A stretch of 64,000 nt of DNA from Kutzneria sp. (GTDB taxonomy: Bacteria; Actinomycetota; Actinomycetes; Mycobacteriales; Pseudonocardiaceae). The stretch covers positions 1 to 64,000 of the forward strand of contig JAFAZC010000190.1 in the NCBI GenBank assembly GCA_019239965.1, read 5' to 3'. The notes beneath the pieces were generated by a model. It had not been told where the DNA came from and did no database searches. It saw nothing but the letters and a program-made list of their open reading frames with translations. Shown one piece after another: positions 1 to 64,000 of this stretch. Made by a program: the position numbers and the translations under genes. How positions within the stretch are numbered: position 1 is the stretch's first letter; every line of letters starts with the position of its first letter.

Positions 1-6
1 CAGCTG

Positions 7-822
7 ATGGCCGGAACTGGTGGGATGGCCGGTCGGCTTGCCGTTCTTCTCGGCTACGCCGTTCCGCTGATGTTCATGCTCTTCCTGTCCTTCAAGTCGC
101 AGCCGGACATGCTCGCCGACCCCGGAAACCTGCTGTTCGTTCCGACACTGGACGGCTACCGATCGATGATCGGCGACGCCTGGCCAGCGATGATGAATTC
201 GTTCCAGATCGCGGCGGGAACCACGGTCGTCACCCTCGCGTTGGCCACCCCCGCCGCCTACGGTCTGGCACGCCGACGGAGCAGAGGGTGGAGCCGGACG
301 GCGGGAGCCGTGCTCGCCGGACTGATCGTGATCCAGATGGTGCCGCAGGCCATAGGAATCCTGCCGCTCTACCAGATCATGGTCGCGTGGGGACTCGCGA
401 ACACCATCGCCGGCGTCGCGGTGGCCACCGCGGCCATCCAGATCCCGTTCGCCATCCTGCTGTTGCGGCCCTTCTTCGTGAGCATTCCGATCGAGCTCGA
501 GGAGGCCGCGTCCGTCGACGGTGCCTCATTGGCGACCACCTTCCTGCGCGTCTCGCTTCCGCTTGCCCGCAACGGCATGGTCACCCTGAGCATCATGGTC
601 TTCGTCGCCGGTTGGGGCGAGTTCCTCTACGGCACGACGTTGCTGGCCACGCCGGACGGCTACCCGGTGAGTGCGCTGCTCGCCCAGCAGGAGACCGTTT
701 ACGAGACCCTGTGGGGACGGCTGATGGCCTTGGGAGTGCTTATCACACTGCCGATCCTGGCGCTGTTCCTCGTCAGCCAGCGCCGGTTGGTCACCGGAAT
801 GCTCGCCGGCGGGGTCAAGTGA
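7..822 (+). CDS. carbohydrate ABC transporter permease (MalG-type)
   Basis: Inner-membrane permease subunit of a binding-protein-dependent sugar importer. The 271-residue protein has about six hydrophobic segments. It carries the EAA loop, which docks the ATPase subunit, around residues 160-185 as EEAASVDGAS followed by LPLARNG. Length matches MalG-type permeases (about 270-280 aa). The ATG at 7 is the first in-frame start visible, but the true start could lie just upstream of the window. The partner permease, binding protein and ATPase are not in view and are presumably to the left. The next gene on the same strand is a sugar-type dehydrogenase homologue, fitting a carbohydrate uptake and catabolism operon. 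The substrate cannot be read from the sequence. Confidence 0.88.
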   Translation: MAGTGGMAGRLAVLLGYAVPLMFMLFLSFKSQPDMLADPGNLLFVPTLDGYRSMIGDAWPAMMNSFQIAAGTTVVTLALATPAAYGLARRRSRGWSRTAGAVLAGLIVIQMVPQAIGILPLYQIMVAWGLANTIAGVAVATAAIQIPFAILLLRPFFVSIPIELEEAASVDGASLATTFLRVSLPLARNGMVTLSIMVFVAGWGEFLYGTTLLATPDGYPVSALLAQQETVYETLWGRLMALGVLITLPILALFLVSQRRLVTGMLAGGVK

Positions 823-903
823 ACCGCGCCCCCATCCACCCGTGAATCGAAAGGAGCCCGTGAACACCATGATGGCCATCGGTGAACAGACTGGCGGCGG
901 CCG

Positions 904-2040
904 ATGAGCGGCCTGCGGATCGGGGTCGTCGGCCTCGGATTCGGCACCGCGTTCCTCCCCCTCTACCTCAGTCACCCCGACGTGCACGGCGTGGCAATCT
1001 GCGATGCAGACCCGACCGTGCTGGGCGCAGTCGGGGACCAGCACGCGATCGAGGATCGGTTTGACACCCTGGAGGCGATGCTGGCTGACGACACGATCGA
1101 TGCCGTGCACATCGCGACACCGGTCCGTTTCCACGTCGAACATTCCGTCGCCGTGTTGAACGCGGGCAAGCACTGCGCCTGTGCGGTCCCGATGGCCACC
1201 GACTTCGAGGGACTCAGGCGCATCATCGGTGCCCAGCGGTCATCGGGGCGCAACTACATGATGATGGAGACCATGGTCTTCGGTCGCGAGTTCTTCTATG
1301 TCCGCGATCTGTACGAACGCGGTGAGCTCGGGCCACTGTCGTTCCTGCGTGGCATGCACATCCAGAACCTCGACAACTTTCCCCGTTACTGGTACGGATA
1401 CCCGCCGCTGACCTACTCGACCCACGCGCTGTCGCCGTTGCTCGCGCTCAGCGGGGCACGCGTGGTAAGGGCCACCGCGCTGGGGTCGGGGCGACTCACG
1501 CCCGACAGGATGGGTGACTTCCCCAATACGTTTCCGACCGAGAGCGCGCTCTTCCGGCTCGACCGCGACGACCTGGCCGCCGAAGTCACCGTGTCGTTCT
1601 TCCAGTTCGGGCGCGCCTATCAGGAGGGCTTCCACGTATACGGGCAGGATGCCGGAGTGGAGTGGCCGCAGACCCATGAGGGCGACGACCTTTCGGTGTT
1701 CCGGCTCGAACCGGTCCGCGGTGGGCATTGGGGGCGGAGCGCGCGAATGGAGCGCGTGCAGCCGCCCGATCGCGCCGACCTGCTGCCGGCGGAGCTGGCC
1801 CCGTTCACGCACCGACACGAATGGACTCCGCCTGGCGTTCGGGAGCCGATCACCGTGCACAGCGGCCACAGCGGATCGCATCCCCATCTCGTACACGAGT
1901 TCGTCAGCAGCATCGTGCGCCACAGGCGGCCGTTGGTCGACGCCGTCACCGCCGCGGCCTGGACCGCGCCCGGCATCGCCGGCCATGCCTCGGCCCTGCA
2001 CAACGGAGACGCCGTCGAGGTCCCCGACTTCGGCGCCTGA
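904..2040 (+). CDS. Gfo/Idh/MocA family protein lacking the usual EKP lysine
   Basis: A 378-aa protein of the glucose-fructose oxidoreductase / inositol dehydrogenase family, NAD(P)-dependent enzymes acting on sugars and polyols. The N-terminal Rossmann segment (VVGLGFGTAF, residues about 7-16) and the overall length fit. The normal EKP motif after the GKH segment reads AVPMA here, so the conserved lysine of the family is replaced. The protein may therefore not be a standard dehydrogenase. ATG 904 overlaps the TGA of a possible 15-codon leader starting at GTG 860, which follows an AAGGAG at 851-856. Translation is probably coupled to the permease operon. Confidence 0.8.
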   Translation: MSGLRIGVVGLGFGTAFLPLYLSHPDVHGVAICDADPTVLGAVGDQHAIEDRFDTLEAMLADDTIDAVHIATPVRFHVEHSVAVLNAGKHCACAVPMATDFEGLRRIIGAQRSSGRNYMMMETMVFGREFFYVRDLYERGELGPLSFLRGMHIQNLDNFPRYWYGYPPLTYSTHALSPLLALSGARVVRATALGSGRLTPDRMGDFPNTFPTESALFRLDRDDLAAEVTVSFFQFGRAYQEGFHVYGQDAGVEWPQTHEGDDLSVFRLEPVRGGHWGRSARMERVQPPDRADLLPAELAPFTHRHEWTPPGVREPITVHSGHSGSHPHLVHEFVSSIVRHRRPLVDAVTAAAWTAPGIAGHASALHNGDAVEVPDFGA

Positions 2041-2048
2041 GGACAGTG

Positions 2049-2783
2049 TCACCACGGGACGGCGTCCTCAGCGATAAAGACTCCGGTCGGCGTGTCAGCC
2101 AGGAGGGCCTGGCGGGCGACGCTGGCCCCACCTTCCTCGGCGCTTCGAATCCCACGGTTGCCGTTGAGGTCGGTGGCACAGAAACCCGGGGAGACCGCGT
2201 TGACCCTGATCTGACTGTCGTGTAACTCAGCCGCGTACACCAGAGTGATCGCGTTCAGTGCAGCCTTCGAGGAGTTGTAACCGAGCAGGAGCGCGTTCTG
2301 GGCCGTCAGCGTTGCCTGGTCGGTGAGGAACGAGACGGTGCCGAGCTCGCTCGACACGTTGAGGATCGGCCCTGCTTCGGACCTGCGCAGCAGCGGCAGC
2401 ATCGCGTTGGTCACCGCGACGACGCCGAACACGTTCGTTTCGTAGATCGCACGCAGCACGGCGACTGGCAGTCCGCTCGGCCGGTGTGGCCGGTCGAGCG
2501 AGACTCCCGCATTGTTGATGAGAATGTCCAGACGCCCGAACTCGGTGTCGACGTATGCGGCGGCGGCCTCGACGGTGGCGAGGTCGGTGACATCGAGTCG
2601 CACGCACCGTGCGTCGATCCCCTCTTCGGACAGGTCCGTGACCGCCTTCATGCCTCGTTCTGGGTCGCGGGCGCCCACAAACACGACGTGGCCCCTTTTG
2701 CCGAGTTCACGGGCGGTCGCGTAGCCGATCCCCTTGGTTGCGCCGGTGATGAGCGCGATCTGCTGACTCGCTGTGCTTGTCAC
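2049..2783 (-). CDS. short-chain dehydrogenase/reductase (SDR)
   Basis: A 244-aa NAD(P)-dependent oxidoreductase of the classical SDR family. Visible signatures are TGATKGIG (cofactor-binding glycine motif, residues 13-20), NNAG, an active-site serine in NVSSE and the catalytic pair in YNSSK. The reading frame stays open to 3113, but family homology begins only at VTSTASQQ, so the GTG at 2783 is taken as the start. The gene is divergent from the XRE-type regulator starting at 2885; the 101-bp gap probably holds both promoters and makes the SDR a likely target of that regulator. The substrate is unknown. Confidence 0.87.
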   Translation of the reverse strand: MTSTASQQIALITGATKGIGYATARELGKRGHVVFVGARDPERGMKAVTDLSEEGIDARCVRLDVTDLATVEAAAAYVDTEFGRLDILINNAGVSLDRPHRPSGLPVAVLRAIYETNVFGVVAVTNAMLPLLRRSEAGPILNVSSELGTVSFLTDQATLTAQNALLLGYNSSKAALNAITLVYAAELHDSQIRVNAVSPGFCATDLNGNRGIRSAEEGGASVARQALLADTPTGVFIAEDAVPW

Positions 2784-2884
2784 GGGACTACGGTTGCGGA
2801 CACCATCGGTGGTCGGAAGAGCCCGGCGGAAGCTGGGACCGGCGATCCCTGGCACCGACGGGCGTGATGAACCATGCTGTCTGT

Positions 2885-3799
2885 GTGACCCAAGTGGACA
2901 GAGCAGGGCTGGCTGACTTCCTCCGCAGCCGCCGTGCTCGTGTGCGACCGGCCCACGTGGGCTTGGACGTCGGCCAACGTCGCCGCACACCGGGGCTGCG
3001 GCGGGAGGAGGTCGCACGGCTGGTCGGCATGTCGGTCGACTACTACGTTCGACTGGAACAGGCCCGCGGCCCGCGACCGTCCCGGCAGATGCTCGGCGCG
3101 ATCGCGAGGGCACTGCGGCTGTCCGATGACGAGCGGTCCCACCTGTACTACCTGGCGGGCGAGGTTCCCGGACCGCCGACAGGTCCGCAGCAAGACGTAC
3201 GGCCGGGCGTGTTGCACCTGCTTGACCGGCTTAACGACACGCCTGCACTCGTGGTGGACGCCAAGTACGACGTGCTCGCCTGGAATCCGCTCGCGGCCGC
3301 CCTGATCACCGCCTTCTCCGCGTTGCCGCCGGACGAGCGGAACGTCATCTGGCGGTTCTTCACCGATCCAAGTGCGCGGGCCCGGCACGACCCGGAGGGG
3401 GCACGGCGGTTCGCCAGTGAGTCGGTGGCCGACCTGCGTGCCGCGGCGGCCCGATATCCGGACGACTCCGGTATTGGCCAGCTGGTCAAGCGGCTGCTGG
3501 CCAGCAGTGGGGAATTCGCCGCGCTCTGGACACGCCACGAGGTGCAGGTTCGGCGGTCGGCACGCAAGCAGCTGCACCACCCGGCGGTCGGATGGTTGGA
3601 ACTGGACTGTGAGACGCTGCACGTTCCCGAACGCGACCAGTGGATCGTCTTCTATACCGCGCCTCCGGGTTCACCTTCGGCCGAGGCGCTGCGATTGCTC
3701 GCCGTCGTTGGCACGCAGGAGCTCGGCGATACCGGTGAGCATCTGGCGATGCCCGAGGAAACACACATCCGCGGCGATGCTCCGTCTGGCAACGGATGA
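2885..3799 (+). CDS. XRE-family regulator with MmyB-like ligand-binding domain
   Basis: A 304-aa DNA-binding protein. The N-terminal helix-turn-helix (residues about 8-75) has the GLRREEVARLVGMSVDYY pattern typical of the actinobacterial MmyB group. The C-terminal PAS-like MmyB domain has the usual DAKYDVLAWNPLA sequence. GTG 2885 is the start that removes the non-homologous N-terminus; ATG 2867 is possible. The gene is divergent from the SDR at 2049-2783. In this family such regulators commonly control the adjacent divergent oxidoreductase, which is the inference made here. Confidence 0.87.
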   Translation: MTQVDRAGLADFLRSRRARVRPAHVGLDVGQRRRTPGLRREEVARLVGMSVDYYVRLEQARGPRPSRQMLGAIARALRLSDDERSHLYYLAGEVPGPPTGPQQDVRPGVLHLLDRLNDTPALVVDAKYDVLAWNPLAAALITAFSALPPDERNVIWRFFTDPSARARHDPEGARRFASESVADLRAAAARYPDDSGIGQLVKRLLASSGEFAALWTRHEVQVRRSARKQLHHPAVGWLELDCETLHVPERDQWIVFYTAPPGSPSAEALRLLAVVGTQELGDTGEHLAMPEETHIRGDAPSGNG

Positions 3800-3828
3800 A
3801 GCCACACTGAACGGCATCGCCCGCTTGG

Positions 3829-4215
3829 CTAGCGGCAGGTCTCGATGGTCTGTCGGACTCGCGGACGCGCGCACCGCAAGTAGGCGTCGATTGCCGCCCT
3901 GTCGGCGGTGAGTTCCTCGATGCGATGCTGGATGCGCTCGCGTTCACGCTCGAGATTGGCCAGCGTTTGCGGCGCCACGACCTGCATCTGAGTGGTCCCC
4001 GGGCGGTCGAGACACGGAAGGATGTCGCGGATGATCCGAGTGGGAATCCCGGAGTCGAGCAGCCCACGGATCTTGAGCACCCGGTCGACCACGCCGTCAC
4101 CGAAATTCCGGTATCCGTTGCCGTCTCTTGTCGGTCGCAGGAGGCCCTGCTCCTCGTAGTACCGCAGCAATCGGATGGATACCCCGGTGCGCCGCGCCAG
4201 CTCCCCGATCCGCAT
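3829..4215 (-). CDS. MerR-family transcriptional regulator
   Basis: A 128-aa MerR-type regulator. It starts MRIGELARRTGVS with the winged helix-turn-helix at residues 1-70 (including LLRYYEEQGLL and the NGYR segment). A coiled-coil dimerisation helix follows (ERERERIQHRIEEL). ATG 4215 is chosen because homology starts exactly there. The C-terminal effector part is short, with one Cys after the coiled coil (YLRCARP). The gene is divergent from the MFS exporter at 4280, and the dyad at 4241-4276 is its probable operator. MerR proteins of this layout often induce a neighbouring drug exporter. Confidence 0.88.
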   Translation of the reverse strand: MRIGELARRTGVSIRLLRYYEEQGLLRPTRDGNGYRNFGDGVVDRVLKIRGLLDSGIPTRIIRDILPCLDRPGTTQMQVVAPQTLANLERERERIQHRIEELTADRAAIDAYLRCARPRVRQTIETCR

Positions 4216-4240
4216 GTGTGCCACCTCACCGGCATTCCTG

Positions 4241-4276
4241 TTGACCCTCACACCTGTGTGACCCCCTCAGGGTAAC
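4241..4276 (+). promoter_or_regulatory. probable MerR operator/promoter for the MFS gene
   Basis: The 64-bp gap between the divergent merR-type gene and the MFS exporter contains a nested dyad. Outer arms are TTGACCCT (4241-4248) and AGGGTAA (4269-4275); an inner palindrome TCACACCTGTGTGA lies at 4248-4261. TTGACC is a good -35 hexamer. No canonical -10 is seen at normal spacing, which is the rule for MerR-activated promoters. Assignment is by position and symmetry only. Confidence 0.5.
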
Positions 4277-4279
4277 CAG

Positions 4280-5476
4280 ATGACTGCGAACACCGGCTCT
4301 TCGCCGGACATGGCGTTTCCGTTCGGTGCCCTTCTGGCTCTGGCCGCGGTTGTCTTCGTTGGCTGCCTCACCGAGACGCTGCCCGCTGGCGTGCTGATCA
4401 AGATGAGCGCGGATCTGCACGTGCCGGTGTCCCAGGCCGGCCAGTCCGTCACGGTGTACGCCCTGGCAACCGCGATGACGTCGATGCCGTTGACCATGCT
4501 GACTCGACATGTGCCACGACGTGCGCTGTTGTTGTCATTGGTAGTTGGTTTCGCCGTAGCCAATGCGACAACCGCGGTCTCGCCCGCGTACGGGGTGGTC
4601 CTCGTGGCCAGACTCGTCGCCGGAGCGGTGGCCGGGGTGATGTGGGCGATGATTCCCGGTTACGCGATGCGGATGGCACGTGGGCCAAGCGCGGGGAGGG
4701 CGTTGGCGGTTGCGATGATGGGAACACCGTTAGGATTCGCTGTCGGCATGCCCGCCGGAACAGCGCTTGGCGATCTCGTCGGCTGGCGCTGGTGTTTCGC
4801 CGTCGTGGCTGCCGTCGCCGCGGCTCTCCTCGGATGGGTGCTGTGGCGGGTCCCCGCTCTTCCCGGTGGGGGCGTGGGACGTCGTCCATCAGTACGGACC
4901 GTTTTCGCCGTCCCCGGGTTCGCGGCGGTGTTGATGGCGACTCTCTTCTTCGTTCTCGGGCACAACGTGCTCTACACCTATCTCGGTCCAGTACTCGCAC
5001 AGGCGGACAGAGCGGAGCCGCTCGGATCGGTTCTGCTGGTCTTCGGTGTCTTCTCGGTGCTCGGAGTGGTGGTGGCGGGGACCACGATCGACAGGTGGTT
5101 GTGGCCGCTGGCACTCGTGTCGACGGCGGCCTTTGGAGGCGCGGCCATGGTGATCGGCTCGGTGGTGGATCGATCACCGCTGCTGTTGGTCGCAGCCGCT
5201 TTGTGGGGGACGGCTTTCGGAGGGGCACCAACGGTCTTTCCCGCGGCGACGGCCAGAATCGCCAACGAGGGTTCTGACATCGCCCAGTCTCTGACGATCG
5301 CCGTCTGGAACCTCGCCATCGCGGGTGGGGCCTTCCTCGGCGGATTCGCTCTGGAGCTGGCCGGGAATGCCGCCGTTCTTCCGTGGCTGGCTGTCGTGCT
5401 TGCCGCTGGGGCACTCGTGGTGATCGTCGTCTCCCGCCGGTCCGGATTTCCCGAGGAGGGTGGCACAGATCATTGA
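4280..5476 (+). CDS. MFS transporter (drug/sugar efflux type)
   Basis: A 398-aa membrane protein with about twelve hydrophobic segments, of the DHA1/arabinose-efflux type of the major facilitator superfamily. The opening LAAVVFVGCLTETLPAGVL and the MARGPSAGRALA loop are characteristic of AraJ/Cml-type exporters. ATG 4280 follows the MerR dyad directly, so the transcript leader must be very short. Its 3' end overlaps the convergent GrpB gene by 7 bp. The most likely role is proton-driven export of a toxic small molecule, induced through the divergent MerR protein. The substrate is not determined. Confidence 0.88.
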   Translation: MTANTGSSPDMAFPFGALLALAAVVFVGCLTETLPAGVLIKMSADLHVPVSQAGQSVTVYALATAMTSMPLTMLTRHVPRRALLLSLVVGFAVANATTAVSPAYGVVLVARLVAGAVAGVMWAMIPGYAMRMARGPSAGRALAVAMMGTPLGFAVGMPAGTALGDLVGWRWCFAVVAAVAAALLGWVLWRVPALPGGGVGRRPSVRTVFAVPGFAAVLMATLFFVLGHNVLYTYLGPVLAQADRAEPLGSVLLVFGVFSVLGVVVAGTTIDRWLWPLALVSTAAFGGAAMVIGSVVDRSPLLLVAAALWGTAFGGAPTVFPAATARIANEGSDIAQSLTIAVWNLAIAGGAFLGGFALELAGNAAVLPWLAVVLAAGALVVIVVSRRSGFPEEGGTDH

Positions 5477-6372
5477 TCGAGCCGATCCTGGATGGCGTCG
5501 AAGAATACGGTCTTGGCGATGGTGTAGGCGTCGTTGTTCTGATCACCGGAATGAGCCTCAACGAGACGCGCCTTGAGGCGCTCGTAGTCCTGCCGTGCCT
5601 CTGAGTCGGCCCTGAGCAGGTCCCGGAACCGGATCGTATACCGCCACCAGGGAGAGCCGATCTCGCGGACATGGAGAATGACACGTTGTCCCGGGTCTGC
5701 CGAGGCGAACAGCCGTTTGTCCCAGCACGCGTCCGGGCCGTGGCCTGTGCCGCGTGGAGTGTCGCGCAGGACACCAGGTGAGTCGGGTGCCACCGTTGCG
5801 ACGTCGATGAATCCGCATTGGAACACGGCTTGGTCGAGGCCATGCAGCTCGTCGAGCGAGGCAACGCCGAGCTGGAGATCGATGAACGGTTTGGCGGACA
5901 GGCCCGGCACCGATGTCGAGCCGATGTGCTCCCAGCGGAATTCCCCTGCCCGTCCGAGGTGTGCGGTAGCACGCCTCAAGCGTCTGATCAGACGGTTGGC
6001 CGTTGTCTGCCACGTCGGATCCGAAGCTGACAATTCAGGCGCTCCAGCGCGTGCGAACTGCTGGTCTGCGAGATTCTGGGCGAAGGGGGCCAGCCGCGTC
6101 TGCCACAGGTGTCGGATTGAGCGGTCACGTTGTGTGTCGGAACCGTGGACAAGCACCACGTCGGCCCAGAAGGAGAAGGCTTCTCGGTGTGCGAGGCCGG
6201 CTGAGTCGGTGACCGCGACGACGAACGCGGCGGGTTCCTGTCCAGTGTCCAGCGCGCCCGGGTTCGGCACGGCCTTGACGTGCGCCTGTTGGCCGCGGTC
6301 CAGCTCGGTCAGGAGCGCAGCGACTCGGTGCCCAAGCTCAGTGTGCTTCGCCACGACGTCGATTGTCAGCAT
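5470..6372 (-). CDS. GrpB-family (UPF0157) protein with CoaE-like N-terminal remnant
   Basis: A 300-aa protein. Residues about 120-295 are a GrpB/UPF0157 nucleotidyltransferase-fold domain with the motifs HIGSTSVPGLSAKPFIDLQL and, further on, HLHV-type VILHVREIGS. In actinobacterial dephospho-CoA kinase this domain is fused behind the kinase. The first 110 residues here resemble the tail of such a kinase but lack the P-loop, so the protein looks like a derivative of that fusion. It is convergent with the MFS gene. Function is unknown; general nucleotidyltransferase activity is possible but unproven. Confidence 0.72.
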   Translation of the reverse strand: MLTIDVVAKHTELGHRVAALLTELDRGQQAHVKAVPNPGALDTGQEPAAFVVAVTDSAGLAHREAFSFWADVVLVHGSDTQRDRSIRHLWQTRLAPFAQNLADQQFARAGAPELSASDPTWQTTANRLIRRLRRATAHLGRAGEFRWEHIGSTSVPGLSAKPFIDLQLGVASLDELHGLDQAVFQCGFIDVATVAPDSPGVLRDTPRGTGHGPDACWDKRLFASADPGQRVILHVREIGSPWWRYTIRFRDLLRADSEARQDYERLKARLVEAHSGDQNNDAYTIAKTVFFDAIQDRLDQ

Positions 6373-6496
6373 GCCGCGAATCTAACGCGGTTCGCGCCGA
6401 GGAGAACGGCATGAGTGAACCCGCAGCGAACCATGAGCACCACAGTGCACGGTGAGCCTCATAGACGATCGCAACGTCGGAGAGGACAAGACCGGA

Positions 6497-7399
6497 ATGA
6501 GTGTGAACCGAGCGCCGCTCACCGTGATCGGGCTGGGCCCGATGGGCCAGGCCATGGTGCGGAGATATCTGGACAGTGGTCACGAGGTCACTGTGTGGAA
6601 CCGGACGCCGAGCCGGGCTGAGGGCCTCGTGGCCGCAGGGGCGATCCGGGCGGCCACCGCCACCGAGGCCATTGCCGCGAACGAGCTTGTGCTGCTCAGC
6701 CTCACCGACTATCCGGCGATGTACGACATCCTGGGCGATGCGGGTCAGGCGCTCGCCGGGCGGATCGTGGTCAACCTGAGCTCCGACACGCCGGAAGAGA
6801 CCAGGAAGGCGGCGACATGGTTAACCGAGCGCGGGGCCGAGCTGCTCGTCGGCGGTGTCATGGTGCCAGCCACGCTGGTGGGCTCCGCGGCCGCTTCCGT
6901 GTTCTACAGCGGACCGCGGAGGGTCTTCGAGGAGCAGGAAGACACTCTGCGGGTCATCGGAAAGCCGGACTTCCGAGGCGAGGATCACGCACTGGCTCAG
7001 CTGTATTACCAGGCCCAGCTGGACGTCTTCCTCACCGCACTCGCGGCTGTCCTGCATGGTTTCGCGCTGATGGCCTCGGCGGGAGTGTCCGCGGAGACGT
7101 TCGCGCCATACGTCACCGACAACGTCAACTCGTTGGCGATGTACCTGCCAGAGACCGTGCGCAACCTCGCCTCCGGGCAGCATCCGGGCGAACTGGCCAA
7201 CACATTCATGATGGGAGCCACGGCAGCCCACGTCGTTGGCGCCAGCGAGGCGGCGGGGCTCGACACCGCACTGCCCAAAGCGGTGCTGTCGCTGTACCGC
7301 CGGGCGATTGACGCGGGGTACGGCAGGGACCGCTGGACCGCCCTCTACGAGGTGATCACCAAGGGGCGGCGACGGTCGGCAGGTGACACGCGGAACTGA
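6497..7399 (+). CDS. imine reductase-like NAD(P)-dependent oxidoreductase
   Basis: A 300-aa protein of the 6-phosphogluconate/beta-hydroxyacid dehydrogenase superfamily. The N-terminal Rossmann motif is GLGPMGQAM and the NADPH-discriminating segment is WNRTPSRAE. The helical C-terminal half contains LYYQAQLDVF, where imine reductases carry their catalytic Asp or Tyr, and the absence of the usual Lys of beta-hydroxyacid dehydrogenases supports the IRED group. ATG 6497 is preferred; a GTG at 6452 would add 15 residues without homology. It stands alone on this strand, so the physiological substrate is unknown. Confidence 0.82.
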   Translation: MSVNRAPLTVIGLGPMGQAMVRRYLDSGHEVTVWNRTPSRAEGLVAAGAIRAATATEAIAANELVLLSLTDYPAMYDILGDAGQALAGRIVVNLSSDTPEETRKAATWLTERGAELLVGGVMVPATLVGSAAASVFYSGPRRVFEEQEDTLRVIGKPDFRGEDHALAQLYYQAQLDVFLTALAAVLHGFALMASAGVSAETFAPYVTDNVNSLAMYLPETVRNLASGQHPGELANTFMMGATAAHVVGASEAAGLDTALPKAVLSLYRRAIDAGYGRDRWTALYEVITKGRRRSAGDTRN

Positions 7400-7490
7400 A
7401 CTCGGCCGGTGGGCCGCGCCGCCGAGGCGGCTTCGCGACGATGTCGTATTTCCGCCAGCGCGGGCGGCGGTCATCGACGATGCTTGAACC

Positions 7491-8960
7491 ATGTACGAAG
7501 ACGTCGAGCGGTGCGTGCGTGCGGTTCGCTCCAAGGACGCCCGCTTCGACGGCTGGTTCTTCACCGCGGTGGTGACCACCGGCATCTACTGTCGGCCGAG
7601 CTGTCCCGTCGTGCCGCCCAAGGTCGAGAATATGCGCTTCTACCCGAGCGCAGCCGCGGCACAGCAGGCCGGGTTTCGGGCGTGCAAGCGGTGTCGGCCG
7701 GACGCCAGTCCCGGCTCTCCACAGTGGAACGAGCGTGCCGACCTGGTGGCTCGGGCGATGCGGCTGATCGCCGACGGGGTCATCGACCGCGGTGGTGTCG
7801 CCGAACTCGCCGTGCGGATGGGGTACAGCGTGCGGCAGATCCAGCGGCAGCTGCTGGCCGAACTGGGTGCGGGACCGCTGGCCCTGGCGAGGGCACAGCG
7901 CGCCCAGACCGCACGGCTGCTGATCGAGACCACCACCGTGCCCATGGCCGATGTCGCCTTCGCCGCGGGGTTCGCCAGTGTGCGGACGTTCAACGACACC
8001 GTGCGTGAGGTTTTCGGGTGTCCTCCGAGTGAGCTGCGGACCCGCGCTGTCCGACTACAGCCGGCCGTCTCCCCGGGCTCACTGGCGCTGCGTCTGCCGT
8101 TCCGGCGGCCGCTGTGCCCGGACAACCTGTTCGGGCACCTTGTGGCCACGGCCGTGCCCGGGGTGGAGGAATGGCGTGACGGCGCCTACCGCCGCACGCT
8201 GCGCCTGCCGTACGGACGCGGCATCGTCTCGCTGCGGCCGCTGCCCGAACACGTGGACTGTCGGCTGTCCCTGACCGACCTGCGGGACCTGTCCACGGCG
8301 ATCGCCCGGTGCCGGTGGTTGCTCGACCTTGACGCGGATCCGGTGGCGGTCGACGATCTGCTGCGCGCGGACGCGCTGCTCGCCCCGTTGGTGGACAAGA
8401 ATCCGGGGCGCCGGGTGCCCCGCACCGTCGACGGTACCGAATTCGCGCTGCGCGCCGTACTCGGACAGCAGGTGTCCACCGCCGCGGCTCGTACACACGC
8501 CGCCCGGTTGGTGGCCGCCCACGGTGAGCCGGTGTCCGATCCGGCTGGTGGCCTTACCCACCTCTTCCCGGACGTGTCCGCGTTGGCCTCGCTCGACCCA
8601 GCCGACCTCGCCTTGCCGCGGGCACGCCGCACTACCATGACCACGCTGATCGCGGCGGTTGCCGACGGCAGGGTCGATCTTCGCATCGGCGGGGACTGGG
8701 ACCAGGTCCGTGCCCGACTCGCCGAACTGCCGGGGTTCGGCCCGTGGACCGTGGAGACGGTCGCCATGCGTGCGCTCGGAGATCCGGATGCGTTCGTGCC
8801 CACCGATCTGGGGATCCGACATGCCGCCCGTGCGGTGGGCCTTCCCGCGACGCCGATGGCGCTGACCCGGCGCGCCGCGGCCTGGCGACCCTGGCGGGCG
8901 TATGCGGTGCAGTACCTGTGGGCCACCGGCGAGCACGCGATCAACCGTCTACCAGCCTGA
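7491..8960 (+). CDS. Ada-AlkA fusion: methyl-phosphotriester sensor / 3-methyladenine DNA glycosylase
   Basis: A 489-aa three-part DNA alkylation repair protein. Residues 1-75 are the Ada zinc/methyl-acceptor domain with the four cysteines in IYCRPSCP and ACKRCRPD. Residues about 80-190 are an AraC-type helix-turn-helix. The rest is an AlkA glycosylase with the helix-hairpin-helix [10 protein letters not shown] and the catalytic Asp in VPTDLGIR. It can act as methylation-activated regulator and base-excision enzyme in one chain, an arrangement common in actinobacteria. ATG 7491 gives the full Ada domain. The ogt-type gene follows 14 bp downstream and is probably co-transcribed, giving an adaptive-response pair. 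Confidence 0.92.
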
Positions 8961-8974
8961 GAAAGGATCACCAG

Positions 8975-9481
8975 TTGTCGCATCGCGTGCACACCGTGAT
9001 GCGCAGCCCTGTCGGCCCGCTCACCCTCGTCGGTGTCGACGGAACCCTGACGGGCCTGTACATGAACCGCCAGCGACACCGTCCGTCCGAGGACACGTTT
9101 GGTGTAGCAGACCCAACGCCGTTCCGCCGGGTTATCGGCCAGCTGGAGGAGTACTTCGCCGGGCAGCGAACCGAGTTCGATCCGCCGGTCACGATGTTCG
9201 GAACCCCGTTCCAATGCACCGTGTGGGCCGCTCTGCGCACGATTCCCTACGGCGAGACCGTGTCCTACGGCGAGTTGGCCGAGCACATCGGGCGACCGAC
9301 CGCGGCGCGAGCGGTAGGCCTTGCCAACGGCAAGAATCCGATCGGCATCATCGTGCCCTGTCACCGCGTCGTCGGCGGCAACGGTGGTCTCACCGGCTAC
9401 GGCGGTGGCATCGACCGCAAACGATGGCTGCTCGACTTCGAGCTCGGTGTCGCGCAAGCGGAGAGGAAAACGATGTACTGA
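8975..9481 (+). CDS. ogt: methylated-DNA--[protein]-cysteine S-methyltransferase
   Basis: A 168-aa O6-methylguanine-DNA methyltransferase that transfers the alkyl group from DNA to its own cysteine. The active site is PCHRV with the following [12 protein letters not shown]; the C-terminal domain motif [11 protein letters not shown] is also clear. The start is set at TTG 8975, placed 7 nt after the strong ribosome-binding site AAAGGA (8962-8967). The open frame further upstream overlaps the glycosylase gene and has no homology. It lies 14 bp after ada-alkA and is presumably induced with it. Confidence 0.92.
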
Positions 9482-9493
9482 TCGAGCACCAGG

Positions 9494-10078
9494 GTGTCGG
9501 CCGCGACCATCGACCCGTCGGTGTACATCGCACCCAACGCCGTCGTCAGCGGCGATGTCACGGTCGGAGCGGGTAACCGCATCCTCTTCGGTGCCGTCGT
9601 GACCACCGAGGGAGGACCGGTGGAGATCGGTTCCGACTGCATCGTGATGGAGAACGCCGTGCTGCGCGGTCGACGGCGTTTTCCGTTGCGGCTTTGCAAC
9701 CACGTGCTGGTTGGGCCGCATCTATATCTGAATGGCGTGTTCGTCGAAGACGATGTCTTCCTCGCTACGGGGGTGTCCGCGTTCCCAGGCGCTCATATCG
9801 AGCGAGGAGCGGAGGTTCGGATTAACTCGGTCCACGTCAACAGCCGCGTGCTCCGTGACGCGGTCGTCCCGATCGGATGGATCGCTGTCGGTGCCCCGGC
9901 CGAGTTCTTCTCTCCCGAACGCTACGACGAGTACTGGCCCAAGCTGAAGGCTCTCGACTTTCCCGGCACGGTGTTCGGCATTCCCCGTGCCGAGCTGACA
10001 ATGCGGAAACTGACCGCCGGGTATCTCGAGGCGTTCGGTGCGCACGCCCATGACACTGTGGTCGGTGAGGCGCCCTGA
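9494..10078 (+). CDS. left-handed beta-helix (hexapeptide-repeat) protein
   Basis: A 194-aa protein made of imperfect hexapeptide repeats (residues about 1-135, e.g. IAPNAVVSGDVTVGAG), the signature of left-handed parallel beta-helix proteins such as gamma-carbonic anhydrase-like and acyltransferase enzymes. After the helix comes a short tail with WIAVGAPAEFFSPERY. Metal-binding histidines are few (HVLVGPH, HVNSR), so catalytic activity is uncertain. The gene begins at GTG 9494, 12 bp after ogt, and may be read through from it. The function is not recognised beyond the fold. Confidence 0.75.
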   Translation: MSAATIDPSVYIAPNAVVSGDVTVGAGNRILFGAVVTTEGGPVEIGSDCIVMENAVLRGRRRFPLRLCNHVLVGPHLYLNGVFVEDDVFLATGVSAFPGAHIERGAEVRINSVHVNSRVLRDAVVPIGWIAVGAPAEFFSPERYDEYWPKLKALDFPGTVFGIPRAELTMRKLTAGYLEAFGAHAHDTVVGEAP

Positions 10079-10103
10079 AGAGCGTGGCTGGCGGCGGTGT
10101 CGT

Positions 10104-10313
10104 TCACCCCGACTTCGGTCGTCCAGGATTGGCGGCCGAATCCAGGGCACCGAGCAACGCGCCGAGGCATATCTCGCGAAGCTCGACACGGGCGAAGGTC
10201 CCGTATGCCAGCCATTCCACACAGATCGTGCGGACGAACACCAGCCAGGCCCGCAGAATGGCCGACACGACTTCGCGGCGCTGGTCGGGCATCAGCCGCC
10301 GTCGCGGTCCCAT
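10104..10313 (-). pseudogene. remnant of a TetR-family regulator (C-terminal piece)
   Basis: A 69-residue frame with helices resembling the end of actinobacterial TetR regulators (ILRAWLVFVRTICVEWLAY then ELREICLGALLGAL). The helix-turn-helix part is missing: the sequence upstream belongs to the aat-like gene end and an untranslated gap. It looks like the debris of a regulator cut at the left edge of the peptide cluster. It could also be a short real protein, so the call is tentative. Confidence 0.4.
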
Positions 10314-10339
10314 ACCGGGAATACTAGTTGGCGGACATC

Positions 10340-11146
10340 TCACTGCGGCTCGCTGGCCTGGTGCCCCAATGCCAGTTCCTCGATCAGCCGGGCGGCCGGC
10401 AACTGAGCGTCCGACATGCGCACGGCGCGTGTACGTTGCAGCTCAAGCACGTCGTAGTAGGCACCCTTCCCGATCTCCTCGGCTCCCACCGAAGCGGCCG
10501 TAGGACTCATCATCTGCGCATCGAGCAACTCACCGCCAGCGGCCAACATTCGCGCCAGGGTGTCGAGTACGGCCACCTTGCCCGCATGTGACTGGACAAA
10601 AAACGCCGACTCCCAGCTGAAGATGCCGCCCACCTGCACGCCCATGCTTCCACCGACGAGGTTTTCGTTCTCCCAGACTTCAATGCTGTGGGCGTAACCT
10701 CGTCGATGCAGCTCCAAGAACGCCTCCGCCATACGGTTCGAAAGCCACGACTCGGCTCCACGCTCTGGACCGCACTTCTTCACGACGCTGTCGAAGCACC
10801 GGTCGACAGTGGTCGTCCAGCCTTTCTGGCGGATGACTCTGCGAAGTGTCTGGCCGGCCTTGGCACTGTGTCGGCTGATCACGGCCCTCGGATCGCGCGA
10901 CCACCACGTCAGGGAGAAGTCCGGGTTTCCAGGCGACATGCTCCGGATGGTTCCATCTCGCAAGGATTCACCGAAGCGGTCCTCGAAGAGGTCATCGAGC
11001 TCTTCCTGAATCGGAGGATATGGATAAAGTCCGTTCATGTAGGCTGAGATGAGTGTGTCGGGGTTCAGGTCCGCACCAACGGCCACCGGTCCAACTCCCG
11101 GTGAGTTTCTCCAGTCAACACTGTCCCAAATGCTGCCCTCGTTCAT
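10340..11146 (-). CDS. leucyl/phenylalanyl-tRNA--protein transferase-like (Aat family)
   Basis: A 268-aa member of the Aat/GNAT-fold family, which moves Leu, Phe or Met from aminoacyl-tRNA to an acceptor amine. Seen here: WWSRDPRAVI, the GYAHSIEVWENENLVGGSMGV core, FSWESAFF in place of the usual F-GESMF, and AQMMSPTAASVGA in place of the usual (I/L)D-Q...HL-SLGA. The last two replacements suggest altered substrate use. The sequence is clearly less GC-rich than its surroundings. It lies 70 bp downstream of the MFS exporter on the same strand, so both probably form one operon at the left edge of the peptide cluster. Aat is normally a protein-degradation (N-degron) enzyme; in a biosynthetic cluster it may aminoacylate the natural product or its precursor. 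That role is inference. Confidence 0.82.
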   Translation of the reverse strand: MNEGSIWDSVDWRNSPGVGPVAVGADLNPDTLISAYMNGLYPYPPIQEELDDLFEDRFGESLRDGTIRSMSPGNPDFSLTWWSRDPRAVISRHSAKAGQTLRRVIRQKGWTTTVDRCFDSVVKKCGPERGAESWLSNRMAEAFLELHRRGYAHSIEVWENENLVGGSMGVQVGGIFSWESAFFVQSHAGKVAVLDTLARMLAAGGELLDAQMMSPTAASVGAEEIGKGAYYDVLELQRTRAVRMSDAQLPAARLIEELALGHQASEPQ

Positions 11147-11216
11147 GTGCTGACCTCCGCTCGTTGGGTGACGAAAAGGGATTTACTCGTTGATTCGACG
11201 TGGTTGGGATGGAGGA

Positions 11217-12440
11217 TCAGCTCACGTCCGCTAGGGTCTGTCTGGACATGCTCCGCACATCGCGGAGAAGCATTACCGCAATCGTTGAGAGCGTGATGAA
11301 CAGGCTGATCACCACAAGACTTGGCTGCAATCCGAAATGCTCTTCAAGTGGGCCCGCGATAACTCCACCAAGCGGCGCGAAAGCGATTGAACAGAACATG
11401 TCGTAACTCGCTACCCGCGACATCTTCGCCTGGGATACCTCCTGGCGCAGCGCGGCCAACCAGCATACCCCGTAGATTTCATCACCAACCCCACCCGCCA
11501 AAGACGCCGTCGCCGCTAACGGAAGTGGAAGACCGAAGATCAAAGCGCACGGCAGCAGCACGAACAGAAGGCTTGCCGCGTTTCCGAACAGCAGAAGCTT
11601 CCTCGGCCTGAGTCTGGTCATCGCCAAGCCGCCGATCATGAAGCCGACAGTCTGAAATGTCAGCACCAGCCCCCATCCGGCTGCGCCCCAGGGGCTGGAT
11701 CTGGCGTATATAGGTCCCAGTACGCCCATGAAACCCACGACCATGGCATTAACCAGAGACATCTGAAGAACCATGGCCCAGAGCCAGCGAAAGCGTATGA
11801 ACTCTTGCCATCCTGTACGCATGTTCAGCCAGAGGTTCTCCCTCTTGTCAACATTGGCAACCGCTGGAAGCAGCAGTCCCAGGCGCAGGATAGCGGCGGG
11901 GACGAAAACGATGCCACAGCAGATAAGCCCCAGCGCTGGGCCGCAGAGGGCCACTATGCCACCGCCGATCCCGGCGCCAATGATTTGCCCAGAATTCTGA
12001 ATGAGGCGCAGTGTGGCCAAAGACTTTTCCGGGTTCTCTGCATCAATGATCTGCAGATTCGCTGCCTCGGCCGCCGGATAGTAGAAGGCGGTGGCAGTGC
12101 CAGCCGCAAAGGACAGGGCGCACATGACGACAATGTTGTGCCAGCCTTGCTGTAGCGCCAGCCCGAAACACATGAACGAGACGGCACTGACCAGATTGGA
12201 CGCGACCATCATGGACTTGCGTGAAATGCGGTCGCCGATCGCGCCAGCGTAGAGGACAAACACGATGACAGGAGCTGTCCGCGCAGCAGTGACAAGCCCC
12301 ACGTCACTTGCCGAGCCGCCGGCCTGAAGTACGGCGAAAGCGAAGGCGATAGGTCCGGCGTTGATACCTATCGTTGAAATCGCCGTACTGAATGCCTGGA
12401 TGCGAAAATTCCAACTGGCCCAGGCTGGGAAACTCGCCAC
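11217..12440 (-). CDS. MFS transporter, probable peptide-product exporter
   Basis: A 407-aa major facilitator protein with about twelve hydrophobic segments and the MFS loop GDRISRKSMMVASN after the second segment. It resembles the enterobactin/antibiotic exporter (EntS-like) group. The start is GTG 12440, preceded by the purine-rich GGGAAGGGCAGGCAAGG leader. GC content is lower than in the NRPS genes. It is the first gene of a leftward pair with the Aat-type transferase and reads away from the biosynthetic run, sharing the 575-bp intergenic region. The likely job is export of the peptide product and so self-protection; the substrate is inferred from position only. Confidence 0.85.
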   Translation of the reverse strand: MASFPAWASWNFRIQAFSTAISTIGINAGPIAFAFAVLQAGGSASDVGLVTAARTAPVIVFVLYAGAIGDRISRKSMMVASNLVSAVSFMCFGLALQQGWHNIVVMCALSFAAGTATAFYYPAAEAANLQIIDAENPEKSLATLRLIQNSGQIIGAGIGGGIVALCGPALGLICCGIVFVPAAILRLGLLLPAVANVDKRENLWLNMRTGWQEFIRFRWLWAMVLQMSLVNAMVVGFMGVLGPIYARSSPWGAAGWGLVLTFQTVGFMIGGLAMTRLRPRKLLLFGNAASLLFVLLPCALIFGLPLPLAATASLAGGVGDEIYGVCWLAALRQEVSQAKMSRVASYDMFCSIAFAPLGGVIAGPLEEHFGLQPSLVVISLFITLSTIAVMLLRDVRSMSRQTLADVS

Positions 12441-12510
12441 CCTTGCCTGCCCTTCCCCCCTCGGTTGGCCATGTCAGCAACGGTTGACCGGAGTTTACGG
12501 TAGGGGACAA

Positions 12511-12553
12511 GCCTCCAGCCTGACCAGCGAGACGGTCCCGTCAGCCTGGAGGC
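12511..12553. repeat. hairpin in the MFS leader (14-bp arms)
   Basis: Inverted repeat with arms GCCTCCAGCCTGAC (12511-12524) and GTCAGCCTGGAGGC (12540-12553), 13 of 14 positions paired, with a 15-nt loop. It lies 71 bp upstream of the MFS start codon and would be in its mRNA leader if transcription starts near 12850. It could be an operator or an attenuator hairpin. No U-tract follows on either strand. Confidence 0.5.
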
Positions 12554-12864
12554 CGTCAACGTTCACCGGGCCGCGACATGCCGAACGACAACCACGGCAC
12601 CGAACACAGTTGACCTCACTCGACGCGGACGAACCGCTGTCGAGGATGAAGGGCACGTGGATTTGCCTGGTCGAGCGCGACGGCTGATCAAAAACGGGCC
12701 AAGCTTGTGCACAGTTGACATCAGAGTGTTCTTGGGATCGGGCCGGACGGTCCCATGCCTACGGGGTGGTTCGCGCATTGAGTGCGGCGGCGACCCCCAT
12801 GGTCACTTGTTGATCCCTTTGGCGTCGACGAACGCATGGTTGGCACGCGCTTTCCGTTAAGAAA

Positions 12865-12892
12865 ACTGAGTGTGATATACATCACATTCAGT
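12865..12892. promoter_or_regulatory. CRP/GlxR-type operator palindrome
   Basis: A 28-bp inverted repeat: ACTGAGTGTGAT, four bases, ATCACATTCAGT (11 of 12 positions symmetric). The inner 16 bp, TGTGATATACATCACA (12871-12886), match the CRP consensus TGTGA-N6-TCACA fully, and also the actinobacterial GlxR/Crp form with central TA. It sits between the exporter operon and the biosynthetic operon, 123 bp before the first biosynthetic frame. Binding by a CRP-family protein is inferred. Confidence 0.68.
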
Positions 12893-13014
12893 GTTGTGGA
12901 TCGGGTTGCGTGCATGAGGATGCTGTCCGGGTAGGGGGCTCAGGGTTGATGTGTTCCTTCGATTTTTTGCGGATTCAATAGCATCGTCGACGCGCGTTTA
13001 TTGGCGCTCTCGGG

Positions 13015-14478
13015 GTGATGTGCATGATTCGCGGTGAGATTTATGACGCCTGTTCCACTTTTACACAGCCGTTGTCAACTGAGTGCATTGACAGATCGTT
13101 GATCGCCGGGGGCAGTGCCGAACGAGCCGTGTCAACGGAGGCCGTCTACAACTACGTGCGTGAGCGCGAGTCCAACGCTCGCACCTATGCCGACAAGTTG
13201 GACCGCGTCATCGAGCGTGGCTCGCTGGCGCGGGTGTGGGATAGCGAGGGGCGGGAGTATCTGGACTGCCTCTCGGTCGCGGGCACGTTGGCCTTGGGGC
13301 ACAACCATCCCATCGTCATCGAAGCGGTCCTGGACTTCATCGCTTCCGGCCAGGTGCAGCAGGCCCTCGATCTGACGACGCCGGCCAAGTACCGGTTCTT
13401 GCGCCAGTTGTTCGACGTCTTCCCCGCGGACTTCGGCGCCACCGCGAAGGTTCAGTTCTGCGGGCCCTCCGGCGCGGACGCGACGGAGGCGGCGGTCAAA
13501 CTGTTCAAGACCGCTACCGGCAGGCGCACGGTGATCGCCTTCCATGGCGCCTATCACGGCATGACGGCAGGATCCTTGAGCCTGACCGGCAACCTGGTCG
13601 CCAAGCGGTCCGTGGCCTCGCTCATGCCGGACACCCATTTCCTGCCCTATCCCGACAGCTATCGCTGCCCGTTCGGCCTTGGCGGGGAAGCCGGGGTGCG
13701 GGCCAATCTGCACTATCTGGAGCGCGTTCTCACTGATCCGGACAGCGGCATCACGAAGCCCGCGGCTGTCTTCGTCGAAGCCGTGCAGGGCGAAGGCGGG
13801 GTGATCCCGGCACCGCCTTCCTGGCTGCGCGGCCTGCGGGAGCTGACCGCCCGGCTGGACATCCCACTCGTGCTCGACGAGATCCAGACCGGGTTCGGTC
13901 GTACCGGCACCATGTTCGCGTTCGAGGAAGCGGGTATCCGACCGGACGCCGTGCTGATCTCGAAGGCTGTGGGGGGTGGTTTTCCCCTCGCGCTCGTTGC
14001 CTACGACGCCCGCTACGACGCCTGGTCACCCGGTGCGCACGCGGGCACGTTCCGTGGCAACCAGATCGCCATGGTCGCGGGTGCCACCACGATCTCGGTG
14101 ATCCGGGACGAGAACCTGGTGCACGCCGCGGTGGCCAAGGGAAAGCTGATCGGCGCCGGACTCGGTGAACTCGCCGATCGTCATCCCGAGATCGGCGATG
14201 TGCGTGGCCGTGGCCTGATGTGGGGCGTCGAGATAGTGGATCCGCGGCTGCCTGCCGACGCGTTGGGCGCCCATCCCGCCGATGGCGAGCGCGCCGCCGA
14301 AATCGGGCGCCGCTGTCTGGAACTGGGGCTGATCGTCGAACGCGGCGGGCGCCACGGCGCCGTGCTGCGTCTGTTGCCTCCGTTGGTCATCACCGAGGGT
14401 GAAGTTGAGGAGATGATTTCGAAACTCGGGATGGCGCTGGTCGCAAAGCCGCAGGGCAGCGGCAGAAGTGGACGGTGA
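13015..14478 (+). CDS. dat: L-2,4-diaminobutyrate:2-oxoglutarate aminotransferase
   Basis: A class III PLP aminotransferase (487 aa as drawn) that makes L-2,4-diaminobutyrate from aspartate semialdehyde and glutamate. It shows the Dat/EctB-type sequence throughout: RESNARTY, LDCLSVAGTLALGHNHP, QFCGPSGADATEAA, PYPDSYRCPFG, VQGEGGVIPAP and the PLP lysine in ISKAVGGG (about K317). It is the first gene of the rightward biosynthetic run. The start is unsure: the first 38 residues from GTG 13015 (ATG 13018 and 13024 are also possible) have no family counterpart, and GTG 13129 would begin just before homology. It supplies Dab, either as an NRPS monomer or for modification by the carbamoyltransferase homologue downstream. 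Confidence 0.9.
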   Translation: MMCMIRGEIYDACSTFTQPLSTECIDRSLIAGGSAERAVSTEAVYNYVRERESNARTYADKLDRVIERGSLARVWDSEGREYLDCLSVAGTLALGHNHPIVIEAVLDFIASGQVQQALDLTTPAKYRFLRQLFDVFPADFGATAKVQFCGPSGADATEAAVKLFKTATGRRTVIAFHGAYHGMTAGSLSLTGNLVAKRSVASLMPDTHFLPYPDSYRCPFGLGGEAGVRANLHYLERVLTDPDSGITKPAAVFVEAVQGEGGVIPAPPSWLRGLRELTARLDIPLVLDEIQTGFGRTGTMFAFEEAGIRPDAVLISKAVGGGFPLALVAYDARYDAWSPGAHAGTFRGNQIAMVAGATTISVIRDENLVHAAVAKGKLIGAGLGELADRHPEIGDVRGRGLMWGVEIVDPRLPADALGAHPADGERAAEIGRRCLELGLIVERGGRHGAVLRLLPPLVITEGEVEEMISKLGMALVAKPQGSGRSGR

Positions 14479-14607
14479 GGGATGGTCTGTTCTCGTTCGT
14501 CCGCGCTGGATGACCTGTTTGGCGCACGTCCCGGGCCGTCGGAGGCGGCTCGCGATCATGGCCAGTTACCAGTTCACCAATCACCAATTCCATTTGGGGG
14601 GTAAAGC

Positions 14608-15630
14608 ATGTTGAGTGCCGATTACGAGCACGACTTCGACACCGAGTGCGCGACCGCCGGTGAGGCGCCGAGGATCGCCGCCGCGGCGGCGCTGCTGGAG
14701 ATGGGAGACCGGCTCGGCCTCGTTTCCTTGATCGCGACCGGTGACGAGGTGACCGTCGAGTCGCTGGCCAAAGCCGCGGACCTGCCGGAGTCCGGTGTGG
14801 CCGGTTACTGCGAGGCCTTGGAGTCCGCCGCCATCATCGTTCCGGTCGGGACCTCAGGCACGGTGTTCCGGGCGGCGGACGACTTCGCGACAATCCGCCA
14901 CCAGGCGGGCTTCGTGTCCTGGACGATGAACGCCAACCGGCCGTTCATCGAGAACGCCCGCGCATTTCTCACAGACCCGTCTCGAGGGACTGGCATCGAC
15001 ATGCGCGACGGCCGCGAGGTCGCGGTCAGCTCCGAGTGGATGGGCTCCGTGGCGTTCTACCCGGCCGCGCTGTCCACGATCCTGAGGTCGAAACCGGAGA
15101 TCGTCGTCGACCTCGGTGCCGGGACGTGCCGCCTGCTGATCGAGATTCTGCGACGGCTGCCACAGAGCCGCGCTGTGGGCCTCGACCTGGACGGGCCCTC
15201 CTGCGAGGCCGCACGGCAAGCGGCGGAGGCCGCGGTTCTGGCCGACCGGCTGCAGGTGATACACCGGTCGATCCAGTCCATTGCGGACGACCCGTCACCA
15301 TTGGAGGGTGCGGATGTCATCCACGGTGGGTTCGTATTCCACGACATGATGCCTGAGGAGGAGCAGACCGCGGACCGCGTGCTGGCCAACTGCCGTGAGG
15401 CGTTGCGGGACGGCGGGATCATGGCCATCACCGAGGCCGTCCCGTACCTGCGCAACGAGCGAGAGCGGCGTTTCAGTGCCGCGGTGACGTACTACCACCG
15501 GCAGTTCATGAAGCGCAGGCTGCTCAGCGAAGACGAATGGAAGCGCAAGCTCCGCTCGGCCGGGTTCACCCGTGTCGAATCGATCGAGCTGCCTTTCCCC
15601 ACAGGCCGCCTGTTCGTCGCAGAGCGTTGA
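14608..15630 (+). CDS. SAM-dependent C-methyltransferase, MppJ/MrsA-like
   Basis: A 340-aa methyltransferase with an N-terminal winged-helix dimerisation domain (residues 1-100) and a Rossmann SAM domain with motif I VDLGAGTCRLL near residue 166. Two histidines, H245 in FVFHDM and H297 in TYYHRQF, have nearly the same position and spacing as the iron-ligand histidines reported for MppJ, the phenylpyruvate beta-C-methyltransferase. That makes an alpha-keto-acid C-methyltransferase the leading idea over an ordinary O-methyltransferase. The branched-chain aminotransferase at 29168 would then convert the methylated keto acid to the amino acid. ATG 14608 follows a GGGGGGT site. The substrate is unknown. 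Confidence 0.75.
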   Translation: MLSADYEHDFDTECATAGEAPRIAAAAALLEMGDRLGLVSLIATGDEVTVESLAKAADLPESGVAGYCEALESAAIIVPVGTSGTVFRAADDFATIRHQAGFVSWTMNANRPFIENARAFLTDPSRGTGIDMRDGREVAVSSEWMGSVAFYPAALSTILRSKPEIVVDLGAGTCRLLIEILRRLPQSRAVGLDLDGPSCEAARQAAEAAVLADRLQVIHRSIQSIADDPSPLEGADVIHGGFVFHDMMPEEEQTADRVLANCREALRDGGIMAITEAVPYLRNERERRFSAAVTYYHRQFMKRRLLSEDEWKRKLRSAGFTRVESIELPFPTGRLFVAER

Positions 15631-15700
15631 TCGACTCGACCCGTGGAGACCACATGGCCACGACAGTGAATCGTGGGCCTTCGACCGGCCGGTGCGACCG

Positions 15701-16966
15701 ATGACCGCCTCGAAGGACACCGCGGTGCGCTGCCCGTTCGCGGCAGGTGGGGACGTCGACCTCGTCGACCCCGATCTGTACGGCAACGGCGACCCGCACA
15801 CGGTCTGGGCAGAGCACCGGCGGACCGCCCCGGTGCGGTGGCAGCCGGTCGGCGCCGACCGGGGTTTCTGGTCGGTGACCAGATACGCGGACATCAGTCG
15901 TGTGTTGCGCGAGCACGAGACGTTCAGCTCGCAGCAGGGGACATTGCTGAACCTGCTCGGTGCGGGCGACCCCGCGAGCGGCAGCCAGCTGGCGGTCACC
16001 GATCCACCGCGGCACAGCGAGATGCGCGAGCCGCTGCAGCGCGCGCTGTCGATTCGGGCGATCGACCACTACCAGGCCGACATTCGCGCGCTGGTGGCCG
16101 GGCTGGTGGCGCCGCTGGCCGACGGCGGTCCGTTCGACCTCGCCGCGGCGATGGCCAGCCTCCCGATGGCCGTCACCGGGACGATGATGGCCATTCCCCG
16201 CGAGGACTGGCCGCTGCTGACCAGGGCGGCTACCGCCGCGCTCGCCGCCGACGATCCGGCCTACCAGGTCCGAGGTGGTCCGGAGGCGACGCTGCGCCGG
16301 TCGCACCGGGAGATCTTCGCCTACTTCCAGGACGTCGTCACGAGCCGCCGCAAGCACCCCGGTGACGACCTGATCGGCACGCTGCTTGGCATTCGGATGG
16401 ACGGGCGGGGCCTGAGCGACGGCCAGATCACGGCCAACTGCTACAGCCTGCTCATCGGAGCGATCGTGACGACCCCGCAGGTTGTCTCATCGGCCGTCGC
16501 ACGGCTGGCGGGCACCGGCGATCTGGACCGGTGGGCGGCCGACCCCAGCCTGATGAACACCGCCGTCGAGGAAGCGGTCCGGTGGGCGTCGCCCACCAAC
16601 CACTTCATGCGCTATGCGTTGCGCGACACCGAACTCGCCGACGTGGCGATCCGCGCGGGTGACGCGGTGGTCGTGTGGCTGGGCTCGGCAAACCGGGACG
16701 AGCGGGTCTTCCCCGATCCGTTCCACTTCGACATCGCACGCAAGCCGAACAAGCACATCGCGTTCGGTGTCGGTCCGCACTACTGCATCGGTCACACGAT
16801 CGCCCGGGTGACCCTGCGGATCGCGTTCGCCGAGCTGCTCGGCCGGTTCACCGGGTTGGAGCTGGCGGCGGAACCGGTGCGGTTGCGCTCGAACATCATC
16901 GCCGGCATCCGTGAGCTTCGGATCACGGGACGCCGGAGACCGGTACCGGCCGCGATCACAGGTTGA
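15701..16966 (+). CDS. cytochrome P450 with altered I-helix
   Basis: A 421-aa soluble bacterial P450. The haem-ligand loop is FGVGPHYCIGHTIAR with Cys about residue 362. The ExxR helix is EEAVRW, and the HF-type FHFDIARKPN segment is present. The I-helix reads LLIGAIVTT, so the acidic residue normally preceding the conserved Thr pair (AG-D/E-TT) is Val256. Such changes occur in P450s acting on carrier-bound or unusual substrates and can alter proton delivery. ATG 15701 is chosen; the longer frame has no homology. The gene ends 13 bp before the AurF-like gene and is in the biosynthetic operon. It probably oxidises an amino-acid precursor or the peptide. Confidence 0.87.
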   Translation: MTASKDTAVRCPFAAGGDVDLVDPDLYGNGDPHTVWAEHRRTAPVRWQPVGADRGFWSVTRYADISRVLREHETFSSQQGTLLNLLGAGDPASGSQLAVTDPPRHSEMREPLQRALSIRAIDHYQADIRALVAGLVAPLADGGPFDLAAAMASLPMAVTGTMMAIPREDWPLLTRAATAALAADDPAYQVRGGPEATLRRSHREIFAYFQDVVTSRRKHPGDDLIGTLLGIRMDGRGLSDGQITANCYSLLIGAIVTTPQVVSSAVARLAGTGDLDRWAADPSLMNTAVEEAVRWASPTNHFMRYALRDTELADVAIRAGDAVVVWLGSANRDERVFPDPFHFDIARKPNKHIAFGVGPHYCIGHTIARVTLRIAFAELLGRFTGLELAAEPVRLRSNIIAGIRELRITGRRRPVPAAITG

Positions 16967-16979
16967 CGAAAGGGGGGTC

Positions 16980-17894
16980 ATGCGCGCGTTCAATTCCTGG
17001 TACGAGGACGCTGGTGTCCGCGTTGGACCGCGCCGGAAACCAGGGGACGACCTCGGGAAGAAGTTCTTCCCGGACCATCTCATCCCGCACCTGGGACATC
17101 CGTTGGTGCAGGCCCTGCCCGATGAGCTGCGTCGGTACCTGTCCGCCCAGTACCTGTACCAGTGGCTGAACTTCACCGCGGAGTTCGAGATCGCCGTTGT
17201 CGTGCGTGCGACACAGCAGATCGCCGACGGCCGCAGCGGTGTGTCGCTGGAACGGGAACTGCGGCGGGACGCGATGCGGATCTGCGTTGACGAGCAGTAC
17301 CACGCCCTCCACAGCGTGGATGTCGTCGACCAGGTCGAGAACAGCGCGGGCATTCCATCGTTGCCATACGACTTCGCGCCGTTCCTCGCGCATCTGGACG
17401 GCATCGGGGAGAGCTACCCGGGGCACCGCAAGCTGGTCCAGTTGCTGCAGGTCGTCGTGTTCGAAACGCTGATCACCTCGCTCATCGAGGATGTTCCGAA
17501 GGACACCGAGGTGATGACCGTCGTGCGGGACACGGTGCGCGACCACGCCGAGGACGAGCGCCGCCACCACGCCTACTTCGCGCTGTTCTTCAAGGAGTTG
17601 TGGGCTCAGCTGGACCGGTCGGAGCGAGAGACGGTGTCCCGGCTGCTCCCAGACGTGATCATCAGGTCCCTACAACCCGCTACCCGCTCCGCCCGCGCCG
17701 CACTCGGCGTCGCCGGGTTCTCCCCGGCGCGGACCGACCAGATCATCGCCGAGTCCTTCGACCGCCAGTCGGTCATGGCCGGCATCACCATCGCGTCCGC
17801 CAAGACGGTGGCGCTACTGGAGCGTTGCGGGGTGCTCGACGTCCCTGGTGCGCGAGAAAGGTTCCAGAATGCAGGATTCACCACTGTCCGCTGA
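16980..17894 (+). CDS. AurF-like diiron N-oxygenase
   Basis: A 304-aa helical protein resembling the p-aminobenzoate N-oxygenase (AurF/CmlI) family, which uses a non-haem diiron centre to oxidise amines to hydroxylamine or nitro groups. Candidate iron ligands are seen in NFTAEFEIAVV, in CVDEQYHALHSVD, in VVVFETLI, and in the DHAEDERRHHAYF helix. ATG 16980 follows the AAAGGGGGG site at 16969-16977. The 3' end overlaps the carbamoyltransferase-like gene by 26 bp. In this setting the amine of diaminobutyrate or a derivative is a plausible target, but C-hydroxylation is also known for relatives, so the reaction is inferred. Confidence 0.78.
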   Translation: MRAFNSWYEDAGVRVGPRRKPGDDLGKKFFPDHLIPHLGHPLVQALPDELRRYLSAQYLYQWLNFTAEFEIAVVVRATQQIADGRSGVSLERELRRDAMRICVDEQYHALHSVDVVDQVENSAGIPSLPYDFAPFLAHLDGIGESYPGHRKLVQLLQVVVFETLITSLIEDVPKDTEVMTVVRDTVRDHAEDERRHHAYFALFFKELWAQLDRSERETVSRLLPDVIIRSLQPATRSARAALGVAGFSPARTDQIIAESFDRQSVMAGITIASAKTVALLERCGVLDVPGARERFQNAGFTTVR

Positions 17895-18840
17895 CGCCAA
17901 AGCCGGACGACCCTTGCTGTCGCTGTCCGCTCTCACCCCGGACGAGCTGGAGTTCGTTGCCGGCCTGGCGTGGGAGTTCGGCCGTGACCCCGGTCGGTTC
18001 GCGGGGCTGCTGGCGGGCGCACGGGTCGGGTTGCTATTCACCGCTCCCTCCACACGCACGCGCACGTCGTTCTGGAGCGCCGCGACAACGCTCGGCTGTC
18101 ACACGATCCACTTCGGACCGGGCGACATCCAGGTGAGTACGGGAGAGACCTGGTTCGACACCGGTTCGGTGTTCGCCACCTACCTGGACGCGGTCGTCGC
18201 CCGCACGAACGGGCCGCAGGCGGAGCTGGACGAGATGGCGACCGCGTTGCCCGCCACGGTAAACGCGCTGACCAAAGAGGAGCACCCGACCCAGTCAATC
18301 GCCGACCTGTGCGCCCTGCGCGACCACTTCGGCGCCGACACGCGGCCGCGGCTGGCCTACCTCGGGGTACTGAACAACACGGCGCGGTCACTCGCGCAGC
18401 TCGTCTCACTGCGGGACGGGATGCGGCTCGACGTCTACAGCCCCGAGGGCCACGGTCTGAGCGATGCCGAGGTCGCCACGCTGAACGAGGCGGCCAAGCG
18501 GGAGGCGGTGCGTCAGTTCGACCGCGTTCCGCAGACGCCCGATCCCGTCGACGCCGTCTACACCTGCCGGTGGCAGTCGATGGGGTCCGCGCCCGAGGGT
18601 GCGGGCGAGGGATGGGAGAAGGCGTTCCGGCCGTTCGCGGTCACGCGCCACACCCTGCGGCTCTTCGGTGGCGGATCGGAGGCCGTGTTCCTGCATGACC
18701 TGCCCGCGAGCCGTGACAAGGAGGCCACCTCCGAGGTACTCGACGGCGACCGTTCGCTGGTGGCCAGGCAGGTCTTCCACAAGACGTCGGCGGCCGCCGC
18801 CGCGCTGATGTGGGCCCTGCGCGGGCGTGACATCGGCTGA
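17869..18840 (+). CDS. ornithine/aspartate carbamoyltransferase-like protein
   Basis: A 323-aa member of the transcarbamylase family. The carbamoyl-phosphate site is intact (PSTRTRTSF near residue 60; HPTQS near residue 139). The amino-acid site differs: the OTC motif HCLP is HDLP at about 276-279 and the SMG loop is QSMGSA, so the acceptor is probably not ornithine. ATG 17869 has AAAGG eight bases upstream. By analogy with VioL/CmnL, which carbamoylate a diamino acid in viomycin and capreomycin biosynthesis, it may carbamoylate the diaminobutyrate made by Dat to give a ureido amino acid. An arginine-synthesis role is unlikely in this location. Confidence 0.83.
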   Translation: MQDSPLSADAKAGRPLLSLSALTPDELEFVAGLAWEFGRDPGRFAGLLAGARVGLLFTAPSTRTRTSFWSAATTLGCHTIHFGPGDIQVSTGETWFDTGSVFATYLDAVVARTNGPQAELDEMATALPATVNALTKEEHPTQSIADLCALRDHFGADTRPRLAYLGVLNNTARSLAQLVSLRDGMRLDVYSPEGHGLSDAEVATLNEAAKREAVRQFDRVPQTPDPVDAVYTCRWQSMGSAPEGAGEGWEKAFRPFAVTRHTLRLFGGGSEAVFLHDLPASRDKEATSEVLDGDRSLVARQVFHKTSAAAAALMWALRGRDIG

Positions 18841-18886
18841 ACCGCCTTCCAGAGCCAACAGACAACGTCGCGAAAGGAGACAACCG

Positions 18887-19099
18887 TTGCTCGACGAGAC
18901 CCCGTCCACCGCCGAGTTCGCGGTGGTGGTGAACGACGAGGACCAGTGGTCGATCTGGCCCGCGCACCGCACGGTGCCCGCGGGTTGGACGGCGGAGGGA
19001 ACCGTCGGTTCCCGCGGCGAGTGCATTGAACACATCGACGCTTCCTGGACCGACATCCGGTCGCGCAGCGTCCGCGACGCAGGCGGTGTGGACAGGTGA
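18887..19099 (+). CDS. MbtH-like NRPS accessory protein
   Basis: A 70-aa MbtH-family protein, a chaperone-like partner of adenylation domains. The diagnostic tryptophans and spacing are visible in QWSIWP, PAGW and IDASWTDIRS. The start is TTG 18887, 7 nt after GAAAGGAG (18872-18879); the longer frame upstream has no homology. The stop overlaps the start of the first NRPS gene (GTGA at 19096), so the two are translationally coupled. It probably serves that A domain and perhaps others, including the split one. Confidence 0.93.
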   Translation: MLDETPSTAEFAVVVNDEDQWSIWPAHRTVPAGWTAEGTVGSRGECIEHIDASWTDIRSRSVRDAGGVDR

Positions 19100-21405
19100 C
19101 CATCCAGTCCTCCGCCACCGACGCCGGGATCGACCCGGCCGGAGCCGGCGCTGTCGAGACGCTCGCAGCGCTTGTCGTGGCGCTGCACCGGCGGTCGCTT
19201 GACGAGCGCGTGGTGCTCGACTTGCACCTCGGTGACCGCTCGGGGATCGAGATCGTCGACGTGCCGAACACCGGCACGTTCGCCGGGCTGTGCGGCCGAC
19301 TGCGTGCGCATGGCGGCGACTCGGTGTCCGGTGATACCCCCGAGCCCGCGGTCCGTGTCGTCCTGCCCGGCACCACGCCCGCCCCGTCCACCTGTCCGGT
19401 CGCCGAGCTGCTCCCCAATGGTGACGGCATTCGTGTCCACGCCGGCGATCCGGCGGAGGGCTGGGACGCCGCCGAGGCCGACCTGCTCGCCGACCTCGTC
19501 GGCCGGGTGCTTGCCGCGGGTCGGGAGAATCCGCGGGTCCCGGTCACGCGGCTACGGCTCACCCGGCCCGGGGAACCCGCGTTCTGGGGAACCCCGGACG
19601 CCCCGGTGCCAGTCGAACGGCTGGAGACGCTGATCGCCAGGCACGCCGCACAGCGCCCGGACAGCCCGGCGGTGAGCTGCGGTGATGTCCGGATCAGCTA
19701 CCGGGAGCTTGACGAGCGCGCGACCGCGGGCGCCGAGGCGCTGCGCCGGGAGGGCGTCGGCCCGGACGAGGTGGTCGGACTGTTCGCCGAGCGTTCGGCG
19801 GAGCGGATCGTCGCCCTGCTCGCGATCCTCAAGGCCGGTGCGGCCTACCTCGCACTGAACCCGGATGACCCGACCTCGCGCCTGGCTGTTCAGCTGCGCG
19901 ACGCACGGGTGCGGCTCGTGGCCGCCGAGCCCGCGTTCACCGACGCCGTTCCCGGAGGCGTCGCGACGCTCCCGCTCGACGCGCTCGCCCCGCCCGCGGG
20001 CACCGCGACCGGTTCGCCGACACCCGTGGCCGCGGGCCCGGACCACCTGGCCTACGTCTGCTACACGTCCGGTTCGACGGGCGTGCCCAAGGGTGTCGGC
20101 GTGCCGCACCGTGCCGTCGCACGCCTGGTGCGCCAGCCGAACTGGGTGGATCCGCGCCCGGACGACGTGTTCCTCCAGCTGTCCCCGCTCTCGTTCGACG
20201 CGGCGACCGTCGAGATCTTCTCCGCACTGGTGAACGGTGGGCACCTGGTCGTGCTGCCGCCCGGCCGGGTGGAGCCGGACCGCCTGCGGCAGGCCGTGCG
20301 GGAGGCGGGCGTCACCGTGCTGCTGCTGCCGACCGGCCTGCTGCACTACACGATCGAGGCCAAGCCCGACACGTTCGCCGGCGTGCGGCACGTGCTGACC
20401 GGCGGCGACGTGGCGTCGGCGTCACTTGTGCGGCAGCTGTTCGCGAGCCACCCCGGCATGCTCTTCACCAACGGCTACGGCCCGACGGAGAACACCTCCT
20501 ACACGACGTGCTGGACGTCGGACGTACCGCCGGTCACGGCGAACGTGCCGATCGGTGACCCCGTCAGCGGCACGTCGGTCGCGGTGCTCGACGAGGACCT
20601 GCACGGGGTCCCGGCGGGTGTGTGCGGGCAGCTGTACGCCGCCGGAGACGGCCTGGCTCGCGGCTACCTCTCCAGTGCGGGCGCCACGGCCGACCGGTTC
20701 ATGCCGCACCCAGACGTGCCGGGGGCTCGCATGTACCGCACCGGCGACCTCGTCCGGCGGGCCGCCGACGGCACCGTCGTATTCGTCGGCCGCGCCGACG
20801 ACCAGGTCAAGGTCAACGGCTATCGGGTCGAACCGGGGGAGATCGAGGACGTGCTGCTGCGCCAGCCCGAGGTCGCGCAGGCCGCGGTCACGGTGCAGCG
20901 GAACAAGAACGGCGCGGCGTCGCTGATCGCCTACGCCGCGCCGGCATCCGCGGACGCCGACCCGATGCTCGGCGCACGGCTGCGCGACCGCCTGCGTGCA
21001 GAGCTGCCCGCCTACATGATCCCGACGGCCGTGCTGGTCCGCCCCGGGCTCGCGATCACGCCGAACGGCAAGCTGGACCGGCAAGCACTGCCCGCCGCAC
21101 ACAGGTACCCCCGCAACGTGTGGAACGACTACGTCCCACCGACGAATCCGACCGAGATCGAGTTGGCGGAGACGTGGGGTGCGCTGCTCGGCGTGGAACC
21201 GGTCGGTGTCGAGGACGACTTCTTCGAGCTCGGTGGCCACTCGCTGCTCGCTGCGGAGCTGATGGCCAAGGTGAGCCAGGACATGGGGGTGGAGGTGTCC
21301 GCCCGGACGCTCTACCTCCAGCCCACGGTTGCCGAGATGGCCGCCGCGATCGAGAACGCCGTCTCGGCGAACGGCGACGGCCGGACGGAGGAGGTGTCCG
21401 GGTGA
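19096..21405 (+). CDS. NRPS: A-PCP protein
   Basis: A 769-aa non-ribosomal peptide synthetase. Residues 1-175 form an N-terminal region with no catalytic motif, probably a degenerate condensation-domain tail or docking part. The adenylation domain follows (about 180-660) with A3 YTSGSTGVPKG near 323, A4 SFDAATVE, A5 NGYGPTEN near 460, A7 YRTGDL and A10 PNGKLDR near 656. The carrier domain has its phosphopantetheine Ser at about 716 (ELGGHSLLAA). The pocket residues read by alignment to GrsA are D-A-V-L-L-G-G-S-Y-K, suggesting a hydrophobic amino acid but not a known monomer. With no C domain it may load the first residue. GTG 19096 overlaps mbtH. Confidence 0.92.
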   Translation: MTIQSSATDAGIDPAGAGAVETLAALVVALHRRSLDERVVLDLHLGDRSGIEIVDVPNTGTFAGLCGRLRAHGGDSVSGDTPEPAVRVVLPGTTPAPSTCPVAELLPNGDGIRVHAGDPAEGWDAAEADLLADLVGRVLAAGRENPRVPVTRLRLTRPGEPAFWGTPDAPVPVERLETLIARHAAQRPDSPAVSCGDVRISYRELDERATAGAEALRREGVGPDEVVGLFAERSAERIVALLAILKAGAAYLALNPDDPTSRLAVQLRDARVRLVAAEPAFTDAVPGGVATLPLDALAPPAGTATGSPTPVAAGPDHLAYVCYTSGSTGVPKGVGVPHRAVARLVRQPNWVDPRPDDVFLQLSPLSFDAATVEIFSALVNGGHLVVLPPGRVEPDRLRQAVREAGVTVLLLPTGLLHYTIEAKPDTFAGVRHVLTGGDVASASLVRQLFASHPGMLFTNGYGPTENTSYTTCWTSDVPPVTANVPIGDPVSGTSVAVLDEDLHGVPAGVCGQLYAAGDGLARGYLSSAGATADRFMPHPDVPGARMYRTGDLVRRAADGTVVFVGRADDQVKVNGYRVEPGEIEDVLLRQPEVAQAAVTVQRNKNGAASLIAYAAPASADADPMLGARLRDRLRAELPAYMIPTAVLVRPGLAITPNGKLDRQALPAAHRYPRNVWNDYVPPTNPTEIELAETWGALLGVEPVGVEDDFFELGGHSLLAAELMAKVSQDMGVEVSARTLYLQPTVAEMAAAIENAVSANGDGRTEEVSG

Positions 21406-22130
21406 GGGTCACCTCGCGGCGCGGGCGCTGGTTCTTGCGGGAGCCGCGCACCGACGTGTCGGCCAGAGTGTTCTGCCTGCCCTACTCCGGGTGTGGCGCG
21501 ACGATGTACCGGCAGTGGCCTGAGTCGCGCGATGGCGTGGAGTTCTGCGCTGTCCAGCTCCCCGGCCGGGAGAACCGGATGCGCGAGCCCGCGTTCGACA
21601 GCTATGAGCAGCTTGCCGTCGAGCTCGCCGAGGCGCTGCGGCCTCACCTCGACGTCCCGTACGCGCTGTTTGGCCACTGCAGCTCGGCGCTGGCCGCGTT
21701 CGAGACCGCGGCGCGGCTGTGCGAGGCCGGTCCCGCGCCCGCCCGGCTGTACGTGTCTTCGGAGGTGGCCCCGCAGGACGGTCCGTACGGCTACTTCCTC
21801 GGGCTCGACGACGAGGGACTGTCGCGTGAGCTGGCCGACCTGCTCGTCGGCATGGGGGCGGAGCCGCATCCCGGGCTGATCGAGCTCACGCTCGGCGTGC
21901 TGCGCCACGACGTCGACGTCAACAAGCGTTATGTGAAGCCGGATCCGCCCCGGCTGTCGTGTCCGATCACGTCGATCGGGTGGAAGGACGACAGCGGGGT
22001 CGAGCCGCGGCTGATGGACGGCTGGTCGCGCTGCGGTGAGACCGAGACGGTGCTGCTCGACGGCGGGCACTACGAGTTCGTCGGGGCGCCGGAGGAATTG
22101 ATGGACGTGCTGGTTCGGGGAGTCCGATGA
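21402..22130 (+). CDS. type II thioesterase with cysteine in the nucleophile elbow
   Basis: A 242-aa alpha/beta-hydrolase of the discrete NRPS thioesterase family (FCLPYSG, VQLPGREN, then GGHYEF with the catalytic His). The nucleophile elbow that normally reads GHSMG is GHCSS here, putting Cys93 in the catalytic position. Most type II thioesterases use Ser and release misprimed carriers. Cys-nucleophile thioesterases are known among product-releasing domains, such as the beta-lactone-forming ObiF TE of obafluorin. It lies in the NRPS operon with 4-bp overlaps on both sides. A second, canonical type II thioesterase is present at 28398, so this one may have a different task. Confidence 0.87.
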   Translation: MRVTSRRGRWFLREPRTDVSARVFCLPYSGCGATMYRQWPESRDGVEFCAVQLPGRENRMREPAFDSYEQLAVELAEALRPHLDVPYALFGHCSSALAAFETAARLCEAGPAPARLYVSSEVAPQDGPYGYFLGLDDEGLSRELADLLVGMGAEPHPGLIELTLGVLRHDVDVNKRYVKPDPPRLSCPITSIGWKDDSGVEPRLMDGWSRCGETETVLLDGGHYEFVGAPEELMDVLVRGVR

Positions 22131-25100
22131 CGGGTGCGTCCGGCAGCCGTCTGTCCGCGGCCAAGCAGCGCTTGCTCGCCGAGCGCCGGGGGAGTGGCGT
22201 GCGTGCGGTCCCCCGGCGGGATCCGGGCATGCTGGTGGAGGCCACGCACCAGCAGCGGGCGCTGTGGTTCCTTGACCGCTACCTGGGTGCCGGCGCGAAC
22301 TCGGCCTACAACCTGCACCACGCTCTGCGGCTGCGCGGTGACCTCGACGCCGGTGTCGTGCAGGACTGTCTGCGGCAGGTCGTGGCCCGGCACGACGCGC
22401 TGCGCACCACGTTCACCGTGGACTCGGACGGCCGGCTACTGCTGCGTGTCGCGCCGCCGCCTCGTCCCGGCACGTTCACGCTGCCGGTCCGTCCGGCCGG
22501 GCCCGACCTGGCCGAGACGGTGCTGGCCGAGGCGTCGATCCCGTTCGATCTCGCCTCGGGCCCGCTCTTCCGGCCCGTGCTGTTCCAGGTAGGCGAGCGC
22601 GACCACGTGCTGCTGCTCACCGCGCACCATACGGTGTTCGATGGCGCGTCGGTCGAGCTGGTCGAGGCCGAGCTGGCCGATCTCCTCACGGGGCGCGAGC
22701 CCGCGGTGCCGCCCATCGGCTTCGCGGACTGGGCGGCCTACACCCATGGTGAGGAACACCGCGCCGCCGTCGCGCGGCGGCTCGAGGCCGCCGTCGCGCG
22801 ACTGTCCGGCGCGCCGGAGCTGCTCGACTTGCCGACCGACCGGCCGCGTGGCGTGGAGCTGTCCACTGGGGGCGACACGGTGTCGGTCCGTCTCGACGCG
22901 GCCGTCGCCGCGCGGTTGCGGGAGTTGTGCCGGACCGAGGGCGTCACACTGTTCACCGCCGTTCTGGCCGTCTACCAACTGCTGCTGTCCCGGTGGTCCG
23001 GCCAGGACGACATTTGCGTCGGCATGCCGGTGGCCGGGCGTGGGCGGGCCGAGCTGGCCGGACTTGTCGGGTGCTTCGTCTCGACCGGGGTCGCACGGAC
23101 CAGGGTGGACGGGCGGCTGACGTTCCGCTCGCTGCTGGCCGAGGCCGCCGAGGCCGTGAACTCCGCGCGGGCGGACGCCGACGTCCCGTTCGACCAAGTG
23201 GTCGCGCGGCTGCGTCCGGAGCGGGCGACCGGCTACAACCCTGTGTTCCAGGTGTTCCTGGATGTGGTCACCGATCCCGCCTCCACCGCGGACAGGTGGG
23301 GCGGCGTTGTCGCCGAGCCGCTGCCCCTGCCAGTCCGCGAGGCGAAGTTCGACCTCAGCCTCACCGTGGTCGAGCGTGCGGACGGAATGACCGCCGAGCT
23401 GACCCACCGCACGGACCTGTTCGACACCGCCACCGCCGCGCGCCTGCTCGACCAGTTCGCGGTGCTGCTGGACCAGCTCACCGCACGTCCGAACGTCCCG
23501 ATGGCCGACGTCTCGGCACTGTCCGACGCCGAGCTCGCCCGGTGGCGTGCCGACAGCAGCGGAGATGCGGTCGATGTACTTGATGTCACGCTGCCACAGG
23601 CCCTCGCCGCGGCGACCGCGACGTGGCCGGAGGCGGTCGCCGTCCGCGCCGGGAACGATTCGCTGACCTATACCGAGCTGGACCGGCGCGCCATCGCGTT
23701 AGCCCATCGCCTGGTGGCAACCGGGGCCAAGCCCGGCGCCATCGTGGCGGTCGCCGTGCCGCGGTCACTCGACCTCGCCGTCGCACTCGGCGCGGTGCTG
23801 CGCACGGGTGCGGCGTACCTTCCGCTCGACCTCGACCATCCGGCAGACCGGCTGCGCTTCGTGCTCGGCGACGCCCGCCCGGCGTGCGTCCTGACCACGA
23901 CCGCGTCGGCGCAATCGTTCGCCGGGGCGGACGTCCCGGTCCTGGAGATCGACGGAGCTCTGGACGAGCGGACCGATCAGGAGACGCTGCCCGAGCCTCA
24001 CGTGCTCGACGCCGCGTACGTCATCTACACGTCCGGCTCGACCGGCCGCCCCAAGGGGGTGGCGGTGCCACACCGGGGCATCGTCAACCGTCTGCGGTGG
24101 ATGCAGCATGCATACCGGCTCGTGCCGGGAGAACGGGTGCTGCAGAAGACGCCGACAACGTTCGACGTGTCGGCGTGGGAGCTGTTCTGGCCGCTGATCG
24201 AGGGCGCCACACTCGTGTCCGCCCCGCCCGGCGCACACCGCGACCCCCTGCAGCTGGCGCAACTCGTGGCCCGCGAGCGGATCACGACGATGCACTTCGT
24301 CCCGTCGATGCTGTGGGCGTTCCTGGAAGAGCCGGAGGCCGCACGCACCCGCGAATGCCTGCGCCGCGTGGTATGCAGCGGCGAGGAGCTGCCCGCGGCC
24401 GCGGTGGCTCGCTTCGTCGAGGTGCTGCCAGGTGTCGAGCTGCACAACCTGTACGGCCCGACCGAGGCGTCGGTCGACGTCACCGCGTGGGAGTGCGGGC
24501 CGGACGACACCGCCGCGGCGCCGCCGATCGGGCGTCCGGTGTGGAACACCGGCGCGCGGGTGCTCGATGAACGCCTCGGCCCGGTGCCGGTCGGCGTGGC
24601 CGGGGAGCTCTACCTGTCCGGCGTCCAGCTCGCGTTGGGCTACCACCGGCGGCCGGGCCTGACCGCCGAGCGGTTCCTGCCCGACCCGTGGGGGCCGCCC
24701 GGCAGTCGCATGTACCGCACCGGCGACCTCGCGCGGCGGCGCCCCGACGGGGCGCTCGTCTTCCTTGGTCGCGCCGACCACCAGGTCAAGCTGCACGGCC
24801 AGCGGATCGAACTCGGCGAGATCGAGCAGGTCCTGCGGGAGCACCCGGCGGTCGCCGCCGCGGCGGTCGTGGTCCGCCGCGACCGCCCAGGGGTGGAACA
24901 GCTGGTCGCCTACGTCACCGGCGCCGCTGGCGCGGCCCCGAACGGACCGGACCTGGTCGGACGGATGCGTGCCGTCCTGCCCGCGGTGATGGTGCCGGAG
25001 GAGGTGGTGGTGCTCGCCGCGTTTCCCCTCACGGCCAGCGGCAAGCTGGACCGCAAGGCCCTGCCCGCCCCGGCCGCGACCCTGTCATCGGCCAAGCAGC

Positions 25101-26722
25101 GCCTGCTCGCCGGCCGCCGCGGTCGCGCGGTGGCGCGTGACGCCCGCACCGAGGTCCTGTGCGACCTGGTCGCCCGGCTGCTCGGCCTTGACACGGTCGG
25201 ACCGGACGACGACTTCTTCCGGCTCGGCGGCGACAGCATCGGTTCCATTCGGCTCGTCAGCCTGGCGCGCCGAGCCGGCCTCGGACTCTCCGAGCGGACT
25301 GTGTTCGAGCACCGCACCCCGCGTGCGCTGGCCGCGGCGGCGACCCAGCTCACCCCGGGGACAGGACCGGACTCCGACGACGGCACCGGGGTGGTCCCGC
25401 TCACCCCCATCATGCGCTGGTGGCGGGAGGGCGGTGGCCCGGCCGCCGGGTTCCACCAGTCGGTGCTGCTGGACCTGCCGCCGGGGGCGGGGGAGCCCGC
25501 CCTGCTCGCGTTGCTCGAGGCGCTGGCCGCTCGCCACGATGTGCTTCGGGCCAGACTGGCCGGCGAGGAGCTGATCGTGCCGCCAGTGTCCGAAGTGGAC
25601 GTGGCGCCCTGGTTGACCAAGGCCGACGAGCCGTCGATCGCGCCCGGACACCCCGACCCGGCCCACGGCATGGTCCACGCCGTGTGGTCCGAACCGCTCG
25701 GGCAGCTCCTGCTGGCCGTGCACCACCTCGCCGTGGACGGCGTGTCGTGGCGGGTGTTACTCGACGACATCGCGGCCGGATGGGACGACGCCATTGCCGG
25801 ACGTCCGGTGCGGCTGCCTGGCGTGCCGACCTCGTTCCGGATCTGGGCAAACCGGCTCGCGCGGGAGACACCGACACGGCGTGCCGAGCTGGAGGTGTGG
25901 CAGCGCGTGCTGTCCGCACCCGAACCGGCCATCGGTCGTCCACTGGATCCGGCGACCGACACCGCGGGCAACGCGCGCGAGTTGGTGCACGAGTTCGAAG
26001 CCGGCGCACTGCTCAGCGTTGTACCGGACCGTTTCCGGGCCGGCGCGGACCACGTTCTGTTGTGTGCGCTCGCTTTGGCCGTCCGAGCCTGGCGCGATCG
26101 TCGACGTACGCCGTCGCAGGTCCTCCGGGTGATGGTGGAGGGCCACGGGCGGTACGACTTCGCCGAGTTCGACCTGTCCCGTACGGTCGGCTGGTTCACG
26201 GTGCGATATCCGGTGGCGCTCGACCTGGCCACCGCGGACAACACGGCGTCGGCGTTGAAGACGGTCAAGGAGCAGGTGCGGGCCCTACCGGACGGCGGTC
26301 TCGGCTATGGCCTGCTGCGCCACCTCACCGACCGCACGTTGGCCGCGCTCGACGAGCCACAGGTCGCGTTCAACTACCTGGGCCGGTTCCGGCCCGGTGG
26401 CACGGGCAGCCTCGTCGCGCTGGACGGTGGCATCCCGGACGCCACCCCGCTCGCGGCGGCGCTCGACGTGACCGCGATCGCCTGGGACCAACCGGAAGGT
26501 GTCCGGCTGCGGACGACGTTCACCTGGGCTCCGGACGTCCTGGACGAGTCGGACGTGCGCGTGCTCAGTGAGCTGTGGGTGCAGGCGCTGGCCACGGTGG
26601 CCGCGCTGGCCGACGACCCGGACACCGGCGGGGTGATGGCATCCGACGTCTTCGTCGAGATGGACCAGGACGAGCTGGACGACCTGCGACGGGAACTCGA
26701 GTCGGACCGGGGGCTGCGATGA
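22127..26722 (+). CDS. NRPS: C-A(Ser)-PCP-E
   Basis: A 1531-aa synthetase module. The condensation domain has HHTVFDG (about residue 167). The adenylation domain has A3 YTSGSTGRPKG near 634, A4 TFDVSAWE, A5 NLYGPTEA near 775 and A10 ASGKLDR. The carrier motif is RLGGDSIGS (Ser about 1037), the DS form usual before an epimerase. The C-terminal domain is an epimerisation domain with HHLAVDG (about 1199), EGHGRY (about 1338), RTVGWFT and NYLGRF. The pocket code by GrsA alignment is D-V-W-H-V-S-L-V-D-K, close to the known serine code DVWHLSLIDK, so the module should add Ser and convert it to D-Ser. It carries an unusual repeated linker AAKQRLLAERRG / AKQRLLAGRRG at its N-terminus and before the carrier. 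ATG 22127 overlaps the upstream stop. Confidence 0.94.
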   Translation: MTGASGSRLSAAKQRLLAERRGSGVRAVPRRDPGMLVEATHQQRALWFLDRYLGAGANSAYNLHHALRLRGDLDAGVVQDCLRQVVARHDALRTTFTVDSDGRLLLRVAPPPRPGTFTLPVRPAGPDLAETVLAEASIPFDLASGPLFRPVLFQVGERDHVLLLTAHHTVFDGASVELVEAELADLLTGREPAVPPIGFADWAAYTHGEEHRAAVARRLEAAVARLSGAPELLDLPTDRPRGVELSTGGDTVSVRLDAAVAARLRELCRTEGVTLFTAVLAVYQLLLSRWSGQDDICVGMPVAGRGRAELAGLVGCFVSTGVARTRVDGRLTFRSLLAEAAEAVNSARADADVPFDQVVARLRPERATGYNPVFQVFLDVVTDPASTADRWGGVVAEPLPLPVREAKFDLSLTVVERADGMTAELTHRTDLFDTATAARLLDQFAVLLDQLTARPNVPMADVSALSDAELARWRADSSGDAVDVLDVTLPQALAAATATWPEAVAVRAGNDSLTYTELDRRAIALAHRLVATGAKPGAIVAVAVPRSLDLAVALGAVLRTGAAYLPLDLDHPADRLRFVLGDARPACVLTTTASAQSFAGADVPVLEIDGALDERTDQETLPEPHVLDAAYVIYTSGSTGRPKGVAVPHRGIVNRLRWMQHAYRLVPGERVLQKTPTTFDVSAWELFWPLIEGATLVSAPPGAHRDPLQLAQLVARERITTMHFVPSMLWAFLEEPEAARTRECLRRVVCSGEELPAAAVARFVEVLPGVELHNLYGPTEASVDVTAWECGPDDTAAAPPIGRPVWNTGARVLDERLGPVPVGVAGELYLSGVQLALGYHRRPGLTAERFLPDPWGPPGSRMYRTGDLARRRPDGALVFLGRADHQVKLHGQRIELGEIEQVLREHPAVAAAAVVVRRDRPGVEQLVAYVTGAAGAAPNGPDLVGRMRAVLPAVMVPEEVVVLAAFPLTASGKLDRKALPAPAATLSSAKQRLLAGRRGRAVARDARTEVLCDLVARLLGLDTVGPDDDFFRLGGDSIGSIRLVSLARRAGLGLSERTVFEHRTPRALAAAATQLTPGTGPDSDDGTGVVPLTPIMRWWREGGGPAAGFHQSVLLDLPPGAGEPALLALLEALAARHDVLRARLAGEELIVPPVSEVDVAPWLTKADEPSIAPGHPDPAHGMVHAVWSEPLGQLLLAVHHLAVDGVSWRVLLDDIAAGWDDAIAGRPVRLPGVPTSFRIWANRLARETPTRRAELEVWQRVLSAPEPAIGRPLDPATDTAGNARELVHEFEAGALLSVVPDRFRAGADHVLLCALALAVRAWRDRRRTPSQVLRVMVEGHGRYDFAEFDLSRTVGWFTVRYPVALDLATADNTASALKTVKEQVRALPDGGLGYGLLRHLTDRTLAALDEPQVAFNYLGRFRPGGTGSLVALDGGIPDATPLAAALDVTAIAWDQPEGVRLRTTFTWAPDVLDESDVRVLSELWVQALATVAALADDPDTGGVMASDVFVEMDQDELDDLRRELESDRGLR

Positions 26723-28401
26723 GCGCGCGAACCCATCCGTTGTCGCTTGGCCAGCGGAGCATGTGGAACCTCGACCGCCTCAGCGACGGCGGCCCGGTGC
26801 ACACGCTGGCATGGCGGGTGCCGTTGCACGGTGCGCTCGACGAGAGCGCGATGCGCGACGCGTTCGCGGCCGTGACCGCCCGCCACGAGCCGCTGCGGAC
26901 CTGGTTCACCGAGGACGACGGCGGGCCCGTCGCGATCGTCGAGGACACCGTCGAAGTGCCGCTGCCCGTCGACGACCTGCGGCAGCTGCCCGCGGCGGAG
27001 CGTGCCGAGGAAGCCGCTCGGCGCTGCGTCGACGACGTCGGGGTGGGCTTCGCGCTCGGCCGCGCACCGCTGCTGCGGGTCCGCCTGCTGCGTCTGGACG
27101 AAGACCGCCACGACCTGCTCATCGTCGTGCACCACATCGTGTTCGACGGGATGTCGTTCGACCTTCTCCTCGACGATCTCGGCAAGGCCTACGGCAAAGG
27201 CGAACTCGGTGCCCTGGACGTGCGCTACGCCGACGCCGTGGCCGAGGAGCGGGAGCTGCTCACCGGTCCACGCCGCACCGCGCCAGCGGTGTTCTGGCGC
27301 GAGCGCCTCGCCGGTGCGCCGCCAGTGCTGCTGCCTCCACCGGACCGGGAGCCCGGCGGGGAGCGGTCGTGGGTCAGCCGGGTGCACACACAGGCGCTGC
27401 CGGGAGCCGCCGTGCGCGAGTTCGCGCGCCGCGAGCGCTGCACCCCGTATGTCGTGTACCTCGCCGTGCTGAACGTCCTGCTGTCCCGGCTCACCGGCTC
27501 GTCCGACATCGTCGTCGGCACTCCGGTGTCCGGCCGCCACCGCAGCGCGTTCGAGCAGCTCGTCGGCTACTTCGTGAACACGGTGGTGGTACGGAACGAG
27601 GTCGGCGGCCAGTCGTTCCGTGACCTGGTGCGCGAGGTGCGCGGGGCCGTGTTCGACGCGTTGGACCACCAACGGCTGCCGTTCGAGGCGGTGGTCGAGG
27701 AGGTCCGCCCGTCCCGCACCAGCGGCTACAGTCCCCTGTTCCAGGTGTTGTTCTCCCAGGTCGACGCCACCCGTCCGCGCGACGACGGCTTCGTGGGCCT
27801 GTCCGTTGGCGCCATCGAGCCGGTGGACAACGGACGCTCACCGTTCCCACTGACGTTCAGCGTGCTTGACGGCGCTGAGCTGCTGCTCGAGTACGCACCC
27901 GCGCTGTACGACGAGACGACGGCCGAGCGGATGGCCGAGCAGTTCGCCACGCTACTGTCCGCCGCCCTGGCCGCACCGGAGACCGCGGTCGGTGAACTGG
28001 CCGCCTTCGTGCCCGCACCCGCGCCCGTCGCCCCGGACAGTCCCACCGTGGCAGCCGCCCCGGGACAAGGCGATGACGTCGTGGTTCGCGCTGTGCGGGC
28101 GGTGTGGAGCGCGCACCTGCATACCGAGGTCACCGACCCGGACGCGGACTTCGTCGGCCTTGGCGGGCATTCCCTTGTCGCCGCGCGGATCGCGATTGAA
28201 CTGCGCGAACTGTTCGGCCTGGAGTCCGGTCTGACCGAGCACACGGTGTTCCTCGCGCCAACGCCCCGCCTGCTAGCCGGCCACCTCGCCGCGGCACTGG
28301 GCGGCTGGGCGACCGCGGCCGCCGAGGCCGAGTTCGTCCTGCGACTGCTGACCATGACCGACGAGCAGGCCGAGGAGCAGCTCGCACGGGAGGAGCCGTG
28401 A
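26719..28401 (+). CDS. NRPS: C-PCP protein without adenylation domain
   Basis: A 560-aa protein with a complete condensation domain (HHIVFDG near residue 138; GTPVSGRHR; GYFVNTVVVR) followed directly by a carrier domain (GLGGHSLVAAR, Ser about 485). The A domain is absent, not broken: the linker passes from the end of C to the carrier in about 40 residues. The carrier must be loaded in trans by another A domain or receive an intermediate by transfer. ATG 26719 overlaps the preceding stop as ATGA. Candidates for trans loading are the A-PCP protein, the split A domain, or the ATP-grasp ligase and free carrier. Confidence 0.93.
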   Translation: MSARTHPLSLGQRSMWNLDRLSDGGPVHTLAWRVPLHGALDESAMRDAFAAVTARHEPLRTWFTEDDGGPVAIVEDTVEVPLPVDDLRQLPAAERAEEAARRCVDDVGVGFALGRAPLLRVRLLRLDEDRHDLLIVVHHIVFDGMSFDLLLDDLGKAYGKGELGALDVRYADAVAEERELLTGPRRTAPAVFWRERLAGAPPVLLPPPDREPGGERSWVSRVHTQALPGAAVREFARRERCTPYVVYLAVLNVLLSRLTGSSDIVVGTPVSGRHRSAFEQLVGYFVNTVVVRNEVGGQSFRDLVREVRGAVFDALDHQRLPFEAVVEEVRPSRTSGYSPLFQVLFSQVDATRPRDDGFVGLSVGAIEPVDNGRSPFPLTFSVLDGAELLLEYAPALYDETTAERMAEQFATLLSAALAAPETAVGELAAFVPAPAPVAPDSPTVAAAPGQGDDVVVRAVRAVWSAHLHTEVTDPDADFVGLGGHSLVAARIAIELRELFGLESGLTEHTVFLAPTPRLLAGHLAAALGGWATAAAEAEFVLRLLTMTDEQAEEQLAREEP

Positions 28402-29171
28402 TGAACACCGACCGGCGCTGGTTCCCCGGCTCCCCGGGGGAGCCCTCCGAGAGGACGCAGCTGTTCTGCCTGCCGCACGGAGGCGGCGGCGCGTCGGCCT
28501 ATCGCGAATGGCGGGACAAGCTCGCCGGGATCGCCGACGTCGTGCCGGTCCAGCCGCCGGGACGGGAGGGCCGCGCCGCGGAGCCCGCCGAGTGGTCCAT
28601 GACCGCCTTGGCGGAGCAGCTGTTCGAGCCGCTACGTCGGCGCGCCGGGGACCGACCGTACGCGATCTTCGGGCACAGCATGGGCGCGCTGCTCGGGTAC
28701 GAGGTCACGGTGGCACTGGCCGCGGTGGGACGGCCTCCGGAGCTGCTGGTGGCCTCCGGTGCACCGGCCCCGCAGCTGCCCGTCGGTACCGAACGGCCGG
28801 TGCACCGGATGTCCGAGGACGAGCTCGTCGGCCACCTGCGCGAGCTGGCCGGGACCCCGGACTCGGTACTGAGGAACGCCGACCTGCTCAGCCTGCTCGT
28901 ACCGACCGTTCGTGCCGACTTCGCCGCCTGCGAGACCTACGTCCACCCGCCGCACCCGGTGCTCGACGTGCCGCTGCTGGTGCTGGGCGGCGAGCAGGAC
29001 ACTGGCGTCCCGCCCGCGACACTCGGCCCGTGGCGGGAGCGGACCGCGGCGGGCTGCGCGGTGCACACGTTTCCCGGCGGCCACTTCTACCACTTCGACC
29101 GGACCGACGAGGTCCTGGCGCTGATCGCCGGTGCGCTCACCGGTGACCCTGTGACGGGAGCGACCCGATGA
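28398..29171 (+). CDS. type II thioesterase (canonical)
   Basis: A 257-aa discrete thioesterase with the standard motifs FCLPHGGG, VQPPGREG, GHSMGA (nucleophile Ser about 94), GGEQDTGVP (Asp region) and GGHFYHF (catalytic His). Family members hydrolyse wrongly acylated phosphopantetheine arms on NRPS carriers. GTG 28398 overlaps the upstream stop (ATG 28401 also possible), and the downstream aminotransferase starts at the stop of this gene, so it is embedded in the translationally coupled run. Confidence 0.92.
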   Translation: MMNTDRRWFPGSPGEPSERTQLFCLPHGGGGASAYREWRDKLAGIADVVPVQPPGREGRAAEPAEWSMTALAEQLFEPLRRRAGDRPYAIFGHSMGALLGYEVTVALAAVGRPPELLVASGAPAPQLPVGTERPVHRMSEDELVGHLRELAGTPDSVLRNADLLSLLVPTVRADFAACETYVHPPHPVLDVPLLVLGGEQDTGVPPATLGPWRERTAAGCAVHTFPGGHFYHFDRTDEVLALIAGALTGDPVTGATR

Positions 29172-30292
29172 TCTCCACCGGCACGGCCACGGACTACACG
29201 ATCCAGCCCGCCGCCACCCGGCTCGACCCCGCCGCCAGGGCCGAGCGCTGCCGGGACGCGACGTTCGGCCGCGTGTTCACCGAGCACATGGTGACGTTGC
29301 GCTGGGACAAGGACTCCGGCTGGCATGACGGCCGCGTCCAGCCGCTCGCCCCGCTGTTGCTGGACCCGGCGACGGTCGGCCTGCACTACGGCCAGATCGT
29401 GTTCGAGGGACTCAAGGCCTACCGGCTGGCCGACGGCGGCATCGGGGTGTTCCGGCCGGACCGCTACGCCGAACGGTTCCAGCGCTCGGCGGCCCGGCTG
29501 ATGATGCCGGAGCTGCCGGTCGGCGAATTCCTCCGTGCCATCGAGCAGCTGCTCCGCCTCGACGCTGACTGGGTGCCATGGGAGGCCGACCGCAGTCTCT
29601 ACCTGCGCCCGCTGCTGTTCGCCGCCGACGCCGACCTCGCACTGGGCCCGGCGCGCGGCTACACGTTCCTGCTGATGGCGTTCGTGACGGAGATGTTCTT
29701 CGGCGCCAAGAGGGCGATCGACGTTTGGCTGTGCGAGGACTACGTGCGCGCCGTGCCCGGCGGCGTCGGGGCCGCCAAGTACGCCGGCAACTACGCGGCG
29801 GCCTACGCCGCGCAGGCGCAGGCCGCCGAGCACGGCTGTGACCAGGTCGTCTGGCTCGACGCCCGCGAACGCCGCTGGGTGGAGGAGCTCGGCGGGATGA
29901 ACCTGCTGTTCGTCGAGGGGCGGGCCGGCCAGCTGGTCACCCCGCCGCTGGCCGGCACGATTTTGCCCGGCGTGACCAGGCAGTCCATCCTCGAGCTGGC
30001 CCCGAGTGTCGGGCTGACCCCGGTCGAGCGGCCGATCTCCGTGGACGAATGGGCGCAGGGGTGCCGGACCGGCCGGATCACCGAGGTGTTCGCGTGCGGC
30101 ACAGCCGCCCAGATCACGTCCGTGGGGCGCGTCCGCGGCCGTGGCGGCGAGTGGCGGGTCGGTGACGGCCGCCCAGGGCCTGTCGCCGAACGGCTTGGCG
30201 CGCTGCTCACCGGGATCCACCGTGGCACCGAGCCGGCACCCGGCGACTGGATCTACCGACTCGGCGACGCCGGCGACGCACAGGAGGTGTGA
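29168..30292 (+). CDS. branched-chain amino acid aminotransferase-type enzyme
   Basis: A 374-aa class IV PLP aminotransferase of the IlvE/BCAT type. The PLP lysine is K204 in AAKYAGNYAA, and the typical VFEGLKAYR, ELGGMNLLFV and FACGTAAQI segments are present. It interconverts branched or aromatic alpha-keto acids with amino acids, using glutamate. It probably serves the cluster, not primary metabolism, because it is coupled to NRPS genes at both sides (ATGA at 29168; 4-nt gap to the carrier gene). It pairs logically with the MppJ-like methyltransferase: methylation of a keto acid, then amination to a beta-methylated amino acid. The exact substrate is not known. Confidence 0.9.
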   Translation: MISTGTATDYTIQPAATRLDPAARAERCRDATFGRVFTEHMVTLRWDKDSGWHDGRVQPLAPLLLDPATVGLHYGQIVFEGLKAYRLADGGIGVFRPDRYAERFQRSAARLMMPELPVGEFLRAIEQLLRLDADWVPWEADRSLYLRPLLFAADADLALGPARGYTFLLMAFVTEMFFGAKRAIDVWLCEDYVRAVPGGVGAAKYAGNYAAAYAAQAQAAEHGCDQVVWLDARERRWVEELGGMNLLFVEGRAGQLVTPPLAGTILPGVTRQSILELAPSVGLTPVERPISVDEWAQGCRTGRITEVFACGTAAQITSVGRVRGRGGEWRVGDGRPGPVAERLGALLTGIHRGTEPAPGDWIYRLGDAGDAQEV

Positions 30293-30296
30293 GGCG

Positions 30297-30548
30297 ATGA
30301 CTGAGACGGGAACCAACAGCGGCGCCGACGTCGGCGAGACTGTGACGCTGATCTGGCGGGAGGTCCTCGCGGTCCCCGTCGACGAGAACTCGGACTTCTT
30401 TGAGTCAGGCGGGCACAGCGTTGCCGTGCTGCAGATTATCAACCGCATCCAGGAGTGCTACGGCACCGAACTGTCGGTGCGCGACGTCTTCGAGAACTCG
30501 GTGCTCGGCGACTTCATCGGCGTCGTGCGGACTCGGGTGAACGGGTGA
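30297..30548 (+). CDS. free-standing peptidyl carrier protein
   Basis: An 83-aa acyl/peptidyl carrier protein with the phosphopantetheine site FFESGGHSVAV. Helix II (SVAVLQIINRIQE) and the rest of the fold are typical. ATG 30297 lies 4 bp after the aminotransferase stop with GAGG just upstream, and the stop overlaps the ATP-grasp start. A discrete carrier beside an ATP-grasp ligase and a half A domain suggests that one building block is tethered or modified on this protein before entry to the line. Confidence 0.93.
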   Translation: MTETGTNSGADVGETVTLIWREVLAVPVDENSDFFESGGHSVAVLQIINRIQECYGTELSVRDVFENSVLGDFIGVVRTRVNG

Positions 30549-31843
30549 GCGACATGCGCCCCCGCCTACTGCTGCTCTACGCCCCCGGCGCGCTCGGGCC
30601 GGTCGACCTGCTGCGTAGCCTGCGGTCCGTGGTGGACCTCGTTGTCGCGGTGCCCGAACGGTTCCGAGACGATCCCGGCGTGGCCATGCTGCGCCACTTC
30701 GTCGATCCGGTGATCTTCGACCCGCGGGGCGACGTGCCGGACGCCTCCGGCTGCGACGGCGTGATCTCCTACACCGATCTGCTGGCCCGCACCGCGGCTG
30801 AGATCGCGTGCCGGCACGGCCTTCCGGGCCAATCGCCCGAGGCGGCGCTCGCGTTGACCGACAAGGAGGTTCAGCGCCGGGTGCTCGCCGAGCACGGGGT
30901 CGATGCGCTGCGCGCGGCCACGCTGCACCGGCCGCGGGACTGGGAGCCCGCCGTGGCGCGGGTCGGCCTGCCCGCGGTGCTCAAACCGCGCAGCGGCGGG
31001 GGCAGTCGCAACACCTACCGGATCGACGACGCCGCCACCGGTGCCCGGCTGGTCCACCGGCTGCTCGGTCCCGCGGAGAACGCGATGGTGCTGGAGCAGC
31101 TGCTGGTCGGTGTGGACCAGGGGCGTCATGGTGACTACTGCTCGGTGGAGAGCGTCACCTCCGGCGGCATCACCACGCACCTACCGGTGCTGTCGAAGTT
31201 CCGGCTTGTCGAACCGTTCCGTGAGACCGGTCAGTTCTGGCCGAGCCACCTCGACGAGGCCACCCAGCAACGGGCCCGTGAGGTCACGACGGCCGCACTG
31301 CGCGCGATCGGATTCCGCGACGGCCTGTCCAGCACCGAGCTGAAGCTGACCCCGGACGGACCGCGAGTGATCGAGGTCAACAGCCGCCTCGGCGGGTTCG
31401 TCAACGAGATGTCCGTGCACTCCGGCGGGCCGGATCTGGTCGCCGCCGCCGCCCGCGTGGCGCTGGGCGAGCGGCCCGACATCGAGTTCGAGCACGGCGT
31501 ACGGCCGGTGTTCCAGTTCAACCATCTCGCGCCACAGGACGCGGTGGCGCTGCTGGGCGTCGAAGGGCTCGACGCGGTGCGGGCCCTCGACGGTGTCCTC
31601 GCGCACCGCCTGCTGATCGCGCCCGGCGCCGCCATGACACCCGGTGTGCAGACGCAGGAGCTGGACATGCTCAACGCCACCGCGGCCGACCACGACGAGA
31701 TGTACGCGCTGATCGAAGCGGTGTCGGCCCGGCTGACATTCGGGTTCCGCCTGCGCGACGCGGACGGGCCCGAGGTGTGGCTACCCGCCGCCGAGTTGCC
31801 GAGTGCGGCCTCGACCGCGGTCCCGGTGGGAGGATCCCCATGA
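30545..31843 (+). CDS. ATP-grasp ligase (carboxylate-amine ligase type)
   Basis: A 432-aa ATP-grasp protein. The nucleotide-binding lysine segment is LPAVLKPRSGGGS, and the metal-binding Glu/Asn are in STELKLTPDG and VIEVNSRLGG. The overall pattern is that of BacD-like L-amino acid ligases and related carboxylate-amine ligases, which activate a carboxylate as acyl-phosphate and join it to an amine. GTG 30545 overlaps the carrier-protein stop (ATG 30554 is the alternative). It could form an amide bond outside the NRPS line, for example a dipeptide or a side-chain amide. Acceptor and donor are unknown. Confidence 0.88.
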   Translation: MSDMRPRLLLLYAPGALGPVDLLRSLRSVVDLVVAVPERFRDDPGVAMLRHFVDPVIFDPRGDVPDASGCDGVISYTDLLARTAAEIACRHGLPGQSPEAALALTDKEVQRRVLAEHGVDALRAATLHRPRDWEPAVARVGLPAVLKPRSGGGSRNTYRIDDAATGARLVHRLLGPAENAMVLEQLLVGVDQGRHGDYCSVESVTSGGITTHLPVLSKFRLVEPFRETGQFWPSHLDEATQQRAREVTTAALRAIGFRDGLSSTELKLTPDGPRVIEVNSRLGGFVNEMSVHSGGPDLVAAAARVALGERPDIEFEHGVRPVFQFNHLAPQDAVALLGVEGLDAVRALDGVLAHRLLIAPGAAMTPGVQTQELDMLNATAADHDEMYALIEAVSARLTFGFRLRDADGPEVWLPAAELPSAASTAVPVGGSP

Positions 31844-32781
31844 CACTCGACACGGTGGCCGCCCGGTTCGCTCGGACTGCCCGGCTGCATCCGGACCACG
31901 AGGCACTGGTCAGCGCCGCCGGCCGGTGGAGCTACGGCGAGTTGAGCGCCGACGTCAACCGCGTTGCCCGATTCCTCGCCGGGCGTGGGGTCGGCCGGGA
32001 GGTCCACGTCGGCGTGCTGCTTCCGCGCGGCTATGAGCTGGTCGTGTCGATGATGGCCATCCTCACCGTCGGCGGCGTCTACGTCCCGCTCAACCCGTCC
32101 CTGCCGGACGCCCGGCTGCTCGACCTGGTCGATGTCACCCAGCCGCCGGTGATCCTCACCGACGCCGGCCGGTCGCTGCGCGGCGACGCCGCTGAGCACC
32201 GGGACATCGCAGCCGTGCTGCGCGACGGCGACCCGGCGCAAGTGGCCGACCGACACCATCCCCGTGCCGCCGCCTACGTCATCCAGACCTCCGGATCCAC
32301 CGGACGCCCGAAGTGTGTGCAGGTCGAGATGGGCTCGCTTGTCAACCTCCTGGACTGGTGCGCGGGCGCATGCGGGATCGAGCACGGCGAGCGAGTGCTG
32401 CAGGTGATCGCGTCCAGCTTCGACGCGTCCATCCGCAGCTACCTGACCCCGCTGGTCACCGGCGCCACGCTCGTCCTCTACGACGATGGCCCGTTCGACC
32501 CCGTCACACTCACGGACTGGCTCGGCAGGGAGCGGATCACCGTGTTCAACCCGTCGGTGCCCTCGATGTTCTACCCGGTCGTCGAGCTGGCGGCGGCAGA
32601 GGACTACCGCTGCCTGGAGTCGTTGCACACGCTCGCGCTCGGCGCGGAAACACCGGACATGGCCCTGCTGCGGCCCTGGCTCGACTCGCCACACTGCCGA
32701 GCCCGCGTGCAGAACGTCTACGGCCCGACCGAGGCCGCCGACATCTCCCTGTACGCCGAGCTGGACACGAGCCGCCGATGA
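31840..32781 (+). CDS. N-terminal half of a split NRPS adenylation domain (A1-A5)
   Basis: A 313-aa protein that is only the front part of an adenylation domain. It has A1 WSYGEL, A2 LTVGGVYVPLNP, A3 QTSGSTGRPKC, A4 SSFDASIRSY and A5 NVYGPTEA, and then stops 13 residues after A5. Motifs A6-A10 are missing, so it cannot be a working enzyme alone. They occur in the C-PCP-TE protein at 33479, whose A part begins at PIGRPIPNA, exactly where this one ends. All substrate-pocket positions except the A10 lysine are on this half and read D-A-R-N-A-G-V-D-I. A3 is atypical (QT for YT, PKC for PKG). Both gene ends are cleanly coupled to neighbours (ATGA overlaps), which argues against random decay. Function as one half of a two-chain A domain is inference. 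Confidence 0.9.
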   Translation: MTLDTVAARFARTARLHPDHEALVSAAGRWSYGELSADVNRVARFLAGRGVGREVHVGVLLPRGYELVVSMMAILTVGGVYVPLNPSLPDARLLDLVDVTQPPVILTDAGRSLRGDAAEHRDIAAVLRDGDPAQVADRHHPRAAAYVIQTSGSTGRPKCVQVEMGSLVNLLDWCAGACGIEHGERVLQVIASSFDASIRSYLTPLVTGATLVLYDDGPFDPVTLTDWLGRERITVFNPSVPSMFYPVVELAAAEDYRCLESLHTLALGAETPDMALLRPWLDSPHCRARVQNVYGPTEAADISLYAELDTSRR

Positions 32782-33482
32782 GCACGGCCTTGATCACTGT
32801 GCCGATGCGGTACACCGGGCCACCTGGGCAGGCGCACGGCGGCTACCTCGCGGGCCTGCTCGTGGACCACGTCGGCGATGCCACGGTGACGCTGCTCGAA
32901 CCGGTACCCACCGGAGTACCGCTCACGCTGGAGCGCGACCCACGCCGCGACCGCCTCTATGCCAACGGTGAGCTGGTCGCGACGGCGACCCATCGTGTGC
33001 CCCCGATGGTCCGCGTGCCACCGGTCGGTGCGCAGGAGGCTATGGCCGCGCAGGAGCGGTTTGCTGGATGTGCCGCGCATCCGTTCCCGAGCTGTTTCGT
33101 CTGCGGCACCGACGAGAAACGTCCGCTCTCGCTGGACATCGCACCCGGTCCGGTGGGCGGTCTCGTGGCCTGCACCTGGACCCCGGACCCGGTCTTGGCC
33201 TCGGAGGACGGCGTAGTGCCACCGGCGATCGTCCGCGCGGTGCTGGACTGTCCGGGCGGCTGGACACTCGACCCGGTCGCCGAGCCGATGGTGCTCTCGA
33301 CGTTCGCCGCCAAGGTGGCCATGGTCCGCGCCGGCGAGCGCCACGTCGTGGTGGCCGTCGCCGAGAGGCGCCATGGCCGGATGGCAGTCGTGCACACGAC
33401 CATGTACGGCTCGGACGGGCGTTGGACCGGCGGCGCGCGTGCCACCTGGCTCGCCGTCGACGCGGGCGGCCGCGGTGAGTGA
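32778..33482 (+). CDS. hotdog-fold thioesterase-like protein
   Basis: A 234-aa protein resembling actinobacterial tandem hotdog proteins. The hallmark is FPSCFVCG followed about 45 residues later by PAIVRAVLDCPGGW. The N-terminal part (PGQAHGGYLAGLLVDHV) and the C-terminal part look like two hotdog halves. The fold includes acyl-CoA thioesterases and dehydratases; here no catalytic assignment is possible. It lies between the two halves of the split adenylation domain, with 4-bp overlaps to both (ATGA at 32778; GTGA at 33479). It could hydrolyse a carrier- or CoA-bound intermediate. Confidence 0.7.
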   Translation: MSTALITVPMRYTGPPGQAHGGYLAGLLVDHVGDATVTLLEPVPTGVPLTLERDPRRDRLYANGELVATATHRVPPMVRVPPVGAQEAMAAQERFAGCAAHPFPSCFVCGTDEKRPLSLDIAPGPVGGLVACTWTPDPVLASEDGVVPPAIVRAVLDCPGGWTLDPVAEPMVLSTFAAKVAMVRAGERHVVVAVAERRHGRMAVVHTTMYGSDGRWTGGARATWLAVDAGGRGE

Positions 33483-36400
33483 GGAGTGAGGCGTCGGTGA
33501 GCACATCGAAGATCGAGGACGTCCTCCCGCTGACACCGTTGCAGCAGGGCATGCTGTTTCACTCCGAGCTCAGCCAGGGCGAGGAGGACGTCTACACCGT
33601 GCAGCTCGAGGTGGTGCTGGACGGCCCGCTGCGCGCTGAGGATCTGTGGGCGGCTGCGGCCGCGCTGCTGGAGCGCCACACCACGCTGCGCGTCGCGTTC
33701 CGCCGCCGCCGCAACGGCGACCCGGTGCAGGTCGTGATGAGTGAGGTGCGCTTGCCCCGCCGCGAGGTCGACCTGTCCGACCGGCCGGGGGACGCGGCGG
33801 AGGTGGCCGCCGCCGACCGCGCGGAACCGTTCGACCTCACGCGACCTCCGGCGCTCCGGCTCACCCTGCTGCGCCTGGGCCAGGAACGGCACACGCTGCT
33901 CGTGACGAGCCACCACATCCTGCTCGACGGCTGGTCGATGCCGCTGCTCGTGCGGGAGCTGACCGCACTGCACGCGGTGTACGCCGACGGCGGAGCGCCC
34001 TCGGCCGCGGACGCCGTGCGCCGCGCCGGGCTGCCCCCGGTCACACCGTACCGGGACTACCTGCGCTGGCTCGGGTCGCTCGACGATGATGCCGCGGCCA
34101 CCCTGTGGACCGAGGAGCTGGCCGGGCTCGACGAGCCGACATACCTGGTCCCGATCGAGCACGGGCAGCCGCGACCTGTGCACCTGCGCACCACGCTGCC
34201 GTTCGGCGCCCGCCTGAAAGCCACCGCCCGCGAGCACGGCCTCACCGTCAACACCGTGCTCCAGGTGGCGTGGGCGGTCGTGCTCGGCCGCCTCACCCGC
34301 CGTGACGACGTGGCGTTCGGCGCCACCGTGTCCGTGCGTCCGCCGGAGCTGGCCGGGGCCGACCGGATGCTGGGACTGTTCATCAACACCCTGCCGGTAC
34401 GGGTACGGCTGCGCGAGGACGCGTCATTGCTGGACACCGCCATCGCTTTGCAGCGACGGTGGGTAGTGTTGCGTGAGCACGGCCACTTCGGCCTGTCCGA
34501 GCTGCGGCGGGTCACCGGCGTTGGCGAGGTGTTCGACACGCTGGTGGTGTTCCAGAACTTCCCGACCGCGGGCGACGGTGACCAGTCGACCGGGGACGTG
34601 AAGGTCATCGACGTCACCGGTCACGACGCGACGCACTACCCGGTCAGCCTTGTCGTCGACGCGTCCGACGAGATCACACTGCAGCTCACCCGGCGGGACG
34701 GAGCCATCGTCCCTGGCGGACCGGACGAGCTGCTGGCCAGGGTGAGCCGGGTGCTGGAGGCGTTCGCCGACGATCCGCGCCGCACGCTGGGCGGTCTTGA
34801 CCTGCTCTCGCCCGCCGAGCGCGACCTGCTGCTCGGCGAGTGGATCCACACCGGCCTCGGCCGCTCCCCGGTCGCGCCCGGCAGCCTGCCACCGATCGGA
34901 CGCCCGATCCCGAACGCACGCGCCTACGTGCTCGGCCCAGGCCTGCACCTCATGCCGCCCGGCGTGACGGGGGAGGTCTACCTGGCCGGTGTCGGGATCG
35001 CCCGCGGCTACCTCGGCCAGCCCGCGCTGACCGCGGAGCGGTTCCTGCCCGACCCGTTCGGCGAGCCGGGCAGCCGCATGTACCGCACCGGCGACCTCGG
35101 GCGCTGGCGCGGGGACGGGCAGATCGAGTACCTGGGTCGGGTCGACCACCAGGTAAAGATCAACGGGTTCCGTGTCGAGCCCGCCGAAGTGGAGGCGCAG
35201 TTGATCGCCCGGGCCGACGTGCGCCGTGCTGTCGTCGTGGTGCGCGAGGACGTCCCTGGGGTGCGGAGCCTGGTCGCCTACGTCGTCGCCGCACCGGGAG
35301 CACGGGCGTCGACCGCGGACTTGCTTGCCGGCCTGCGCGAACGGCTGCCGAACTATCTGGTGCCGGATGCTGTCGTGTGGCTGGACACCATTCCGACCAA
35401 CGCCCATGACAAGGTGGACCGCGCGGCATTGCCGGCACCGGAACACCAGCGGCGGGCTCCGACGGCCGGGCCGCGCACCGACGCGGAACGGAGAGTTCTC
35501 GCGCTGGTGAGCGAGATTCTCGGCCGCGCCGACGTGGCAGTGGAGGACAACCTGTTCGCGCTGGGCTGCGACTCGCTCGCGGCGGCTCGGCTGGTCAGCC
35601 GCATTCGGACGGACACCGGCCACACAGTCGGGGTCCGCACGCTGTACGCCACCCCGACGGTGGCTGGGCTGGCGGCGGCGCTGGACGGCGCCGGCTCGGG
35701 CGCGCGGGCGCCCTCCGGGCTCGAGGTCCTCCTTCCGCTGGCCAGCGGGGGCGAGGGGCCGCCGGTGTTCTGCGTCCATCCCGGCAGCGGCCTGGGATGG
35801 GCCTACGCCGCGCTGACCCGCTGGGTGGACGACCGGCCCGTGTACGCGCTGCAGGCAAGGAGCCTGACCCAGCCGGACGAGGCGGCCACTTCGGTGGACG
35901 CGATGGCCGGCCACTACCTCGACGTGGTGCGCGAGATCCAGCCGGACGGCCCGTACCACCTGGTCGGATGGTCGTTCGGCGGAGTCGTGGCACACGCGAT
36001 GGCCGCCCGCCTCGCGACGGAGAACCGGTCGGTACGCCTGCTCGCGGTGCTCGACTCGTTCCCGATCCGGCGGTGGACGACGCTGAGCGACGACGACATC
36101 CGTCGCGGCGCGCTGGACGGACTCGGCCTGCCCGCGGACGCGGTGGCGGACGGTGACCTCACCGTCGAACTCGTGGTCGCGGCGGCACGCCGGATCGGGA
36201 ACGTCCTCGCCGACCTGGACCACGCAACCGTTTCCGCGCTGATCCGCACCGCCGTCCACCACGTGCACCTGATGGATGCCCATCGGGCGCCGCACGTCTC
36301 CGGTGATCTGCTGGCGTTCGAGGCCACCGTGCGGACCTCGCCGCTGCCGGACCTCTCGGCGGAGTGGGCGCCACTGGTCGGCGGCACGGTCGACGTGCGC

Positions 36401-36487
36401 CAGGTGGCCGTGCGGCACGAGGACATGCTTGGTCCGGAAGCGCTGGCGGTGATCGGTCCGGAGCTGCGGCGACGCCTGCGAGGCTGA
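33479..36487 (+). CDS. NRPS: C-(A6-A10 half of A)-PCP-TE, terminal module
   Basis: A 1002-aa terminal synthetase. The condensation domain (1-450) begins LPLTPLQQGMLFHSEL, has HHILLDG near 145 and resembles the type following an epimerase. Residues about 470-650 hold only the back of an A domain: GRPIPNARAYVL, A6 VYLAGVGIARGYL, A7 YRTGDL, A8 GRVDHQVKINGFRVEP, A9 LPNYLVP and A10 with the catalytic-type lysine in HDKVDR. The roughly 270 residues containing A1-A5 are absent and are encoded at 31840. The carrier has an unusual LGCDS (Ser about 699). The type I thioesterase has GWSFGG (Ser about 832) and RHEDM, and would release the peptide. GTG 33479 gives the same 4-bp overlap as its neighbours; GTG 33497 behind GAGGAG is the alternative. 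Confidence 0.93.
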   Translation: MRSEASVSTSKIEDVLPLTPLQQGMLFHSELSQGEEDVYTVQLEVVLDGPLRAEDLWAAAAALLERHTTLRVAFRRRRNGDPVQVVMSEVRLPRREVDLSDRPGDAAEVAAADRAEPFDLTRPPALRLTLLRLGQERHTLLVTSHHILLDGWSMPLLVRELTALHAVYADGGAPSAADAVRRAGLPPVTPYRDYLRWLGSLDDDAAATLWTEELAGLDEPTYLVPIEHGQPRPVHLRTTLPFGARLKATAREHGLTVNTVLQVAWAVVLGRLTRRDDVAFGATVSVRPPELAGADRMLGLFINTLPVRVRLREDASLLDTAIALQRRWVVLREHGHFGLSELRRVTGVGEVFDTLVVFQNFPTAGDGDQSTGDVKVIDVTGHDATHYPVSLVVDASDEITLQLTRRDGAIVPGGPDELLARVSRVLEAFADDPRRTLGGLDLLSPAERDLLLGEWIHTGLGRSPVAPGSLPPIGRPIPNARAYVLGPGLHLMPPGVTGEVYLAGVGIARGYLGQPALTAERFLPDPFGEPGSRMYRTGDLGRWRGDGQIEYLGRVDHQVKINGFRVEPAEVEAQLIARADVRRAVVVVREDVPGVRSLVAYVVAAPGARASTADLLAGLRERLPNYLVPDAVVWLDTIPTNAHDKVDRAALPAPEHQRRAPTAGPRTDAERRVLALVSEILGRADVAVEDNLFALGCDSLAAARLVSRIRTDTGHTVGVRTLYATPTVAGLAAALDGAGSGARAPSGLEVLLPLASGGEGPPVFCVHPGSGLGWAYAALTRWVDDRPVYALQARSLTQPDEAATSVDAMAGHYLDVVREIQPDGPYHLVGWSFGGVVAHAMAARLATENRSVRLLAVLDSFPIRRWTTLSDDDIRRGALDGLGLPADAVADGDLTVELVVAAARRIGNVLADLDHATVSALIRTAVHHVHLMDAHRAPHVSGDLLAFEATVRTSPLPDLSAEWAPLVGGTVDVRQVAVRHEDMLGPEALAVIGPELRRRLRG

Positions 36488-36520
36488 GCGTGCCGCGAGC
36501 CGATCGGCGCTGACTGCCGT

Positions 36521-38938
36521 TCAGGCGTCTCGGAGGCGGGCACCGTGCCGGTCGCGGAGCACGGTGAGGATCGATTGCCGTGCTGTCGCGATCTGTTCCG
36601 GGGTCAGCGTGCTGGTGCTGGGCCGCAGGGTCACTCGCATGGTCACCGCGCGGTGGTCTTCCGGGACCCAGGAGCCGCGGAACTCGCCAACGAACGTAAT
36701 GCTGTGGACGGTTCCGTCGGCCGCGCTGGCTGTGGCGTCCAGGTCTTGCCAGGGCACGGTGTCGGCCACGACGACGGTGAGATCGAAGTCGGCGTCAGGG
36801 AAATCCGGGACGGGCCGATAGCGGTTGTCCCTGCTGGTATGGGCGATCAGCAGATCGACGTCGAGTTCGAAGCAGGCGACGTGGGCTTGGATGTCGGCAA
36901 CGCGACGCGGCCTGTTGGCCAGCAGGCCCAGGGTGCCGACGCGGCGGTCATGGGCGACGAGGTCGAGGCGGGCGGATCGGTCCGCCCACGCGGCGGACTC
37001 GGTTGTGGTTTCGAATCGCAGGTCGGTGAGGTGGGCATGCTCACGGAGCATGTCCATGACCCCCTTGGCTCGCCGGAACGCTTCCTCTCCGTCGCCGCCG
37101 ACGATGGCACCGGCCAGCAGCCTGTGGTGCGGGGGCAGCTCCTCGAACCGGCCGTGGTGTCGCACGGGTGGCCCGACTGTGAAGGCGTAGCCAAGCTCGA
37201 ACAGGGAGAACGACGGGTAGAACCGCAGGTTCGCGGCGACCGCCTCGATGAGGTTCGGGATCAAGGAGGGCCGCAACGAGTTGCGGTCGGGGGCGGGCGC
37301 GCCGTCGAACAGGATGGTTTTCGCCTTGCTGTAACCGGTCGCCGTCAACAGGTCATCGGCGACCCAGGGGTAGGTGACGATCTCCCGCATGGCAGCACGC
37401 GCGGCCAGCTGCTCCCGCAGGACACGGTCCAGGGGCCGGTGGTTCAGGCTGCGGACCGGCTCGGCGGTCAGGTGGAGCCTGGCCGCGGGGATGTGGTCGT
37501 ATCCATGGATCCGGGCCACTTCCTCGACGATGTCGTGGGGAAGCGAAATGTCCCCTGTGGACCGCCATGCTGGTGCTGTGACGCGTAGGATGTCGCCGGC
37601 GAGGTCGACAGTGAACCCGAGCGATTCCAGAGTGGAACGCGTTTCGGCTATCTCAAGCCGCTGTCCGATGCGTGCGGCGAGGAACGCGTTGTCGACGTCG
37701 ATTGTTACCGGGACGGTCGACTCGACGCGTAGGTCCTGGCTTCCGGCGACCGCCGCGGTGGGCGCGATCTCGCGCAGCAGGCTGAGGAACATGCCCGCGG
37801 CCTGGTCGACTCGGTCGGTGTCCAGCCCCTTCTCGAACCTGGCCGACGCCTCGGTCCGCAGGCCGAGTTGCTGTGTCGTCCGACGGACCGGCTGCGGGCG
37901 GAAGGACGCCGTCTCCAGCACGAACCTCGTGCTAGAGGCCGTGACGCTGCTGTGGGCGCCGCCGATGACGCCCGCCACAGCCACCGGGCCGGCGCCGTCG
38001 GCGATCACCGGCGTCCGGGTGTCGAGTTCCACACTGGTCCCGCCGATGATGTCGACCTTGACGGCGGTGTCGGCGCGGGCCACCGTCAAGGGAAGAGAGA
38101 GCCTGTCCGCGTCGTAGACGTGGTTGGGCTGACCGACGGCGAACATCACATAGTTGCTGAGGTCTACACACAGGTTGCGGCTGTTCTCGCCGATGCGGGC
38201 AAGGCGGCTGCGCAGCCACAGGGGGGCCTCGCCGGGCTGGTCGAGGCTGAACGACAAGGCCGTGAAGCGCTGGCACACATCGGGGTCCACCGCACCGATG
38301 AGACCGTCCACGGTGTCCGACCACTCGGCGGTGTCCAGCGCCTTGAGGGGAAGGCCGTAGATGGCGGCGAGTTCCCTCGCGATGCCGTAGTGGCCCCACA
38401 GATCCGGGCGGTTGGTCAGGGACTTGTTGTCGATGTCCAGGACGAAGTCGTCCCAGCCCAGCGCCTCCGCCACCGGTTGCCCCGGCTTCGCGGACGCCGG
38501 ATCCAGATGGAGCACCTGGTCGCGTGTGTCCGGACACATCGCCTGGAGGCCGAGGTCCCTGGGGCTGCAGATCACGCCCTCGCTGGGGATGCCCAGCACC
38601 GTGGCGACGTTGACCTCACGGGCCACCCCACCCTCCGAGGGGGCAAGCCTCGCTCCTGGCTCGGCTACCGCCACCACCTGACCGACCCGCAGTCCAGAGG
38701 CGCGACTGGCCAGCGTGACGAGCGCGGGACGGCCGACGTCACACGCGACCCGAACCCCGTCCTTGACCGGCTCCACCTCCGCGATGCGCGCCACCACGAC
38801 GTTGGCGAGCGCGATGGAGGTGTCGACCCACTCCTCGACCTCCACGGTCTTGAGCGTCAACTCGTGCGCCAGGCTCTTGACGTCGATGTCGGAAGGCAGG
38901 TCCACATAGTCGCGGACCCATTCAAGGGAAACCTTCAC
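36521..38938 (-). CDS. pheT: phenylalanyl-tRNA synthetase beta chain, divergent type
   Basis: An 805-aa PheRS beta subunit: B1 region, B3/B4 editing domain (SLTNRPDLWGHYGIARELAA), B5 (WRSTGDISLPHDIVEEVARIHGY), catalytic-like B6/B7 (RPSLIPNLIEAVAANLRF) and the C-terminal anticodon-binding domain. It begins MKVSLEWVRDYVDLPS, unlike the MRVPVSWL-type N-terminus usual for actinobacterial PheT, so it looks like a second, foreign-type copy. It follows pheS by 9 bp and is convergent with the NRPS terminal gene, stopping 33 bp from it. Role: Phe-tRNA synthesis with a possibly drug-insensitive enzyme, as self-resistance or as a dedicated supplier of Phe-tRNA. Whether a housekeeping pair exists elsewhere cannot be seen. 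Confidence 0.9.
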   Translation of the reverse strand: MKVSLEWVRDYVDLPSDIDVKSLAHELTLKTVEVEEWVDTSIALANVVVARIAEVEPVKDGVRVACDVGRPALVTLASRASGLRVGQVVAVAEPGARLAPSEGGVAREVNVATVLGIPSEGVICSPRDLGLQAMCPDTRDQVLHLDPASAKPGQPVAEALGWDDFVLDIDNKSLTNRPDLWGHYGIARELAAIYGLPLKALDTAEWSDTVDGLIGAVDPDVCQRFTALSFSLDQPGEAPLWLRSRLARIGENSRNLCVDLSNYVMFAVGQPNHVYDADRLSLPLTVARADTAVKVDIIGGTSVELDTRTPVIADGAGPVAVAGVIGGAHSSVTASSTRFVLETASFRPQPVRRTTQQLGLRTEASARFEKGLDTDRVDQAAGMFLSLLREIAPTAAVAGSQDLRVESTVPVTIDVDNAFLAARIGQRLEIAETRSTLESLGFTVDLAGDILRVTAPAWRSTGDISLPHDIVEEVARIHGYDHIPAARLHLTAEPVRSLNHRPLDRVLREQLAARAAMREIVTYPWVADDLLTATGYSKAKTILFDGAPAPDRNSLRPSLIPNLIEAVAANLRFYPSFSLFELGYAFTVGPPVRHHGRFEELPPHHRLLAGAIVGGDGEEAFRRAKGVMDMLREHAHLTDLRFETTTESAAWADRSARLDLVAHDRRVGTLGLLANRPRRVADIQAHVACFELDVDLLIAHTSRDNRYRPVPDFPDADFDLTVVVADTVPWQDLDATASAADGTVHSITFVGEFRGSWVPEDHRAVTMRVTLRPSTSTLTPEQIATARQSILTVLRDRHGARLRDA

Positions 38939-38947
38939 CGCGGGCTC

Positions 38948-40048
38948 CTAGCTGAATTGGCCAAGGAAACGAAGGTCGGCGGAGTGCATGAGGCGGACGT
39001 CGTCAATGCCGTATCGCATCATGGCCAGCCGGTCGAGCCCGACGTTGACGTAGAAGCCGGTCCACTCGTCCGGGTCCAGGCCGCCCGCGTGAAGGACATT
39101 CGGGTGCGGGCTGCCGCCGGGCATGATCTCCAGCCATCCAACACCGTGACATGTTCGGCACCCCTGCCCGCCACACACCTGGCACTGCATGTCGATCTCG
39201 AACCCGGGCTCGACGAACGGGAAGAACCCAGTCCGCATGCGGGTTGGCACGTGTTTGCCGAAGACGGTGTCGAGAATGGTGCTGACCAGGAACTTTCCCA
39301 GGGTCAGCGGGACGTGCCTGTCGACGATGAGGACCTCGTACTGGAAGAAGGCGCGCTCGTGGCGGGCGTCGGTGCTCTCGTTGCGGTACACCCGACCCGG
39401 GTAGACGAATCGAAACGGAGGCTGGTTCTCCAGCATGAAACGGACGCTCGCACCGGTCAGGTGGGGCCGCAGGCACAGGCGTTCCGCGCCGGATTTTGCG
39501 TGGCTGGACGTCAACCAGTAGGTGTCCATGCTCTCGCGGGCAGGGTGTTCTGGTGGGAAGTTTAGGTTGTCGAATTCGAAGAGCTCCGAAGAGATCTCCG
39601 GTCCTTCGTAGATCTGGAAGTTCAACGCGGCGAAAGCGTCGTTCAGGTCGTACATGAGTTGTACCGTCGGATGCAGACCCCCAGTGGGGACTGGGATGCC
39701 CGGCAGTGTGACGTCCAGTGGGCGGGCCAGTACCGGCTCTGAGTCCAGCAGCTCCCGCTCTCGGCGGGTGAGGGCCTGTTCGACGTCGCGCTGTGCCGCC
39801 GCCACGGCCGCGCCGACCTGCTTGCGTTGCTCTCCGGGCAGCGACCCGATGGCGCGACGGACCTGGAGGAGCGTGCCCGATCGGCCGAGGACCTCCCGGC
39901 GCGCCGCGTCGAGCTCGTCCATGGTCCGCGCCGCAGCACAGGCCGCCAGGGACCGCTCACGGATCGACGCTATGTGTTCAAGCAGCTCAGCGCCCTCGTC
40001 CGTGCTGCCCATCTGTCCCCACATCTCTCTCGCGTGTCTGGTGTCCAT
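38948..40048 (-). CDS. pheS: phenylalanyl-tRNA synthetase alpha chain, divergent type
   Basis: A 366-aa PheRS alpha subunit. It has the coiled-coil N-terminus, motif 2 region (FVYPGRVYRNESTDARHERAFFQYE), the zinc-type cysteine cluster CQVCGGQGCRTCHGVGW and the C-terminal NVGLDRLAMMRYGIDDVRL. The ending resembles the ERIAMLKYGI form of non-actinobacterial PheS, not the ERTLMFRHG-like form of most actinobacteria. In the motif 3 area the usual GMG is VNVG, and the segment before it reads LEIMPGGSPHPNV where most have a GCGMV/GAGMV pattern. These lie around the Phe pocket and fit an altered inhibitor response. It is divergent from the ribonucleotide reductase operon. ATG 40048 is used; ATG 40012 is possible. 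Confidence 0.9.
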   Translation of the reverse strand: MDTRHAREMWGQMGSTDEGAELLEHIASIRERSLAACAAARTMDELDAARREVLGRSGTLLQVRRAIGSLPGEQRKQVGAAVAAAQRDVEQALTRRERELLDSEPVLARPLDVTLPGIPVPTGGLHPTVQLMYDLNDAFAALNFQIYEGPEISSELFEFDNLNFPPEHPARESMDTYWLTSSHAKSGAERLCLRPHLTGASVRFMLENQPPFRFVYPGRVYRNESTDARHERAFFQYEVLIVDRHVPLTLGKFLVSTILDTVFGKHVPTRMRTGFFPFVEPGFEIDMQCQVCGGQGCRTCHGVGWLEIMPGGSPHPNVLHAGGLDPDEWTGFYVNVGLDRLAMMRYGIDDVRLMHSADLRFLGQFS

Positions 40049-40155
40049 GCGGCCGAGTGCCGGTTGACGACCCTATCCGACGGGCTGACCGAGCCCGTCC
40101 ACGGCGTGGGCACGGCGGCCAACCTCGTGAGCACTACTCCACCCGAGCGACACGC

Positions 40156-40202
40156 CCACAACATGTGGGTACAAATTCGCTTCGAGTGTCCATGTATTGT
40201 GT
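40156..40202 (+). promoter_or_regulatory. tandem NrdR-box-like operators
   Basis: Two sites resemble the NrdR consensus acaCwAtATaTwGtgt: CCACAACATGTGGGTA at 40156-40171 and TGTCCATGTATTGTGT at 40187-40202. The second matches 11 of the last 13 consensus positions. Their start-to-start distance is 31 bp, three helical turns, as is typical of paired NrdR boxes. They precede the cobalamin riboswitch of the nrdAB operon. Control of RNR genes by the ATP-cone repressor NrdR is established in Streptomyces. Confidence 0.65.
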
Positions 40203-40204
40203 CC

Positions 40205-40390
40205 TGGTAGCTGGTTCGGCCGGTCATCCAGATCGGTCGTCGCAAGAGGGAACCCGGTGTGAGCCCGGGACTGCCCCGCAGCGGTGAACGGGAACGAAAG
40301 CCATCACCAAGCACTGGACCGCGAGGTCTGGGAAGCGATGGCCGGTAGGAGCCGACAGGCGTGCCCGTGAGTCCGAAGACCTGCCAGCGC
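40205..40390 (+). promoter_or_regulatory. cobalamin (B12) riboswitch
   Basis: The leader of the RNR operon contains the conserved cobalamin aptamer parts in order: AAGAGGGAACCCGGTG (P3 region, 40246-40261), GAGCCCGGGACTGCCCCGC, the B12-box-like GGGAAGCGATGGCC, and GTCCGAAGACCTGCC (40371-40385). When adenosylcobalamin is present, such switches shut off the class Ia RNR so that the B12-dependent class II enzyme is used, as shown for nrdABS of Streptomyces coelicolor. Exact ends are approximate. Confidence 0.92.
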
Positions 40391-40412
40391 CCCGCACGCG
40401 CCCGCGTGCGGG
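40391..40412 (+). terminator. hairpin of the riboswitch expression platform
   Basis: A near-perfect stem CCCGCACGCG (40391-40400) / CGCGTGCGGG (40403-40412) directly follows the aptamer. It lacks a U-tract, as is common in high-GC actinobacteria. It is about 100 nt before the nrdA start, so a role in transcription termination, not direct blocking of the ribosome site, is favoured. Confidence 0.6.
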
Positions 40413-40512
40413 TGTCCGCGGCCCCGAGGGAGGGCGAGAGGACAGGGCGGTCGTGCGTGCCCGTCGCTCCTCGCTGCTCTCCATGGCCACCGAGCTCGCG
40501 AGGAGAGAGCCT

Positions 40513-42840
40513 GTGACGGTCGTCGACACGGCGACAACCACCATGTGCGTGCGCAAGCGAAACGGCGCACTTGAACCCGTCGACGTCAACAAGATCGTGC
40601 GCGCGGTGCAGCGCTGCACCGTCGGACTGAGCGGTGTCGACCCGCTGCGGGTCGCGACCAAGACGATCAGCGGTCTGTACGACGGCGCGACCACCGAGGA
40701 ACTGGACCGGCTGTCCATCCAGACGGCGGCCGCACTGGTCGCCGAGGAGCCCGAGTACTCGAAGCTCGCGGCAGGCCTGCTGGCCGCGTACATCGAGAAA
40801 GAGGTGCGCCGCCAGGGCGTGCAGTCGTTCAGCCAGAGCATCGCGCTCGGACACGCCGAGGGCCTGATCGGCGGGGAGACCGCGACGTTCGTGGCGGCCA
40901 ACGCACGCAAGCTGGACGACGCGATCGACATCGACGCCGACCGGCGGTTCGAATACTTCGGCCTGCGCACCGTCTACGACCGCTACCTGCTGCGTCACCC
41001 CGCGAAGCGGCTGGTCATCGAGATGCCGCAGTACTGGCTGCTGCGTGTGGCGTGCGGCCTGTCGCGCACCGCGGCCGAGGCGATCGACTTCTACCGGCTG
41101 ATGTCGTCGCTGGCCTACCTGCCCAGCTCGCCGACGTTGTTCAACTCCGGCACCAAGCACACCCAGATGTCGTCGTGCTACCTACTGGACTCGCCGCGCG
41201 ACGAGCTGGAGTCGATCTACGAGCGGTACGCGCAGATCGCACGGCTGTCGAAGTTCGCGGGCGGCATCGGCGTGCAGTGGTCGCGTGTGCGGTCGCGCGG
41301 CGCGCTGATCCGTGGAACGAACGGGCATTCCAACGGCATCGTGCCGTGGCTGCGCACGCTGGACGCGTCGGTGTCGGCGGTGAACCAGGGCGGCCGCCGC
41401 AAGGGTGCGGCCTGCGTGTACCTGGAGACGTGGCATCCGGACATCGACGAGTTCCTCGAGCTGCGCGACAACACCGGTGAGGACGCCCGGCGCACGCACA
41501 ACCTCAACCTGGCGAACTGGATCCCGGACGAGTTCATGCGCCGCGTCGAGGCGGACGCGGACTGGTCGCTGTTCGACCCGGACGAGGTTCCCGAGCTGGT
41601 CGACCTCTGGGGCGACGAGTTCGATCGCGCCTACCGCGCCGCGGAGGAAGCGGGTCGTGCGGTGCGTACGGTGCAGGCCCGTGACCTTTACGGACGGATG
41701 ATCCGCACGCTGGCGCAGACCGGCAACGGCTGGATGACGTTCAAGGACACCGCGAACCGCACCTGCAACCAGACAGCCGAGCCGGGCAACGTGGTGCACC
41801 TATCCAACCTGTGCACCGAGATCCTCGAGGTCACCAGCGATGAGGAGACCGCGGTGTGCAACCTCGGTTCGGTCAACCTCGGCGCGCACGTCGAAGGCGA
41901 CGGCATCGACTGGGAGCGGCTGCGCAGGACGGTCCGCACCGCGGTGGTTTTCCTCGACCGGGTGATCGACATCAACTACTACCCGACAGAGCAGGCGGCG
42001 CGCAGCAACCCGCGCTGGCGTCCAGTCGGACTCGGTGTCATGGGCCTGCAGGACGTGTTCTTCACACTGCGCCTGCCGTTCGACTCGCCGCGGGCGCGCG
42101 AGCTGTCGACCCGGATCGCCGAGGAGGTCTACCTCACGGCACTGGAGTCGTCGGCCGAACTGGCGGCGTCCGCGGGCGCGCACCCGGCGTACGCGCGGAC
42201 CCGCGCCGCACGCGGTGAGCTACAGCCGGACCTGTGGGGTGTCACGCCGACGCAGACGTCGCGGTGGGCCGCCGTCCGCGAACAGATCGCCGAGCACGGC
42301 CTGCGCAACTCGCTGCTGATCGCCGTCGCCCCGACGGCCACGATCGCGTCGATCGCGGGCTGCTTCGAGTGCATCGAGCCACAGGTGTCCAACACCTTCA
42401 AGCGTGAGACGCTGTCCGGCGAGTTCCTGCAGATCAACTCCTACCTTGTACGTGAACTCAGGTCGCGTGGCCTGTGGACCGAGGAGATCCGCGCGCGGCT
42501 CAAGCGGGACGACGGTTCCGCGCAGGGCATCACTGAGCTGCCCGAGGACGTGCGTTCGTTGTTCCGCACAGCGTGGGAGCTGCCGCAGAAGGCGTTGATC
42601 GAACTGGCCGCGGCCCGCGGTCCGTACGTCGACCAGAGCCAGTCGCTGAACCTGTTCGTCGCGTCGCCGACGATCGGCAAGCTCTCCTCGATGTACCTCT
42701 ACGCCTGGAAAGCGGGGCTGAAGACCACCTACTACCTGCGCTCACGCCCGGCGACGCGCATCCAGCAGGCCACGGTTCCCACGGTGGACGCCGTCGCCTG
42801 CTCCCTGGAAAACCCCGAGTCCTGTGAGGCCTGCCAGTGA
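40513..42840 (+). CDS. nrdA: class I ribonucleotide reductase, large subunit
   Basis: A 775-aa catalytic subunit reducing ribonucleotides to deoxyribonucleotides. The ATP-cone is at the N-terminus (VRKRNGALEPVDVNKIVRAVQRC). The active-site region includes the cysteine in HLSNLCTEI, with NLGSVNL following. MSSCYLLD near the front and the C-terminal redox tail CSLENPESCEACQ are also present. GTG 40513 is the best start, 7 nt after AGGAG (40501-40505); GTG 40453 and ATG 40483 are upstream options without a better site. It overlaps nrdB by 4 bp and is controlled by the B12 riboswitch and NrdR-like boxes upstream. Confidence 0.94.
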   Translation: MTVVDTATTTMCVRKRNGALEPVDVNKIVRAVQRCTVGLSGVDPLRVATKTISGLYDGATTEELDRLSIQTAAALVAEEPEYSKLAAGLLAAYIEKEVRRQGVQSFSQSIALGHAEGLIGGETATFVAANARKLDDAIDIDADRRFEYFGLRTVYDRYLLRHPAKRLVIEMPQYWLLRVACGLSRTAAEAIDFYRLMSSLAYLPSSPTLFNSGTKHTQMSSCYLLDSPRDELESIYERYAQIARLSKFAGGIGVQWSRVRSRGALIRGTNGHSNGIVPWLRTLDASVSAVNQGGRRKGAACVYLETWHPDIDEFLELRDNTGEDARRTHNLNLANWIPDEFMRRVEADADWSLFDPDEVPELVDLWGDEFDRAYRAAEEAGRAVRTVQARDLYGRMIRTLAQTGNGWMTFKDTANRTCNQTAEPGNVVHLSNLCTEILEVTSDEETAVCNLGSVNLGAHVEGDGIDWERLRRTVRTAVVFLDRVIDINYYPTEQAARSNPRWRPVGLGVMGLQDVFFTLRLPFDSPRARELSTRIAEEVYLTALESSAELAASAGAHPAYARTRAARGELQPDLWGVTPTQTSRWAAVREQIAEHGLRNSLLIAVAPTATIASIAGCFECIEPQVSNTFKRETLSGEFLQINSYLVRELRSRGLWTEEIRARLKRDDGSAQGITELPEDVRSLFRTAWELPQKALIELAAARGPYVDQSQSLNLFVASPTIGKLSSMYLYAWKAGLKTTYYLRSRPATRIQQATVPTVDAVACSLENPESCEACQ

Positions 42841-43865
42841 CCACGCTCGAGAACACCGCCCGCAAGCACGCACTGCTCGACCCCGGCATGGACCTCACCC
42901 TGCGGCCCATGCGCTATCCGCTGTTCTATGAGCGCTTCCGCGACGCGATCAAGAACACGTGGACCGTCGAGGAGGTCGACCTGCACTCCGACCTCGCCGA
43001 CCTGTCAAAGCTGTCCGCGGCCGAGCGGCATCTGGTCAACCGGCTCGTCGCGTTCTTCGCGACCGGTGACACCATCGTCGCGAACAACCTCGTGCTCAAC
43101 CTCTACGAGCACGTGAACGCGCCGGAGGCCCGGCTCTACCTGTCTCGGCAGCTGTTCGAGGAGGCCGTGCACGTCCAGTTCTACCTGACGCTGCTCGACA
43201 CCTATCTGCCCGACGAGAATGAGCGAGCCGAGGCGTTCGCCGCCGTCGAGAACATCCCGTCCATTCGGGACAAAGCCGAGTTCTGCTACAAGTGGATCGA
43301 CTCGATCTCCCGGCTGGACCGTCTGGAGACGCGGGAGGACCGACGGTCGTTCCTGCTCAACCTGATCTGCTTCGCCGCGTGTATCGAGGGCCTGTTCTTC
43401 TACGGTGCCTTCGCCTACGTGTACTTCCTGCGGTCGCGCGGACTGCTCAACGGCCTCGCGTCCGGCACGAACTGGGTGTTCCGCGACGAGTCGATGCACA
43501 TGGCGTTCGCGTTCGACGTCGTGGACACGGTGCGCCGCGAGGAGCCGGACCTGTTCGACGACGAGCTGCGCGAGCAGGTGCGGCTGATGCTGCGCGAGGC
43601 CGTGGACGTGGAGACGCGGTTCGCAGAGGACCTGCTGGGGCAGGGTGTCGCGGGCATGTCCGTGGCGGCGATGCGGTCCTATGTGGAGCATGTGGCGGAC
43701 CGGCGGCTCCAGGTGCTGGGCATCGAGCCGATCTACGGTTCGAAGAACCCGTTCGCGTTCATGGAGTTGCAGGACGTGCAGGAGCTGTCGAACTTCTTCG
43801 AACGCCGGGTGTCGGCCTACCAGGTCGCGGTGAGCGGCACGGTCTCCTTCGACGAGGACTTCTAG
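42837..43865 (+). CDS. nrdB: class I ribonucleotide reductase, small subunit
   Basis: A 342-aa radical-generating diiron subunit. Metal-ligand helices are visible: ATGDTIVANN region, QLFEEAVHVQFY, CIEGLFFYGAF and FRDESMHMAFAFDV. The C-terminal peptide SGTVSFDEDF is the typical tail that docks to NrdA. GTG 42837 overlaps the nrdA stop. In Streptomyces the operon continues with nrdS (an AraC-like gene); no such gene follows here, and a strong hairpin begins 15 bp after the stop. Confidence 0.94.
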   Translation: MTTLENTARKHALLDPGMDLTLRPMRYPLFYERFRDAIKNTWTVEEVDLHSDLADLSKLSAAERHLVNRLVAFFATGDTIVANNLVLNLYEHVNAPEARLYLSRQLFEEAVHVQFYLTLLDTYLPDENERAEAFAAVENIPSIRDKAEFCYKWIDSISRLDRLETREDRRSFLLNLICFAACIEGLFFYGAFAYVYFLRSRGLLNGLASGTNWVFRDESMHMAFAFDVVDTVRREEPDLFDDELREQVRLMLREAVDVETRFAEDLLGQGVAGMSVAAMRSYVEHVADRRLQVLGIEPIYGSKNPFAFMELQDVQELSNFFERRVSAYQVAVSGTVSFDEDF

Positions 43866-43879
43866 CTGGGCGGGAGATC

Positions 43880-43919
43880 GTGGGTGACGAGGCGTGTCAC
43901 CGGGCTCCTTGTCACCCAC
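43880..43919 (+). terminator. intrinsic-type hairpin after nrdB
   Basis: Arms GTGGGTGACGAGG (43880-43892) and CCTTGTCACCCAC (43907-43919) pair at 12 of 13 positions plus a G-T, with a 14-nt loop, starting 15 bp after the nrdB stop. No U-tract follows, as is usual in high-GC actinobacteria. It separates nrdAB from the opposing tRNA gene. Confidence 0.7.
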
Positions 43920-44080
43920 GCCGACCGGCTGTACCGCACCGGGCGTCCGTTATCGAATTGTGCCCCAGCGGGGTGGCGTAGGTGGTGTTGGTGGTGGGTC
44001 GGCGCAGCGGGGGTCTGGGGGTCGTCTCCCGGAGCACGCAAGCGCCCGGTCCCGCGAGCGCGGCCCACCCAATCGATTGT

Positions 44081-44152
44081 GCCCCCGGCAGGACTCGAAC
44101 CTGCGGCCAAGTGATTAGAAGTCACTTGCTCTATCCGCTGAGCTACGGAGGC
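44081..44152 (-). tRNA. tRNA-Arg (anticodon UCU)
   Basis: A 72-nt cloverleaf on the minus strand. The acceptor stem GCCTCCG/CGGGGGC (one G-U pair), D-arm GCTCAGCGGATAGAGC, anticodon loop CTTCTAA with anticodon TCT, and T-arm GCAGGTTCGAGTCCTGC are all intact. The 3' CCA is not encoded. It reads the rare arginine codon AGA. Confidence 0.95.
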
Positions 44153-44371
44153 TGGAAAAACAGTGCTCCTGATTCGTGCTGGTTATCGCTCCCAGTATCT
44201 CAAATGTTTCTGTCGGGTACTCACCGTTGCACCGCGACGTCCGGTCCGGCGGACCTGACGAGCTCAACCACCTGATCAGGGTAACCGCAGGAACGTAGCC
44301 GACGCGGACGGCTCCTCGTCGCCGCACAAGACCCGTGCGGTGTGACCGGTGCGACAGCCTACCCTCGTGGT

Positions 44372-46408
44372 GTGCCCGTCGATGTTCTGGCCACAGACCC
44401 CGTTCCGACCCGGCCGGCCGGCAGGAGAGCGGGACTGCTGCCGCTGCTCGTGCTCAGCGCCATGATCGCGGCGGTGGTCGGGGTCGTACTCACCCTGGTG
44501 TCCGGCAGCGAGCTGCTGTACACCGATCTCGGCTTACCCGATCCCGGCGCCGTGACGCGATGCGGCATCACCGCCGTTCGAGTGCTGACCGAGGCCGCGT
44601 CGACGGTCTGCGTCGGCTCGCTGCTGTTCTCGGCTTTCCTCGTGCCGGCGAAACGCTCCGGTGACCTCACCGCCGACGGCTACGTCTCACTGCGGACCGC
44701 CGCGTGGGCGGCGGCGCTGTGGTGCGTCGGCGCCGTCCTCGAGGTTCCCTTCACCCTCGCCGACGGCGTTGGCAAGCCGGTCGCCGTCATGCTGAATCCG
44801 GCGGTCCTTGTCGCCAGCGTCGGCGAGGTCGACCAGGCCGAGGCCTGGGCGGTCACCGCCGTCCTCGTCTTCGTGCTTGCGGCCGGCTGTTTCGCCACAC
44901 TGAGCTGGGGGTGGACGGCCACGCTCTTCGTGCTGTCCCTTATCGGTCTCGTGCCGGTGGCGGCGAGCGGACACTCCGCGAGCGGCGGTTCGCACGACCT
45001 CGCCTCGGACAGCCTGCTCTACCACCTGACGGCGGCGGCGGTGTGGATCGGCGGGCTCATCGCGTTGCTGGCCTACGCCAGGCGCCGACACGACCACCTC
45101 GCTCTCGCCGCCAGCCGGTTCTCCAGGATCGCCCTGGTCTGCTGGGTCGTGATGGCCCTTTCCGGTGTGGTCAACGCCCTGGTCCGGCTGCCGCCGGCAG
45201 ACCTGTTCGACACGGCTTACGGACTGCTGGTGCTGGTCAAGGTGGCGCTGCTCGCCGGGCTCGGTGTTTTCGGGTACCTGCAACGAACGCGCGGCGTCAA
45301 AGCCGTGGTGGCGACCGGATCCGGCAGGGCCATGGCCAGGCTGGCCGCGGTCGAGATCCTTGTCATGTTCGTCACCGTGGGGGTCGCGTCCGCGCTGGCG
45401 CGGACGCCGCCGCCGCAGAACGCCTACGGCCCGGTCGGTGCCGTCGAGGCGCTGATCGGCTATCCGCTGGACGGCCCGCCGACGGCCCTCCGACTGCTCT
45501 TCGACGGGCGGTTCGACCTGGTGTTCGGGACCGCCTCGGTGCTCGGCGCCATCGGCTACCTCGCCGGCGTGCGCCGGCTGCGTCGACGGGGTGACAGCTG
45601 GCCCGTCGGCAGGGCCATCTCCTGGGTCTGCGGCTGTGCCATCGTGTTTGTCGCGACGTCGTCGGGGATCGGCCGGTACGCGCCGGCCATGTTCAGCGCC
45701 CATATGGGCAGCCACATGATGCTGAACATGCTCGCGCCCGCGTTGCTTGTGCTCGGCGGGCCGGTCACCCTCGCGCTGCGTGCCTTGCCGGTGGCGGGCG
45801 CCGACGAACCGCAAGGGCCCCGCGAATGGCTGCTGGCCGTGGTGCACTCGCCGGCGGCGAGGGTACTGAGTCATCCGGTGGTCGCACTGGTGCTGTTCGT
45901 CGGATCGTTCTACGCCCTGTACTTCTCCGGGCTGTTCGACTCGGCACTCGACCACCACTGGGCACATCTGGCCATGAACGCCCACTTCATCCTGGTCGGC
46001 TACCTGTTCTACTGGCCGGTGATCGGGGTGGATCCGGCACCGCGTCAACTGCCTCCGCTCGGCCGGCTGGGCATCGTGTTCGTCTCCATACCCTTTCACG
46101 CGTTCTTCGGCGTGATCCTGATGAGCATGCAGACGGTGATCGGACAGAACTTCTACCGCTCACTCGCCCTGCCCTGGGTCACCGATGAGCTGGCCGATCA
46201 GAGGCTAGGGGGCGGCATCGCGTGGGCTTCGGGCGAGATACCGCTGCTCCTGGTGATGCTCGCCCTGCTGGTGCAGTGGGCACGCAGCGACGAGCGCGCC
46301 GCCCGGCGCTCCGACCGCAAGGCGGACGCGGACGGCGACGCTGAGTTGGCCGCCTACAACGCGATGCTGGCCGATCTGGGCGGGCACCCGCCGCCGCCGC
46401 CCGGCTGA
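44372..46408 (+). CDS. CopD/CtaG fusion: copper transport and cytochrome c oxidase assembly protein
   Basis: A polytopic membrane protein of about 678 aa. The first half is a CopD-like copper-import domain with about eight hydrophobic segments (e.g. YHLTAAAVWIGGLIALL). The second half is a caa3-type CtaG domain (MFSAHMGSHMMLNMLAPALL, HFILVGYLFYWPVIG) with conserved histidines and methionines suited to copper. The fusion is common in actinobacteria and delivers copper to cytochrome oxidase. Start: GTG 44372 lies 7 nt after TACCCT (44360-44365), a plausible -10, suggesting a leaderless mRNA; GTG 44342 is the longer option. It stands alone. Confidence 0.9.
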   Translation: MPVDVLATDPVPTRPAGRRAGLLPLLVLSAMIAAVVGVVLTLVSGSELLYTDLGLPDPGAVTRCGITAVRVLTEAASTVCVGSLLFSAFLVPAKRSGDLTADGYVSLRTAAWAAALWCVGAVLEVPFTLADGVGKPVAVMLNPAVLVASVGEVDQAEAWAVTAVLVFVLAAGCFATLSWGWTATLFVLSLIGLVPVAASGHSASGGSHDLASDSLLYHLTAAAVWIGGLIALLAYARRRHDHLALAASRFSRIALVCWVVMALSGVVNALVRLPPADLFDTAYGLLVLVKVALLAGLGVFGYLQRTRGVKAVVATGSGRAMARLAAVEILVMFVTVGVASALARTPPPQNAYGPVGAVEALIGYPLDGPPTALRLLFDGRFDLVFGTASVLGAIGYLAGVRRLRRRGDSWPVGRAISWVCGCAIVFVATSSGIGRYAPAMFSAHMGSHMMLNMLAPALLVLGGPVTLALRALPVAGADEPQGPREWLLAVVHSPAARVLSHPVVALVLFVGSFYALYFSGLFDSALDHHWAHLAMNAHFILVGYLFYWPVIGVDPAPRQLPPLGRLGIVFVSIPFHAFFGVILMSMQTVIGQNFYRSLALPWVTDELADQRLGGGIAWASGEIPLLLVMLALLVQWARSDERAARRSDRKADADGDAELAAYNAMLADLGGHPPPPPG

Positions 46409-46531
46409 GCGCCCGCGGCGGGTGCCGACTTGTCCCCCACAAGCGTTATTCGTCGGCGCAAAGCGCCTCTTCCGAGCGGGTCTGGCCCGCGCCTGATGAG
46501 TCCCGAGGTACTCGCCGGCTCCGCGCCGCTC

Positions 46532-46537
46532 TACGAT
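46532..46537 (+). promoter_or_regulatory. probable -10 of a leaderless ettA transcript
   Basis: TACGAT ends 7 bp before the ettA ATG (46545), and no ribosome-binding site lies between. Actinobacterial leaderless genes show this -10-to-ATG distance. No clear -35 is visible. Confidence 0.4.
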
Positions 46538-46544
46538 CGCGGCC

Positions 46545-48221
46545 ATGGCCGAGTACATCTACACCATGAAGAAGGCGCGCAAGACGCACGGGGACAAGGT
46601 CATCCTCGATGACGTGACCACCGCGTTCCTGCCCGGCGCCAAGATCGGTGTCGTCGGCCCCAACGGCGCTGGCAAGTCGAGTGTGCTCAAAATCATGGCT
46701 GGCCTTGACCAGCCGAGCAACGGAGAGGCTTTCCTCTCGCCCGGCTACTCCGTGGGAATCCTGCAGCAGGAGCCTCCGCTGACCGAGGACAAGACGGTTC
46801 TCGGCAACGTCGAGGAGGGCGTCGGCGAGGTGATGGTGAAGCTTCACCGGTTCAACGAGATCGCCGAGAAGCTCGCCGTCGACTACTCCGACGAGCTGAT
46901 GGAGGAGATGGGCAGGCTTCAGGAGGAGTTGGACCACGCCGACGCGTGGGACCTCGACTCGCAGCTGGAGCAGGCGATGGACGCGCTGCGCTGCCCACCG
47001 CCCGACGCCGAGGTCGGCATGTTGTCTGGTGGGGAACGGCGCAGGGTGGCGCTGTGCAAGCTACTGCTGAGCAAGCCAGATCTCCTGCTGCTCGACGAGC
47101 CGACCAACCATCTCGACGCCGAGAGCGTCCTCTGGCTGGAGCAGCACCTCGCGCAGTACGCGGGTGCCGTGCTGGCGGTGACGCACGACCGGTACTTCCT
47201 CGACAACGTGGCACAGTGGATCATGGAGGTCGACCGGGGTCGGGTCATCGGCTACGAGGGCAACTACTCCACCTATCTGGAGAAGAAGTCCGAGCGCCTC
47301 GCGGTCGCCGGCAAGAAGGACGCCAAGCTGCAGAAGCGGCTCAAGAGCGAGTTGGAGTGGGTCCGGTCGGGCGCGAAGGCCCGCCAGGCCAAGTCCAAGG
47401 CTCGATTGCAGCGATACGAGGAGATGGCCGCCGAGGCCGAGAAGAACCGCAAGCTGGACTTCGAGGAGATCCAGATCCCGCCGGGTCCCCGGCTGGGCAG
47501 TACGGTCGTGGAGGTCAACAGCCTGCGGAAGGGGTTCGGCGACCGCGTCCTCATTCAGGACCTGTCGTTCAACCTGCCGCGCAACGGCATCGTCGGCGTC
47601 ATCGGACCCAACGGCGTCGGCAAGACGACCCTGTTCAAGACCATCGTCGGTCTCGAACAGCCCGACGACGGCACGGTCCGTGTCGGTGACACGGTGCACC
47701 TGTCCTACGTCGATCAGACGCGTGCCGGCATCGATCCGGCGAAGAACGTGTGGGAAGTGGTCTCCGACGGGCTCGACCACATCCAGGTCGGACAGACCGA
47801 GATGCCCTCGCGGGCCTATGTCAGCGCCTTCGGGTTCAAGGGCGCCGACCAGCAGAAGCCGGCGGGCGTGCTGTCCGGTGGCGAACGCAACCGACTCAAC
47901 CTCGCGCTGACCCTCAAGCAGGGCGGCAACCTGATCCTCCTCGACGAGCCGACCAACGACCTCGACGTGGAGACCCTCGGTTCGCTGGAGAACGCGCTGG
48001 AGCAGTTCCCCGGCTGTGCCGTGGTGATCTCCCACGATCGGTGGTTCCTGGACCGGGTCGCGACGCACATCCTGGCCTGGGAGGGCACCGAGGCCGATCC
48101 CGCCCGTTGGTTCTGGTTCGAGGGCAACTTCGAGGGATACGAGAAGAACAAGATCGACCGACTCGGCGCTGAGGCGGCGCGGCCCCACCGCGTCACCTAT
48201 CGGAAGCTGACACGGGACTGA
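46545..48221 (+). CDS. ettA: energy-dependent translational throttle protein EttA (ABC-F)
   Basis: A 558-aa ABC-F ATPase with two nucleotide-binding domains. They have Walker A GPNGAGKSS (about residue 37) and GPNGVGKTT, signature LSGGERRR and LSGGERNR, and Walker B LLLLDEPTNHLD and LILLDEPTNDLD. Between them is the arm/linker rich in Lys, Glu and Arg (KKDAKLQKRLKSELEWVRS), which marks EttA rather than resistance-type ABC-F proteins. It binds the ribosomal E site and adjusts translation to the energy state. The start is ATG 46545 directly downstream of a -10-like box. The next gene follows 15 bp later on the same strand. Confidence 0.95.
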   Translation: MAEYIYTMKKARKTHGDKVILDDVTTAFLPGAKIGVVGPNGAGKSSVLKIMAGLDQPSNGEAFLSPGYSVGILQQEPPLTEDKTVLGNVEEGVGEVMVKLHRFNEIAEKLAVDYSDELMEEMGRLQEELDHADAWDLDSQLEQAMDALRCPPPDAEVGMLSGGERRRVALCKLLLSKPDLLLLDEPTNHLDAESVLWLEQHLAQYAGAVLAVTHDRYFLDNVAQWIMEVDRGRVIGYEGNYSTYLEKKSERLAVAGKKDAKLQKRLKSELEWVRSGAKARQAKSKARLQRYEEMAAEAEKNRKLDFEEIQIPPGPRLGSTVVEVNSLRKGFGDRVLIQDLSFNLPRNGIVGVIGPNGVGKTTLFKTIVGLEQPDDGTVRVGDTVHLSYVDQTRAGIDPAKNVWEVVSDGLDHIQVGQTEMPSRAYVSAFGFKGADQQKPAGVLSGGERNRLNLALTLKQGGNLILLDEPTNDLDVETLGSLENALEQFPGCAVVISHDRWFLDRVATHILAWEGTEADPARWFWFEGNFEGYEKNKIDRLGAEAARPHRVTYRKLTRD

Positions 48222-48236
48222 GGGGAGTGCCCCAGA

Positions 48237-50783
48237 GTGGCCGGCAGCGGTGAGACGACACCAGCGGACGTGGAGACGGTCCTGCTCAGCAGGCCCGCCT
48301 GGCAGCTGCGGTGGCGAGCTCCAGAACTGAGCCTCGTGCTCAGCGAACGGGCCGCGGCATTGGCCGCCGGACGGCACGACGAAACGGAACGCCTGCGTGC
48401 CGAGACATTAGCCGTCCTCGCCCTCAACCGGTTGGCCCGTACGGCGCCAGCCACCGAGCGGGCGGTGTCGGCGCTGCGGGCCGCGGACGCCCATGGCGAG
48501 ACGGAACTGTGCTGTCGGCTGCGGATCGAGCTGGCGGCATGTGCGCTGGCCGCCGGCGTCCCGCTCACGGGCGTCGGTCTGCTTCGGCCGGTCCTGCAGA
48601 CAGACGGAGTGCCAGCCGAGATACGGGCCGACGCCTTGGTGGCGTTGGGCGACTGCGCCGCTCCCGGCGGCCGCGGCGGGGCGCTCGCCGACACACTGGC
48701 CGAGGCTGATCAGCTCTACCGGGACGACCCTCGGCTTGACGATGATGCCGTCGTGCTGTCCCGGGCGCTGCTGCGGGTCTCCGCCGCACGCCACCATCGC
48801 CGGTGGGGCGACCTCACCACAGCCGTTGCCGCCGCCCGCGACGGCCTCGGTCTTCTCGACCAGCTGGCTGACAGTGCCGCGGATTCGGGTTTCGTCGGCG
48901 CGAGGCTCGTCCTCGAACTGGTGCGTGCGCTGGTGGACTCCGACGAGACGGAGTCCGCGAGCGACGCCGCGGAAACGCTGCTCCGAAAGCCGGTCAGGGC
49001 GCCGGCGGCCGCCCCGGTCGGCTGGATCAAGCTCGCACTGGTAACCGGCGTCCATCTGCCTGGCGGGCACATGTCGAGGGCCAACGACCTGCTGTGCGAC
49101 GTCGCGGCCAGCGCCGAGCGGCACCAACTGACCCTGCTGCGGGCCGAGAGCATGCTCGCGCTCGCGCATGTGCACGAATGTGCCGGACGCCCGGCAGAGG
49201 CGTTGGCCTGCCTGCGTGACGCACACGCCGCCGAACGGCGACGGGCGCGCGCCCTCTACGCGGTGCGGGCAGTGCTGGCCAAGGAGTTCTCAACGGCCAA
49301 CCAGACGGCCGAGACACCGGCGCCTTCCGTCGAACGCACCGCGCCGGTGCACGCCGGCGAAGCCATGGTGGGCACACTGTTCGCCGACGTGGAGCGCATG
49401 TTCGCGGGAACGAAGATCGGTGCCGAGGCCCTCGAACGGGCGCTCGCCGGCCGGATCGATCCTGGCGACAGCGGTGAGCGCCCCGTGCGGCGGCGCACCG
49501 ACTGGGACTGGGAACGGATCGTCGAGCAGCGGACGGCTCAGGACGAGACCGACGCGGCGTCGATCGACCAGGGGCGCCCGATCGTCCCGATGGCTCAGAG
49601 CGCCGTGCTGACCGAGCCGGTGTCGATCGAGTCGCTCATCGAGGAGCCTCCCGTCGCCGTTGAGCCCGCTGCCGCTGTCGAGCCCGCTGTCCAAGCGGGG
49701 TCCGCCGGGCCCTCCCGACACGGCACCCGCGACCAGGACCGGCCCGGTCTCGCCTCCCTGCTCGTCGAATTGCTCGCCACCGCGGGAATCGACGAACAGC
49801 TGCTCGACTCCGCCGACGACCAGGACGGCGCCGACGTCCGCGACCGTTCGGAGCCGATCCGATCCGTCGCCGACCCGCGGCCGGTGACCAGCAGGGAGCC
49901 GAGCGGGCGGCGCCGACGCAGTGAGCTCGACACCTCTCTCCCATCATGGCTGAGCGATTCGCTCGCCATGGCGGATTCCGACGAGGCACCCGACCGCACG
50001 CCGCCGGCGTCCGGTCCTTCGCGCACTCCGGGTGCCCACCGATCCACCGGCCAGGGTGGTCTCGTGCCGGAGCAGGGGCCGGCCAGTGCGGGTCCGGACG
50101 GCCCATACAGCTGGCTCGAGTCAGACTCCCGGCCGCTTCAGCGCCGCGACCCCGGGCGCGGCCTCTCCGCCGTGCCCGGGCCGGAACCGACCAGCCCGTC
50201 GGCGTCCCGGCCGAACGGCTCTACCGAGACTGTCCGTCCCGCTGATCCCGGCGCCACGCCGAAGGACAAGACCAAGCCGAAGAGACGGTCCCGCTCGGAA
50301 CTGGCCGACCTGCTCGCCGAGGCCCTTGTCGCCTTCGAATCGGCTCAGCAGGACGAGCCCGACCAACGGGAGGACGGCCACCCGGGCTCCGGCGACTGGA
50401 CGCCCGCGGACTGGACGGCCGCCGAATGGGAACCAAACGGGGACGGGCCATCGCGGTGGCAGGAGACCGAGAGCTGGCGCGACGGCCGCGAGTGGCAGGT
50501 GCAGGCACCCGCGTCGCGGCACCGCCAGATCGAGAACAGCGACGCGCTCAGCGTGCCAGCGGTGACTGATCCGCCCGTGTTGTCGGACTGGATCTTCTCC
50601 AGCCGTGACGGAACTCCGGACTCCTCGGCCGTCGCGGAGGAGCCCGCGCTGCCGGACTGGTCCTCGCCGGTGCTCGGCTACGAATCGGCACAGCCGCCTT
50701 CGCCCTCGGTCTCCTCTGATGGGGATCCGGAGCGGAACTGGTCGGACTGGATGTGGACCCCGCCGGAGCGCCGTCCACGCTGA
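48237..50783 (+). CDS. TPR-like helical protein with long disordered C-terminus, function unknown
   Basis: An 848-aa protein not assigned to any known function. Residues about 1-345 are Ala/Leu-rich helical repeats of the tetratricopeptide type (LLRAESMLALAHVHECAGRPAEALACLRDAH). The rest is low-complexity, rich in Pro, Ser, Asp and Glu, with several short WxxP/DW-containing linear motifs (SLPSWLSD, SDWIFSS, LPDWSSP, WSDWMWTP) near the end. No membrane segment or catalytic motif is seen. GTG 48237 follows ettA by 15 bp with GAGGGGAG upstream, so it may be co-transcribed. Likely a scaffold or regulatory protein of the actinobacterial lineage. Confidence 0.75.
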   Translation: MAGSGETTPADVETVLLSRPAWQLRWRAPELSLVLSERAAALAAGRHDETERLRAETLAVLALNRLARTAPATERAVSALRAADAHGETELCCRLRIELAACALAAGVPLTGVGLLRPVLQTDGVPAEIRADALVALGDCAAPGGRGGALADTLAEADQLYRDDPRLDDDAVVLSRALLRVSAARHHRRWGDLTTAVAAARDGLGLLDQLADSAADSGFVGARLVLELVRALVDSDETESASDAAETLLRKPVRAPAAAPVGWIKLALVTGVHLPGGHMSRANDLLCDVAASAERHQLTLLRAESMLALAHVHECAGRPAEALACLRDAHAAERRRARALYAVRAVLAKEFSTANQTAETPAPSVERTAPVHAGEAMVGTLFADVERMFAGTKIGAEALERALAGRIDPGDSGERPVRRRTDWDWERIVEQRTAQDETDAASIDQGRPIVPMAQSAVLTEPVSIESLIEEPPVAVEPAAAVEPAVQAGSAGPSRHGTRDQDRPGLASLLVELLATAGIDEQLLDSADDQDGADVRDRSEPIRSVADPRPVTSREPSGRRRRSELDTSLPSWLSDSLAMADSDEAPDRTPPASGPSRTPGAHRSTGQGGLVPEQGPASAGPDGPYSWLESDSRPLQRRDPGRGLSAVPGPEPTSPSASRPNGSTETVRPADPGATPKDKTKPKRRSRSELADLLAEALVAFESAQQDEPDQREDGHPGSGDWTPADWTAAEWEPNGDGPSRWQETESWRDGREWQVQAPASRHRQIENSDALSVPAVTDPPVLSDWIFSSRDGTPDSSAVAEEPALPDWSSPVLGYESAQPPSPSVSSDGDPERNWSDWMWTPPERRPR

Positions 50784-50925
50784 GCCGGCAGGCCCGCGGT
50801 GTCCGGTGGTCGTCGCACCTGAGGCTGGTCATCAGCCCCTTGTGGTCCAGCGGATGCCGACCCCATAAAGTGTCGTGTTGGTCCCGGCGCATCCCAGTCG
50901 CCGGATAGCGTGGAGTCGCCCCAAC

Positions 50926-53900
50926 ATGACCTCGACCGGAGCCCCGACCCAGCCGGCTGACACCAGCGCGGCGCACGACGATCGGGCGGAGAGTCCAGAA
51001 CAGGCACGTGACGCGCTGATCGCCGGCGCGGCGACCGCGGCGCCGGACCTGGCCGACCTGATCGGTCTGTACTACCGGCACGTTCCCGCCGAGGACGTCA
51101 TCGACATCGAGTCCGATGACCTTGTCGGCGCGGTGCGTTCGACCCGTCAGCTCGCGGCGACACGGGTGCCCGGCCGGCCGGTGGTCCGGGTCATCAACCC
51201 GAGCCGTGCCAACGACGGATGGACGTGCCCGGCCACTGTGGTGCAGATCGTCACCGACGACATGCCCTACCTGGTCGACTCGATTTCGTCGGAGCTGATC
51301 AGCGCCGGCATCCAGGTGCACCGCGTCGTGCATCCCATCGTGGTGGTGCGCCGGGACGTCGCCGGCGCGCTGCATGAGGTCCTGACCGACGCCGATCCGG
51401 CGGAACCCCCGCACGACGCGCTCGTCGAATCGTGGATGCACCTCGAGGTCGATCTCGTGACCGACACCGAGCGCGGCCGTGAGCTGGAGAACCGCCTTGT
51501 CGCGGTGATCGGCGACGTTCGGGAAGTGGTCGAGGACACCGACCGGATGGCGGGCACCGCCCGCCAGCTCGCCGAGCAGCTCAGCGCGAGCCCGCCGCCG
51601 CTGTCGGACGAGGAGGTCGCCGACGGTGTGGGCCTGCTGCGCTGGCTCGCCAACGGCCACTTCACCTTCATCGGCTACCGACAGTACGAGCTGGTGGACG
51701 ACGCCGGTGGCGAGCCGGCACTGCGGGCGGTGCTCGCCTCCGGTCTCGGAGTGCTGCGCAAGGACAGCCTCGCCGCTCGCAGCCTGACCGCCGGTCCGGA
51801 CACCGCGGCGAAGGCGCTGGCGCCCCAACTCCTTGTGCTCACCCCGGCCAGTGCGCCCTCGGCGGTGCACCGCTCGATGTATCCCTACTACGTCGGGGTG
51901 AAGATCTTCGACGCCGAGGGAAGGGTCAGCGGCGAGCACCGCTTTCTCGGTGTGTTCACCACCTCCGCGCTGCACGAGGACGTGCTGGAGATCCCGGTGG
52001 TGGCCCGGCGAGTCCGGGAGGTGATCCACCGCGCCGGCTTCCCGCTGGAGTCCTACTCCGGCCAGAAAATGCTCGAGGTCATCCAGAACTATCCGCGCAC
52101 CGAGCTGTTCTCGGCTGACGCGGACACGCTGCACGACACGGCTACCGGCGTCCTGGCGCTGGCCGAGCGGCGCCGGCTGCGCCTGTTCCTGCGGCGTGAC
52201 CCCTACCGCCGGTTCTTCTCCTGCCTCGTGTACCTGCCGCGGGACCGTTACACGACGACGTCCCGGCTGGCGATGCAGGAGGTGCTGCTCGCCGAACTGA
52301 GCGGCAAGAACCTGGAGTACAACGCGCTGATCGGCGACTCGTCGCTGGCCCGGGTGCATTTCGTTGTGCACACCGATCCCCATGAGATGGTCGAGCCGAA
52401 CCCGGCCACCATCCAGAACCGGCTCGCCGAGGTGGTGCGCAGCTGGGACGACCTCATGACCGAGGCGATCCTCGCCGAGCACACCGCCGACAGCGACGCC
52501 CAGCTCACCAGTCCGCTCGGCGCCGAGTCGGCCGCCGAGCAGGGGCAGCGGTTCACCGCGGCGTTCCCGGAGAGCTACAAGGAGGACTTCTCCGCCGCCG
52601 AGGGGCTCGCCGACCTGCGCCGGCTGCAGTCCCTTGCCGAGGGTGACCTCGACATGTCCTTCTACGTCCCCGCCGACGCCGAGCCCGGTGAGCGCCGGTT
52701 CAAGCTGTACCTCGCCGGTGAACGGGTCACACTGTCGGCGGTGCTTCCTGTGCTGCAGCGGATGGGTGTCGAGGTCGTCGACGAGCGGCCCTACGAGGTC
52801 CACCGGGAGGACGGCACCCGGTGCTGGATCTTCGACTTCGGGTTGCGGCTTGACGCCGTTGTGTTGGAGCGGCTGACGGCCAACAACCTGGACACCGTTC
52901 GCCTGTTGTTCCAGGAGGCCTTCGCCGCCGCCTGGAAGGGCGAGGCCGAGATCGACAACTTCAACGCACTCGTGCTGCTCGCCGGACTGAGCTGGCGGCA
53001 GGCTTCGATTCTCCGCGCCTACGCCAAGTACCTGCGTCAGGCCGGCACGCCATACAGCCAGGACTACATCGAGGACGTCGCCCTACGGCACACCGAGGTC
53101 GCCGAGTCGCTAGTGAAGCTCTTCGAGACCCGGTTCGACCCCGCGCTGTCCACGCACGGCAGAACCACCCTGACCGAGTCGCTCGTCGAGGAGGTCACCG
53201 AGATGATCGACGCGGTGACCAGTCTCGACGCGGACCGGATCCTGCGCAGCCTGCTCGCGCTGATCACCGCGACCTTGCGCACCAACTACTTCGTCCGCGA
53301 CGGTGCCGGTAACCCGCGCCCGTACCTGGCGATCAAGCTCGATCCGCGGGCCGTCCCGGATCTGCCCGAGCCCCGCCCACGGTTCGAGATCTTCGTCTAC
53401 TCGCCCCGGTTCGAAGGGGTGCACCTGAGGTTCGGTCCGGTCGCACGGGGTGGTCTGCGGTGGTCGGATCGCCGCGAGGACTTCCGCACCGAGATTCTCG
53501 GTCTGGTCAAGGCCCAGGCGGTGAAGAATGCGGTCATCGTCCCGGTGGGAGCCAAGGGTGGCTTCGTGCTGAAGCGTCCGCCGGTGCCGAAGGGGGACCC
53601 CATTCTCGACCGTGAGGCGCTGCAGGCGGAGGGGGTCGCGTGCTACCGGATGTTCGTCTCCGGGCTGCTCGACCTCACCGACAACCTCGAAGCCGGCCAG
53701 GTCGTCCCCGCCGACCAGGTGGTCCGCTTCGATGACGACGACACCTACCTGGTGGTCGCCGCGGACAAGGGCACCGCGACCTTCTCCGACATCGCCAACG
53801 AGGTCGCCGCCGGATACGGTTTCTGGCTCGGCGACGCGTTCGCCTCTGGCGGTTCGGTCGGCTACGACCACAAGCAGATGGGGATCACCGCGAAGGGCGC

Positions 53901-55881
53901 CTGGGAGAGCGTCAAACGCTCCTTCCGCGAGCTTGGGGTGGACACCCAGACGCAGGAGTTCACCGTTGTCGGCATCGGCGACATGTCCGGCGACGTCTTC
54001 GGCAACGGAATGCTGCTGTCGGAGCACATCCGCCTGGTGGCCGCGTTCGACCACCGGCACGTGTTCATCGACCCGGATCCGGTGGCCGCCTCGTCGTTCG
54101 CCGAACGCGAGCGGCTTTTCGCGCTGCCCCGCTCGTCCTGGGACGACTACGACCGCTCGCTGATCAGCGAGGGTGGCGGAGTGTGGCCGCGCACCGCCAA
54201 GTCCGTTCCGCTCACCCCGCAGGCAAAGGCCGCGTTGGGTATCCCGGACGATGTGACACATCTCGCGCCGCCCGACCTGATCAGGTCGATCCTGCTCGCC
54301 CCGGTCGACCTGTTGTGGAACGGGGGCATCGGCACCTACGTGAAGGCCGCCGCCGAATCACACGCGGAGGTCGGGGACAAGGCCAACGACGCGGTCCGGG
54401 TCGACGGTGCGGACCTTCGGGTCAAGGTCGTCGGCGAGGGTGGCAACCTCGGACTCACCCAGCGCGGCCGGATCGAGTTCGCTAGGGCCGGCGGCAAAGT
54501 CAACACCGACGCGCTGGACAACTCCGCGGGAGTGGACTGCTCCGACCACGAGGTCAACATCAAGATCCTGCTCGACCATCTGGTCGCCGATGGCACGTTG
54601 GCTCGTGCGCAACGCGACGAGCTGTTGGCCGAGATGACCGACGAGGTCGGTGCGCTGGTGCTGCGGGACAATTACCAGCAGAACCTGGTGCTCGGCGTGG
54701 GCAGGGCGCACGCCGCCGCGATGCTGTCGGTGCACGCCAGACTGGTCACCGACCTGGAAGCGCACCACGGCCTGGACCGCAGGCTGGAGTCGCTCCCGAC
54801 GGCGGTGCAATTCAAGGAGCTCGAGAAGGCCGGCCAGGGACTGACCTCACCCGAGCTGGCAACCGTGCTCGCGCACGTGAAGCTGGCGATCAAGGACCAG
54901 GTGCTCGCCAGCCCGCTGCCCGATTCGGAGGCGTTCGCCAGACGGCTGCCCGAGTACTTCCCCACCAAACTGCGCGAACGTTTCACCGAGGCGATCGCCT
55001 TGCATCCGCTGCGCCGCCAGATCACGGCGACGCTACTGGTCAACGAGGTGGTCGACGGCGCAGGAGTGTCCTACGCGTTCCGGCTCGCCGAGGAGGCCGG
55101 CGCGAGTGCGGTCGACGCTGTGCGGGCCTACACCGTTGTGACCAGTGCGTTCGGCCTTCCCGAGCTGTGGAAGGAGATAAACCAGCTGGACAACCGGATT
55201 TCCAGCCGGGTCCAGGACGCCATGATGCTGGAGACCCGGCGGCTGCTCGACAGGGCGTCGCGGTGGTTGCTGTCCAACCGGCCGCAGCCGCTCGCGGTCG
55301 GCGCCGAGATCAGCAGGTTCGCCGAGGTCGTCAGCGCCCTCGCCCCCCAGGCGCTTCAGTTGCTCCGCGGCCGGGAACGCGAGCAGGCCCTCAGCGACGC
55401 GCAACGGCTGATCGTGGACGGTGCGCCCGCGCGGCTCGCCGAGCGGATCGCCGCCCTGCTCTACACCTACGGCCTGCTCGACGTCAGCGAGGTCACCGAG
55501 CTCGCTGAGCGGGAGACACTCGATGTCGAACGCGAGCACCAGGAGATCGGCGAGCTGTACTACGCGCTGTCGGAACACCTCGGCATCGACCAGCTGCTCA
55601 GCTCGGTGACCGCGCTCGAGCGTGGCGACCGGTGGCACGCCCTGGCAAGGCTCGCCGTGCGGGACGATCTGTACAACTCGTTGCGGGCGATCACGCTGGA
55701 CGCGCTGCGCAACAGCGATCCCGGCGACGACCCCGACGAGAAGATCGCCAAGTGGGAGACGTCCAACGCGTCCCGGCTGGGTAGGGCCCGGGCGACACTG
55801 GAGGAGATCGGCCGGGTGCAGCGGCTCGACCTCGCCACGCTGTCGGTCGCGGCCCGGCAGATCCGCAGCATGATCCGCTAG
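50926..55881 (+). CDS. gdh: NAD-specific glutamate dehydrogenase (large, GDH-180 type)
   Basis: A 1651-aa enzyme that oxidatively deaminates glutamate to 2-oxoglutarate with NAD+. Its length and layout fit the 180-kDa class: long N-terminal ACT-like regulatory part, central catalytic domain with GGLRWSDRREDFRTE, KNAVIVPVGAKGGFVLK and FGNGMLLSEHI, and a long helical C-terminus. ATG 50926 is chosen since homology begins soon after; the frame is open to 50875. It stands as a single gene. A catabolic role in glutamate use is typical for this class. Confidence 0.93.
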   Translation: MTSTGAPTQPADTSAAHDDRAESPEQARDALIAGAATAAPDLADLIGLYYRHVPAEDVIDIESDDLVGAVRSTRQLAATRVPGRPVVRVINPSRANDGWTCPATVVQIVTDDMPYLVDSISSELISAGIQVHRVVHPIVVVRRDVAGALHEVLTDADPAEPPHDALVESWMHLEVDLVTDTERGRELENRLVAVIGDVREVVEDTDRMAGTARQLAEQLSASPPPLSDEEVADGVGLLRWLANGHFTFIGYRQYELVDDAGGEPALRAVLASGLGVLRKDSLAARSLTAGPDTAAKALAPQLLVLTPASAPSAVHRSMYPYYVGVKIFDAEGRVSGEHRFLGVFTTSALHEDVLEIPVVARRVREVIHRAGFPLESYSGQKMLEVIQNYPRTELFSADADTLHDTATGVLALAERRRLRLFLRRDPYRRFFSCLVYLPRDRYTTTSRLAMQEVLLAELSGKNLEYNALIGDSSLARVHFVVHTDPHEMVEPNPATIQNRLAEVVRSWDDLMTEAILAEHTADSDAQLTSPLGAESAAEQGQRFTAAFPESYKEDFSAAEGLADLRRLQSLAEGDLDMSFYVPADAEPGERRFKLYLAGERVTLSAVLPVLQRMGVEVVDERPYEVHREDGTRCWIFDFGLRLDAVVLERLTANNLDTVRLLFQEAFAAAWKGEAEIDNFNALVLLAGLSWRQASILRAYAKYLRQAGTPYSQDYIEDVALRHTEVAESLVKLFETRFDPALSTHGRTTLTESLVEEVTEMIDAVTSLDADRILRSLLALITATLRTNYFVRDGAGNPRPYLAIKLDPRAVPDLPEPRPRFEIFVYSPRFEGVHLRFGPVARGGLRWSDRREDFRTEILGLVKAQAVKNAVIVPVGAKGGFVLKRPPVPKGDPILDREALQAEGVACYRMFVSGLLDLTDNLEAGQVVPADQVVRFDDDDTYLVVAADKGTATFSDIANEVAAGYGFWLGDAFASGGSVGYDHKQMGITAKGAWESVKRSFRELGVDTQTQEFTVVGIGDMSGDVFGNGMLLSEHIRLVAAFDHRHVFIDPDPVAASSFAERERLFALPRSSWDDYDRSLISEGGGVWPRTAKSVPLTPQAKAALGIPDDVTHLAPPDLIRSILLAPVDLLWNGGIGTYVKAAAESHAEVGDKANDAVRVDGADLRVKVVGEGGNLGLTQRGRIEFARAGGKVNTDALDNSAGVDCSDHEVNIKILLDHLVADGTLARAQRDELLAEMTDEVGALVLRDNYQQNLVLGVGRAHAAAMLSVHARLVTDLEAHHGLDRRLESLPTAVQFKELEKAGQGLTSPELATVLAHVKLAIKDQVLASPLPDSEAFARRLPEYFPTKLRERFTEAIALHPLRRQITATLLVNEVVDGAGVSYAFRLAEEAGASAVDAVRAYTVVTSAFGLPELWKEINQLDNRISSRVQDAMMLETRRLLDRASRWLLSNRPQPLAVGAEISRFAEVVSALAPQALQLLRGREREQALSDAQRLIVDGAPARLAERIAALLYTYGLLDVSEVTELAERETLDVEREHQEIGELYYALSEHLGIDQLLSSVTALERGDRWHALARLAVRDDLYNSLRAITLDALRNSDPGDDPDEKIAKWETSNASRLGRARATLEEIGRVQRLDLATLSVAARQIRSMIR

Positions 55882-55953
55882 CGCGCGAGCTGGCCAGCGA
55901 GCGTGTCAGGCTCGGCGACGGCTGGGTGGGGCTTGTGATAGGTCCTTTGCGGC

Positions 55954-56583
55954 CTAGTGGCTCTCGGTGAGCAGCAGGCGTAGGGCGAGCCCGCCGAAGA
56001 CGGCCGCCGCCGCTCGTTTGATCCACCCTTGGATGGCTGGGCGGCTCAGCAGCAGAGCGGAGAAGGCCCCCGCTGCAACGCCGACCGTGGTGTCCATGAC
56101 CAGGCCGATCGCGATCAGCACGGCGCCGAGCACGAGAATCTGGACACTCGTGGACCACCCACCGGCGGTGATGAACTGCGGCACGAACGCCAGGTAGAAC
56201 ACCACGACCTTCGGGTTGGCCAGGTTGGTCAGCACGGCGGAGACGAACGTCCGCCGTAACGAGTGGCCGGCAATCGGTGACACCGTTTGCCTGGCTGAGC
56301 GGAGATTGTGGATCGCCAGGTACAGCAGGACCACCGTCCCGCCGATGCGCACCACATTCAGGGCGGTGGGCATAGCCGCGAGCAGGGCGCTCAACCCCAC
56401 GGCAGCGGTCACGGTGTGCACGACCGTTCCCGCGGCCATACCAGTGGCAGCGGCGACGCCCGCACGGCGCCCCCCGACGATGCCGTGCGCGAGGATGAAC
56501 ATCATCCCCGGGCCGGGCACGAGGTTGAGGACCACGCAGGCCACTACGAACCCGAGTACGGCGCTTGACTCCATGACAGGCAT
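55954..56583 (-). CDS. LysE/RhtB-family amino acid exporter
   Basis: A membrane protein of about 209 aa with six hydrophobic segments. It begins MESSAVLGFVVACVVLNLVPGPGMMF, with the family motif LVPGPGMMFILAHGIVGGRRAG. The translocase group exports amino acids and related small molecules. ATG 56583 or 56574 are equal candidates; the frame extends to 56610 without homology. It is convergent with gdh and divergent from the thioesterase gene at 56809. Confidence 0.88.
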   Translation of the reverse strand: MPVMESSAVLGFVVACVVLNLVPGPGMMFILAHGIVGGRRAGVAAATGMAAGTVVHTVTAAVGLSALLAAMPTALNVVRIGGTVVLLYLAIHNLRSARQTVSPIAGHSLRRTFVSAVLTNLANPKVVVFYLAFVPQFITAGGWSTSVQILVLGAVLIAIGLVMDTTVGVAAGAFSALLLSRPAIQGWIKRAAAAVFGGLALRLLLTESH

Positions 56584-56808
56584 CGTGGCACGGGGGCTAC
56601 CAACGAACATAGGCAGTGCGCCGCTGCCGCATGATCAGCGGGGCAAGGTCGCGCTGGGTACTTCGACCACAGTGGACAGTGCCGGATGGAGCCCGCAGGG
56701 AATGCTGCTCGGCCACACCACAATTCCGTACCACGGAGGACAGCGGCGTCGGCTGAGGCCCGCCGGGTAGGATCCGTGCTCGCTGGATATGGGTGGGAGG
56801 CGTCGTCG

Positions 56809-57279
56809 TTGGGTGTTTTCCTCGCGCGGGTGCGACCGCGGTGGTCGGATATGGACGCCTACGGGCATGTCAATCACGCGAACACCGTGACCCTGTTGGA
56901 AGAGGCGCGGGTGGCCATGGTGTTCACCGAGGCCAGCAGGCGGGGCCTCACGGACATGTCCCGCGGCATGGTGGTCGTGAAGCTTTCGGTGCATTACCGT
57001 GCTCCGCTGGTGTTCGACGGGGGCGAGGTGGATGTGGCGATCTCGGTGCGGGATATTCGAGTGTCCTCGTTCGTTCTGGACTACGTCATGACTCCTGGGC
57101 TGCCGGACTCCGAGCGGAGCGGGTCGAATCGGGAACCGCGGCCGTCGAGGTCGCCCGACGTCCTGCTGACCGCGGAGACGCTGATGGCGCCGTACGTCGC
57201 GAGGTCCAGGCCACGCCGGCTGACCGACGCCGAACGCGACTTCCTCGAGAACTGGCATGGCGGAGACGACCGTGGCTGA
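56809..57279 (+). CDS. acyl-CoA thioesterase (4HBT hotdog family)
   Basis: A 156-aa hotdog-fold thioesterase. The start region VRPRWSDMDAYGHVNHANTV holds the catalytic Asp/His motif of 4-hydroxybenzoyl-CoA-type thioesterases. The start is TTG 56809, 8 nt after GGGAGG (56795-56800); the upstream frame has no homology. It overlaps the next gene by 23 bp, suggesting coupling. The acyl substrate is unknown. Confidence 0.88.
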   Translation: MGVFLARVRPRWSDMDAYGHVNHANTVTLLEEARVAMVFTEASRRGLTDMSRGMVVVKLSVHYRAPLVFDGGEVDVAISVRDIRVSSFVLDYVMTPGLPDSERSGSNREPRPSRSPDVLLTAETLMAPYVARSRPRRLTDAERDFLENWHGGDDRG

Positions 57280-57925
57280 ACTCGTGTTCACCGATCCCGC
57301 CGAGCGGGACGACCTCGGCGCGTTCGTGGCGAAGGCGGTCAGGCTCGACGCACAGGGTCTCGTCCGGCTCCGAGCGCGGGACGCGCACGCGGTCGACGCC
57401 TGGGTGTCCACTCCGTTCGACGTCCTCGCCACCCGGACGGTCTCCGGAGGCGTGACGCCGCACGACATCTCGGTGGCCGGCAGCGAACTGCTCGCCGGTC
57501 TCGCGGTCCTGCGCGGTGACCGGATCGACCCGGGGGTAGCCAAGGACCTGCTGTGGCGCTCCCCGCTGCCGCCGTCGACCGGCTGGCTGCCGGTCGACGA
57601 GCTGCCGGTCGACGTGGTCACCGAGCTCGCCGACCGGGGTGTCGCGCTGGCGCGGGAGAACGTCGGGCCACAGGGCACGCCGCCGGCCTCGCTGCTGGAC
57701 CAGACCGTGCTCACCGTCAGCGGCGGCGGTCTCGACGTCAAGATTCCGCTGCGCTGTCTGTTCGCCCTTTCCGGCATGGGCTTCCTCGGTGGCGGCACGG
57801 ACAGTGGCGGCACGGAAACCCGGGACGTCGTCAGGGTGACAGCCACGGACAGTTGGCTGCGTATCGACGCCAGGTACGGCGCGGTGGTCCGCCGCCGACA
57901 CGCCCTGCTGCCCCTTCTGGTCTAG
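57257..57925 (+). CDS. conserved actinobacterial protein of unknown function
   Basis: A 222-aa soluble protein with no motif that I recognise. It has an acidic N-terminus, a helical middle and a Gly-rich segment (FLGGGTDSGGTETRD) before a C-terminal strand region. It starts at ATG 57257 inside the end of the thioesterase gene and so is translationally coupled to it; the pair likely works together. Nothing in the sequence identifies its activity. Confidence 0.75.
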   Translation: MAETTVAELVFTDPAERDDLGAFVAKAVRLDAQGLVRLRARDAHAVDAWVSTPFDVLATRTVSGGVTPHDISVAGSELLAGLAVLRGDRIDPGVAKDLLWRSPLPPSTGWLPVDELPVDVVTELADRGVALARENVGPQGTPPASLLDQTVLTVSGGGLDVKIPLRCLFALSGMGFLGGGTDSGGTETRDVVRVTATDSWLRIDARYGAVVRRRHALLPLLV

Positions 57926-58014
57926 CGCCTTCGCGGCCTGCGATGGTGAACTGGCGGTGCATAATCCGGTGACCCGGCGCTGACCAGGCGTCACAGGCGA
58001 GGAGTTGGGACGCT

Positions 58015-59478
58015 GTGTCAGACACGCGCGACAAGGTCGAACCGCGGGGCCGCACCGTGCTCGGCCACCCGATCGGTCTGGTGAACCTGTTCGGTGTCGA
58101 ACTGTGGGAACGGTTCTCCTACTACGGGATGGTCGGCATCCTGGCCTACTACCTGTACTACTCGCTGGAACGGGGCGGCCTCGCCCTACCGCAGACCACC
58201 GCGACTGGCATCGTCGGTGCCTACGGCGGACTGGTCTACCTGTCGACGGTGCTCGGTGGCTGGCTGGCCGACCGGGTGCTCGGCATGGAGCGCACGGTCT
58301 TCTACGGTGGCTTCCTGGTGATGATCGGACACATCGCGCTGGCCGTGCTGCCAGGCCTCGGCGGCGCGGGTGTCGGGCTGGGGTGTGTGGCGCTGGGCGC
58401 CGGCGCACTGAAGTCCAACGCCTCCTCACTGCTCGGCACGCTCTACGAGAAGGGCAACCCCCGCTGTGACGGCGGGTTCACGCTGTTCTACCTCGGCATC
58501 AACCTCGGCGCGTTCACCGGCCCGCTGGTCACCGGACTGATGCAGACCGAACTCGGCTTCCACTACGGCTTCGGCGCGGCCGCAGTCGGCATGGCACTCG
58601 GCCTCGCGCAGTACGTGGTGTTCCGGCGCAACCTGGGCACGCACGGCCACGAGGTGCCCAATCCACTGTCGGCACCGGAGCGGACCAGGATGGCGCTCGC
58701 GGTCGTGGCCGCCGCGGTGGTCGTCGTGCTCGTGCTGCTGACTGGTGTGGTGACGCTGGCGAACCTGGCCAGGGTGACCACCGGCGTGATCGTGGTAGCC
58801 GCGCTCGCCTATTTCGTGGTGATGCTGAACAGCGGCAAGGTCAACCCGTCAGAGCGCAGCCGGGTTGGCGCGTTCGTCCCGCTGTTCATCGCCAACGCGG
58901 CGTTCTGGTCGCTGTTCCAGCAGATGTTCACCATGCTCGCGGTCTACTCCGACGAGCGGATGGACTGGACGGTTTTCGGCTGGACCGCTCCCGCCTCCTG
59001 GATCCAGTCCGAGGAACCGATCTGGGTCATTCTGCTGTCCCCGGTATTCGCCATGCTCTGGACGAGACTGCGCGAGCGTGCGCCGGCAACGCCGACGAAG
59101 TTCGCCCTCGGCGTGATCGGCATGGGCGTCGCGTTCCTGCTGTTTCTGCCCATGGCCGGCGGCACAGGCAAGACCAGCCCCGCGATCGTGGTCCTTGCCA
59201 TCATGGCGGTGTTCGCCGTCTCCGAGTTGCTGCTCTCGCCGATCGGGCTCTCGGTGACCACGAAACTGGCCCCGGCGGCGTTCCGGTCACAGATGATGGC
59301 GCTGTACTTCCTGTCCGTCGGGATCGGAACCTCGATGGCCGGCGTGCTGGCCGCGTTCTACTCGCCCGCACACGAGCTGCTCTACTTCGGCGTCAGCGGT
59401 GCGGTGACCATCGCGGTCGGCCTCGTCGTCGTCGGACTGAGCCCCTGGATCCGGCGCAGGATGGAGGGAGTGCACTGA
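58015..59478 (+). CDS. POT/PTR-family proton-dependent oligopeptide transporter
   Basis: A 487-aa membrane protein of the peptide transporter family (di- and tripeptide uptake with protons). The ExxERFSYYG signature is seen as ELWERFSYYGM near residue 30, and the PTR motif FYLGINLGAFTGPLVTGLM lies near 160. About twelve to fourteen hydrophobic segments fit. GTG 58015 follows GGCGAGGAG. It is flanked by unrelated genes. It might re-import short peptides, but no link to the peptide cluster is shown. Confidence 0.92.
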   Translation: MSDTRDKVEPRGRTVLGHPIGLVNLFGVELWERFSYYGMVGILAYYLYYSLERGGLALPQTTATGIVGAYGGLVYLSTVLGGWLADRVLGMERTVFYGGFLVMIGHIALAVLPGLGGAGVGLGCVALGAGALKSNASSLLGTLYEKGNPRCDGGFTLFYLGINLGAFTGPLVTGLMQTELGFHYGFGAAAVGMALGLAQYVVFRRNLGTHGHEVPNPLSAPERTRMALAVVAAAVVVVLVLLTGVVTLANLARVTTGVIVVAALAYFVVMLNSGKVNPSERSRVGAFVPLFIANAAFWSLFQQMFTMLAVYSDERMDWTVFGWTAPASWIQSEEPIWVILLSPVFAMLWTRLRERAPATPTKFALGVIGMGVAFLLFLPMAGGTGKTSPAIVVLAIMAVFAVSELLLSPIGLSVTTKLAPAAFRSQMMALYFLSVGIGTSMAGVLAAFYSPAHELLYFGVSGAVTIAVGLVVVGLSPWIRRRMEGVH

Positions 59479-59530
59479 GATCGGTGCGCCCGCCCGCCCG
59501 CCGAGGCTGACGCGGCCCACCGCTGCCCGC

Positions 59531-61144
59531 TCAGAGCAGCCAGGCGGCGGCGTCCGGCGGAAGCTGGCCGTCGGACAGCGGCATGCTGGAGAGCAGAATC
59601 TGCCCTGCCGGCAGCGGCACCGGTCGTGGCCCCGTGTTCAGCGCGCAGACAAGGCCGCTGCCCTTGCGCCGGAAGGCGAAGCATCCCTCCGGCGCGCCGT
59701 ACCACTCCAGCTCCATGCCGGCGAAGGCCGGATGCGTCTTGCGCAGTTCCACGGCCTCCCGGTAGAGGGACAGCGTCGAATCAGGGTCCTCCAGTTGGGC
59801 TTCCACGGTCAGCGTCGCCCATTCCGCGGGTATCGGCAGCCAGCTCGCGGTGCCGGTGGTGAAGCCGAATGGAGCCTCCGTGCCCTCCCAGGGGATCGGC
59901 ACCCTGCTGCCGTCCCTGCCCAGCTCGGTGTGTCCCGAGCGCTCCCATATCGGGTCCTGCCGTGCCCAGTCGGGCAGCTCGACATCGCCAAGTCCGAGCT
60001 CTTCACCGTTGTACAGATAAACGACCCCGGGAAGGGCGAGTTCCACCAGAGCCATCGCCCGTGCTCGCCGCCAGCCGAGTTCCCCGCCGCCATATCGGGT
60101 CACGTGCCGGACCACGTCATGGTTGGACAGCGTCCACGTCGGCGGCGAATCGACGGTGGCGACGGCGGCCAGTGAGCTCTCGATGGCCGCACGCACCGAC
60201 TCGGCGTTGAAGTCGGCGTCCACCAGCTGGAAGTTGAAGCCGAGGTGGAGCTCGTCGGCACGCAGGTAACGGGTGAACCGTTCGCTGTCCTTCACCCAGA
60301 TCTCGCCGACGGCCATCGTGCCCGGATACTCGTCGAGCACCTTGCGGATCATTCGGTGGATGTCGTGCACACCGTCGTTGTCGAACCGAGGGTCCAGTGC
60401 GTTGTCGTGCAGCACTCCGGCCCCCTCCAGCGCGCCGGGCGCCATGTCGGGAAAGCCGTCCGGTTTGGCCATGCCGTGCGCCACGTCGAGCCGGAATCCG
60501 TCCACGCCCCGGTCCAGCCAGAACCGCATGGTCCGCGCGAGATCGGCGGCCACCTCCGGGTTGGCCCAGTTCAGATCGGGCTGCTGTGGGGCGAACAGAT
60601 GCAGGTACCACTGGCCGTCGGCCACCCTGCTCCAGGCCGGCCCCCCGAAGATGCTGGTCCAGTTGTTCGGCGGCAGCTCGCCGTGCTCACCGGACCCGTC
60701 CAGGAAGTGGTAGCGCTCGCGCTCCGGACTGTCGGGTCCGGCCAGCACGGCAGCCCGGAACCACTCGTGCTGGTCGCTGGTGTGGTTGGGAACCAGATCG
60801 ATGGTGATCTTGATGCCGCGCCGGTGCGACTCGGTGACGAGGCGGTCGAAGGCGTCGAGGTCGCCGAAAAGTGGATCGACGTCACGCGGATCGGCCACGT
60901 CGTAACCGTGGTCCACCATGGGCGAGCGGTAGAAGGGGGTCAGCCACAGCGCCTGAACGCCGAGCAGCTCGAGATACCCCAGGCGGGAGGTGATCCCGTC
61001 GAGGTCGCCGACCCCGTCGCCGTTGCCGTCGGCGAACGACCGCACGTACACCTGGTAGAAGACGGCGTCATGCCACCAGGCGGGCGTCTGCGTGATCTCG
61101 GTCTGAAGGTCAACGGGCCGTCGCACAAGGTGCCATCCTGCCAC
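59531..61144 (-). CDS. GH13 alpha-glucosidase / oligo-1,6-glucosidase family enzyme
   Basis: A 537-aa glycoside hydrolase family 13 enzyme hydrolysing alpha-glucosidic bonds. It has the four conserved regions: DLVPNHTS, GFRLDVAHG (nucleophile Asp), VGEIWV (acid/base Glu) and LSNHDVVRH (stabilising Asp). The lead-in WWHDAVFYQVYVRSFADGNGDGVGDL is typical of intracellular alpha-glucosidases; no signal peptide is present. The start is GTG 61144. It is a single gene; maltose-type or trehalose-related sugars are likely substrates. Confidence 0.93.
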   Translation of the reverse strand: MAGWHLVRRPVDLQTEITQTPAWWHDAVFYQVYVRSFADGNGDGVGDLDGITSRLGYLELLGVQALWLTPFYRSPMVDHGYDVADPRDVDPLFGDLDAFDRLVTESHRRGIKITIDLVPNHTSDQHEWFRAAVLAGPDSPERERYHFLDGSGEHGELPPNNWTSIFGGPAWSRVADGQWYLHLFAPQQPDLNWANPEVAADLARTMRFWLDRGVDGFRLDVAHGMAKPDGFPDMAPGALEGAGVLHDNALDPRFDNDGVHDIHRMIRKVLDEYPGTMAVGEIWVKDSERFTRYLRADELHLGFNFQLVDADFNAESVRAAIESSLAAVATVDSPPTWTLSNHDVVRHVTRYGGGELGWRRARAMALVELALPGVVYLYNGEELGLGDVELPDWARQDPIWERSGHTELGRDGSRVPIPWEGTEAPFGFTTGTASWLPIPAEWATLTVEAQLEDPDSTLSLYREAVELRKTHPAFAGMELEWYGAPEGCFAFRRKGSGLVCALNTGPRPVPLPAGQILLSSMPLSDGQLPPDAAAWLL

Positions 61145-61256
61145 CCGACAGGGCGGGATTGTCCGTCAATGGGTTACTGGCTGGGAAAATGGTGCTCAGT
61201 GCCGTGGTGATCGATCTCACTCGGCCGTCCCCGTTCGCCGTTGTCGCCGCCTGTGT

Positions 61257-61640
61257 TCACACCCAGCTGTTGAGCATTCCCTGCGCGGCCATCTCCAGGT
61301 AGTCCCACAGCTGCTTGCGTTCCGGATCGGCGAGCCCCGCCTCGTCCACCGCGATCCGCATGCAGCGTAGCCACGCGTCACGGGCGGCGGGACCGATGGT
61401 GAACGGGGCGTGCCGCATCCGCAGCCGCGGGTGTCCGCGTTGTTCGGAATAGGTTCGCGGGCCGCCCCAGTACTGCATCAGGAACAGCCGGAGACGCTCC
61501 TCGGCCGGCCCGAGATCCTCCTCGGGATACAGCGGACGCAGGAGTTCGTCCTCGGCGACCTCCGCGTAGAACCGGGCGACGATCCGCCGGAACGTCGGCT
61601 CGCCTCCGACAGCGTCGTAGAAGTTCTGCGGCGTTCCCAT
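61257..61640 (-). CDS. glbO: group II truncated haemoglobin
   Basis: A 127-aa truncated globin of the trHbO type. Visible are [42 protein letters not shown] with the group II residues, and [14 protein letters not shown] with the haem-ligand histidine region. ATG 61640 is preferred over GTG 61649. Such proteins bind oxygen and detoxify nitric oxide or peroxide. It lies between the glucosidase and MscS genes, all on the minus strand. Confidence 0.93.
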
Positions 61641-61712
61641 GTCAACCACCGCCCCGCATCAGCACCCGATCTCCTGGTATCCGTGCCCATCCTCGCATCC
61701 GGCACACCGTCG

Positions 61713-62681
61713 TCAGCTCCCGAGCCCAGTGGTCCGTGCGTCGCCCCCGCCCATGTCGGAGTCGGTCGGGCGGCTCGCCGGTGGTCTGACCGGCTCCGGC
61801 TCGTGGTCCTGCCGTGGGGTGGGTGGTTTGACGCCGGCGGCGGCGAACGCGGCCATGATCCGCGCACGCAGGGCACGCTGGGTCGCCCACTGCCGCCCCG
61901 GCCGGACCTTGACGGTCAGCCGCAGCGTGATGCCCTCCGAGGTGACCTTCTCGATCCCGAGCACCTGCGGGGTGTCCAGCATGTCGGCATCCAGCGGGCT
62001 CTCGGTGACCGCCGCGTTCGCGACCTCGCCGAGCACCGTCAGCGCCGTGTTGACGTCGCTGAGATGTCCCATCGGAACATCGACGACGGCGACGGCGAAG
62101 CCCTGACTGGAATTGCCCACCCGCACGACCTCGCCGTTGCGGACGTACCAGACCGTGCCCTCGCCGTCCCGCAGCGTGGTCACCCTCAGTCCGACCGATT
62201 CCACCGTGCCGCTTGCCTGGCCGATGTCGATCACATCGCCGACCCCGTACTGGTCCTCGAGCATCATGAAGATTCCCGAGAGAAAGTCGCGCACGAGACT
62301 CTGCGCGCCGAATCCGAAGGCGACGCCGAGCACGCCGGCCGAGGCGATGATCGGCGTCAGGTCGAAGCCGAGCTTGCTCAGCACCACGAGAAAGGCCAGA
62401 CCGTAGGTGACGAAGGTGGTCACCGACTTGAGCACCGAACCGATGGTCATGGCCCGCTGCCGGCGGCGCTCGGACCACTGCGCGCCGATCATCTGCGGCG
62501 CACGCTCGCGAAGTGGCCGCAGCAGTGGGGGAATCTCGCCGTTACCTCTGGTCATCCTGTTGATCATGCGGTGGGCGACGGTTCTGACGACCACGGCGAT
62601 CACCAGGATCACCAGAATCTGCACCGCACCGGTGACCAACGACGGCCAGTTGGTCTCCAACCAGTCGGCTGCCAACACCAT
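61713..62681 (-). CDS. MscS-family small-conductance mechanosensitive channel
   Basis: A 322-aa channel protein. It has three hydrophobic segments in the first 115 residues, with the pore-lining helix followed by GVAFGFGAQSLVRDFLSGIFMMLEDQYGVGDVIDI, the MscS signature. A cytoplasmic beta and alpha/beta domain follows, then a Pro-rich tail. It releases solutes on hypo-osmotic shock. ATG 62681 begins 12 bp after the stop of the upstream peptidase gene, so both may be co-transcribed. Confidence 0.92.
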   Translation of the reverse strand: MVLAADWLETNWPSLVTGAVQILVILVIAVVVRTVAHRMINRMTRGNGEIPPLLRPLRERAPQMIGAQWSERRRQRAMTIGSVLKSVTTFVTYGLAFLVVLSKLGFDLTPIIASAGVLGVAFGFGAQSLVRDFLSGIFMMLEDQYGVGDVIDIGQASGTVESVGLRVTTLRDGEGTVWYVRNGEVVRVGNSSQGFAVAVVDVPMGHLSDVNTALTVLGEVANAAVTESPLDADMLDTPQVLGIEKVTSEGITLRLTVKVRPGRQWATQRALRARIMAAFAAAGVKPPTPRQDHEPEPVRPPASRPTDSDMGGGDARTTGLGS

Positions 62682-62693
62682 GTTCTGCCCTTC

Positions 62694-64000
62694 TCACTCG
62701 TCATTACCGCGCGAACGCGCCGCCCCCGCCGGCTCCGCCGCGAGATCCAGGCCGACCGCGTTGGCCAGGAAGCCCAGTTCGTCGACGGCGAGATCGACGT
62801 CGCGGGACACCGACCGCGCGGCATGGCCGACTTCGGTCTCCCGACGGAGAAGCACGGGCCGCTTGACGGGGTCCGCGCTGGTGGCGTGCTGCAGCGCCGC
62901 GCACATCTTGCGTGCGTGACACGGGTCGACCCTGCTGTCGGCCTCGAACACGGTGAACAGCACGGCCGGATACTCCACGTCACTCTCGACGCGATGATAG
63001 GGGGAGTAGCCCAGCAGCCACGCGAGCTCCTCGGGTACCGCGGCGCTGCCGTACTCGTGCGCCCACAACCGGCCGAGCAGGAAGCGCTCGTAGCGCACCA
63101 TGTCCAGCAGCGGTGCCGAACACACCACCGCCCGGTACAGCTCAGGTCGCTGCGTCAGCGCCGCGCCGACCAGCAACCCGCCGTTGGAGCCACCCATGAT
63201 CGCCAGCTGGTCCGGAGTGGTCCACCCGGTCCTGATCAGGTGCTCGGCCGCGGCGTGGAAGTCGTCGAACACGTTCTGTTTGCGTTCCCGCATGCCGGCC
63301 TGGTGCCACTGCTCGCCTTCCTCGCCACCACCGCGCAGCGAGACGACTACCCAGATGCCGCCCGCCCGCACCCACGCCGACGCCGAGCTGTGGTAGCCGG
63401 GATGGCGGCTGATCGCGAAACCGCCGTAGCCGGTGATCAGCGTCGGTCGGGGCTGATCGGGGCGACCCTGCTTGGAGACCACGAACATCCGAACCACCGT
63501 GCCGTCGGCAGAGGTGTACTCCTCGTGGTCGACCTGAACCGCCGACGCCGACACCGTGCCGGGCGACGGTGCCCACAGCCGGGTCGCCGGGTCGCCGAGC
63601 GTGAACGCGTGCACACAGGTGGGCGTGGCAAAGTCGGTCCAGCCGAACCACACCGTGCCGCGGTGGGCGTCGGTCCCCGTGTCCACGACGGAAATGCCGT
63701 GCACCGTCCCGGTCCCTGGCAGCGGCACGGCGCCGGTGTGCTCGCCTGTGGCAGCGTCGTGCAGGTGCAGCTCGGAAACGGCGTGCCGGGTGCGTAGCGC
63801 GACGAGGTGGCGGTTTTCGGCGGGGCCGCCCGGAAGCAGGCGGACCTCGTCGAGCACCGATCCCGGCTCTTCGGCGATCAGCTCGCGCCAGTGCGCCGGG
63901 CCGGGGCGTTGCGGGCTCGTGACGCACAGTCGCCCGCGTGGCGCGTCCAGCGTCGTCACCAGGTAGAGCCGGTCGTCGGCCGCGACCCAGGCCGTGCATT
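62694..64000 (-). CDS. prolyl oligopeptidase family serine peptidase (partial, 5' end outside)
   Basis: The C-terminal 435 or so residues of an S9A prolyl oligopeptidase; the frame stays open to the window edge, so the beginning lies beyond it. The propeller end and the hydrolase domain are present: TLITGYGGFAISRHP, RGGGEEGEQWHQAGM, the nucleophile in GGSNGGLL, the Asp in EADSRVDPCHARK and the His in TEVGHAARS. It cleaves short peptides after proline in the cytoplasm. The methionine codon at 63959 is internal, since homology (VAADDRLYLV) continues upstream of it. Confidence 0.93.
   Translation of the reverse strand, partial: CTAWVAADDRLYLVTTLDAPRGRLCVTSPQRPGPAHWRELIAEEPGSVLDEVRLLPGGPAENRHLVALRTRHAVSELHLHDAATGEHTGAVPLPGTGTVHGISVVDTGTDAHRGTVWFGWTDFATPTCVHAFTLGDPATRLWAPSPGTVSASAVQVDHEEYTSADGTVVRMFVVSKQGRPDQPRPTLITGYGGFAISRHPGYHSSASAWVRAGGIWVVVSLRGGGEEGEQWHQAGMRERKQNVFDDFHAAAEHLIRTGWTTPDQLAIMGGSNGGLLVGAALTQRPELYRAVVCSAPLLDMVRYERFLLGRLWAHEYGSAAVPEELAWLLGYSPYHRVESDVEYPAVLFTVFEADSRVDPCHARKMCAALQHATSADPVKRPVLLRRETEVGHAARSVSRDVDLAVDELGFLANAVGLDLAAEPAGAARSRGNDE

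Follow-up and report, generated by a model that had tools for sequence, protein, structure and literature searches.

We propose that an Aat-type gene at the edge of an NRPS cluster in Kutzneria sp. (the window, here and throughout, is the whole stretch of 64,000 nucleotides that was analysed) probably encodes an enzyme of the L/F-transferase family that is dedicated to this cluster and transfers an aminoacyl group from tRNA to one of its intermediates. Aat-family enzymes normally tag proteins with an amino acid from tRNA. The gene is present, its protein is kin to cluster-borne Aats, and it keeps the catalytic pair of the family next to an altered donor pocket. A tRNA-dependent role in the cluster, which the preliminary description of this DNA had called conceivable, has become more than that: the protein falls in a clade of cluster-borne Aats, is absent from congeners and is encoded inside an accessory stretch.

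The Aat gene and the MFS gene beside it are real, intact and read away from the NRPS cluster, as had been described and as their open reading frames and Pfam matches attest (Table 1). The Aat frame encodes 268 aa, and GGAGG, a plausible ribosome-binding site, lies 5' of its ATG. The protein matches PF03588 (Leu_Phe_trans; E 1e-44) with 152.5 bits against a curated cut-off of 22.7, and scores 131 bits with the Aat equivalog model TIGR00667, below the cut-off of 143.55; from its sequence we place it in PF03588 and in the cluster-type clade described below, outside the Aat equivalog. Both FSWESAFF and AQMMSPTAAS are found in the protein, and approximately 25 residues more than in E. coli Aat follow its YPYP motif. 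The FemAB Pfam profile had no match in the protein, which gave no sign of belonging to the FemAB/FemX family or of having its two-GNAT-domain fold. A weak structure model, built on a shallow alignment of 4 sequences (mean pLDDT 55.8), resembled FemX only faintly, at an E of about 1e-4 with 12% identity; its top Foldseek match was E. coli Aat (E 8.6e-13), the model being too weak for pocket geometry.

Table 1. Features of the stretch from the Aat gene to the extra PheRS pair, in window coordinates.
Feature	Position	Strand	Basis
Putative tRNA-dependent transferase, Aat type (L/F-transferase family), biosynthetic type	10340..11146	-	PF03588, clade, pocket table
Predicted MFS exporter	11217..12440	-	PF07690 E 6.8e-23; TIGR00900 157 bits, below cut-off
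Divergent intergenic region between MFS-Aat pair and NRPS-side genes	12441..13014	.	sequence
Diaminobutyrate--2-oxoglutarate transaminase family	13015..14478	+	TIGR00709 549 bits, above cut-off 401.6
SAM methyltransferase	14608..15630	+	Methyltransf_12 E 2.9e-13
Cytochrome P450 (longest ORF given; translation probably begins further in)	15572..16966	+	p450 E 1.6e-24
AurF-like diiron oxygenase	16911..17894	+	AurF E 3.7e-25
Ornithine/aspartate carbamoyltransferase-like protein	17848..18840	+	OTCace_N E 1.7e-29
NRPS A-T module with relic C domain in front; candidate acceptor	19096..21405	+	A 181-525, PCP 690-752
Stand-alone thioesterase (start approximate)	21402..22130	+	Thioesterase E 2.8e-25 on longer ORF 20622-22130; reading frame
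NRPS C-A-T and second condensation-type domain, read as epimerization	22127..26722	+	two Condensation stretches, A, PCP
NRPS C-T without A domain (start approximate)	26716..28401	+	Condensation, PP-binding on ORF 26575-28401
Type II thioesterase	28398..29171	+	Thioesterase E 3.7e-46
Class IV aminotransferase	29168..30292	+	PF01063 E 7.3e-31
ATP-grasp, amino-acid-ligase-like (weak)	30455..31843	+	LAL_C2 E 1.2e-4, below cut-off
N-terminal part of adenylation domain, separate gene	31840..32781	+	AMP-binding profile 1-328 of 384; stops after YGPTE motif
NRPS C, C-terminal part of A, T, TE	33479..36487	+	AMP-binding profile 340-384 only; AMP-binding_C, PCP, TE
Extra PheRS beta subunit (PheT)	36521..38938	-	33% identical to genome's other PheT
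Extra PheRS alpha subunit (PheS), altered amino-acid pocket	38948..40048	-	tRNA-synt_2d E 1e-69

The kinship of the protein carries much of the argument. A tree with housekeeping Aats, proposed in the preliminary description, was built from 45 of 51 extracted Aat proteins, six from the divergent or tandem loci L026, L027, L037 and L038 being left out. The window Aat fell into a 12-member clade (support 97/93) separate from the 33 rows of canonical type; this clade consists of eight livipeptin-like rows, L031, L036, L131 and the window protein. On this evidence the window Aat groups with livipeptin-like, phosphonate-cluster and NRPS-cluster Aats. The altered core motifs pointed out earlier are genuine departures: ESMF, a motif of the donor pocket, occurs in 33/33 canonical-type rows and in 0/12 rows of the cluster-type clade, the window protein having ESAF. 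Because the row groups had been labelled ahead of the tree, in part by neighbours and in part by motif, label and motif depend on each other to some degree; the tree itself draws on the full protein. The sister of the window Aat is L031 (97/89), both flagged as long branches by the tree program. As a separate observation, two genomes of one genus carry tandem divergent Aat paralogues (L026 9352-11052; L027 9390-10875) with motifs of the GDSVF and ADSTF/SDSTF types, in which the catalytic Gln is lost.

The window Aat was aligned with E. coli Aat (PDB 2cxa, 2dps, 2z3k), a member of the same family (aligned residues 71-238, E about 1e-33) whose numbering is used here for the pocket positions. D186 and Q188, which we take to be the catalytic pair of the E. 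coli enzyme (a literature search on Aat catalytic residues found no match), are common to both proteins and correspond to D209 and Q211 of the window protein. W111, F153, E156 and K167 are also kept, whereas M144S, G155W, M158A, F173T and H193T, together with W49Y and F177M, are changes in the window Aat. H193 is kept in 33/33 canonical and 9/9 livipeptin-like rows. The Leu or Phe side chain is described as sitting in a hydrophobic pocket of Aat (PMC4052509, accessible sections), and the pocket changes suggest that the window enzyme may have another donor or acceptor.

In seven relatives (L028, L029, L030, L032, L033, L034 and L035) the gene immediately preceding the Aat encodes an A-T protein of about 1000 aa; for the one checked with Pfam, in L029, the domains are A, PCP and an NAD-binding domain of reductase type. 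Like the livipeptin cluster, L034 has an O-methyltransferase and an acyl-CoA dehydrogenase as well. The L131 Aat has the same kind of adjoining A-T partner (46% identity), and L137, which the tree groups with the livipeptin-like Aats, has no such protein in its 20 kb. The L036 Aat is found within an extensive NRPS region, and a class IV aminotransferase nearby shares 48% identity with its window counterpart. The closest tree neighbour of the window Aat (L031/L046, genome G196) is likewise cluster-borne and has an altered motif, SVESGF, but differs in its phosphonate genes, in its FemAB-like neighbour and in having His at both Q188 and K167. In that locus (L031 8200-10243; L046 8004-19686) the Aat homologue adjoins the FemAB-like gene in a phosphonate cluster with PEP mutase, TPP decarboxylase, Fe-ADH, aldehyde dehydrogenase, enolase-like and phosphoglycerate-mutase-like genes. 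No NRPS was seen in this cluster, which perhaps makes phosphonopeptides with the help of tRNA.

The closest published system is livipeptin. According to the accessible sections of that study, an L/F-transferase homologue, a C-minus A-PCP-R protein and an N-acyltransferase are jointly needed for a protease-inhibiting fraction whose activity is abolished by RNase, the Aat homologue stands in for the missing condensation domain, and the structure of the product is unsolved (PMC10548850). The homologue, Sli0884 of Streptomyces lividans 66, resembles the window Aat in belonging to the L/F-transferase family, in being encoded in a cluster with an NRPS protein, in lying outside the housekeeping clade and in its proposed formation of an amide bond from aminoacyl-tRNA, which we propose for the window Aat as well; by this analogy the window enzyme would depend on tRNA. 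The window protein is similarly placed with cluster-borne L/F-transferases outside the housekeeping rows. The partners differ: the window has a multi-module NRPS with C domains, the MFS gene and an extra PheRS, and its motif reads SWESAFF against SADSQF in the livipeptin-like loci, a comparison that covers those loci and not the sequence of Sli0884 itself. Neither an adjacent A-PCP-R protein nor a partner N-acyltransferase, both of which were sought, was found in the scanned window genes, so the window is not a livipeptin-type system. Specifically, a reductase domain is absent from the scanned cluster genes, the neighbours of the window Aat being the MFS gene and a hexapeptide protein, and no N-acyltransferase is among the scanned genes between 13015 and 36487. 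Since livipeptin is published, the principle is known and the window represents a further variant.

The preliminary description had instead drawn on pacidamycin and valanimycin. That comparison does not carry over at the level of the enzymes: PacB (pacidamycin), VlmA (valanimycin), DhpH-C/DhpK (dehydrophos) and Orf11 (BD-12) are GNAT/FemX-type proteins with two GNAT domains, according to the accessible sections of a 2026 review of aminoacyl-tRNA-dependent natural-product enzymes, in which the terms Aat and livipeptin do not occur (PMC12945691). All of them borrow aminoacyl-tRNA to build a natural product, as proposed for the window Aat. Valanimycin and pacidamycin are thus functional analogies only, and livipeptin is the real and better precedent.

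We infer acceptor, donor amino acid and export for the window Aat as follows. The enzyme would take an aminoacyl group from a charged tRNA and join it, through an amide bond, to a free amino group on an intermediate of the cluster. As acceptor, an amino acid held on the A-T module at 19096-21405, which is without a working condensation domain, seems likeliest; alternatively, the N-terminus of the released peptide may serve, and the MFS protein probably exports the product. In the first 182 residues of the A-T protein, a profile built from 13 C-type domains weakly matches the end of a C domain (10.2 bits; the best of 200 shuffles gave 3.5), and since this match exceeds the shuffles we read the protein as a C-minus module with a relic; the livipeptin acceptor is likewise a C-minus protein. 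A starter A-T module can do without a C domain, which leaves no step clearly absent and makes the acceptor reading no more than suggestive. The second condensation-type domain of the C-A-T protein carries an E-type motif, read by eye. Of the A-domain codes, read by eye at the GrsA positions, the second alone is interpretable, as Ser-like, and we therefore name no product. One adenylation domain seems to be split over the genes at 31840-32781 and 33479-36487, which may be natural or an assembly artefact.

At the other edge of the cluster, the special PheRS reported earlier was borne out as a complete extra PheST pair, its PheS and PheT 35% and 33% identical to the other PheST of the genome. PF01409 has three matches in this genome, on contig C66 (304 bits), in the window (236) and, as a distant paralogue, on contig C147 (117). 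Each of the six congeners has one canonical PheS and one distant match, and the window type occurs in none of the six; its best relatives among 364 genomes of the class are 38-41% identical. With another PheST present and the window type absent from congeners, a mere housekeeping copy was ruled out. Compared with 17 canonical rows and T. thermophilus, from which the pocket roles are taken, the window PheS differs at 20 of 68 invariant positions, including S180T, Q183S, G282P, A314Y, F315V and G316N, and keeps R204, Q218, E220, F258, F260 and R321; positions of the amino-acid pocket are thus altered and residues of the catalytic site retained. The other PheS (C66; L165 4872-6011, the same gene in L050) has itself lost the otherwise invariant HPARTMQDTFY motif, reading HAADAIRDGFH instead. 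It differs at 4 of the 68 positions (F134L, P144A, R146D, T151G), all in or just before one motif, and shows 25 changes from the six congeners at 248 shared positions, nine of them within residues 156-176; the congeners keep the motif, and the rest of the C66 protein is well conserved. The PheS findings fit either PheRS self-protection or a dedicated synthetase; a literature search on PheRS with self-resistance and cluster found no match.

Because the pockets of the Aat and of the extra PheS are both altered, the earlier idea that Phe is the donor has become doubtful, and nothing speaks for beta-methyl-Phe, since the ketoarginine methyltransferase model, with a cut-off of 425 bits, gives the methyltransferase a score of 51. 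In a tentative reading that we regard as rather doubtful, the extra PheRS (A314Y, F315V, G316N, G282P, Q183S) would charge tRNA with a cluster-made amino acid other than Phe, and the Aat (M144S, G155W, M158A, F173T) would hand it to the NRPS-bound peptide, making both edges one tRNA-borrowing unit. Such a dedicated synthetase-transferase pair would follow the logic of VlmL/VlmA, but with members of the PheRS and Aat families.

The distribution of Aat bears on whether the gene is a housekeeping one. The window Aat is the sole PF03588 match of its own genome (4.70 Mb, 93.8% complete), and Aat was found in none of the six congeners. Counting the own genome, there are three matches among 60 relatives, 17 in 390 genomes of the family, and 179 in an even draw of 394 genomes of the class (E 1e-10; best 44% identity); by these counts Aat is patchy in these bacteria, and it is given as present in 11% of actinobacterial genomes in the accessible sections of the livipeptin study (PMC10548850). 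A scan of genome contigs for close relatives returned one locus only, in a Hellea MAG (35%), and plasmid and phage collections gave, among the matches listed, proteins of 25-33% identity, for the most part proteobacterial genes annotated as aat and remote copies in jumbo phages. It is improbable, in our judgement, that the gene is a transferred housekeeping-type Aat, tagging proteins for ClpS/ClpAP degradation and lying beside the cluster by chance. The shared Pfam family, the retained catalytic Asp and Gln, a lower GC suggestive of separate acquisition and the frequency of canonical Aat in other families of the class (the 179 genomes above) would fit this, but the tree places the protein among cluster-borne Aats, ESMF and H193 are lost, and the six congeners are without any Aat.

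The genomic setting favours a role in the cluster. To the left of the Aat gene, AlkA and Ada are 79% and 68% identical in genome G004 and occur together in one congener; to the right of the extra PheS, nrdA and nrdB are 85-91% identical in five congeners, a conservation by which the RNR genes were ruled out as cluster members. No PheS of the window kind was found in the nrdAB stretches fetched from these five. The Aat-to-PheRS stretch is thus flanked by genus-conserved genes, which puts Aat and PheRS near the outer ends of an accessory block. In the congener synteny search, which kept hits of at least 45% identity, there was no contiguous synteny across the cluster, nrdAB (five congeners) and AlkA-Ada (one) lying at different places, so that the claim of an accessory block is founded on the conserved flanks and not on an empty site. 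The own assembly measures 4.7 Mb at 94% completeness, against 10-12 Mb in the six congeners, and is strongly reduced or incompletely binned.

The AurF-like protein is found in 23 of 390 genomes at E 1e-20, the own included. Genome G140 has an AurF-like oxygenase and a carbamoyltransferase-like gene side by side in an NRPS region (L070 17541-19398; 50% and 40% identity), a hint that the two genes recur as a unit. That region is without Aat, and as its close similarity ends with these two genes it represents a different cluster; the stretches fetched from G213, G126, G003 and G005 showed AurF only. The five AurF neighbourhoods thus contain no complete sister cluster, and as no second copy of the whole cluster was found, the membership of the Aat is read from one genome.

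The coupling to an exporter claimed in the preliminary description holds as adjacency: the MFS frame is intact (407 aa), lies 70 nt upstream of Aat on the same strand, and probably forms one operon with it. Conserved coupling was not found, the window MFS having no match in the 20-kb Aat loci searched; its relatives in the family, which at E 1e-50 occur in 122 of 366 genomes with the own counted, are at best 38-40% identical. A gap of 574 nt separates the pair from the oppositely reading diaminobutyrate transaminase gene, and no convincing sigma-70 site was seen within it. The operon-like pairing, its divergence from the biosynthetic genes and its position at the cluster edge could also speak for self-protection, in which the Aat would block the free amine of a toxic product, still inside the cell, with a tRNA-borne amino acid and the masked form would leave through the MFS protein; we think this unlikely, as no unmasking peptidase was identified and the pairing is not conserved in other Aat loci.

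The lower GC noted earlier for both genes is real but is part of a lower-GC left edge. The NRPS genes have 70-74% GC, whereas Aat has 61.2% (GC3 0.73) and the MFS gene, whose codon fit is poor, 58.7% (GC3 0.68); the left-flank genes at 4280-6372 and 9494-10078 are lower as well (64-66%, GC3 0.74-0.76), and it is the MFS gene that stands out most. Since GC and codon fit are lowest in MFS and low in Aat, both may have been acquired separately from the NRPS core. That the Aat has no role here and is what remains, neutral or in decay, of another cluster of livipeptin-like type is very unlikely, for although its GC is lower and its codon fit poorer than in the NRPS genes, its branch long and the A-T-R partner absent, the frame is intact, a ribosome-binding site is present, and catalytic and fold positions are kept.

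The missing livipeptin hallmarks, the long-branch placement, the change of H193 to Thr and the membership seen in one genome count against a cluster-dedicated aminoacyltransferase, the reading that we nevertheless prefer. If it is true, an enzyme of protein-degradation tagging would have been recruited in antibiotic biosynthesis more widely than the single livipeptin system suggests, and such recruitment would include multi-module NRPS and phosphonate clusters. Cluster-type Aat genes are easily dismissed as housekeeping, and loss of ESMF may provide a simple marker with which to mine for them.

Follow-up and report, generated by a model that had tools for sequence, protein, structure and literature searches.

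The closest described system is that of SgvM, the methyltransferase of the viridogrisein (etamycin) producer Streptomyces griseoviridis (PDB 8ftr, 8fts, 8rpr). According to the structural description in PMC10502145, alpha-ketoleucine is bound in SgvM by a zinc ion that His244 and His296 coordinate, and Ser141, Met144, Phe329 and Thr331 are located around alpha-ketoleucine or on the loop that closes over it. The same source describes SgvM-like C-methyltransferases as now being engineered into asymmetric alkylation catalysts (PMC10502145). MrsA (PDB 8r4z, 8rvc), of the 3-methylarginine pathway, C-methylates the keto acid 2-ketoarginine. MppJ, of the mannopeptimycin pathway (PDB 4kib, 4kic), has a phenylpyruvate pocket and makes beta-methylphenylalanine. 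In the SB-203208 (sbz) cluster, an MppJ-like methyltransferase is accompanied by an IleRS-like enzyme, which transfers isoleucine from tRNA, and by stand-alone adenylation and carrier proteins (PMC6331615).

The DNA analysed here, called the window, is a stretch of 64,000 nucleotides from Kutzneria sp. An earlier note on it had proposed that the gene at 14608–15630 encodes a methyltransferase of the MppJ/MrsA/SgvM type with an MppJ-like histidine pair. A branched-chain aminotransferase (BCAT) in the same region was proposed to complete a beta-methylated, possibly aromatic, amino acid connected with phenylalanyl-tRNA synthetase (PheRS).

The methyltransferase and its active site

The open reading frame at 14608–15630 (forward strand) is intact from ATG to TGA and encodes 340 residues. 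According to phmmer against the PDB, SgvM is the nearest solved protein (E = 1e-124), and MppJ and MrsA (2-ketoarginine methyltransferase) are detected with E-values of 5e-9 and 9e-6, respectively. The whole-length alignment with SgvM (8ftr) gives an identity of about 60%, and the SAM-binding motif DLGAGT (Asp168-Leu169-Gly170-Ala171-Gly172) is common to both proteins. Pfam Methyltransf_2, an O-methyltransferase domain, matches with E = 6e-8. The top NCBIfam match is TIGR04543 (2-ketoarginine methyltransferase) at 51.5 bits, and the curated cut-off of 425 is not reached.

The structure was predicted by AlphaFold2 from 19 sequences (mean pLDDT 85), and the 1000 chains placed highest by Foldseek were superposed on the model with VIA-align 2; rows less than 1 Z apart are regarded as tied. 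In the predicted model, the N-terminal half is helical, resembling a dimerisation-type domain, and the C-terminal half has a Rossmann fold, which fits the best structural matches. The model superposes on six SgvM entries with Z of 38.2–39.3 (r.m.s. difference 2.5–3.1 over 333–336 residues, 58–59% identity), on MrsA with Z of 25.5–25.9 (4.5–4.6 over 325–326 residues, 17% identity) and on the MppJ entries with Z of 23.9–24.9 (5.3–5.7 over 323–326 residues, about 19% identity). MrsA and MppJ have no firm order between them by Z. Among the rows shown, RedM comes next (Z 22.7), and O-methyltransferases and others are lower.

On its sequence and predicted fold, the product is assigned as an alpha-keto acid C-methyltransferase of the SgvM/MrsA/MppJ kind. 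The earlier proposal is borne out to this extent by the identity to SgvM, the metal-site histidines described below and the fold matches. The methyltransferase itself is an ordinary further member of the known SgvM-like class. The emphasis on MppJ did not hold: SgvM is far closer by both phmmer E-value and Z, and MppJ is ruled out as the nearest relative. It is very improbable that the protein, despite this assignment, is a plain O-methyltransferase that has this fold and methylates a hydroxyl group. The fold is common to many O-methyltransferases and the Methyltransf_2 match is of this kind, but the protein is 60% identical over its full length to a proven C-methyltransferase, the metal site is intact, and the O-methyltransferases score under SgvM, MrsA and MppJ in the structural comparison.

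Histidines are present at positions 8, 98, 219, 239, 245 and 297, and His245/His297 is the only pair 52 residues apart. When the protein was shuffled 20,000 times, some histidine pair with this spacing appeared in 7.5% of the shuffles, and in 0.2% the pair started within 3 residues of position 243. Thus the spacing alone is weak evidence, and the weight is carried by the alignments. His245 and His297 align exactly on His244 and His296 of SgvM. His245 pairs with MppJ His243 (chain 4m72 numbering), whereas MppJ His295 is one column off His297 in the profile alignment, owing to a net one-residue gap between the two sites; the spacing is 52 in the window protein, SgvM and MppJ. The pair and its agreement with the MppJ numbers are therefore confirmed, and the alignment suggested as a check came out as expected for the SgvM histidines and pocket and for MppJ His243, and one column off for MppJ His295. 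From these alignments, His245 and His297 are predicted metal ligands. The metal of MppJ is iron and SgvM is reported with zinc, so the window protein may bind either.

The four SgvM residues around alpha-ketoleucine correspond to Ser142, Met145, Phe330 and Thr332 of the window protein, and all four are kept. The protein was then aligned with its counterparts from 18 related loci, which come from named genome records; several of the loci are truncated at a contig end. All 19 rows retain the two histidines, and 17 of them have the same four pocket residues; the exceptions are L027, with changes at 145 and 330, and L029, with Ile145. Because all 18 loci were found with a set of two patterns that includes GFVFHDM, the conservation of His245 is partly due to selection; His297 is in no pattern. 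The identity of the pocket across the group may also reflect common descent and not one substrate. With this caveat, the substrate is likely alpha-ketoleucine, as suggested by the pocket and the adenylation-domain code described below.

A tree built from these 19 rows pairs the window methyltransferase with that of Lentzea jiangxiensis (L013), with support of 100/99. The closest relatives (L013–L016) are 66–69% identical to it, and we know of no measured activity for the window enzyme or for these relatives. Some methyltransferase match is present in 43 of the 60 near genomes (own included), and the only close matches besides its own are those of G028 (62%) and G054 (52%). The window enzyme thereby adds one SgvM-like C-methyltransferase, together with a set of relatives for comparison.

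Partner genes and the proposed route to beta-methylleucine

The BCAT is encoded at 29168–30292 (forward strand) and scores above both cut-offs (NF009897, 409.8 against 307 bits; TIGR01123, 330.7 against 250.05 bits). It is the second copy in the genome; the other copy, at C59, is more typical (450 against 331 bits), and the two are 52% identical. The window copy is the last gene of a chain joined by 4-base overlaps (A-T, thioesterase, C-A-T-E, C-T, thioesterase, BCAT), and it therefore belongs to the NRPS operon. The earlier claim of a BCAT in the same cluster is sustained by this second copy and its overlaps. The distance to the methyltransferase is 13.5 kb, and the BCAT could serve a different residue. 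In six of the 18 related loci (L018, L019, L020, L021, L022 and L024), a BCAT adjoins the methyltransferase; in the other 12, some cut by contig ends, an adjoining BCAT was not seen. L022 is the S. griseoviridis locus, whose BCAT is 57.6% identical to the window BCAT. It differs from the window in that none of the OTC-like, AurF-like and PheRS genes was matched in the 21 kb examined. In the BCAT tree, from which two rows were omitted, the window copy groups with two Actinoalloteichus cluster copies with moderate support (87/84), under the starred level. The other BCAT of the genome entered this tree as a 41-residue fragment, so its position is meaningless.

The stand-alone adenylation-carrier (A-T) protein at 19096–21405 (forward strand; Pfam) opens the same chain. 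It overlaps by 4 bases a type II thioesterase at 21402–22130 (forward), detected by Pfam Thioesterase in the containing open reading frame 20622–22130. The genes that follow, all on the forward strand and assigned by Pfam, encode an NRPS of C-A-T-E order (22127–26722, A code DVWHVSLVD), a C-T protein without an A domain (26719–28401) and a type II thioesterase (28398–29171). By its motif, the second condensation-type domain of the C-A-T-E protein is read as an epimerase, and the A code of this protein is serine-like.

To read the pocket codes, 30 stretches of A domains were aligned with a GrsA stretch that served as a ruler. The code of the A-T protein is DAVLLGGSY, and similar codes are found near related methyltransferases (DAILLGGSF in L016, DAILLGGSY in L023, DAVVMGGSF in L028). 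Codes of this type resemble valine codes with a larger pocket, and are unlike the phenylalanine code. The A-T code looks aliphatic and suits beta-methylleucine, and from its sequence the A-T protein probably loads the product of the methyltransferase and BCAT. Near other related methyltransferases, however, the codes are DAWCWGGAF (L013) and DAYCWGGAF (L025 and L026), so the link between the methyltransferase and an aliphatic code is not general.

A cytochrome P450 (Pfam p450) is encoded at 15701–16966 (forward strand), 70 bases after the methyltransferase. Like parts occur elsewhere. In L016, genes for an A-T protein, 54% identical to the window one, the adjoining methyltransferase, a thioesterase and a P450 lie consecutively, and after them a class I aminotransferase is encoded on the opposite strand. 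L017 has the methyltransferase, thioesterase and P450, and L023 has an A-T protein, a thioesterase and a weak match to a WelO5-like oxygenase near the methyltransferase. By analogy with these loci, the P450 might plausibly oxidise the residue while it is bound to the carrier, yet this is a guess: the window P450 shares only about 35% identity with the L016 and L017 enzymes, and in its I-helix (GAIVTT) the acid residue that usually precedes the TT pair is missing.

We consider it probable that the SAM-dependent, SgvM-like methyltransferase acts on ketoleucine, and that beta-methylleucine is formed via the BCAT and enters an NRPS peptide via the A-T protein; the substrate, the order of the steps, the role of the P450 and the product are what we infer. 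In this mechanism, the metal on His245 and His297 would bind the keto acid and make its enol, and the methyl group of SAM would be passed to C3. The BCAT would then convert the methylated keto acid to beta-methylleucine, as the proposed last step to the amino acid. The A-T protein would load beta-methylleucine, which may then be oxidised by the P450 while carrier-bound. Finally, the NRPS proteins would incorporate this residue into a short, antibiotic-like peptide that also contains a D-serine-like residue.

The same type of enzyme may act on a different keto acid. Two genes of the cluster give reason to consider a ureido or guanidino side chain, as in the case of MrsA on 2-ketoarginine. A class III aminotransferase of the diaminobutyrate-2-oxoglutarate transaminase family (TIGR00709, above cut-off) is encoded at 13015–14478, and a carbamoyltransferase of the OTC fold (Pfam) at 17869–18840, both on the forward strand. 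According to the alignment, the amine site of the latter is altered: HDLP and RWQSMG replace HCLP and VWTSMG of 3gd5. In L029/G054, where the methyltransferase is 51–52% identical to the window one, an argininosuccinate-lyase-like gene and an OTC-like gene (L029 13694–14617) are also present. This OTC-like product is 42.6% identical to the window protein and has the motifs HDLP and RWQ(S/T)MG in common with it. The altered motifs near two SgvM-like methyltransferases suggest, from sequence comparison, an amine other than ornithine. 2-Ketoarginine methyltransferase is also the best NCBIfam model. However, the TIGR04543 score is far under its cut-off and MrsA is only 17% identical, and the pocket has the same four residues as SgvM; L029 differs at one of them. 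A ureido or guanidino substrate is thus unlikely.

An aromatic keto acid (phenylpyruvate or indolepyruvate) would give a beta-methyl aromatic residue mimicking phenylalanine at PheRS; the earlier note had named an aromatic residue as a possibility. MppJ, which forms such a residue, is a fold relative (Z 24–25) with a histidine on His245 and a second one 52 residues further on, and a second PheRS is present in the same region. The SB-203208 cluster likewise joins an MppJ-like methyltransferase with a tRNA-synthetase-like gene (PMC6331615). Against this, the identity over the fold is about 19% to MppJ and 58–59% to SgvM, and Phe330, whose SgvM counterpart sits in the loop that closes over ketoleucine, is conserved with the other three pocket residues. 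The A-T code is aliphatic-looking and ends in GGSY, unlike the phenylalanine code. The aromatic residue is not supported, and we regard an aromatic substrate as improbable. As SgvM is a better model than MppJ, an aliphatic substrate (alpha-ketoleucine to beta-methylleucine) is likelier than an aromatic one.

The second phenylalanyl-tRNA synthetase

A second, divergent PheRS is encoded on the reverse strand: the beta subunit PheT2 at 36521–38938 (TIGR00472, above cut-off) and the alpha subunit PheS2 at 38948–40048 (Pfam and alignment). PheS2 and PheT2 are 35 and 30% identical, respectively, to the typical PheRS of the genome at C66. The pocket of PheS2 is remodelled. The loop G(F/C)Y(V/L)N(V/A)GLDRL is common to the seven aligned proteins (window included), and the E. 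coli sequence is GFAFGMGMERL. In E. coli numbering, Ala294, Phe295 and Gly296 are replaced by Tyr, Val and Asn. In four of the six other genomes with an aligned PheS2, PheT lacks the stretch near residues 40–160. From these sequence features, an inhibitor-resistant form and a form of altered specificity are candidate readings of PheS2/PheT2.

A close PheT2 is found in nine of 390 family genomes (own included; eight others). The eight others are G540, G564 and the six in which its surroundings were examined (G636, G650, G799, G599, G561 and G544). Among these six, only G650 has NRPS, BCAT and thioesterase genes beside PheT2, and the methyltransferase gene is beside it in none. PheS2/PheT2 as a gene pair tied to this type of cluster was therefore not borne out. 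On the PheRS connection drawn by the earlier note the evidence is divided: the pair is a remodelled second copy, but in the six other genomes most of its relatives lie away from clusters of this type.

A leucyl/phenylalanyl-tRNA-protein transferase (Aat) is encoded at the left edge of the cluster (10340–11146, reverse strand; PF03588, E = 1e-44). Aat is a local rarity but not a general one: it occurs in three of the 60 near genomes (own included), yet across the class 180 of 394 genomes have it. None of the 35 others searched in the genus and family has an Aat gene, and the nearest relatives of the window protein, in another family of the class, are 44% identical. Aat is regarded as an acquired gene.

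The SB-203208 cluster indicates by analogy that the combination of methyltransferase and tRNA-synthetase-like gene can be biosynthetic, which is a lead for the window cluster. The two differ in that the synthetase-like gene is of the IleRS kind there and PheRS here, sbzD is described as 40% identical to MppJ, and an NRPS chain of this kind does not figure in the part of PMC6331615 consulted. A wider reading is that the cluster makes a new short peptide with a beta-methylated aliphatic residue that acts on PheRS or uses its product. PheS2/PheT2 would then be an immunity copy or, like SbzA, would take part in tRNA-dependent aminoacyl transfer with Aat. We consider this wider reading unlikely. 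Among the open-access papers searched, none brought together PheRS, self-resistance and a biosynthetic gene cluster. Were PheS2/PheT2 to serve immunity, this would suggest a natural inhibitor of PheRS as the product.

Composition of the cluster

The cluster, which spans about 10.3–40.1 kb, outweighs the enzyme in importance. With the PheRS copy, Aat, the altered carbamoyltransferase and the split adenylation domain described below, its composition looks new; we know of no matching cluster, and a named product for it was not found. An AurF-like diiron N-oxygenase is encoded at 16980–17894 on the forward strand (PF11583, E = 4e-25; AurF 3chh, E = 4e-5), and an MFS exporter at 11217–12440 on the reverse strand (Pfam; TIGR00900, E = 9e-46, under cut-off).

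A neighbouring ribonucleotide reductase was considered as a second immunity gene and rejected. Its small subunit is 89–90% identical in five of six genus mates, so it is chromosomal. In the three genus mates examined, no cluster genes are beside it except weak family matches. The genome (G000) has a size of 4.7 Mb at 94% completeness against 10–12 Mb for its genus mates, and is reduced or partly binned.

Downstream of the BCAT, an ATP-grasp ligase-like protein is encoded at 30455–31843 on the forward strand (weak Pfam/NCBIfam matches; NF002563, E = 2e-31), with the start probably downstream of 30455. It is followed on the same strand by an adenylation domain that is divided between two genes (31840–36487), with the break between motifs A5 and A6. 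The N-terminal part (31840–32781; A1–A5, 313 residues, code DARNAGVDI) covers 1–328 of the 384 positions of Pfam AMP-binding, and the remainder (A6–A10) lies in a C-[A6–A10]-T-TE protein at 33479–36487 (Pfam). Every join is a 4-base overlap, and therefore the split is not a simple frameshift. Together with the altered carbamoyltransferase, it is a testable oddity of the cluster. The protein between the halves (32778–33482, forward strand, 234 residues) has no match in Pfam or NCBIfam, and its single-sequence model has a mean pLDDT of 41. By eye, its HGGYLAG and FPSCFVCG stretches resemble hotdog-fold proteins.

Follow-up and report, generated by a model that had tools for sequence, protein, structure and literature searches.

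An NRPS adenylation (A) domain of Kutzneria sp. is divided between two polypeptides, and sequence comparison identifies the two pieces as the halves of a genuine, conserved two-chain A domain. The first half, A_N, is a stand-alone protein of 313 residues (31840..32781, + strand) with motifs A1-A5, including the substrate pocket, the P-loop and YGPTE. The second half, A_C, carries A6, A7, the A8 hinge, A9 and the A10 lysine within a protein of 1002 residues (33479..36487, + strand) that lacks A1-A5 and has the order C-A_C-PCP-TE. The most likely reading, given that a second, diverged cluster keeps the same cut, is that the two halves come together in trans at the A5/A6 loop and probably make up a working A domain. 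Coordinates refer to the window, that is, the whole stretch of 64,000 nucleotides that was analysed (contig JAFAZC010000190.1 of assembly GCA_019239965.1, positions 1 to 64,000), which belongs to a draft genome of 4.7 Mb in 208 contigs.

Anatomy of the divided domain and its gene cluster

The cut lies in the variable A5/A6 loop, after A5 (NVYGPTEA) and just before PIGRPI, with the C-terminus of A_N placed 13 residues past NVYGPTEA. In the larger protein, sequence and domain matches place the condensation (C) domain (33515..34834, + strand; PF00668, residues 13-452), with its HHxxxDG motif intact, in direct fusion with the A6 half. This is followed, on the same strand, by A_C itself (34877..35443; residues 467-655), a PCP with its serine in LGCDSL (35489..35683; PF00550, residues 671-735) and a terminal thioesterase (TE) with the motif GWSFGG (35762..36433; PF00975, residues 762-985).

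The two chains occupy complementary stretches of every A-domain profile applied. A_N covers positions 1-328 of the 384 in PF00501 and the larger protein 340-384; for TIGR01733 the corresponding ranges are 1-283 and 292-409. On a custom A-domain profile of 495 positions, an HMM built from A domains of the loci examined, A_N spans 2-304 and A_C 307-495, so that they do not overlap and leave about 2 positions uncovered between them. The larger protein also matches the Pfam models Condensation, AMP-binding_C, PP-binding and Thioesterase. When both chains are counted, all NRPS motifs A1-A10 are present and PF00501/PF13193 and TIGR01733 are covered nearly end to end, each open reading frame being incomplete alone. 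Pfam places no methyltransferase or other inserted domain in either half, which distinguishes the arrangement from an interrupted single-chain A domain. The earlier note had proposed a division into A1-A5 and A6-A10 across two proteins with 4-bp overlaps at the gene borders. Its coordinates and reading frames hold, and the starts at 31840, 32778 and 33479 each overlap the preceding stop by 4 bp (ATGA, ATGA and GTGA, respectively).

Structure prediction is consistent with an intact fold for the pocket half. The A_N model, built from 12 sequences, has a mean pLDDT of 87.4 and a pTM of 0.88, and matches NRPS A domains in the PDB along its full length, with a TM-score of about 0.8-0.9 by query length. 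The A_C-PCP fragment, modelled alone from a 3-sequence alignment, has a pLDDT below 50 in its first ~97 residues, the A6-A7 part, and this model is given no weight here.

The NRPS gene cluster extends over approximately 14.6-36.5 kb of the window on the + strand. It encodes an MbtH-like protein with a TTG start (18887..19099, + strand), assigned to its family from sequence; an A-PCP protein whose A domain is complete (19096..21405, + strand; profile positions 2-493); and a C-A-PCP protein, its A domain likewise complete, that carries a second condensation-type domain read as an epimerase (22127..26722, + strand). A C-PCP protein without an A domain follows (26719..28401, + strand), and an ATP-grasp ligase-like gene (30455..31843, + strand) overlaps A_N by 4 bp. 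Directly downstream of the cluster, on the - strand, lie genes recognised from their sequence as phenylalanyl-tRNA synthetase beta and alpha (36521-38938 and 38948-40048). A second PheS-like gene with 36% identity in the same genome (C66:5013-5996) raises the possibility that the downstream pair is a copy for self-resistance; the loci of the genome with the homologous cluster described below gave no match to PheST. Genes for the large and small subunits of ribonucleotide reductase are also near the cluster (40453-43865), and a distant second large-subunit match (29%) occurs elsewhere in the genome.

A gene for a 234-residue protein (32778..33482, + strand), given the label hotdog in the earlier note, stands between A_N and the C-A_C-PCP-TE gene; the protein has no Pfam or NCBIfam match. 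Its homologs in three other genomes (L101, L102 and L103) are located directly before genes for an A-PCP, a P450 and a type II thioesterase (TEII), and six more short loci (L036, L039, L042-L044 and L046) have an A domain adjoining such a homolog. From these gene neighbourhoods, the homolog, A-PCP, P450 and TEII look like a conserved cassette that makes a modified amino acid, and the A-PCP protein at 19096..21405 is part of such a cassette in the window. Because homologs elsewhere flank the A-PCP/P450/TEII genes, and because the copy in the second split cluster adjoins an A-PCP gene (locus L075) away from the split pair, the intervening protein probably belongs to the cassette rather than to the split, with its position in the window being incidental.

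The same cut in a second genome

Among 390 genomes of the family, one other stand-alone A_N was found, bringing the count to 2/390. This gene (G764:C4:3560286-3561197) lies in genome G764 in an open frame of 342 aa and encodes a protein of 328 aa that is ~52-53% identical to A_N. The second protein of G764 reads '...DWLDGAPRPRVPFAGPAPIGRPIPGDRVYVLG...' and aligns contiguously to residues 10-845 of the 33479-36487 protein, across the C-to-A6 junction, with ~45% protein identity. On the custom A-domain profile, the G764 halves span 3-306 and 308-494.

The surrounding G764 cluster (loci L075, L079 and L080) is homologous to that of the window. It comprises MbtH (53% identity), A-PCP, two P450s, a type II thioesterase, the C-A-PCP protein with its second condensation-type domain (70%), the C-PCP protein (67%), an aminotransferase (82%) and the ATP-grasp protein (73%). 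Each of the two clusters holds an MbtH protein and one orphan A_N together with one orphan A_C, beside complete A domains. In G764, the split genes stand in the opposite order to that in the window, with a NodU-type gene between them. The earlier note had considered that homologous clusters with a complete A domain would point to a rearrangement private to this strain; the sole homologous cluster found has the same split.

These observations bear on whether an assembly or sequencing artefact has parted the two ends of one A domain. The draft state of the genome, in 208 contigs, leaves some room for such an error, but the same cut in an independent genome with another gene order makes both an assembly error and a one-strain break very unlikely, and the 4-bp overlaps on both sides also argue against it. 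We regard an artefact as extremely improbable.

Wider comparisons listed no additional examples at comparable similarity, although rarer or more distant ones may exist beyond the matches listed. No further stand-alone A_N at similar identity was among the matches listed from 396 genomes of the phylum and 395 genomes of the family of G489, and no other contiguous C-to-A6 protein was among those listed for the 33479-36487 protein against 395 genomes of the class. In the contigs of the source genome, the AMP-binding relatives of A_N were all distant. Hits in G027, G032 and G022 that seemed to run unbroken from C to A6, read with G054 and G005, proved to be complete A domains whose ends the alignments had overrun, and three single-piece junction matches on plasmids corresponded to two ordinary A domains and one interrupted domain. 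In locus L105, on a plasmid of Streptomyces sp. KN37, the A-domain match breaks off at guide position 214 and resumes at 221 after ~1.1 kb; the protein is annotated as a MupA/Atu3671 luciferase-like monooxygenase.

Signs of constraint on both halves weigh against the alternative that the A domain is dead, with A_N and A_C as leftovers and the last PCP charged in trans by the complete A domain of 19096..21405 or of 22127..26722. This alternative draws on the presence of those complete A domains, on the C-PCP protein at 26719..28401, already a case in this cluster of a PCP kept with no A domain of its own, and on the known trans loading of A-less modules in SyrB1/SyrE (PMC8949500). Against it, both clusters have kept the two halves whole at a protein identity of 45-52%, the near-invariant residues are retained and pN is lower than pS. 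From 54 intact A domains, 78 near-invariant positions were derived, of which the intact domains themselves keep 71-78. Each pair keeps 72 of the 78: the window has 32/35 in the N half and 40/43 in the C half, and G764 has 31 and 41, respectively. A few positions differ from the consensus in both pairs; one such change, K-G to K-C/S following the P-loop, is shared by the interrupted relatives described below.

Between the window and G764, pN is 0.317 against a pS of 0.481 for A_N, and 0.280 against 0.568 for A_C; the codon method behind these values is crude at such a distance and GC content. Simulated neutral evolution over the observed distance, with substitutions only, left A_N free of stops in 0.85% of runs and A_C in 6.7%. 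A pseudogene would be expected to have lost its frame or its catalytic motifs and not to be conserved in relatives, whereas here the frames are open, the motifs are kept and the split recurs in G764. A dead A domain is therefore considered improbable.

Relatives of the two halves

The closest full-length relatives of A_N are A-PCP-TE proteins (loci L076, L077 and L078) with an A domain interrupted between A2 and A3; L098 is a fourth. The insert in all four comprises ~300 residues and matches a methyltransferase model where scanned. Toward the interrupted domains of L076-L078, the N half of the window is 50-51% identical and that of G764 56-58%, against medians of 32-33% to all A domains. For the C halves the identities are 43-47%, below the medians of 52-56% to all A domains.

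In the N-half tree, the two split halves and the three interrupted domains form a clade with a support of 1.0. In a small tree of 18 rows, the C domain of the larger window protein and that of its G764 counterpart are sisters with a support of 94/97; the A_C halves of the window and G764 group without support. Separate origins of A_N and A_C are hinted at by the identities and the N-half clade, but we do not claim them, as a single clade for the C halves is not rejected by the AU test (p 0.31 in the careful run and 0.87 in the quick one).

In a manual reading by motif, the ten specificity positions are DARPLLVDIK in the window and DAKPLLIDIK in G764 and the interrupted domains. The closeness of these codes suggests that the window A_N, the G764 A_N and the interrupted domains share the same or a similar substrate.

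Assembly in trans and comparison with known systems

In the proposed mechanism, one NRPS A domain would be encoded as two polypeptides, with A_N contributing the part of the N-terminal core that holds the amino-acid pocket and the P-loop. The C-A_C-PCP-TE chain would supply what remains of the core, starting with A6, together with the A8 hinge and the A10 lysine. Binding between the halves would be non-covalent and run across the natural A5/A6 loop, probably with the help of the MbtH protein of the cluster, and the assembled domain would activate the last amino acid and load the PCP of the C-A_C-PCP-TE chain. Assembly in trans appears to be the best explanation for a combination of sequence, modelling and comparative evidence, namely the complementarity of the halves, the shared cut in G764, the kept residues, pN<pS, the sister C domains, the predicted A_N fold, the presence of MbtH and the precedent of an active two-gene A domain in Crz. 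The anatomy, the complementarity, the conserved split and the kept near-invariant residues are observed; the physical association of the halves, its MbtH dependence, catalysis, the PCP that is loaded and the substrate are inferred.

A variant of this mechanism treats A_N as a free specificity subunit with multiple partners, in which the C-PCP protein at 26719..28401 is a further target of the assembled pair. In its favour, a single orphan A half coexists with two PCPs that have no complete A domain in cis, both of them conserved in G764. The C-PCP protein has no A_C of its own, so its loading would need the assembled pair to act in trans, and the A-PCP of the P450/TEII cassette offers another supply for its PCP; we consider the variant unlikely. 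Somewhat more room may be given, tentatively, to a broader proposal, in which the pocket half is a free, exchangeable protein that plugs into the C-PCP-TE chain and possibly into more than one module. Here A_N and A_C may derive from different lineages and constitute a natural two-chain chimera.

The proposed two-chain A domain of A_N and A_C has a close counterpart. The earlier note knew of no described natural split of this kind, a view that needs to be narrowed. In corallorazine biosynthesis, an A domain is likewise distributed over two genes, Crz1 and Crz2; adenylation occurs only when both proteins are mixed, and the authors call theirs the first experimental report (PMC11342130). The Crz1/Crz2 cut falls after A8, near A8/A9, beside an inserted methyltransferase, and the A9-A10 part opens the next protein in order (PMC11342130). 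In contrast, the cut in the window falls at A5/A6 inside the core, no methyltransferase is present, the N half stands on its own as a small protein and the A6 half is fused to a C domain. What stands of the earlier view is the position and the architecture: a cut inside the N-terminal core, in which the pocket half stands alone as a protein of 313 residues and the C domain leads straight into the A6 half, appears to be new. No description of an A5/A6 cut was found in the open-licence papers searched, and the word 'split' does not occur in a 2024 review of NRPS A domains.

Other known arrangements are related in part. Inserts between A2/A3 or A8/A9 of A domains are well known, and the closest full-length relatives of A_N are of the kind represented by TioN and MarQ, with a methyltransferase between A2 and A3 (PMC11355689); these are single chains with an insert, whereas the window has two chains without one. 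SyrB1/SyrE resembles the present case in placing the adenylating function and the PCP on different proteins, but its trans-acting unit is a complete A domain (A-T) (PMC8949500), whereas in the window the A domain itself is divided.

The finding is relevant to the way in which these enzymes change their amino acids, because the chief natural route of such change in NRPSs is reported to be the swapping of parts inside the A core (PMC8097286). Engineers must swap parts of the A core inside giant genes, and the window encodes most of that unit, pocket included, as a protein of 313 residues. If the pair works, annotation tools that call A_N and the last module incomplete would miss a functional module. 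A working pair would also reveal a natural split site that tolerates separation, at which specificity could be changed by swapping one small protein.

Follow-up and report, generated by a model that had tools for sequence, protein, structure and literature searches.

Why would an NRPS gene cluster border on a second PheRS? The window analysed here, a 64,000-nt stretch of Kutzneria DNA, carries a complete PheS–PheT pair on the reverse strand at 36521–40048, convergent with the last NRPS gene of a cluster and separated from it by 33 bp (Table 1). An earlier note on this DNA had described the pair as convergent with that gene and as unlike ordinary actinobacterial PheRS, a description with which coordinates, motifs and identities agree, and had proposed that it provides either self-resistance or Phe-tRNA for consumption by the pathway.

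A complete second PheRS of a separate lineage

The two genes, spaced by 9 nt, both have strong codon bias. Pfam searches, with which NCBIfam agrees, found the catalytic and N-terminal domains (PF01409 and PF02912) in PheS2 and the B3_4, CLM, B5 and FDX-ACB domains in PheT2; PF01588 was not detected by Pfam in PheT2. The N terminus of PheT2 reads MKVSLEWVRDY, and the protein scores 464.5 bits against TIGR00472 (NCBIfam cut-off 402.65). PheS2 scores 215.7 bits against the NCBIfam pheS equivalog TIGR00468, under its cut-off of 237.45; it has GFYVNVGLDRLAMMRYGIDDVRL at the site of GFAFGMGxER in standard PheS and ends at the C terminus with LMHSADLRFLGQFS. Its predicted model matches 1B7Y with a Z of 19.7 and an rmsd of 3.3 over 220 residues. 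PheS2 is a divergent subtype, but its fold, its partner gene and the occurrence of its type as a sole copy still identify it as PheRS. Loss of the PheT B2 domain was considered as a sign of cluster specialization and rejected, because acidobacterial sole copies are also without B2.

A standard pheST is encoded elsewhere in this genome, where it lies behind a TrmH-type methyltransferase gene on contig C66. In six genus mates, the standard PheS is the only one. PheS2 shares 35–41% identity with the standard PheS of its own genome and order and 45% at most with standard PheS elsewhere in the phylum; identity rises to 70–77% with a handful of second copies that occur sporadically among actinobacteria and is 53–65% with clostridial, synergistacean and acidobacterial PheS. 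In maximum-likelihood trees all actinobacterial copies of this 'FYVN type' form one clade (support 100/100 with 5 rows and 100/99 with 11 rows), which groups with Acidobacteria and gammaproteobacterial MAGs, apart from standard actinobacterial PheS. The distribution of actinobacterial PheRS2 is patchy, and the presence of a standard PheRS alongside it was examined in four genomes. Judged by sequence and tree position, the extra pair is a horizontally acquired, separate PheRS lineage. The earlier note's 'foreign, extra PheRS' is thus borne out by the second pheST, the tree and the absence from genus mates: the pair is neither the sole PheRS of its genome nor grouped with those of close relatives. 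A plasmid search found no close relative, and the supposed phage PheS of MT836033 (54%) is not from a phage, as the record has nrdR- and alanine-racemase-like bacterial genes and groups with Clostridia.

Table 1 Features of the window around and beside the pheS2–pheT2 pair
Position	Strand	Feature	Remark
10340..11146	-	leucyl/phenylalanyl-tRNA transferase homologue (Aat-like)	candidate Phe-tRNA consumer
11217..12440	-	MFS transporter	
13015..14478	+	diaminobutyrate--2-oxoglutarate transaminase-family enzyme	
14608..15630	+	C-methyltransferase near PDB 8ftr	
15572..16966	+	cytochrome P450	
16911..17894	+	AurF-like N-oxygenase	
17848..18840	+	ornithine-carbamoyltransferase-like enzyme	under every equivalog cut-off
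18827..19099	+	MbtH-like protein	
19096..21405	+	NRPS A-T	A code DAVLLGGSY, by motif reading
20622..22130	+	thioesterase	domain in C-terminal half of ORF; true start later
22127..26722	+	NRPS C-A-T and second condensation-type domain read as epimerase	A code DVWHVSLVD
26575..28401	+	NRPS C-T	
28398..29171	+	type II thioesterase	
29168..30292	+	class IV aminotransferase (branched-chain, IlvE_II type)	
30455..31843	+	ATP-grasp ligase	
31777..32781	+	NRPS adenylation domain, N-terminal part	C-terminal part in 33479 ORF
32779..33482	+	small protein between two A-domain parts	no Pfam match
33479..36487	+	NRPS C-(A C-terminal part)-T-TE	convergent with pheT2, 33 nt gap
36521..38938	-	pheT2, PheRS beta subunit	805 aa, GTG start; full-length, B2 (tRNA_bind) region degenerate
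38948..40048	-	pheS2, PheRS alpha subunit	366 aa, FYVN-type active site
40195..40402	+	cobalamin riboswitch	upstream of nrdAB; outside system
40453..43865	+	nrdAB-type ribonucleotide reductase genes	86-90% identity in genus mates; outside system

Within the cluster, the code of the A domain encoded at 22127..26722 points, by motif reading, to Ser, and a further A domain appears to be split over the ORFs 31777..32781 and 33479..36487. The entry 8ftr, near which the C-methyltransferase falls, is probably SgvM, judging from the three-residue variant 8ftv and PMC10502145; assignment of that gene as a tryptophan C3-methyltransferase is unsupported, because the structure paper checked bears another PDB code. 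On the far side of the pair, nrdAB was considered as a second resistance gene and rejected, as its riboswitch and its conservation in genus mates mark an ordinary operon.

A rebuilt pocket at inhibitor-contact positions

In the alignment, PheS2 preserves the equivalents of Tth H178, Q218, E220, F258, F260 and R204, among them the alpha-amino and ring-stacking residues. Thirty-three positions separate the FYVN lineage from standard PheS, many of them in the pocket, and about 12 positions of the Phe/adenylate pocket are unlike the standard enzyme. The replacements include S177T, Q180S, G282P, V286P, A305Y, F306V and G307N in M. tuberculosis numbering, and G218 is replaced by A in the FYVN lineage and by V in every examined actinobacterial copy. 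The pocket loops change from GCGMV to PGGSP, from FAFGMG to FYVNVG and from TS..Q to LT..S. Contact or pocket positions of two known PheRS inhibitors comprise S177, Q180, G218, G282, V286, F306 and G307 (PMC7948948), and alignment against these contacts finds PheS2 altered at positions that the inhibitors touch; several of the contacts are main-chain atoms, where a side-chain swap is no proof of lost binding.

Could such a pocket instead charge tRNA with a non-protein amino acid from the cluster? Tth A314, which lies against the Phe ring, is Tyr in PheS2 and G316 is Asn, and these residues would reshape the side-chain pocket. The identical motif, however, occurs in the sole PheRS of many genomes, which must make Phe-tRNA, and, of the pocket sites that were examined, only V239 is confined to the actinobacterial clade. 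We therefore demoted a new amino-acid specificity, which we consider highly improbable. Because many Clostridia have the same motif in their only PheRS, FYVNVG, as a sequence feature, is not in itself a sign of altered specificity. Moreover, an FYVN-type PheS is the sole convincing PheS in the tested clostridial, synergistacean, acidobacterial and proteobacterial genomes, which suggests that this type of PheRS makes Phe-tRNA.

We propose that the complete second PheRS was gained horizontally from a lineage that had rebuilt its amino-acid and adenylate pocket. PheRS2 would most likely attach Phe to tRNA-Phe, the reaction that this enzyme type performs as the sole PheRS of many anaerobes, and would thereby sustain translation in the presence of a pocket-directed inhibitor of the standard PheRS. 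By analogy and from the replaced residues, we give about even chances that PheRS2 is an inhibitor-tolerant second PheRS comparable to IleRS2.

Neighbourhoods and competing explanations

Linkage to natural-product genes was found in the window, Kibdelosporangium, Pilimelia and Catenulispora, with differing clusters, and in none of G1265, G1097 and five genomes of genus g4. The Kibdelosporangium PheRS2 adjoins a different NRPS(-PKS) cluster, and those of Pilimelia and Catenulispora lie inside or adjoin RiPP-like gene sets. A ferritin-like fold for the Pilimelia/Catenulispora protein was dropped, the model being too weak (pLDDT 59) and giving no significant Foldseek match. Other members of the clade adjoin hopanoid genes, at a position conserved genus-wide, and further members adjoin nitrate-assimilation genes or, in central metabolism, aldehyde/3-hydroxyacyl-CoA dehydrogenase genes. 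This family-wide search led us to reject strict linkage of PheRS2 to clusters.

The self-resistance proposed by the earlier note keeps its plausibility from the replaced inhibitor-contact positions and from the three relatives in or beside natural-product sets, and loses some of it to the copies in metabolic surroundings. That PheRS2 confers self-resistance specifically to the adjacent NRPS product is possible but doubtful. The wider proposal, which we hold even more tentatively, is that the cluster makes a PheRS-inhibiting peptide antibiotic with PheRS2 as the immunity enzyme, and that the actinobacterial PheRS2 lineage marks PheRS-inhibitor clusters, including the Kibdelosporangium NRPS-PKS and the Pilimelia and Catenulispora RiPP-like sets. 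The literature searched held no case of a PheRS as resistance marker or cluster enzyme. Alternatively, PheRS2 may be an accidental neighbour, that is, a mobile accessory synthetase (a spare, stress or growth-phase copy, or a defence against the inhibitors of others) unrelated to the cluster. The clade members beside hopanoid, nitrate-assimilation and dehydrogenase genes fit this explanation, as does the place of PheRS2 outside the NRPS operon, convergent with it and adjoining an ordinary nrdAB operon. An NRPS gene only 33 nt away, a second NRPS cluster beside the Kibdelosporangium copy and the same linked genes in Pilimelia and Catenulispora, despite their different families, argue against chance, and we rate it as unlikely. 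Because some clade members lie away from natural-product genes, PheRS2 could also be a second copy with a housekeeping, stress or developmental function.

The earlier note's alternative, consumption of Phe-tRNA, gains a candidate consumer that the note had missed, the Aat-like gene at the cluster edge opposite PheRS2. PheRS2 would then charge tRNA-Phe as a dedicated supply for the transferase, which would attach Phe (or Leu) to the peptide made by the cluster. The gene is the sole copy in the genome and of a kind rare in the family (2/100 genomes, the other copy adjoining thioester-reductase-like and GNAT-like genes), and its product matches the E. coli enzyme across the central FxxES and DxQ...AS.GA.EI stretches. 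Against such a supply, the protein scores 131 against the NCBIfam aat equivalog, under the cut-off of 143.55, and its gene lies about 28 kb off, beyond an MFS gene; Phe-tRNA is already made by the housekeeping PheRS; and the rebuilt pocket, older than the cluster, is left unexplained. Co-occurrence also fails elsewhere, as PF03588 is absent from the PheRS2-bearing genomes of Pilimelia, Catenulispora and Kibdelosporangium (3/3 tested). We regard this explanation as improbable.

Significance and comparison with known synthetases

If PheRS2 is inhibitor-tolerant, it hints at undiscovered natural inhibitors of PheRS and gives three candidate gene clusters. PheRS2 also shows that rebuilding the pocket of a bacterial PheRS at the contact positions of present inhibitors need not cost the core catalytic residues, which bears on possible natural resistance to PheRS drugs.

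PheRS2 shares its domain order in PheS and PheT, catalytic fold and core catalytic residues with the standard bacterial (alpha-beta)2 PheRS, and differs from it in the pocket loops, the degenerate B2 region and a PheS under the NCBIfam pheS cut-off. For the supply of Phe-tRNA, the dedicated SerRS of valanimycin biosynthesis (VlmL) offers a parallel, and Aat and biosynthetic enzymes that use aminoacyl-tRNA (PMC12945691) are comparable to the Aat-like protein encoded at the opposite cluster edge, which could use Phe-tRNA; that homologue, however, is under the aat cut-off and unlinked to PheRS2 in the three other genomes tested. ObaO, a ThrRS (obafluorin), and SbzA, which is IleRS-like (SB-203208), resemble PheRS2 in being extra synthetases, encoded beside a peptide-type cluster by genomes that also have a standard enzyme, but the PheRS2 clade, unlike these self-resistance enzymes, is also found away from such clusters. 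In the IleRS1/IleRS2 pair, sensitive and tolerant isozymes coexist and the signature motif is changed (PMC10485003). PheRS2 is like the mupirocin-tolerant IleRS2 in being a patchily distributed second synthetase of separate lineage, coexisting with a normal one and with an altered catalytic signature motif; IleRS is a class I enzyme, whereas PheRS2 is a two-subunit class II enzyme whose tolerance is predicted from sequence.

A second PheRS gene pair beside the NRPS cluster

The window carries a complete PheRS gene pair of the FYVN type, pheS2 and pheT2 (pheST2), on one strand with 9 nt between the genes. As the earlier note stated, the pair is convergent with the last NRPS gene; that gene lies on the opposite strand, with 33 nt between its end and the stop of PheT. 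PheT scores above the NCBIfam bacterial cut-off, and a domain search detected no tRNA_bind (B2) domain in it. PheS scores 215.7, below the NCBIfam pheS cut-off of 237.45, and is therefore a divergent subtype.

A Pfam search with PF01409 matched three places in this Kutzneria sp. genome: the window on contig C99 and two other contigs, C66 and C147. The second, standard pheST that the earlier note proposed to look for lies on C66, where a pheS with the motif GFAFGMGIER is followed by pheT and preceded by a TrmH-type gene. Six genus mates have a single PheS each, of the standard type, so the window pair is neither the genome's only PheRS nor one shared with these relatives. The assembly measures 4.7 Mb (208 contigs, 93.8% complete), against 10–12 Mb in the genus mates. 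The C147 protein is a separate matter: a single-chain PheS-like protein of the NCBIfam family 'PheS-related mystery ligase SrmL' (L003:1390-2565; L186:7694-8869), with a PheS core and a weak FDX-ACB match, encoded downstream of a P450 gene.

The enzyme set of the cluster points to a small peptide that contains a beta-methyl branched amino acid and possibly diaminobutyrate or ureido groups. Its C-methyltransferase is very close to PDB 8ftr, probably the alpha-ketoleucine methyltransferase SgvM. Of the A-domain codes, read by motif position without a reference alignment, a single one could be assigned, as Ser-like. No clear Phe mimic was seen. One adenylation domain looks split, its C-terminal part following a C domain and a small gene with no Pfam hit lying between the parts. 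Past pheS2, a cobalamin riboswitch precedes nrdAB. The nrdAB genes are conserved in genus mates (86–90% identity). In five of these, the 20 kb before nrdA contain neither NRPS nor pheST2 genes, which places the right boundary of the special region near 40048.

Features of the pheST2 region and the adjoining cluster
Feature	Position	Strand	Remarks
Cluster	10340-36487		
Aat-like transferase	10340-11146	minus	leucyl/phenylalanyl-tRNA transferase homologue
Other cluster genes			MFS transporter, diaminobutyrate-type aminotransferase, P450, AurF-like N-oxygenase, ornithine-carbamoyltransferase-like enzyme, MbtH, NRPS modules, thioesterases, branched-chain aminotransferase, ATP-grasp ligase
Split A domain	31777-36487		N-terminal part 31777-32781; C-terminal part in 33479-36487
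Last NRPS gene	33479-36487	plus	
PheT	36521-38938	minus	complete; B3/4, B5, CLM, FDX-ACB domains
PheS	38948-40048	minus	complete; N-terminal and catalytic domains
Cobalamin riboswitch	40195-40402		

Relatives and active site of the FYVN-type PheS

Among 298 genomes of the order, 394 of the class and 396 of the phylum, no PheS exceeded about 45% identity to that of the window. A 54% match with the same unusual motifs came from a human-gut contig with bacterial genes aboard, filed as 'Bacteriophage sp.' (MT836033.1, L037); it carries NrdR-, alanine-racemase- and PheST-like genes and groups with Clostridia. Using both PheS sequences as queries, we scanned 84,980 genomes and retained 80 of 425 relatives. 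The top four of these 80 were all actinobacterial: Pilimelia terevasa (76%), a MAG (73%), Catenulispora rubra (73%) and Kibdelosporangium philippinense (70%). The remainder (53–65%) came from Clostridia and other Bacillota, Synergistaceae, Acidobacteria and some proteobacterial MAGs. This FYVN type, whose pocket has Tyr and Asn where the standard enzyme has Ala and Gly, is the sole convincing PheRS of many Clostridia, Synergistaceae and Acidobacteria (L071-L146). In the non-actinobacterial genomes tested, no other PheS matched convincingly, the remaining matches being short and weak; many of these genomes are MAGs, in which a second copy may have been missed in single cases. Pilimelia, Catenulispora and Kibdelosporangium all have a standard PheS as well.

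In a tree of 105 PheS, the window and the four actinobacterial copies form a clade (100/100), which lies within a larger group shared with Acidobacteria and gammaproteobacterial MAGs (99/99). Standard actinobacterial PheS stand apart (100/100), bearing out the earlier view that this is no ordinary actinobacterial PheRS. A family-wide search of 390 genomes added G1265 (77%), G1097 (72%), G1264 (partial) and five species of one genus, g4 (63–65%); with six of these included, the 11 actinobacterial FYVN-type copies in the tree all fell in one clade (100/99).

At thirty-three positions the FYVN-type lineage has an invariant residue that is replaced in at least 90% of the standard-type sequences used for comparison. 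Aligned to Thermus thermophilus PheS, the window protein retains the residues for the Phe amino group and ring (H196, Q236, E238, F276, F278 and R222) and replaces S180, Q183, A314 and G316 with T198, S201, Y333 and N335. Its GCGMV loop has replacements at P310-G311 and P314, and V239, present in all 11 actinobacterial copies examined, is Ala in the lineage and Gly in standard PheS. By motif arithmetic on PMC7948948, the changed sites correspond to S177, Q180, G282, V286, A305, G307 and G218 of the M. tuberculosis enzyme. There, S177, G282, G307, G218 and F306 contact GDI05-001 or PF-3845, Q180 lines the pocket, and a larger residue at the V286 site makes the human pocket narrower (PMC7948948). 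Because several of these contacts are main-chain (PMC7948948), the replacements argue for altered inhibitor binding by PheRS2, short of proof. An AlphaFold model of the window PheS (pLDDT 79) matched T. thermophilus PheRS 1B7Y with Z 19.7 and rmsd 3.3 over 220 residues.

Genomic settings and proposed role

The neighbourhoods of related pheST2 pairs are varied. In Kibdelosporangium the neighbours are a formyltransferase, an AT-IV (40% to that of the window), a thioesterase, an NRPS-PKS with one Phe-like A code, an SHMT-family gene and an MFS gene. Pilimelia and Catenulispora have a common set (L067:3716-8366; L069:4691-9148), co-directional with pheST2 in Pilimelia, that is RiPP-like by gene anatomy alone: a conserved helical protein of 224–244 aa (68% identical, C-terminal AMSWSWPA, repeated in Pilimelia), two PhyH oxygenases, a GT9-like protein and DUF4254. 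The G1265 pair adjoins nitrate/nitrite reductase genes; it sits as if inserted between a duplication (L215:14669-20665), flanked by two similar TPR-like regulator copies, an HTH protein and its C-terminal fragment. The G1097 pair adjoins aldehyde and 3-hydroxyacyl-CoA dehydrogenase genes. In all five g4 species, pheST2 lies directly behind hopanoid genes (squalene-hopene cyclase, LytB/PNP and DUF3463 radical-SAM; L219:13359-L220:1951, matching places in L221-L227), and the g4 PheT, about 594 aa, has no B2 and retains only a small part of the B3/4 editing domain.

Given its sole-copy occurrence elsewhere, kept catalytic residues, changed contact positions and patchy spread, PheRS2 is most likely a complete PheRS that was acquired horizontally, has a rebuilt pocket and serves as a backup: were the standard enzyme inhibited, PheRS2 would go on making Phe-tRNA. 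Self-resistance to the cluster's product, as the earlier note predicted, would be a natural special case of this, and adjacency together with two further cluster-linked contexts speaks for it; the G1265, G1097 and g4 copies, beside other genes, count against a strict linkage of pheST2 to such clusters. The note's other suggestion, that PheRS2 supplies Phe-tRNA, here to the Aat-like gene at the far edge of the cluster, is a fair rival in the Kutzneria sp. genome only: Aat-type genes are rare in the family (2 of 100 genomes), and none occurs in the three further genomes with PheRS2 that were examined for it. The other family Aat-like gene (L191) lies beside thioester-reductase-like and GNAT-like genes.

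In the literature searched, in which subscription journals were thinly covered, we found no earlier report of a PheRS in a role of this kind. The documented parallel to a standard PheRS accompanied by PheRS2 is that of the isoleucyl-tRNA synthetases, the sensitive IleRS1 and the mupirocin-tolerant IleRS2 (PMC10485003).
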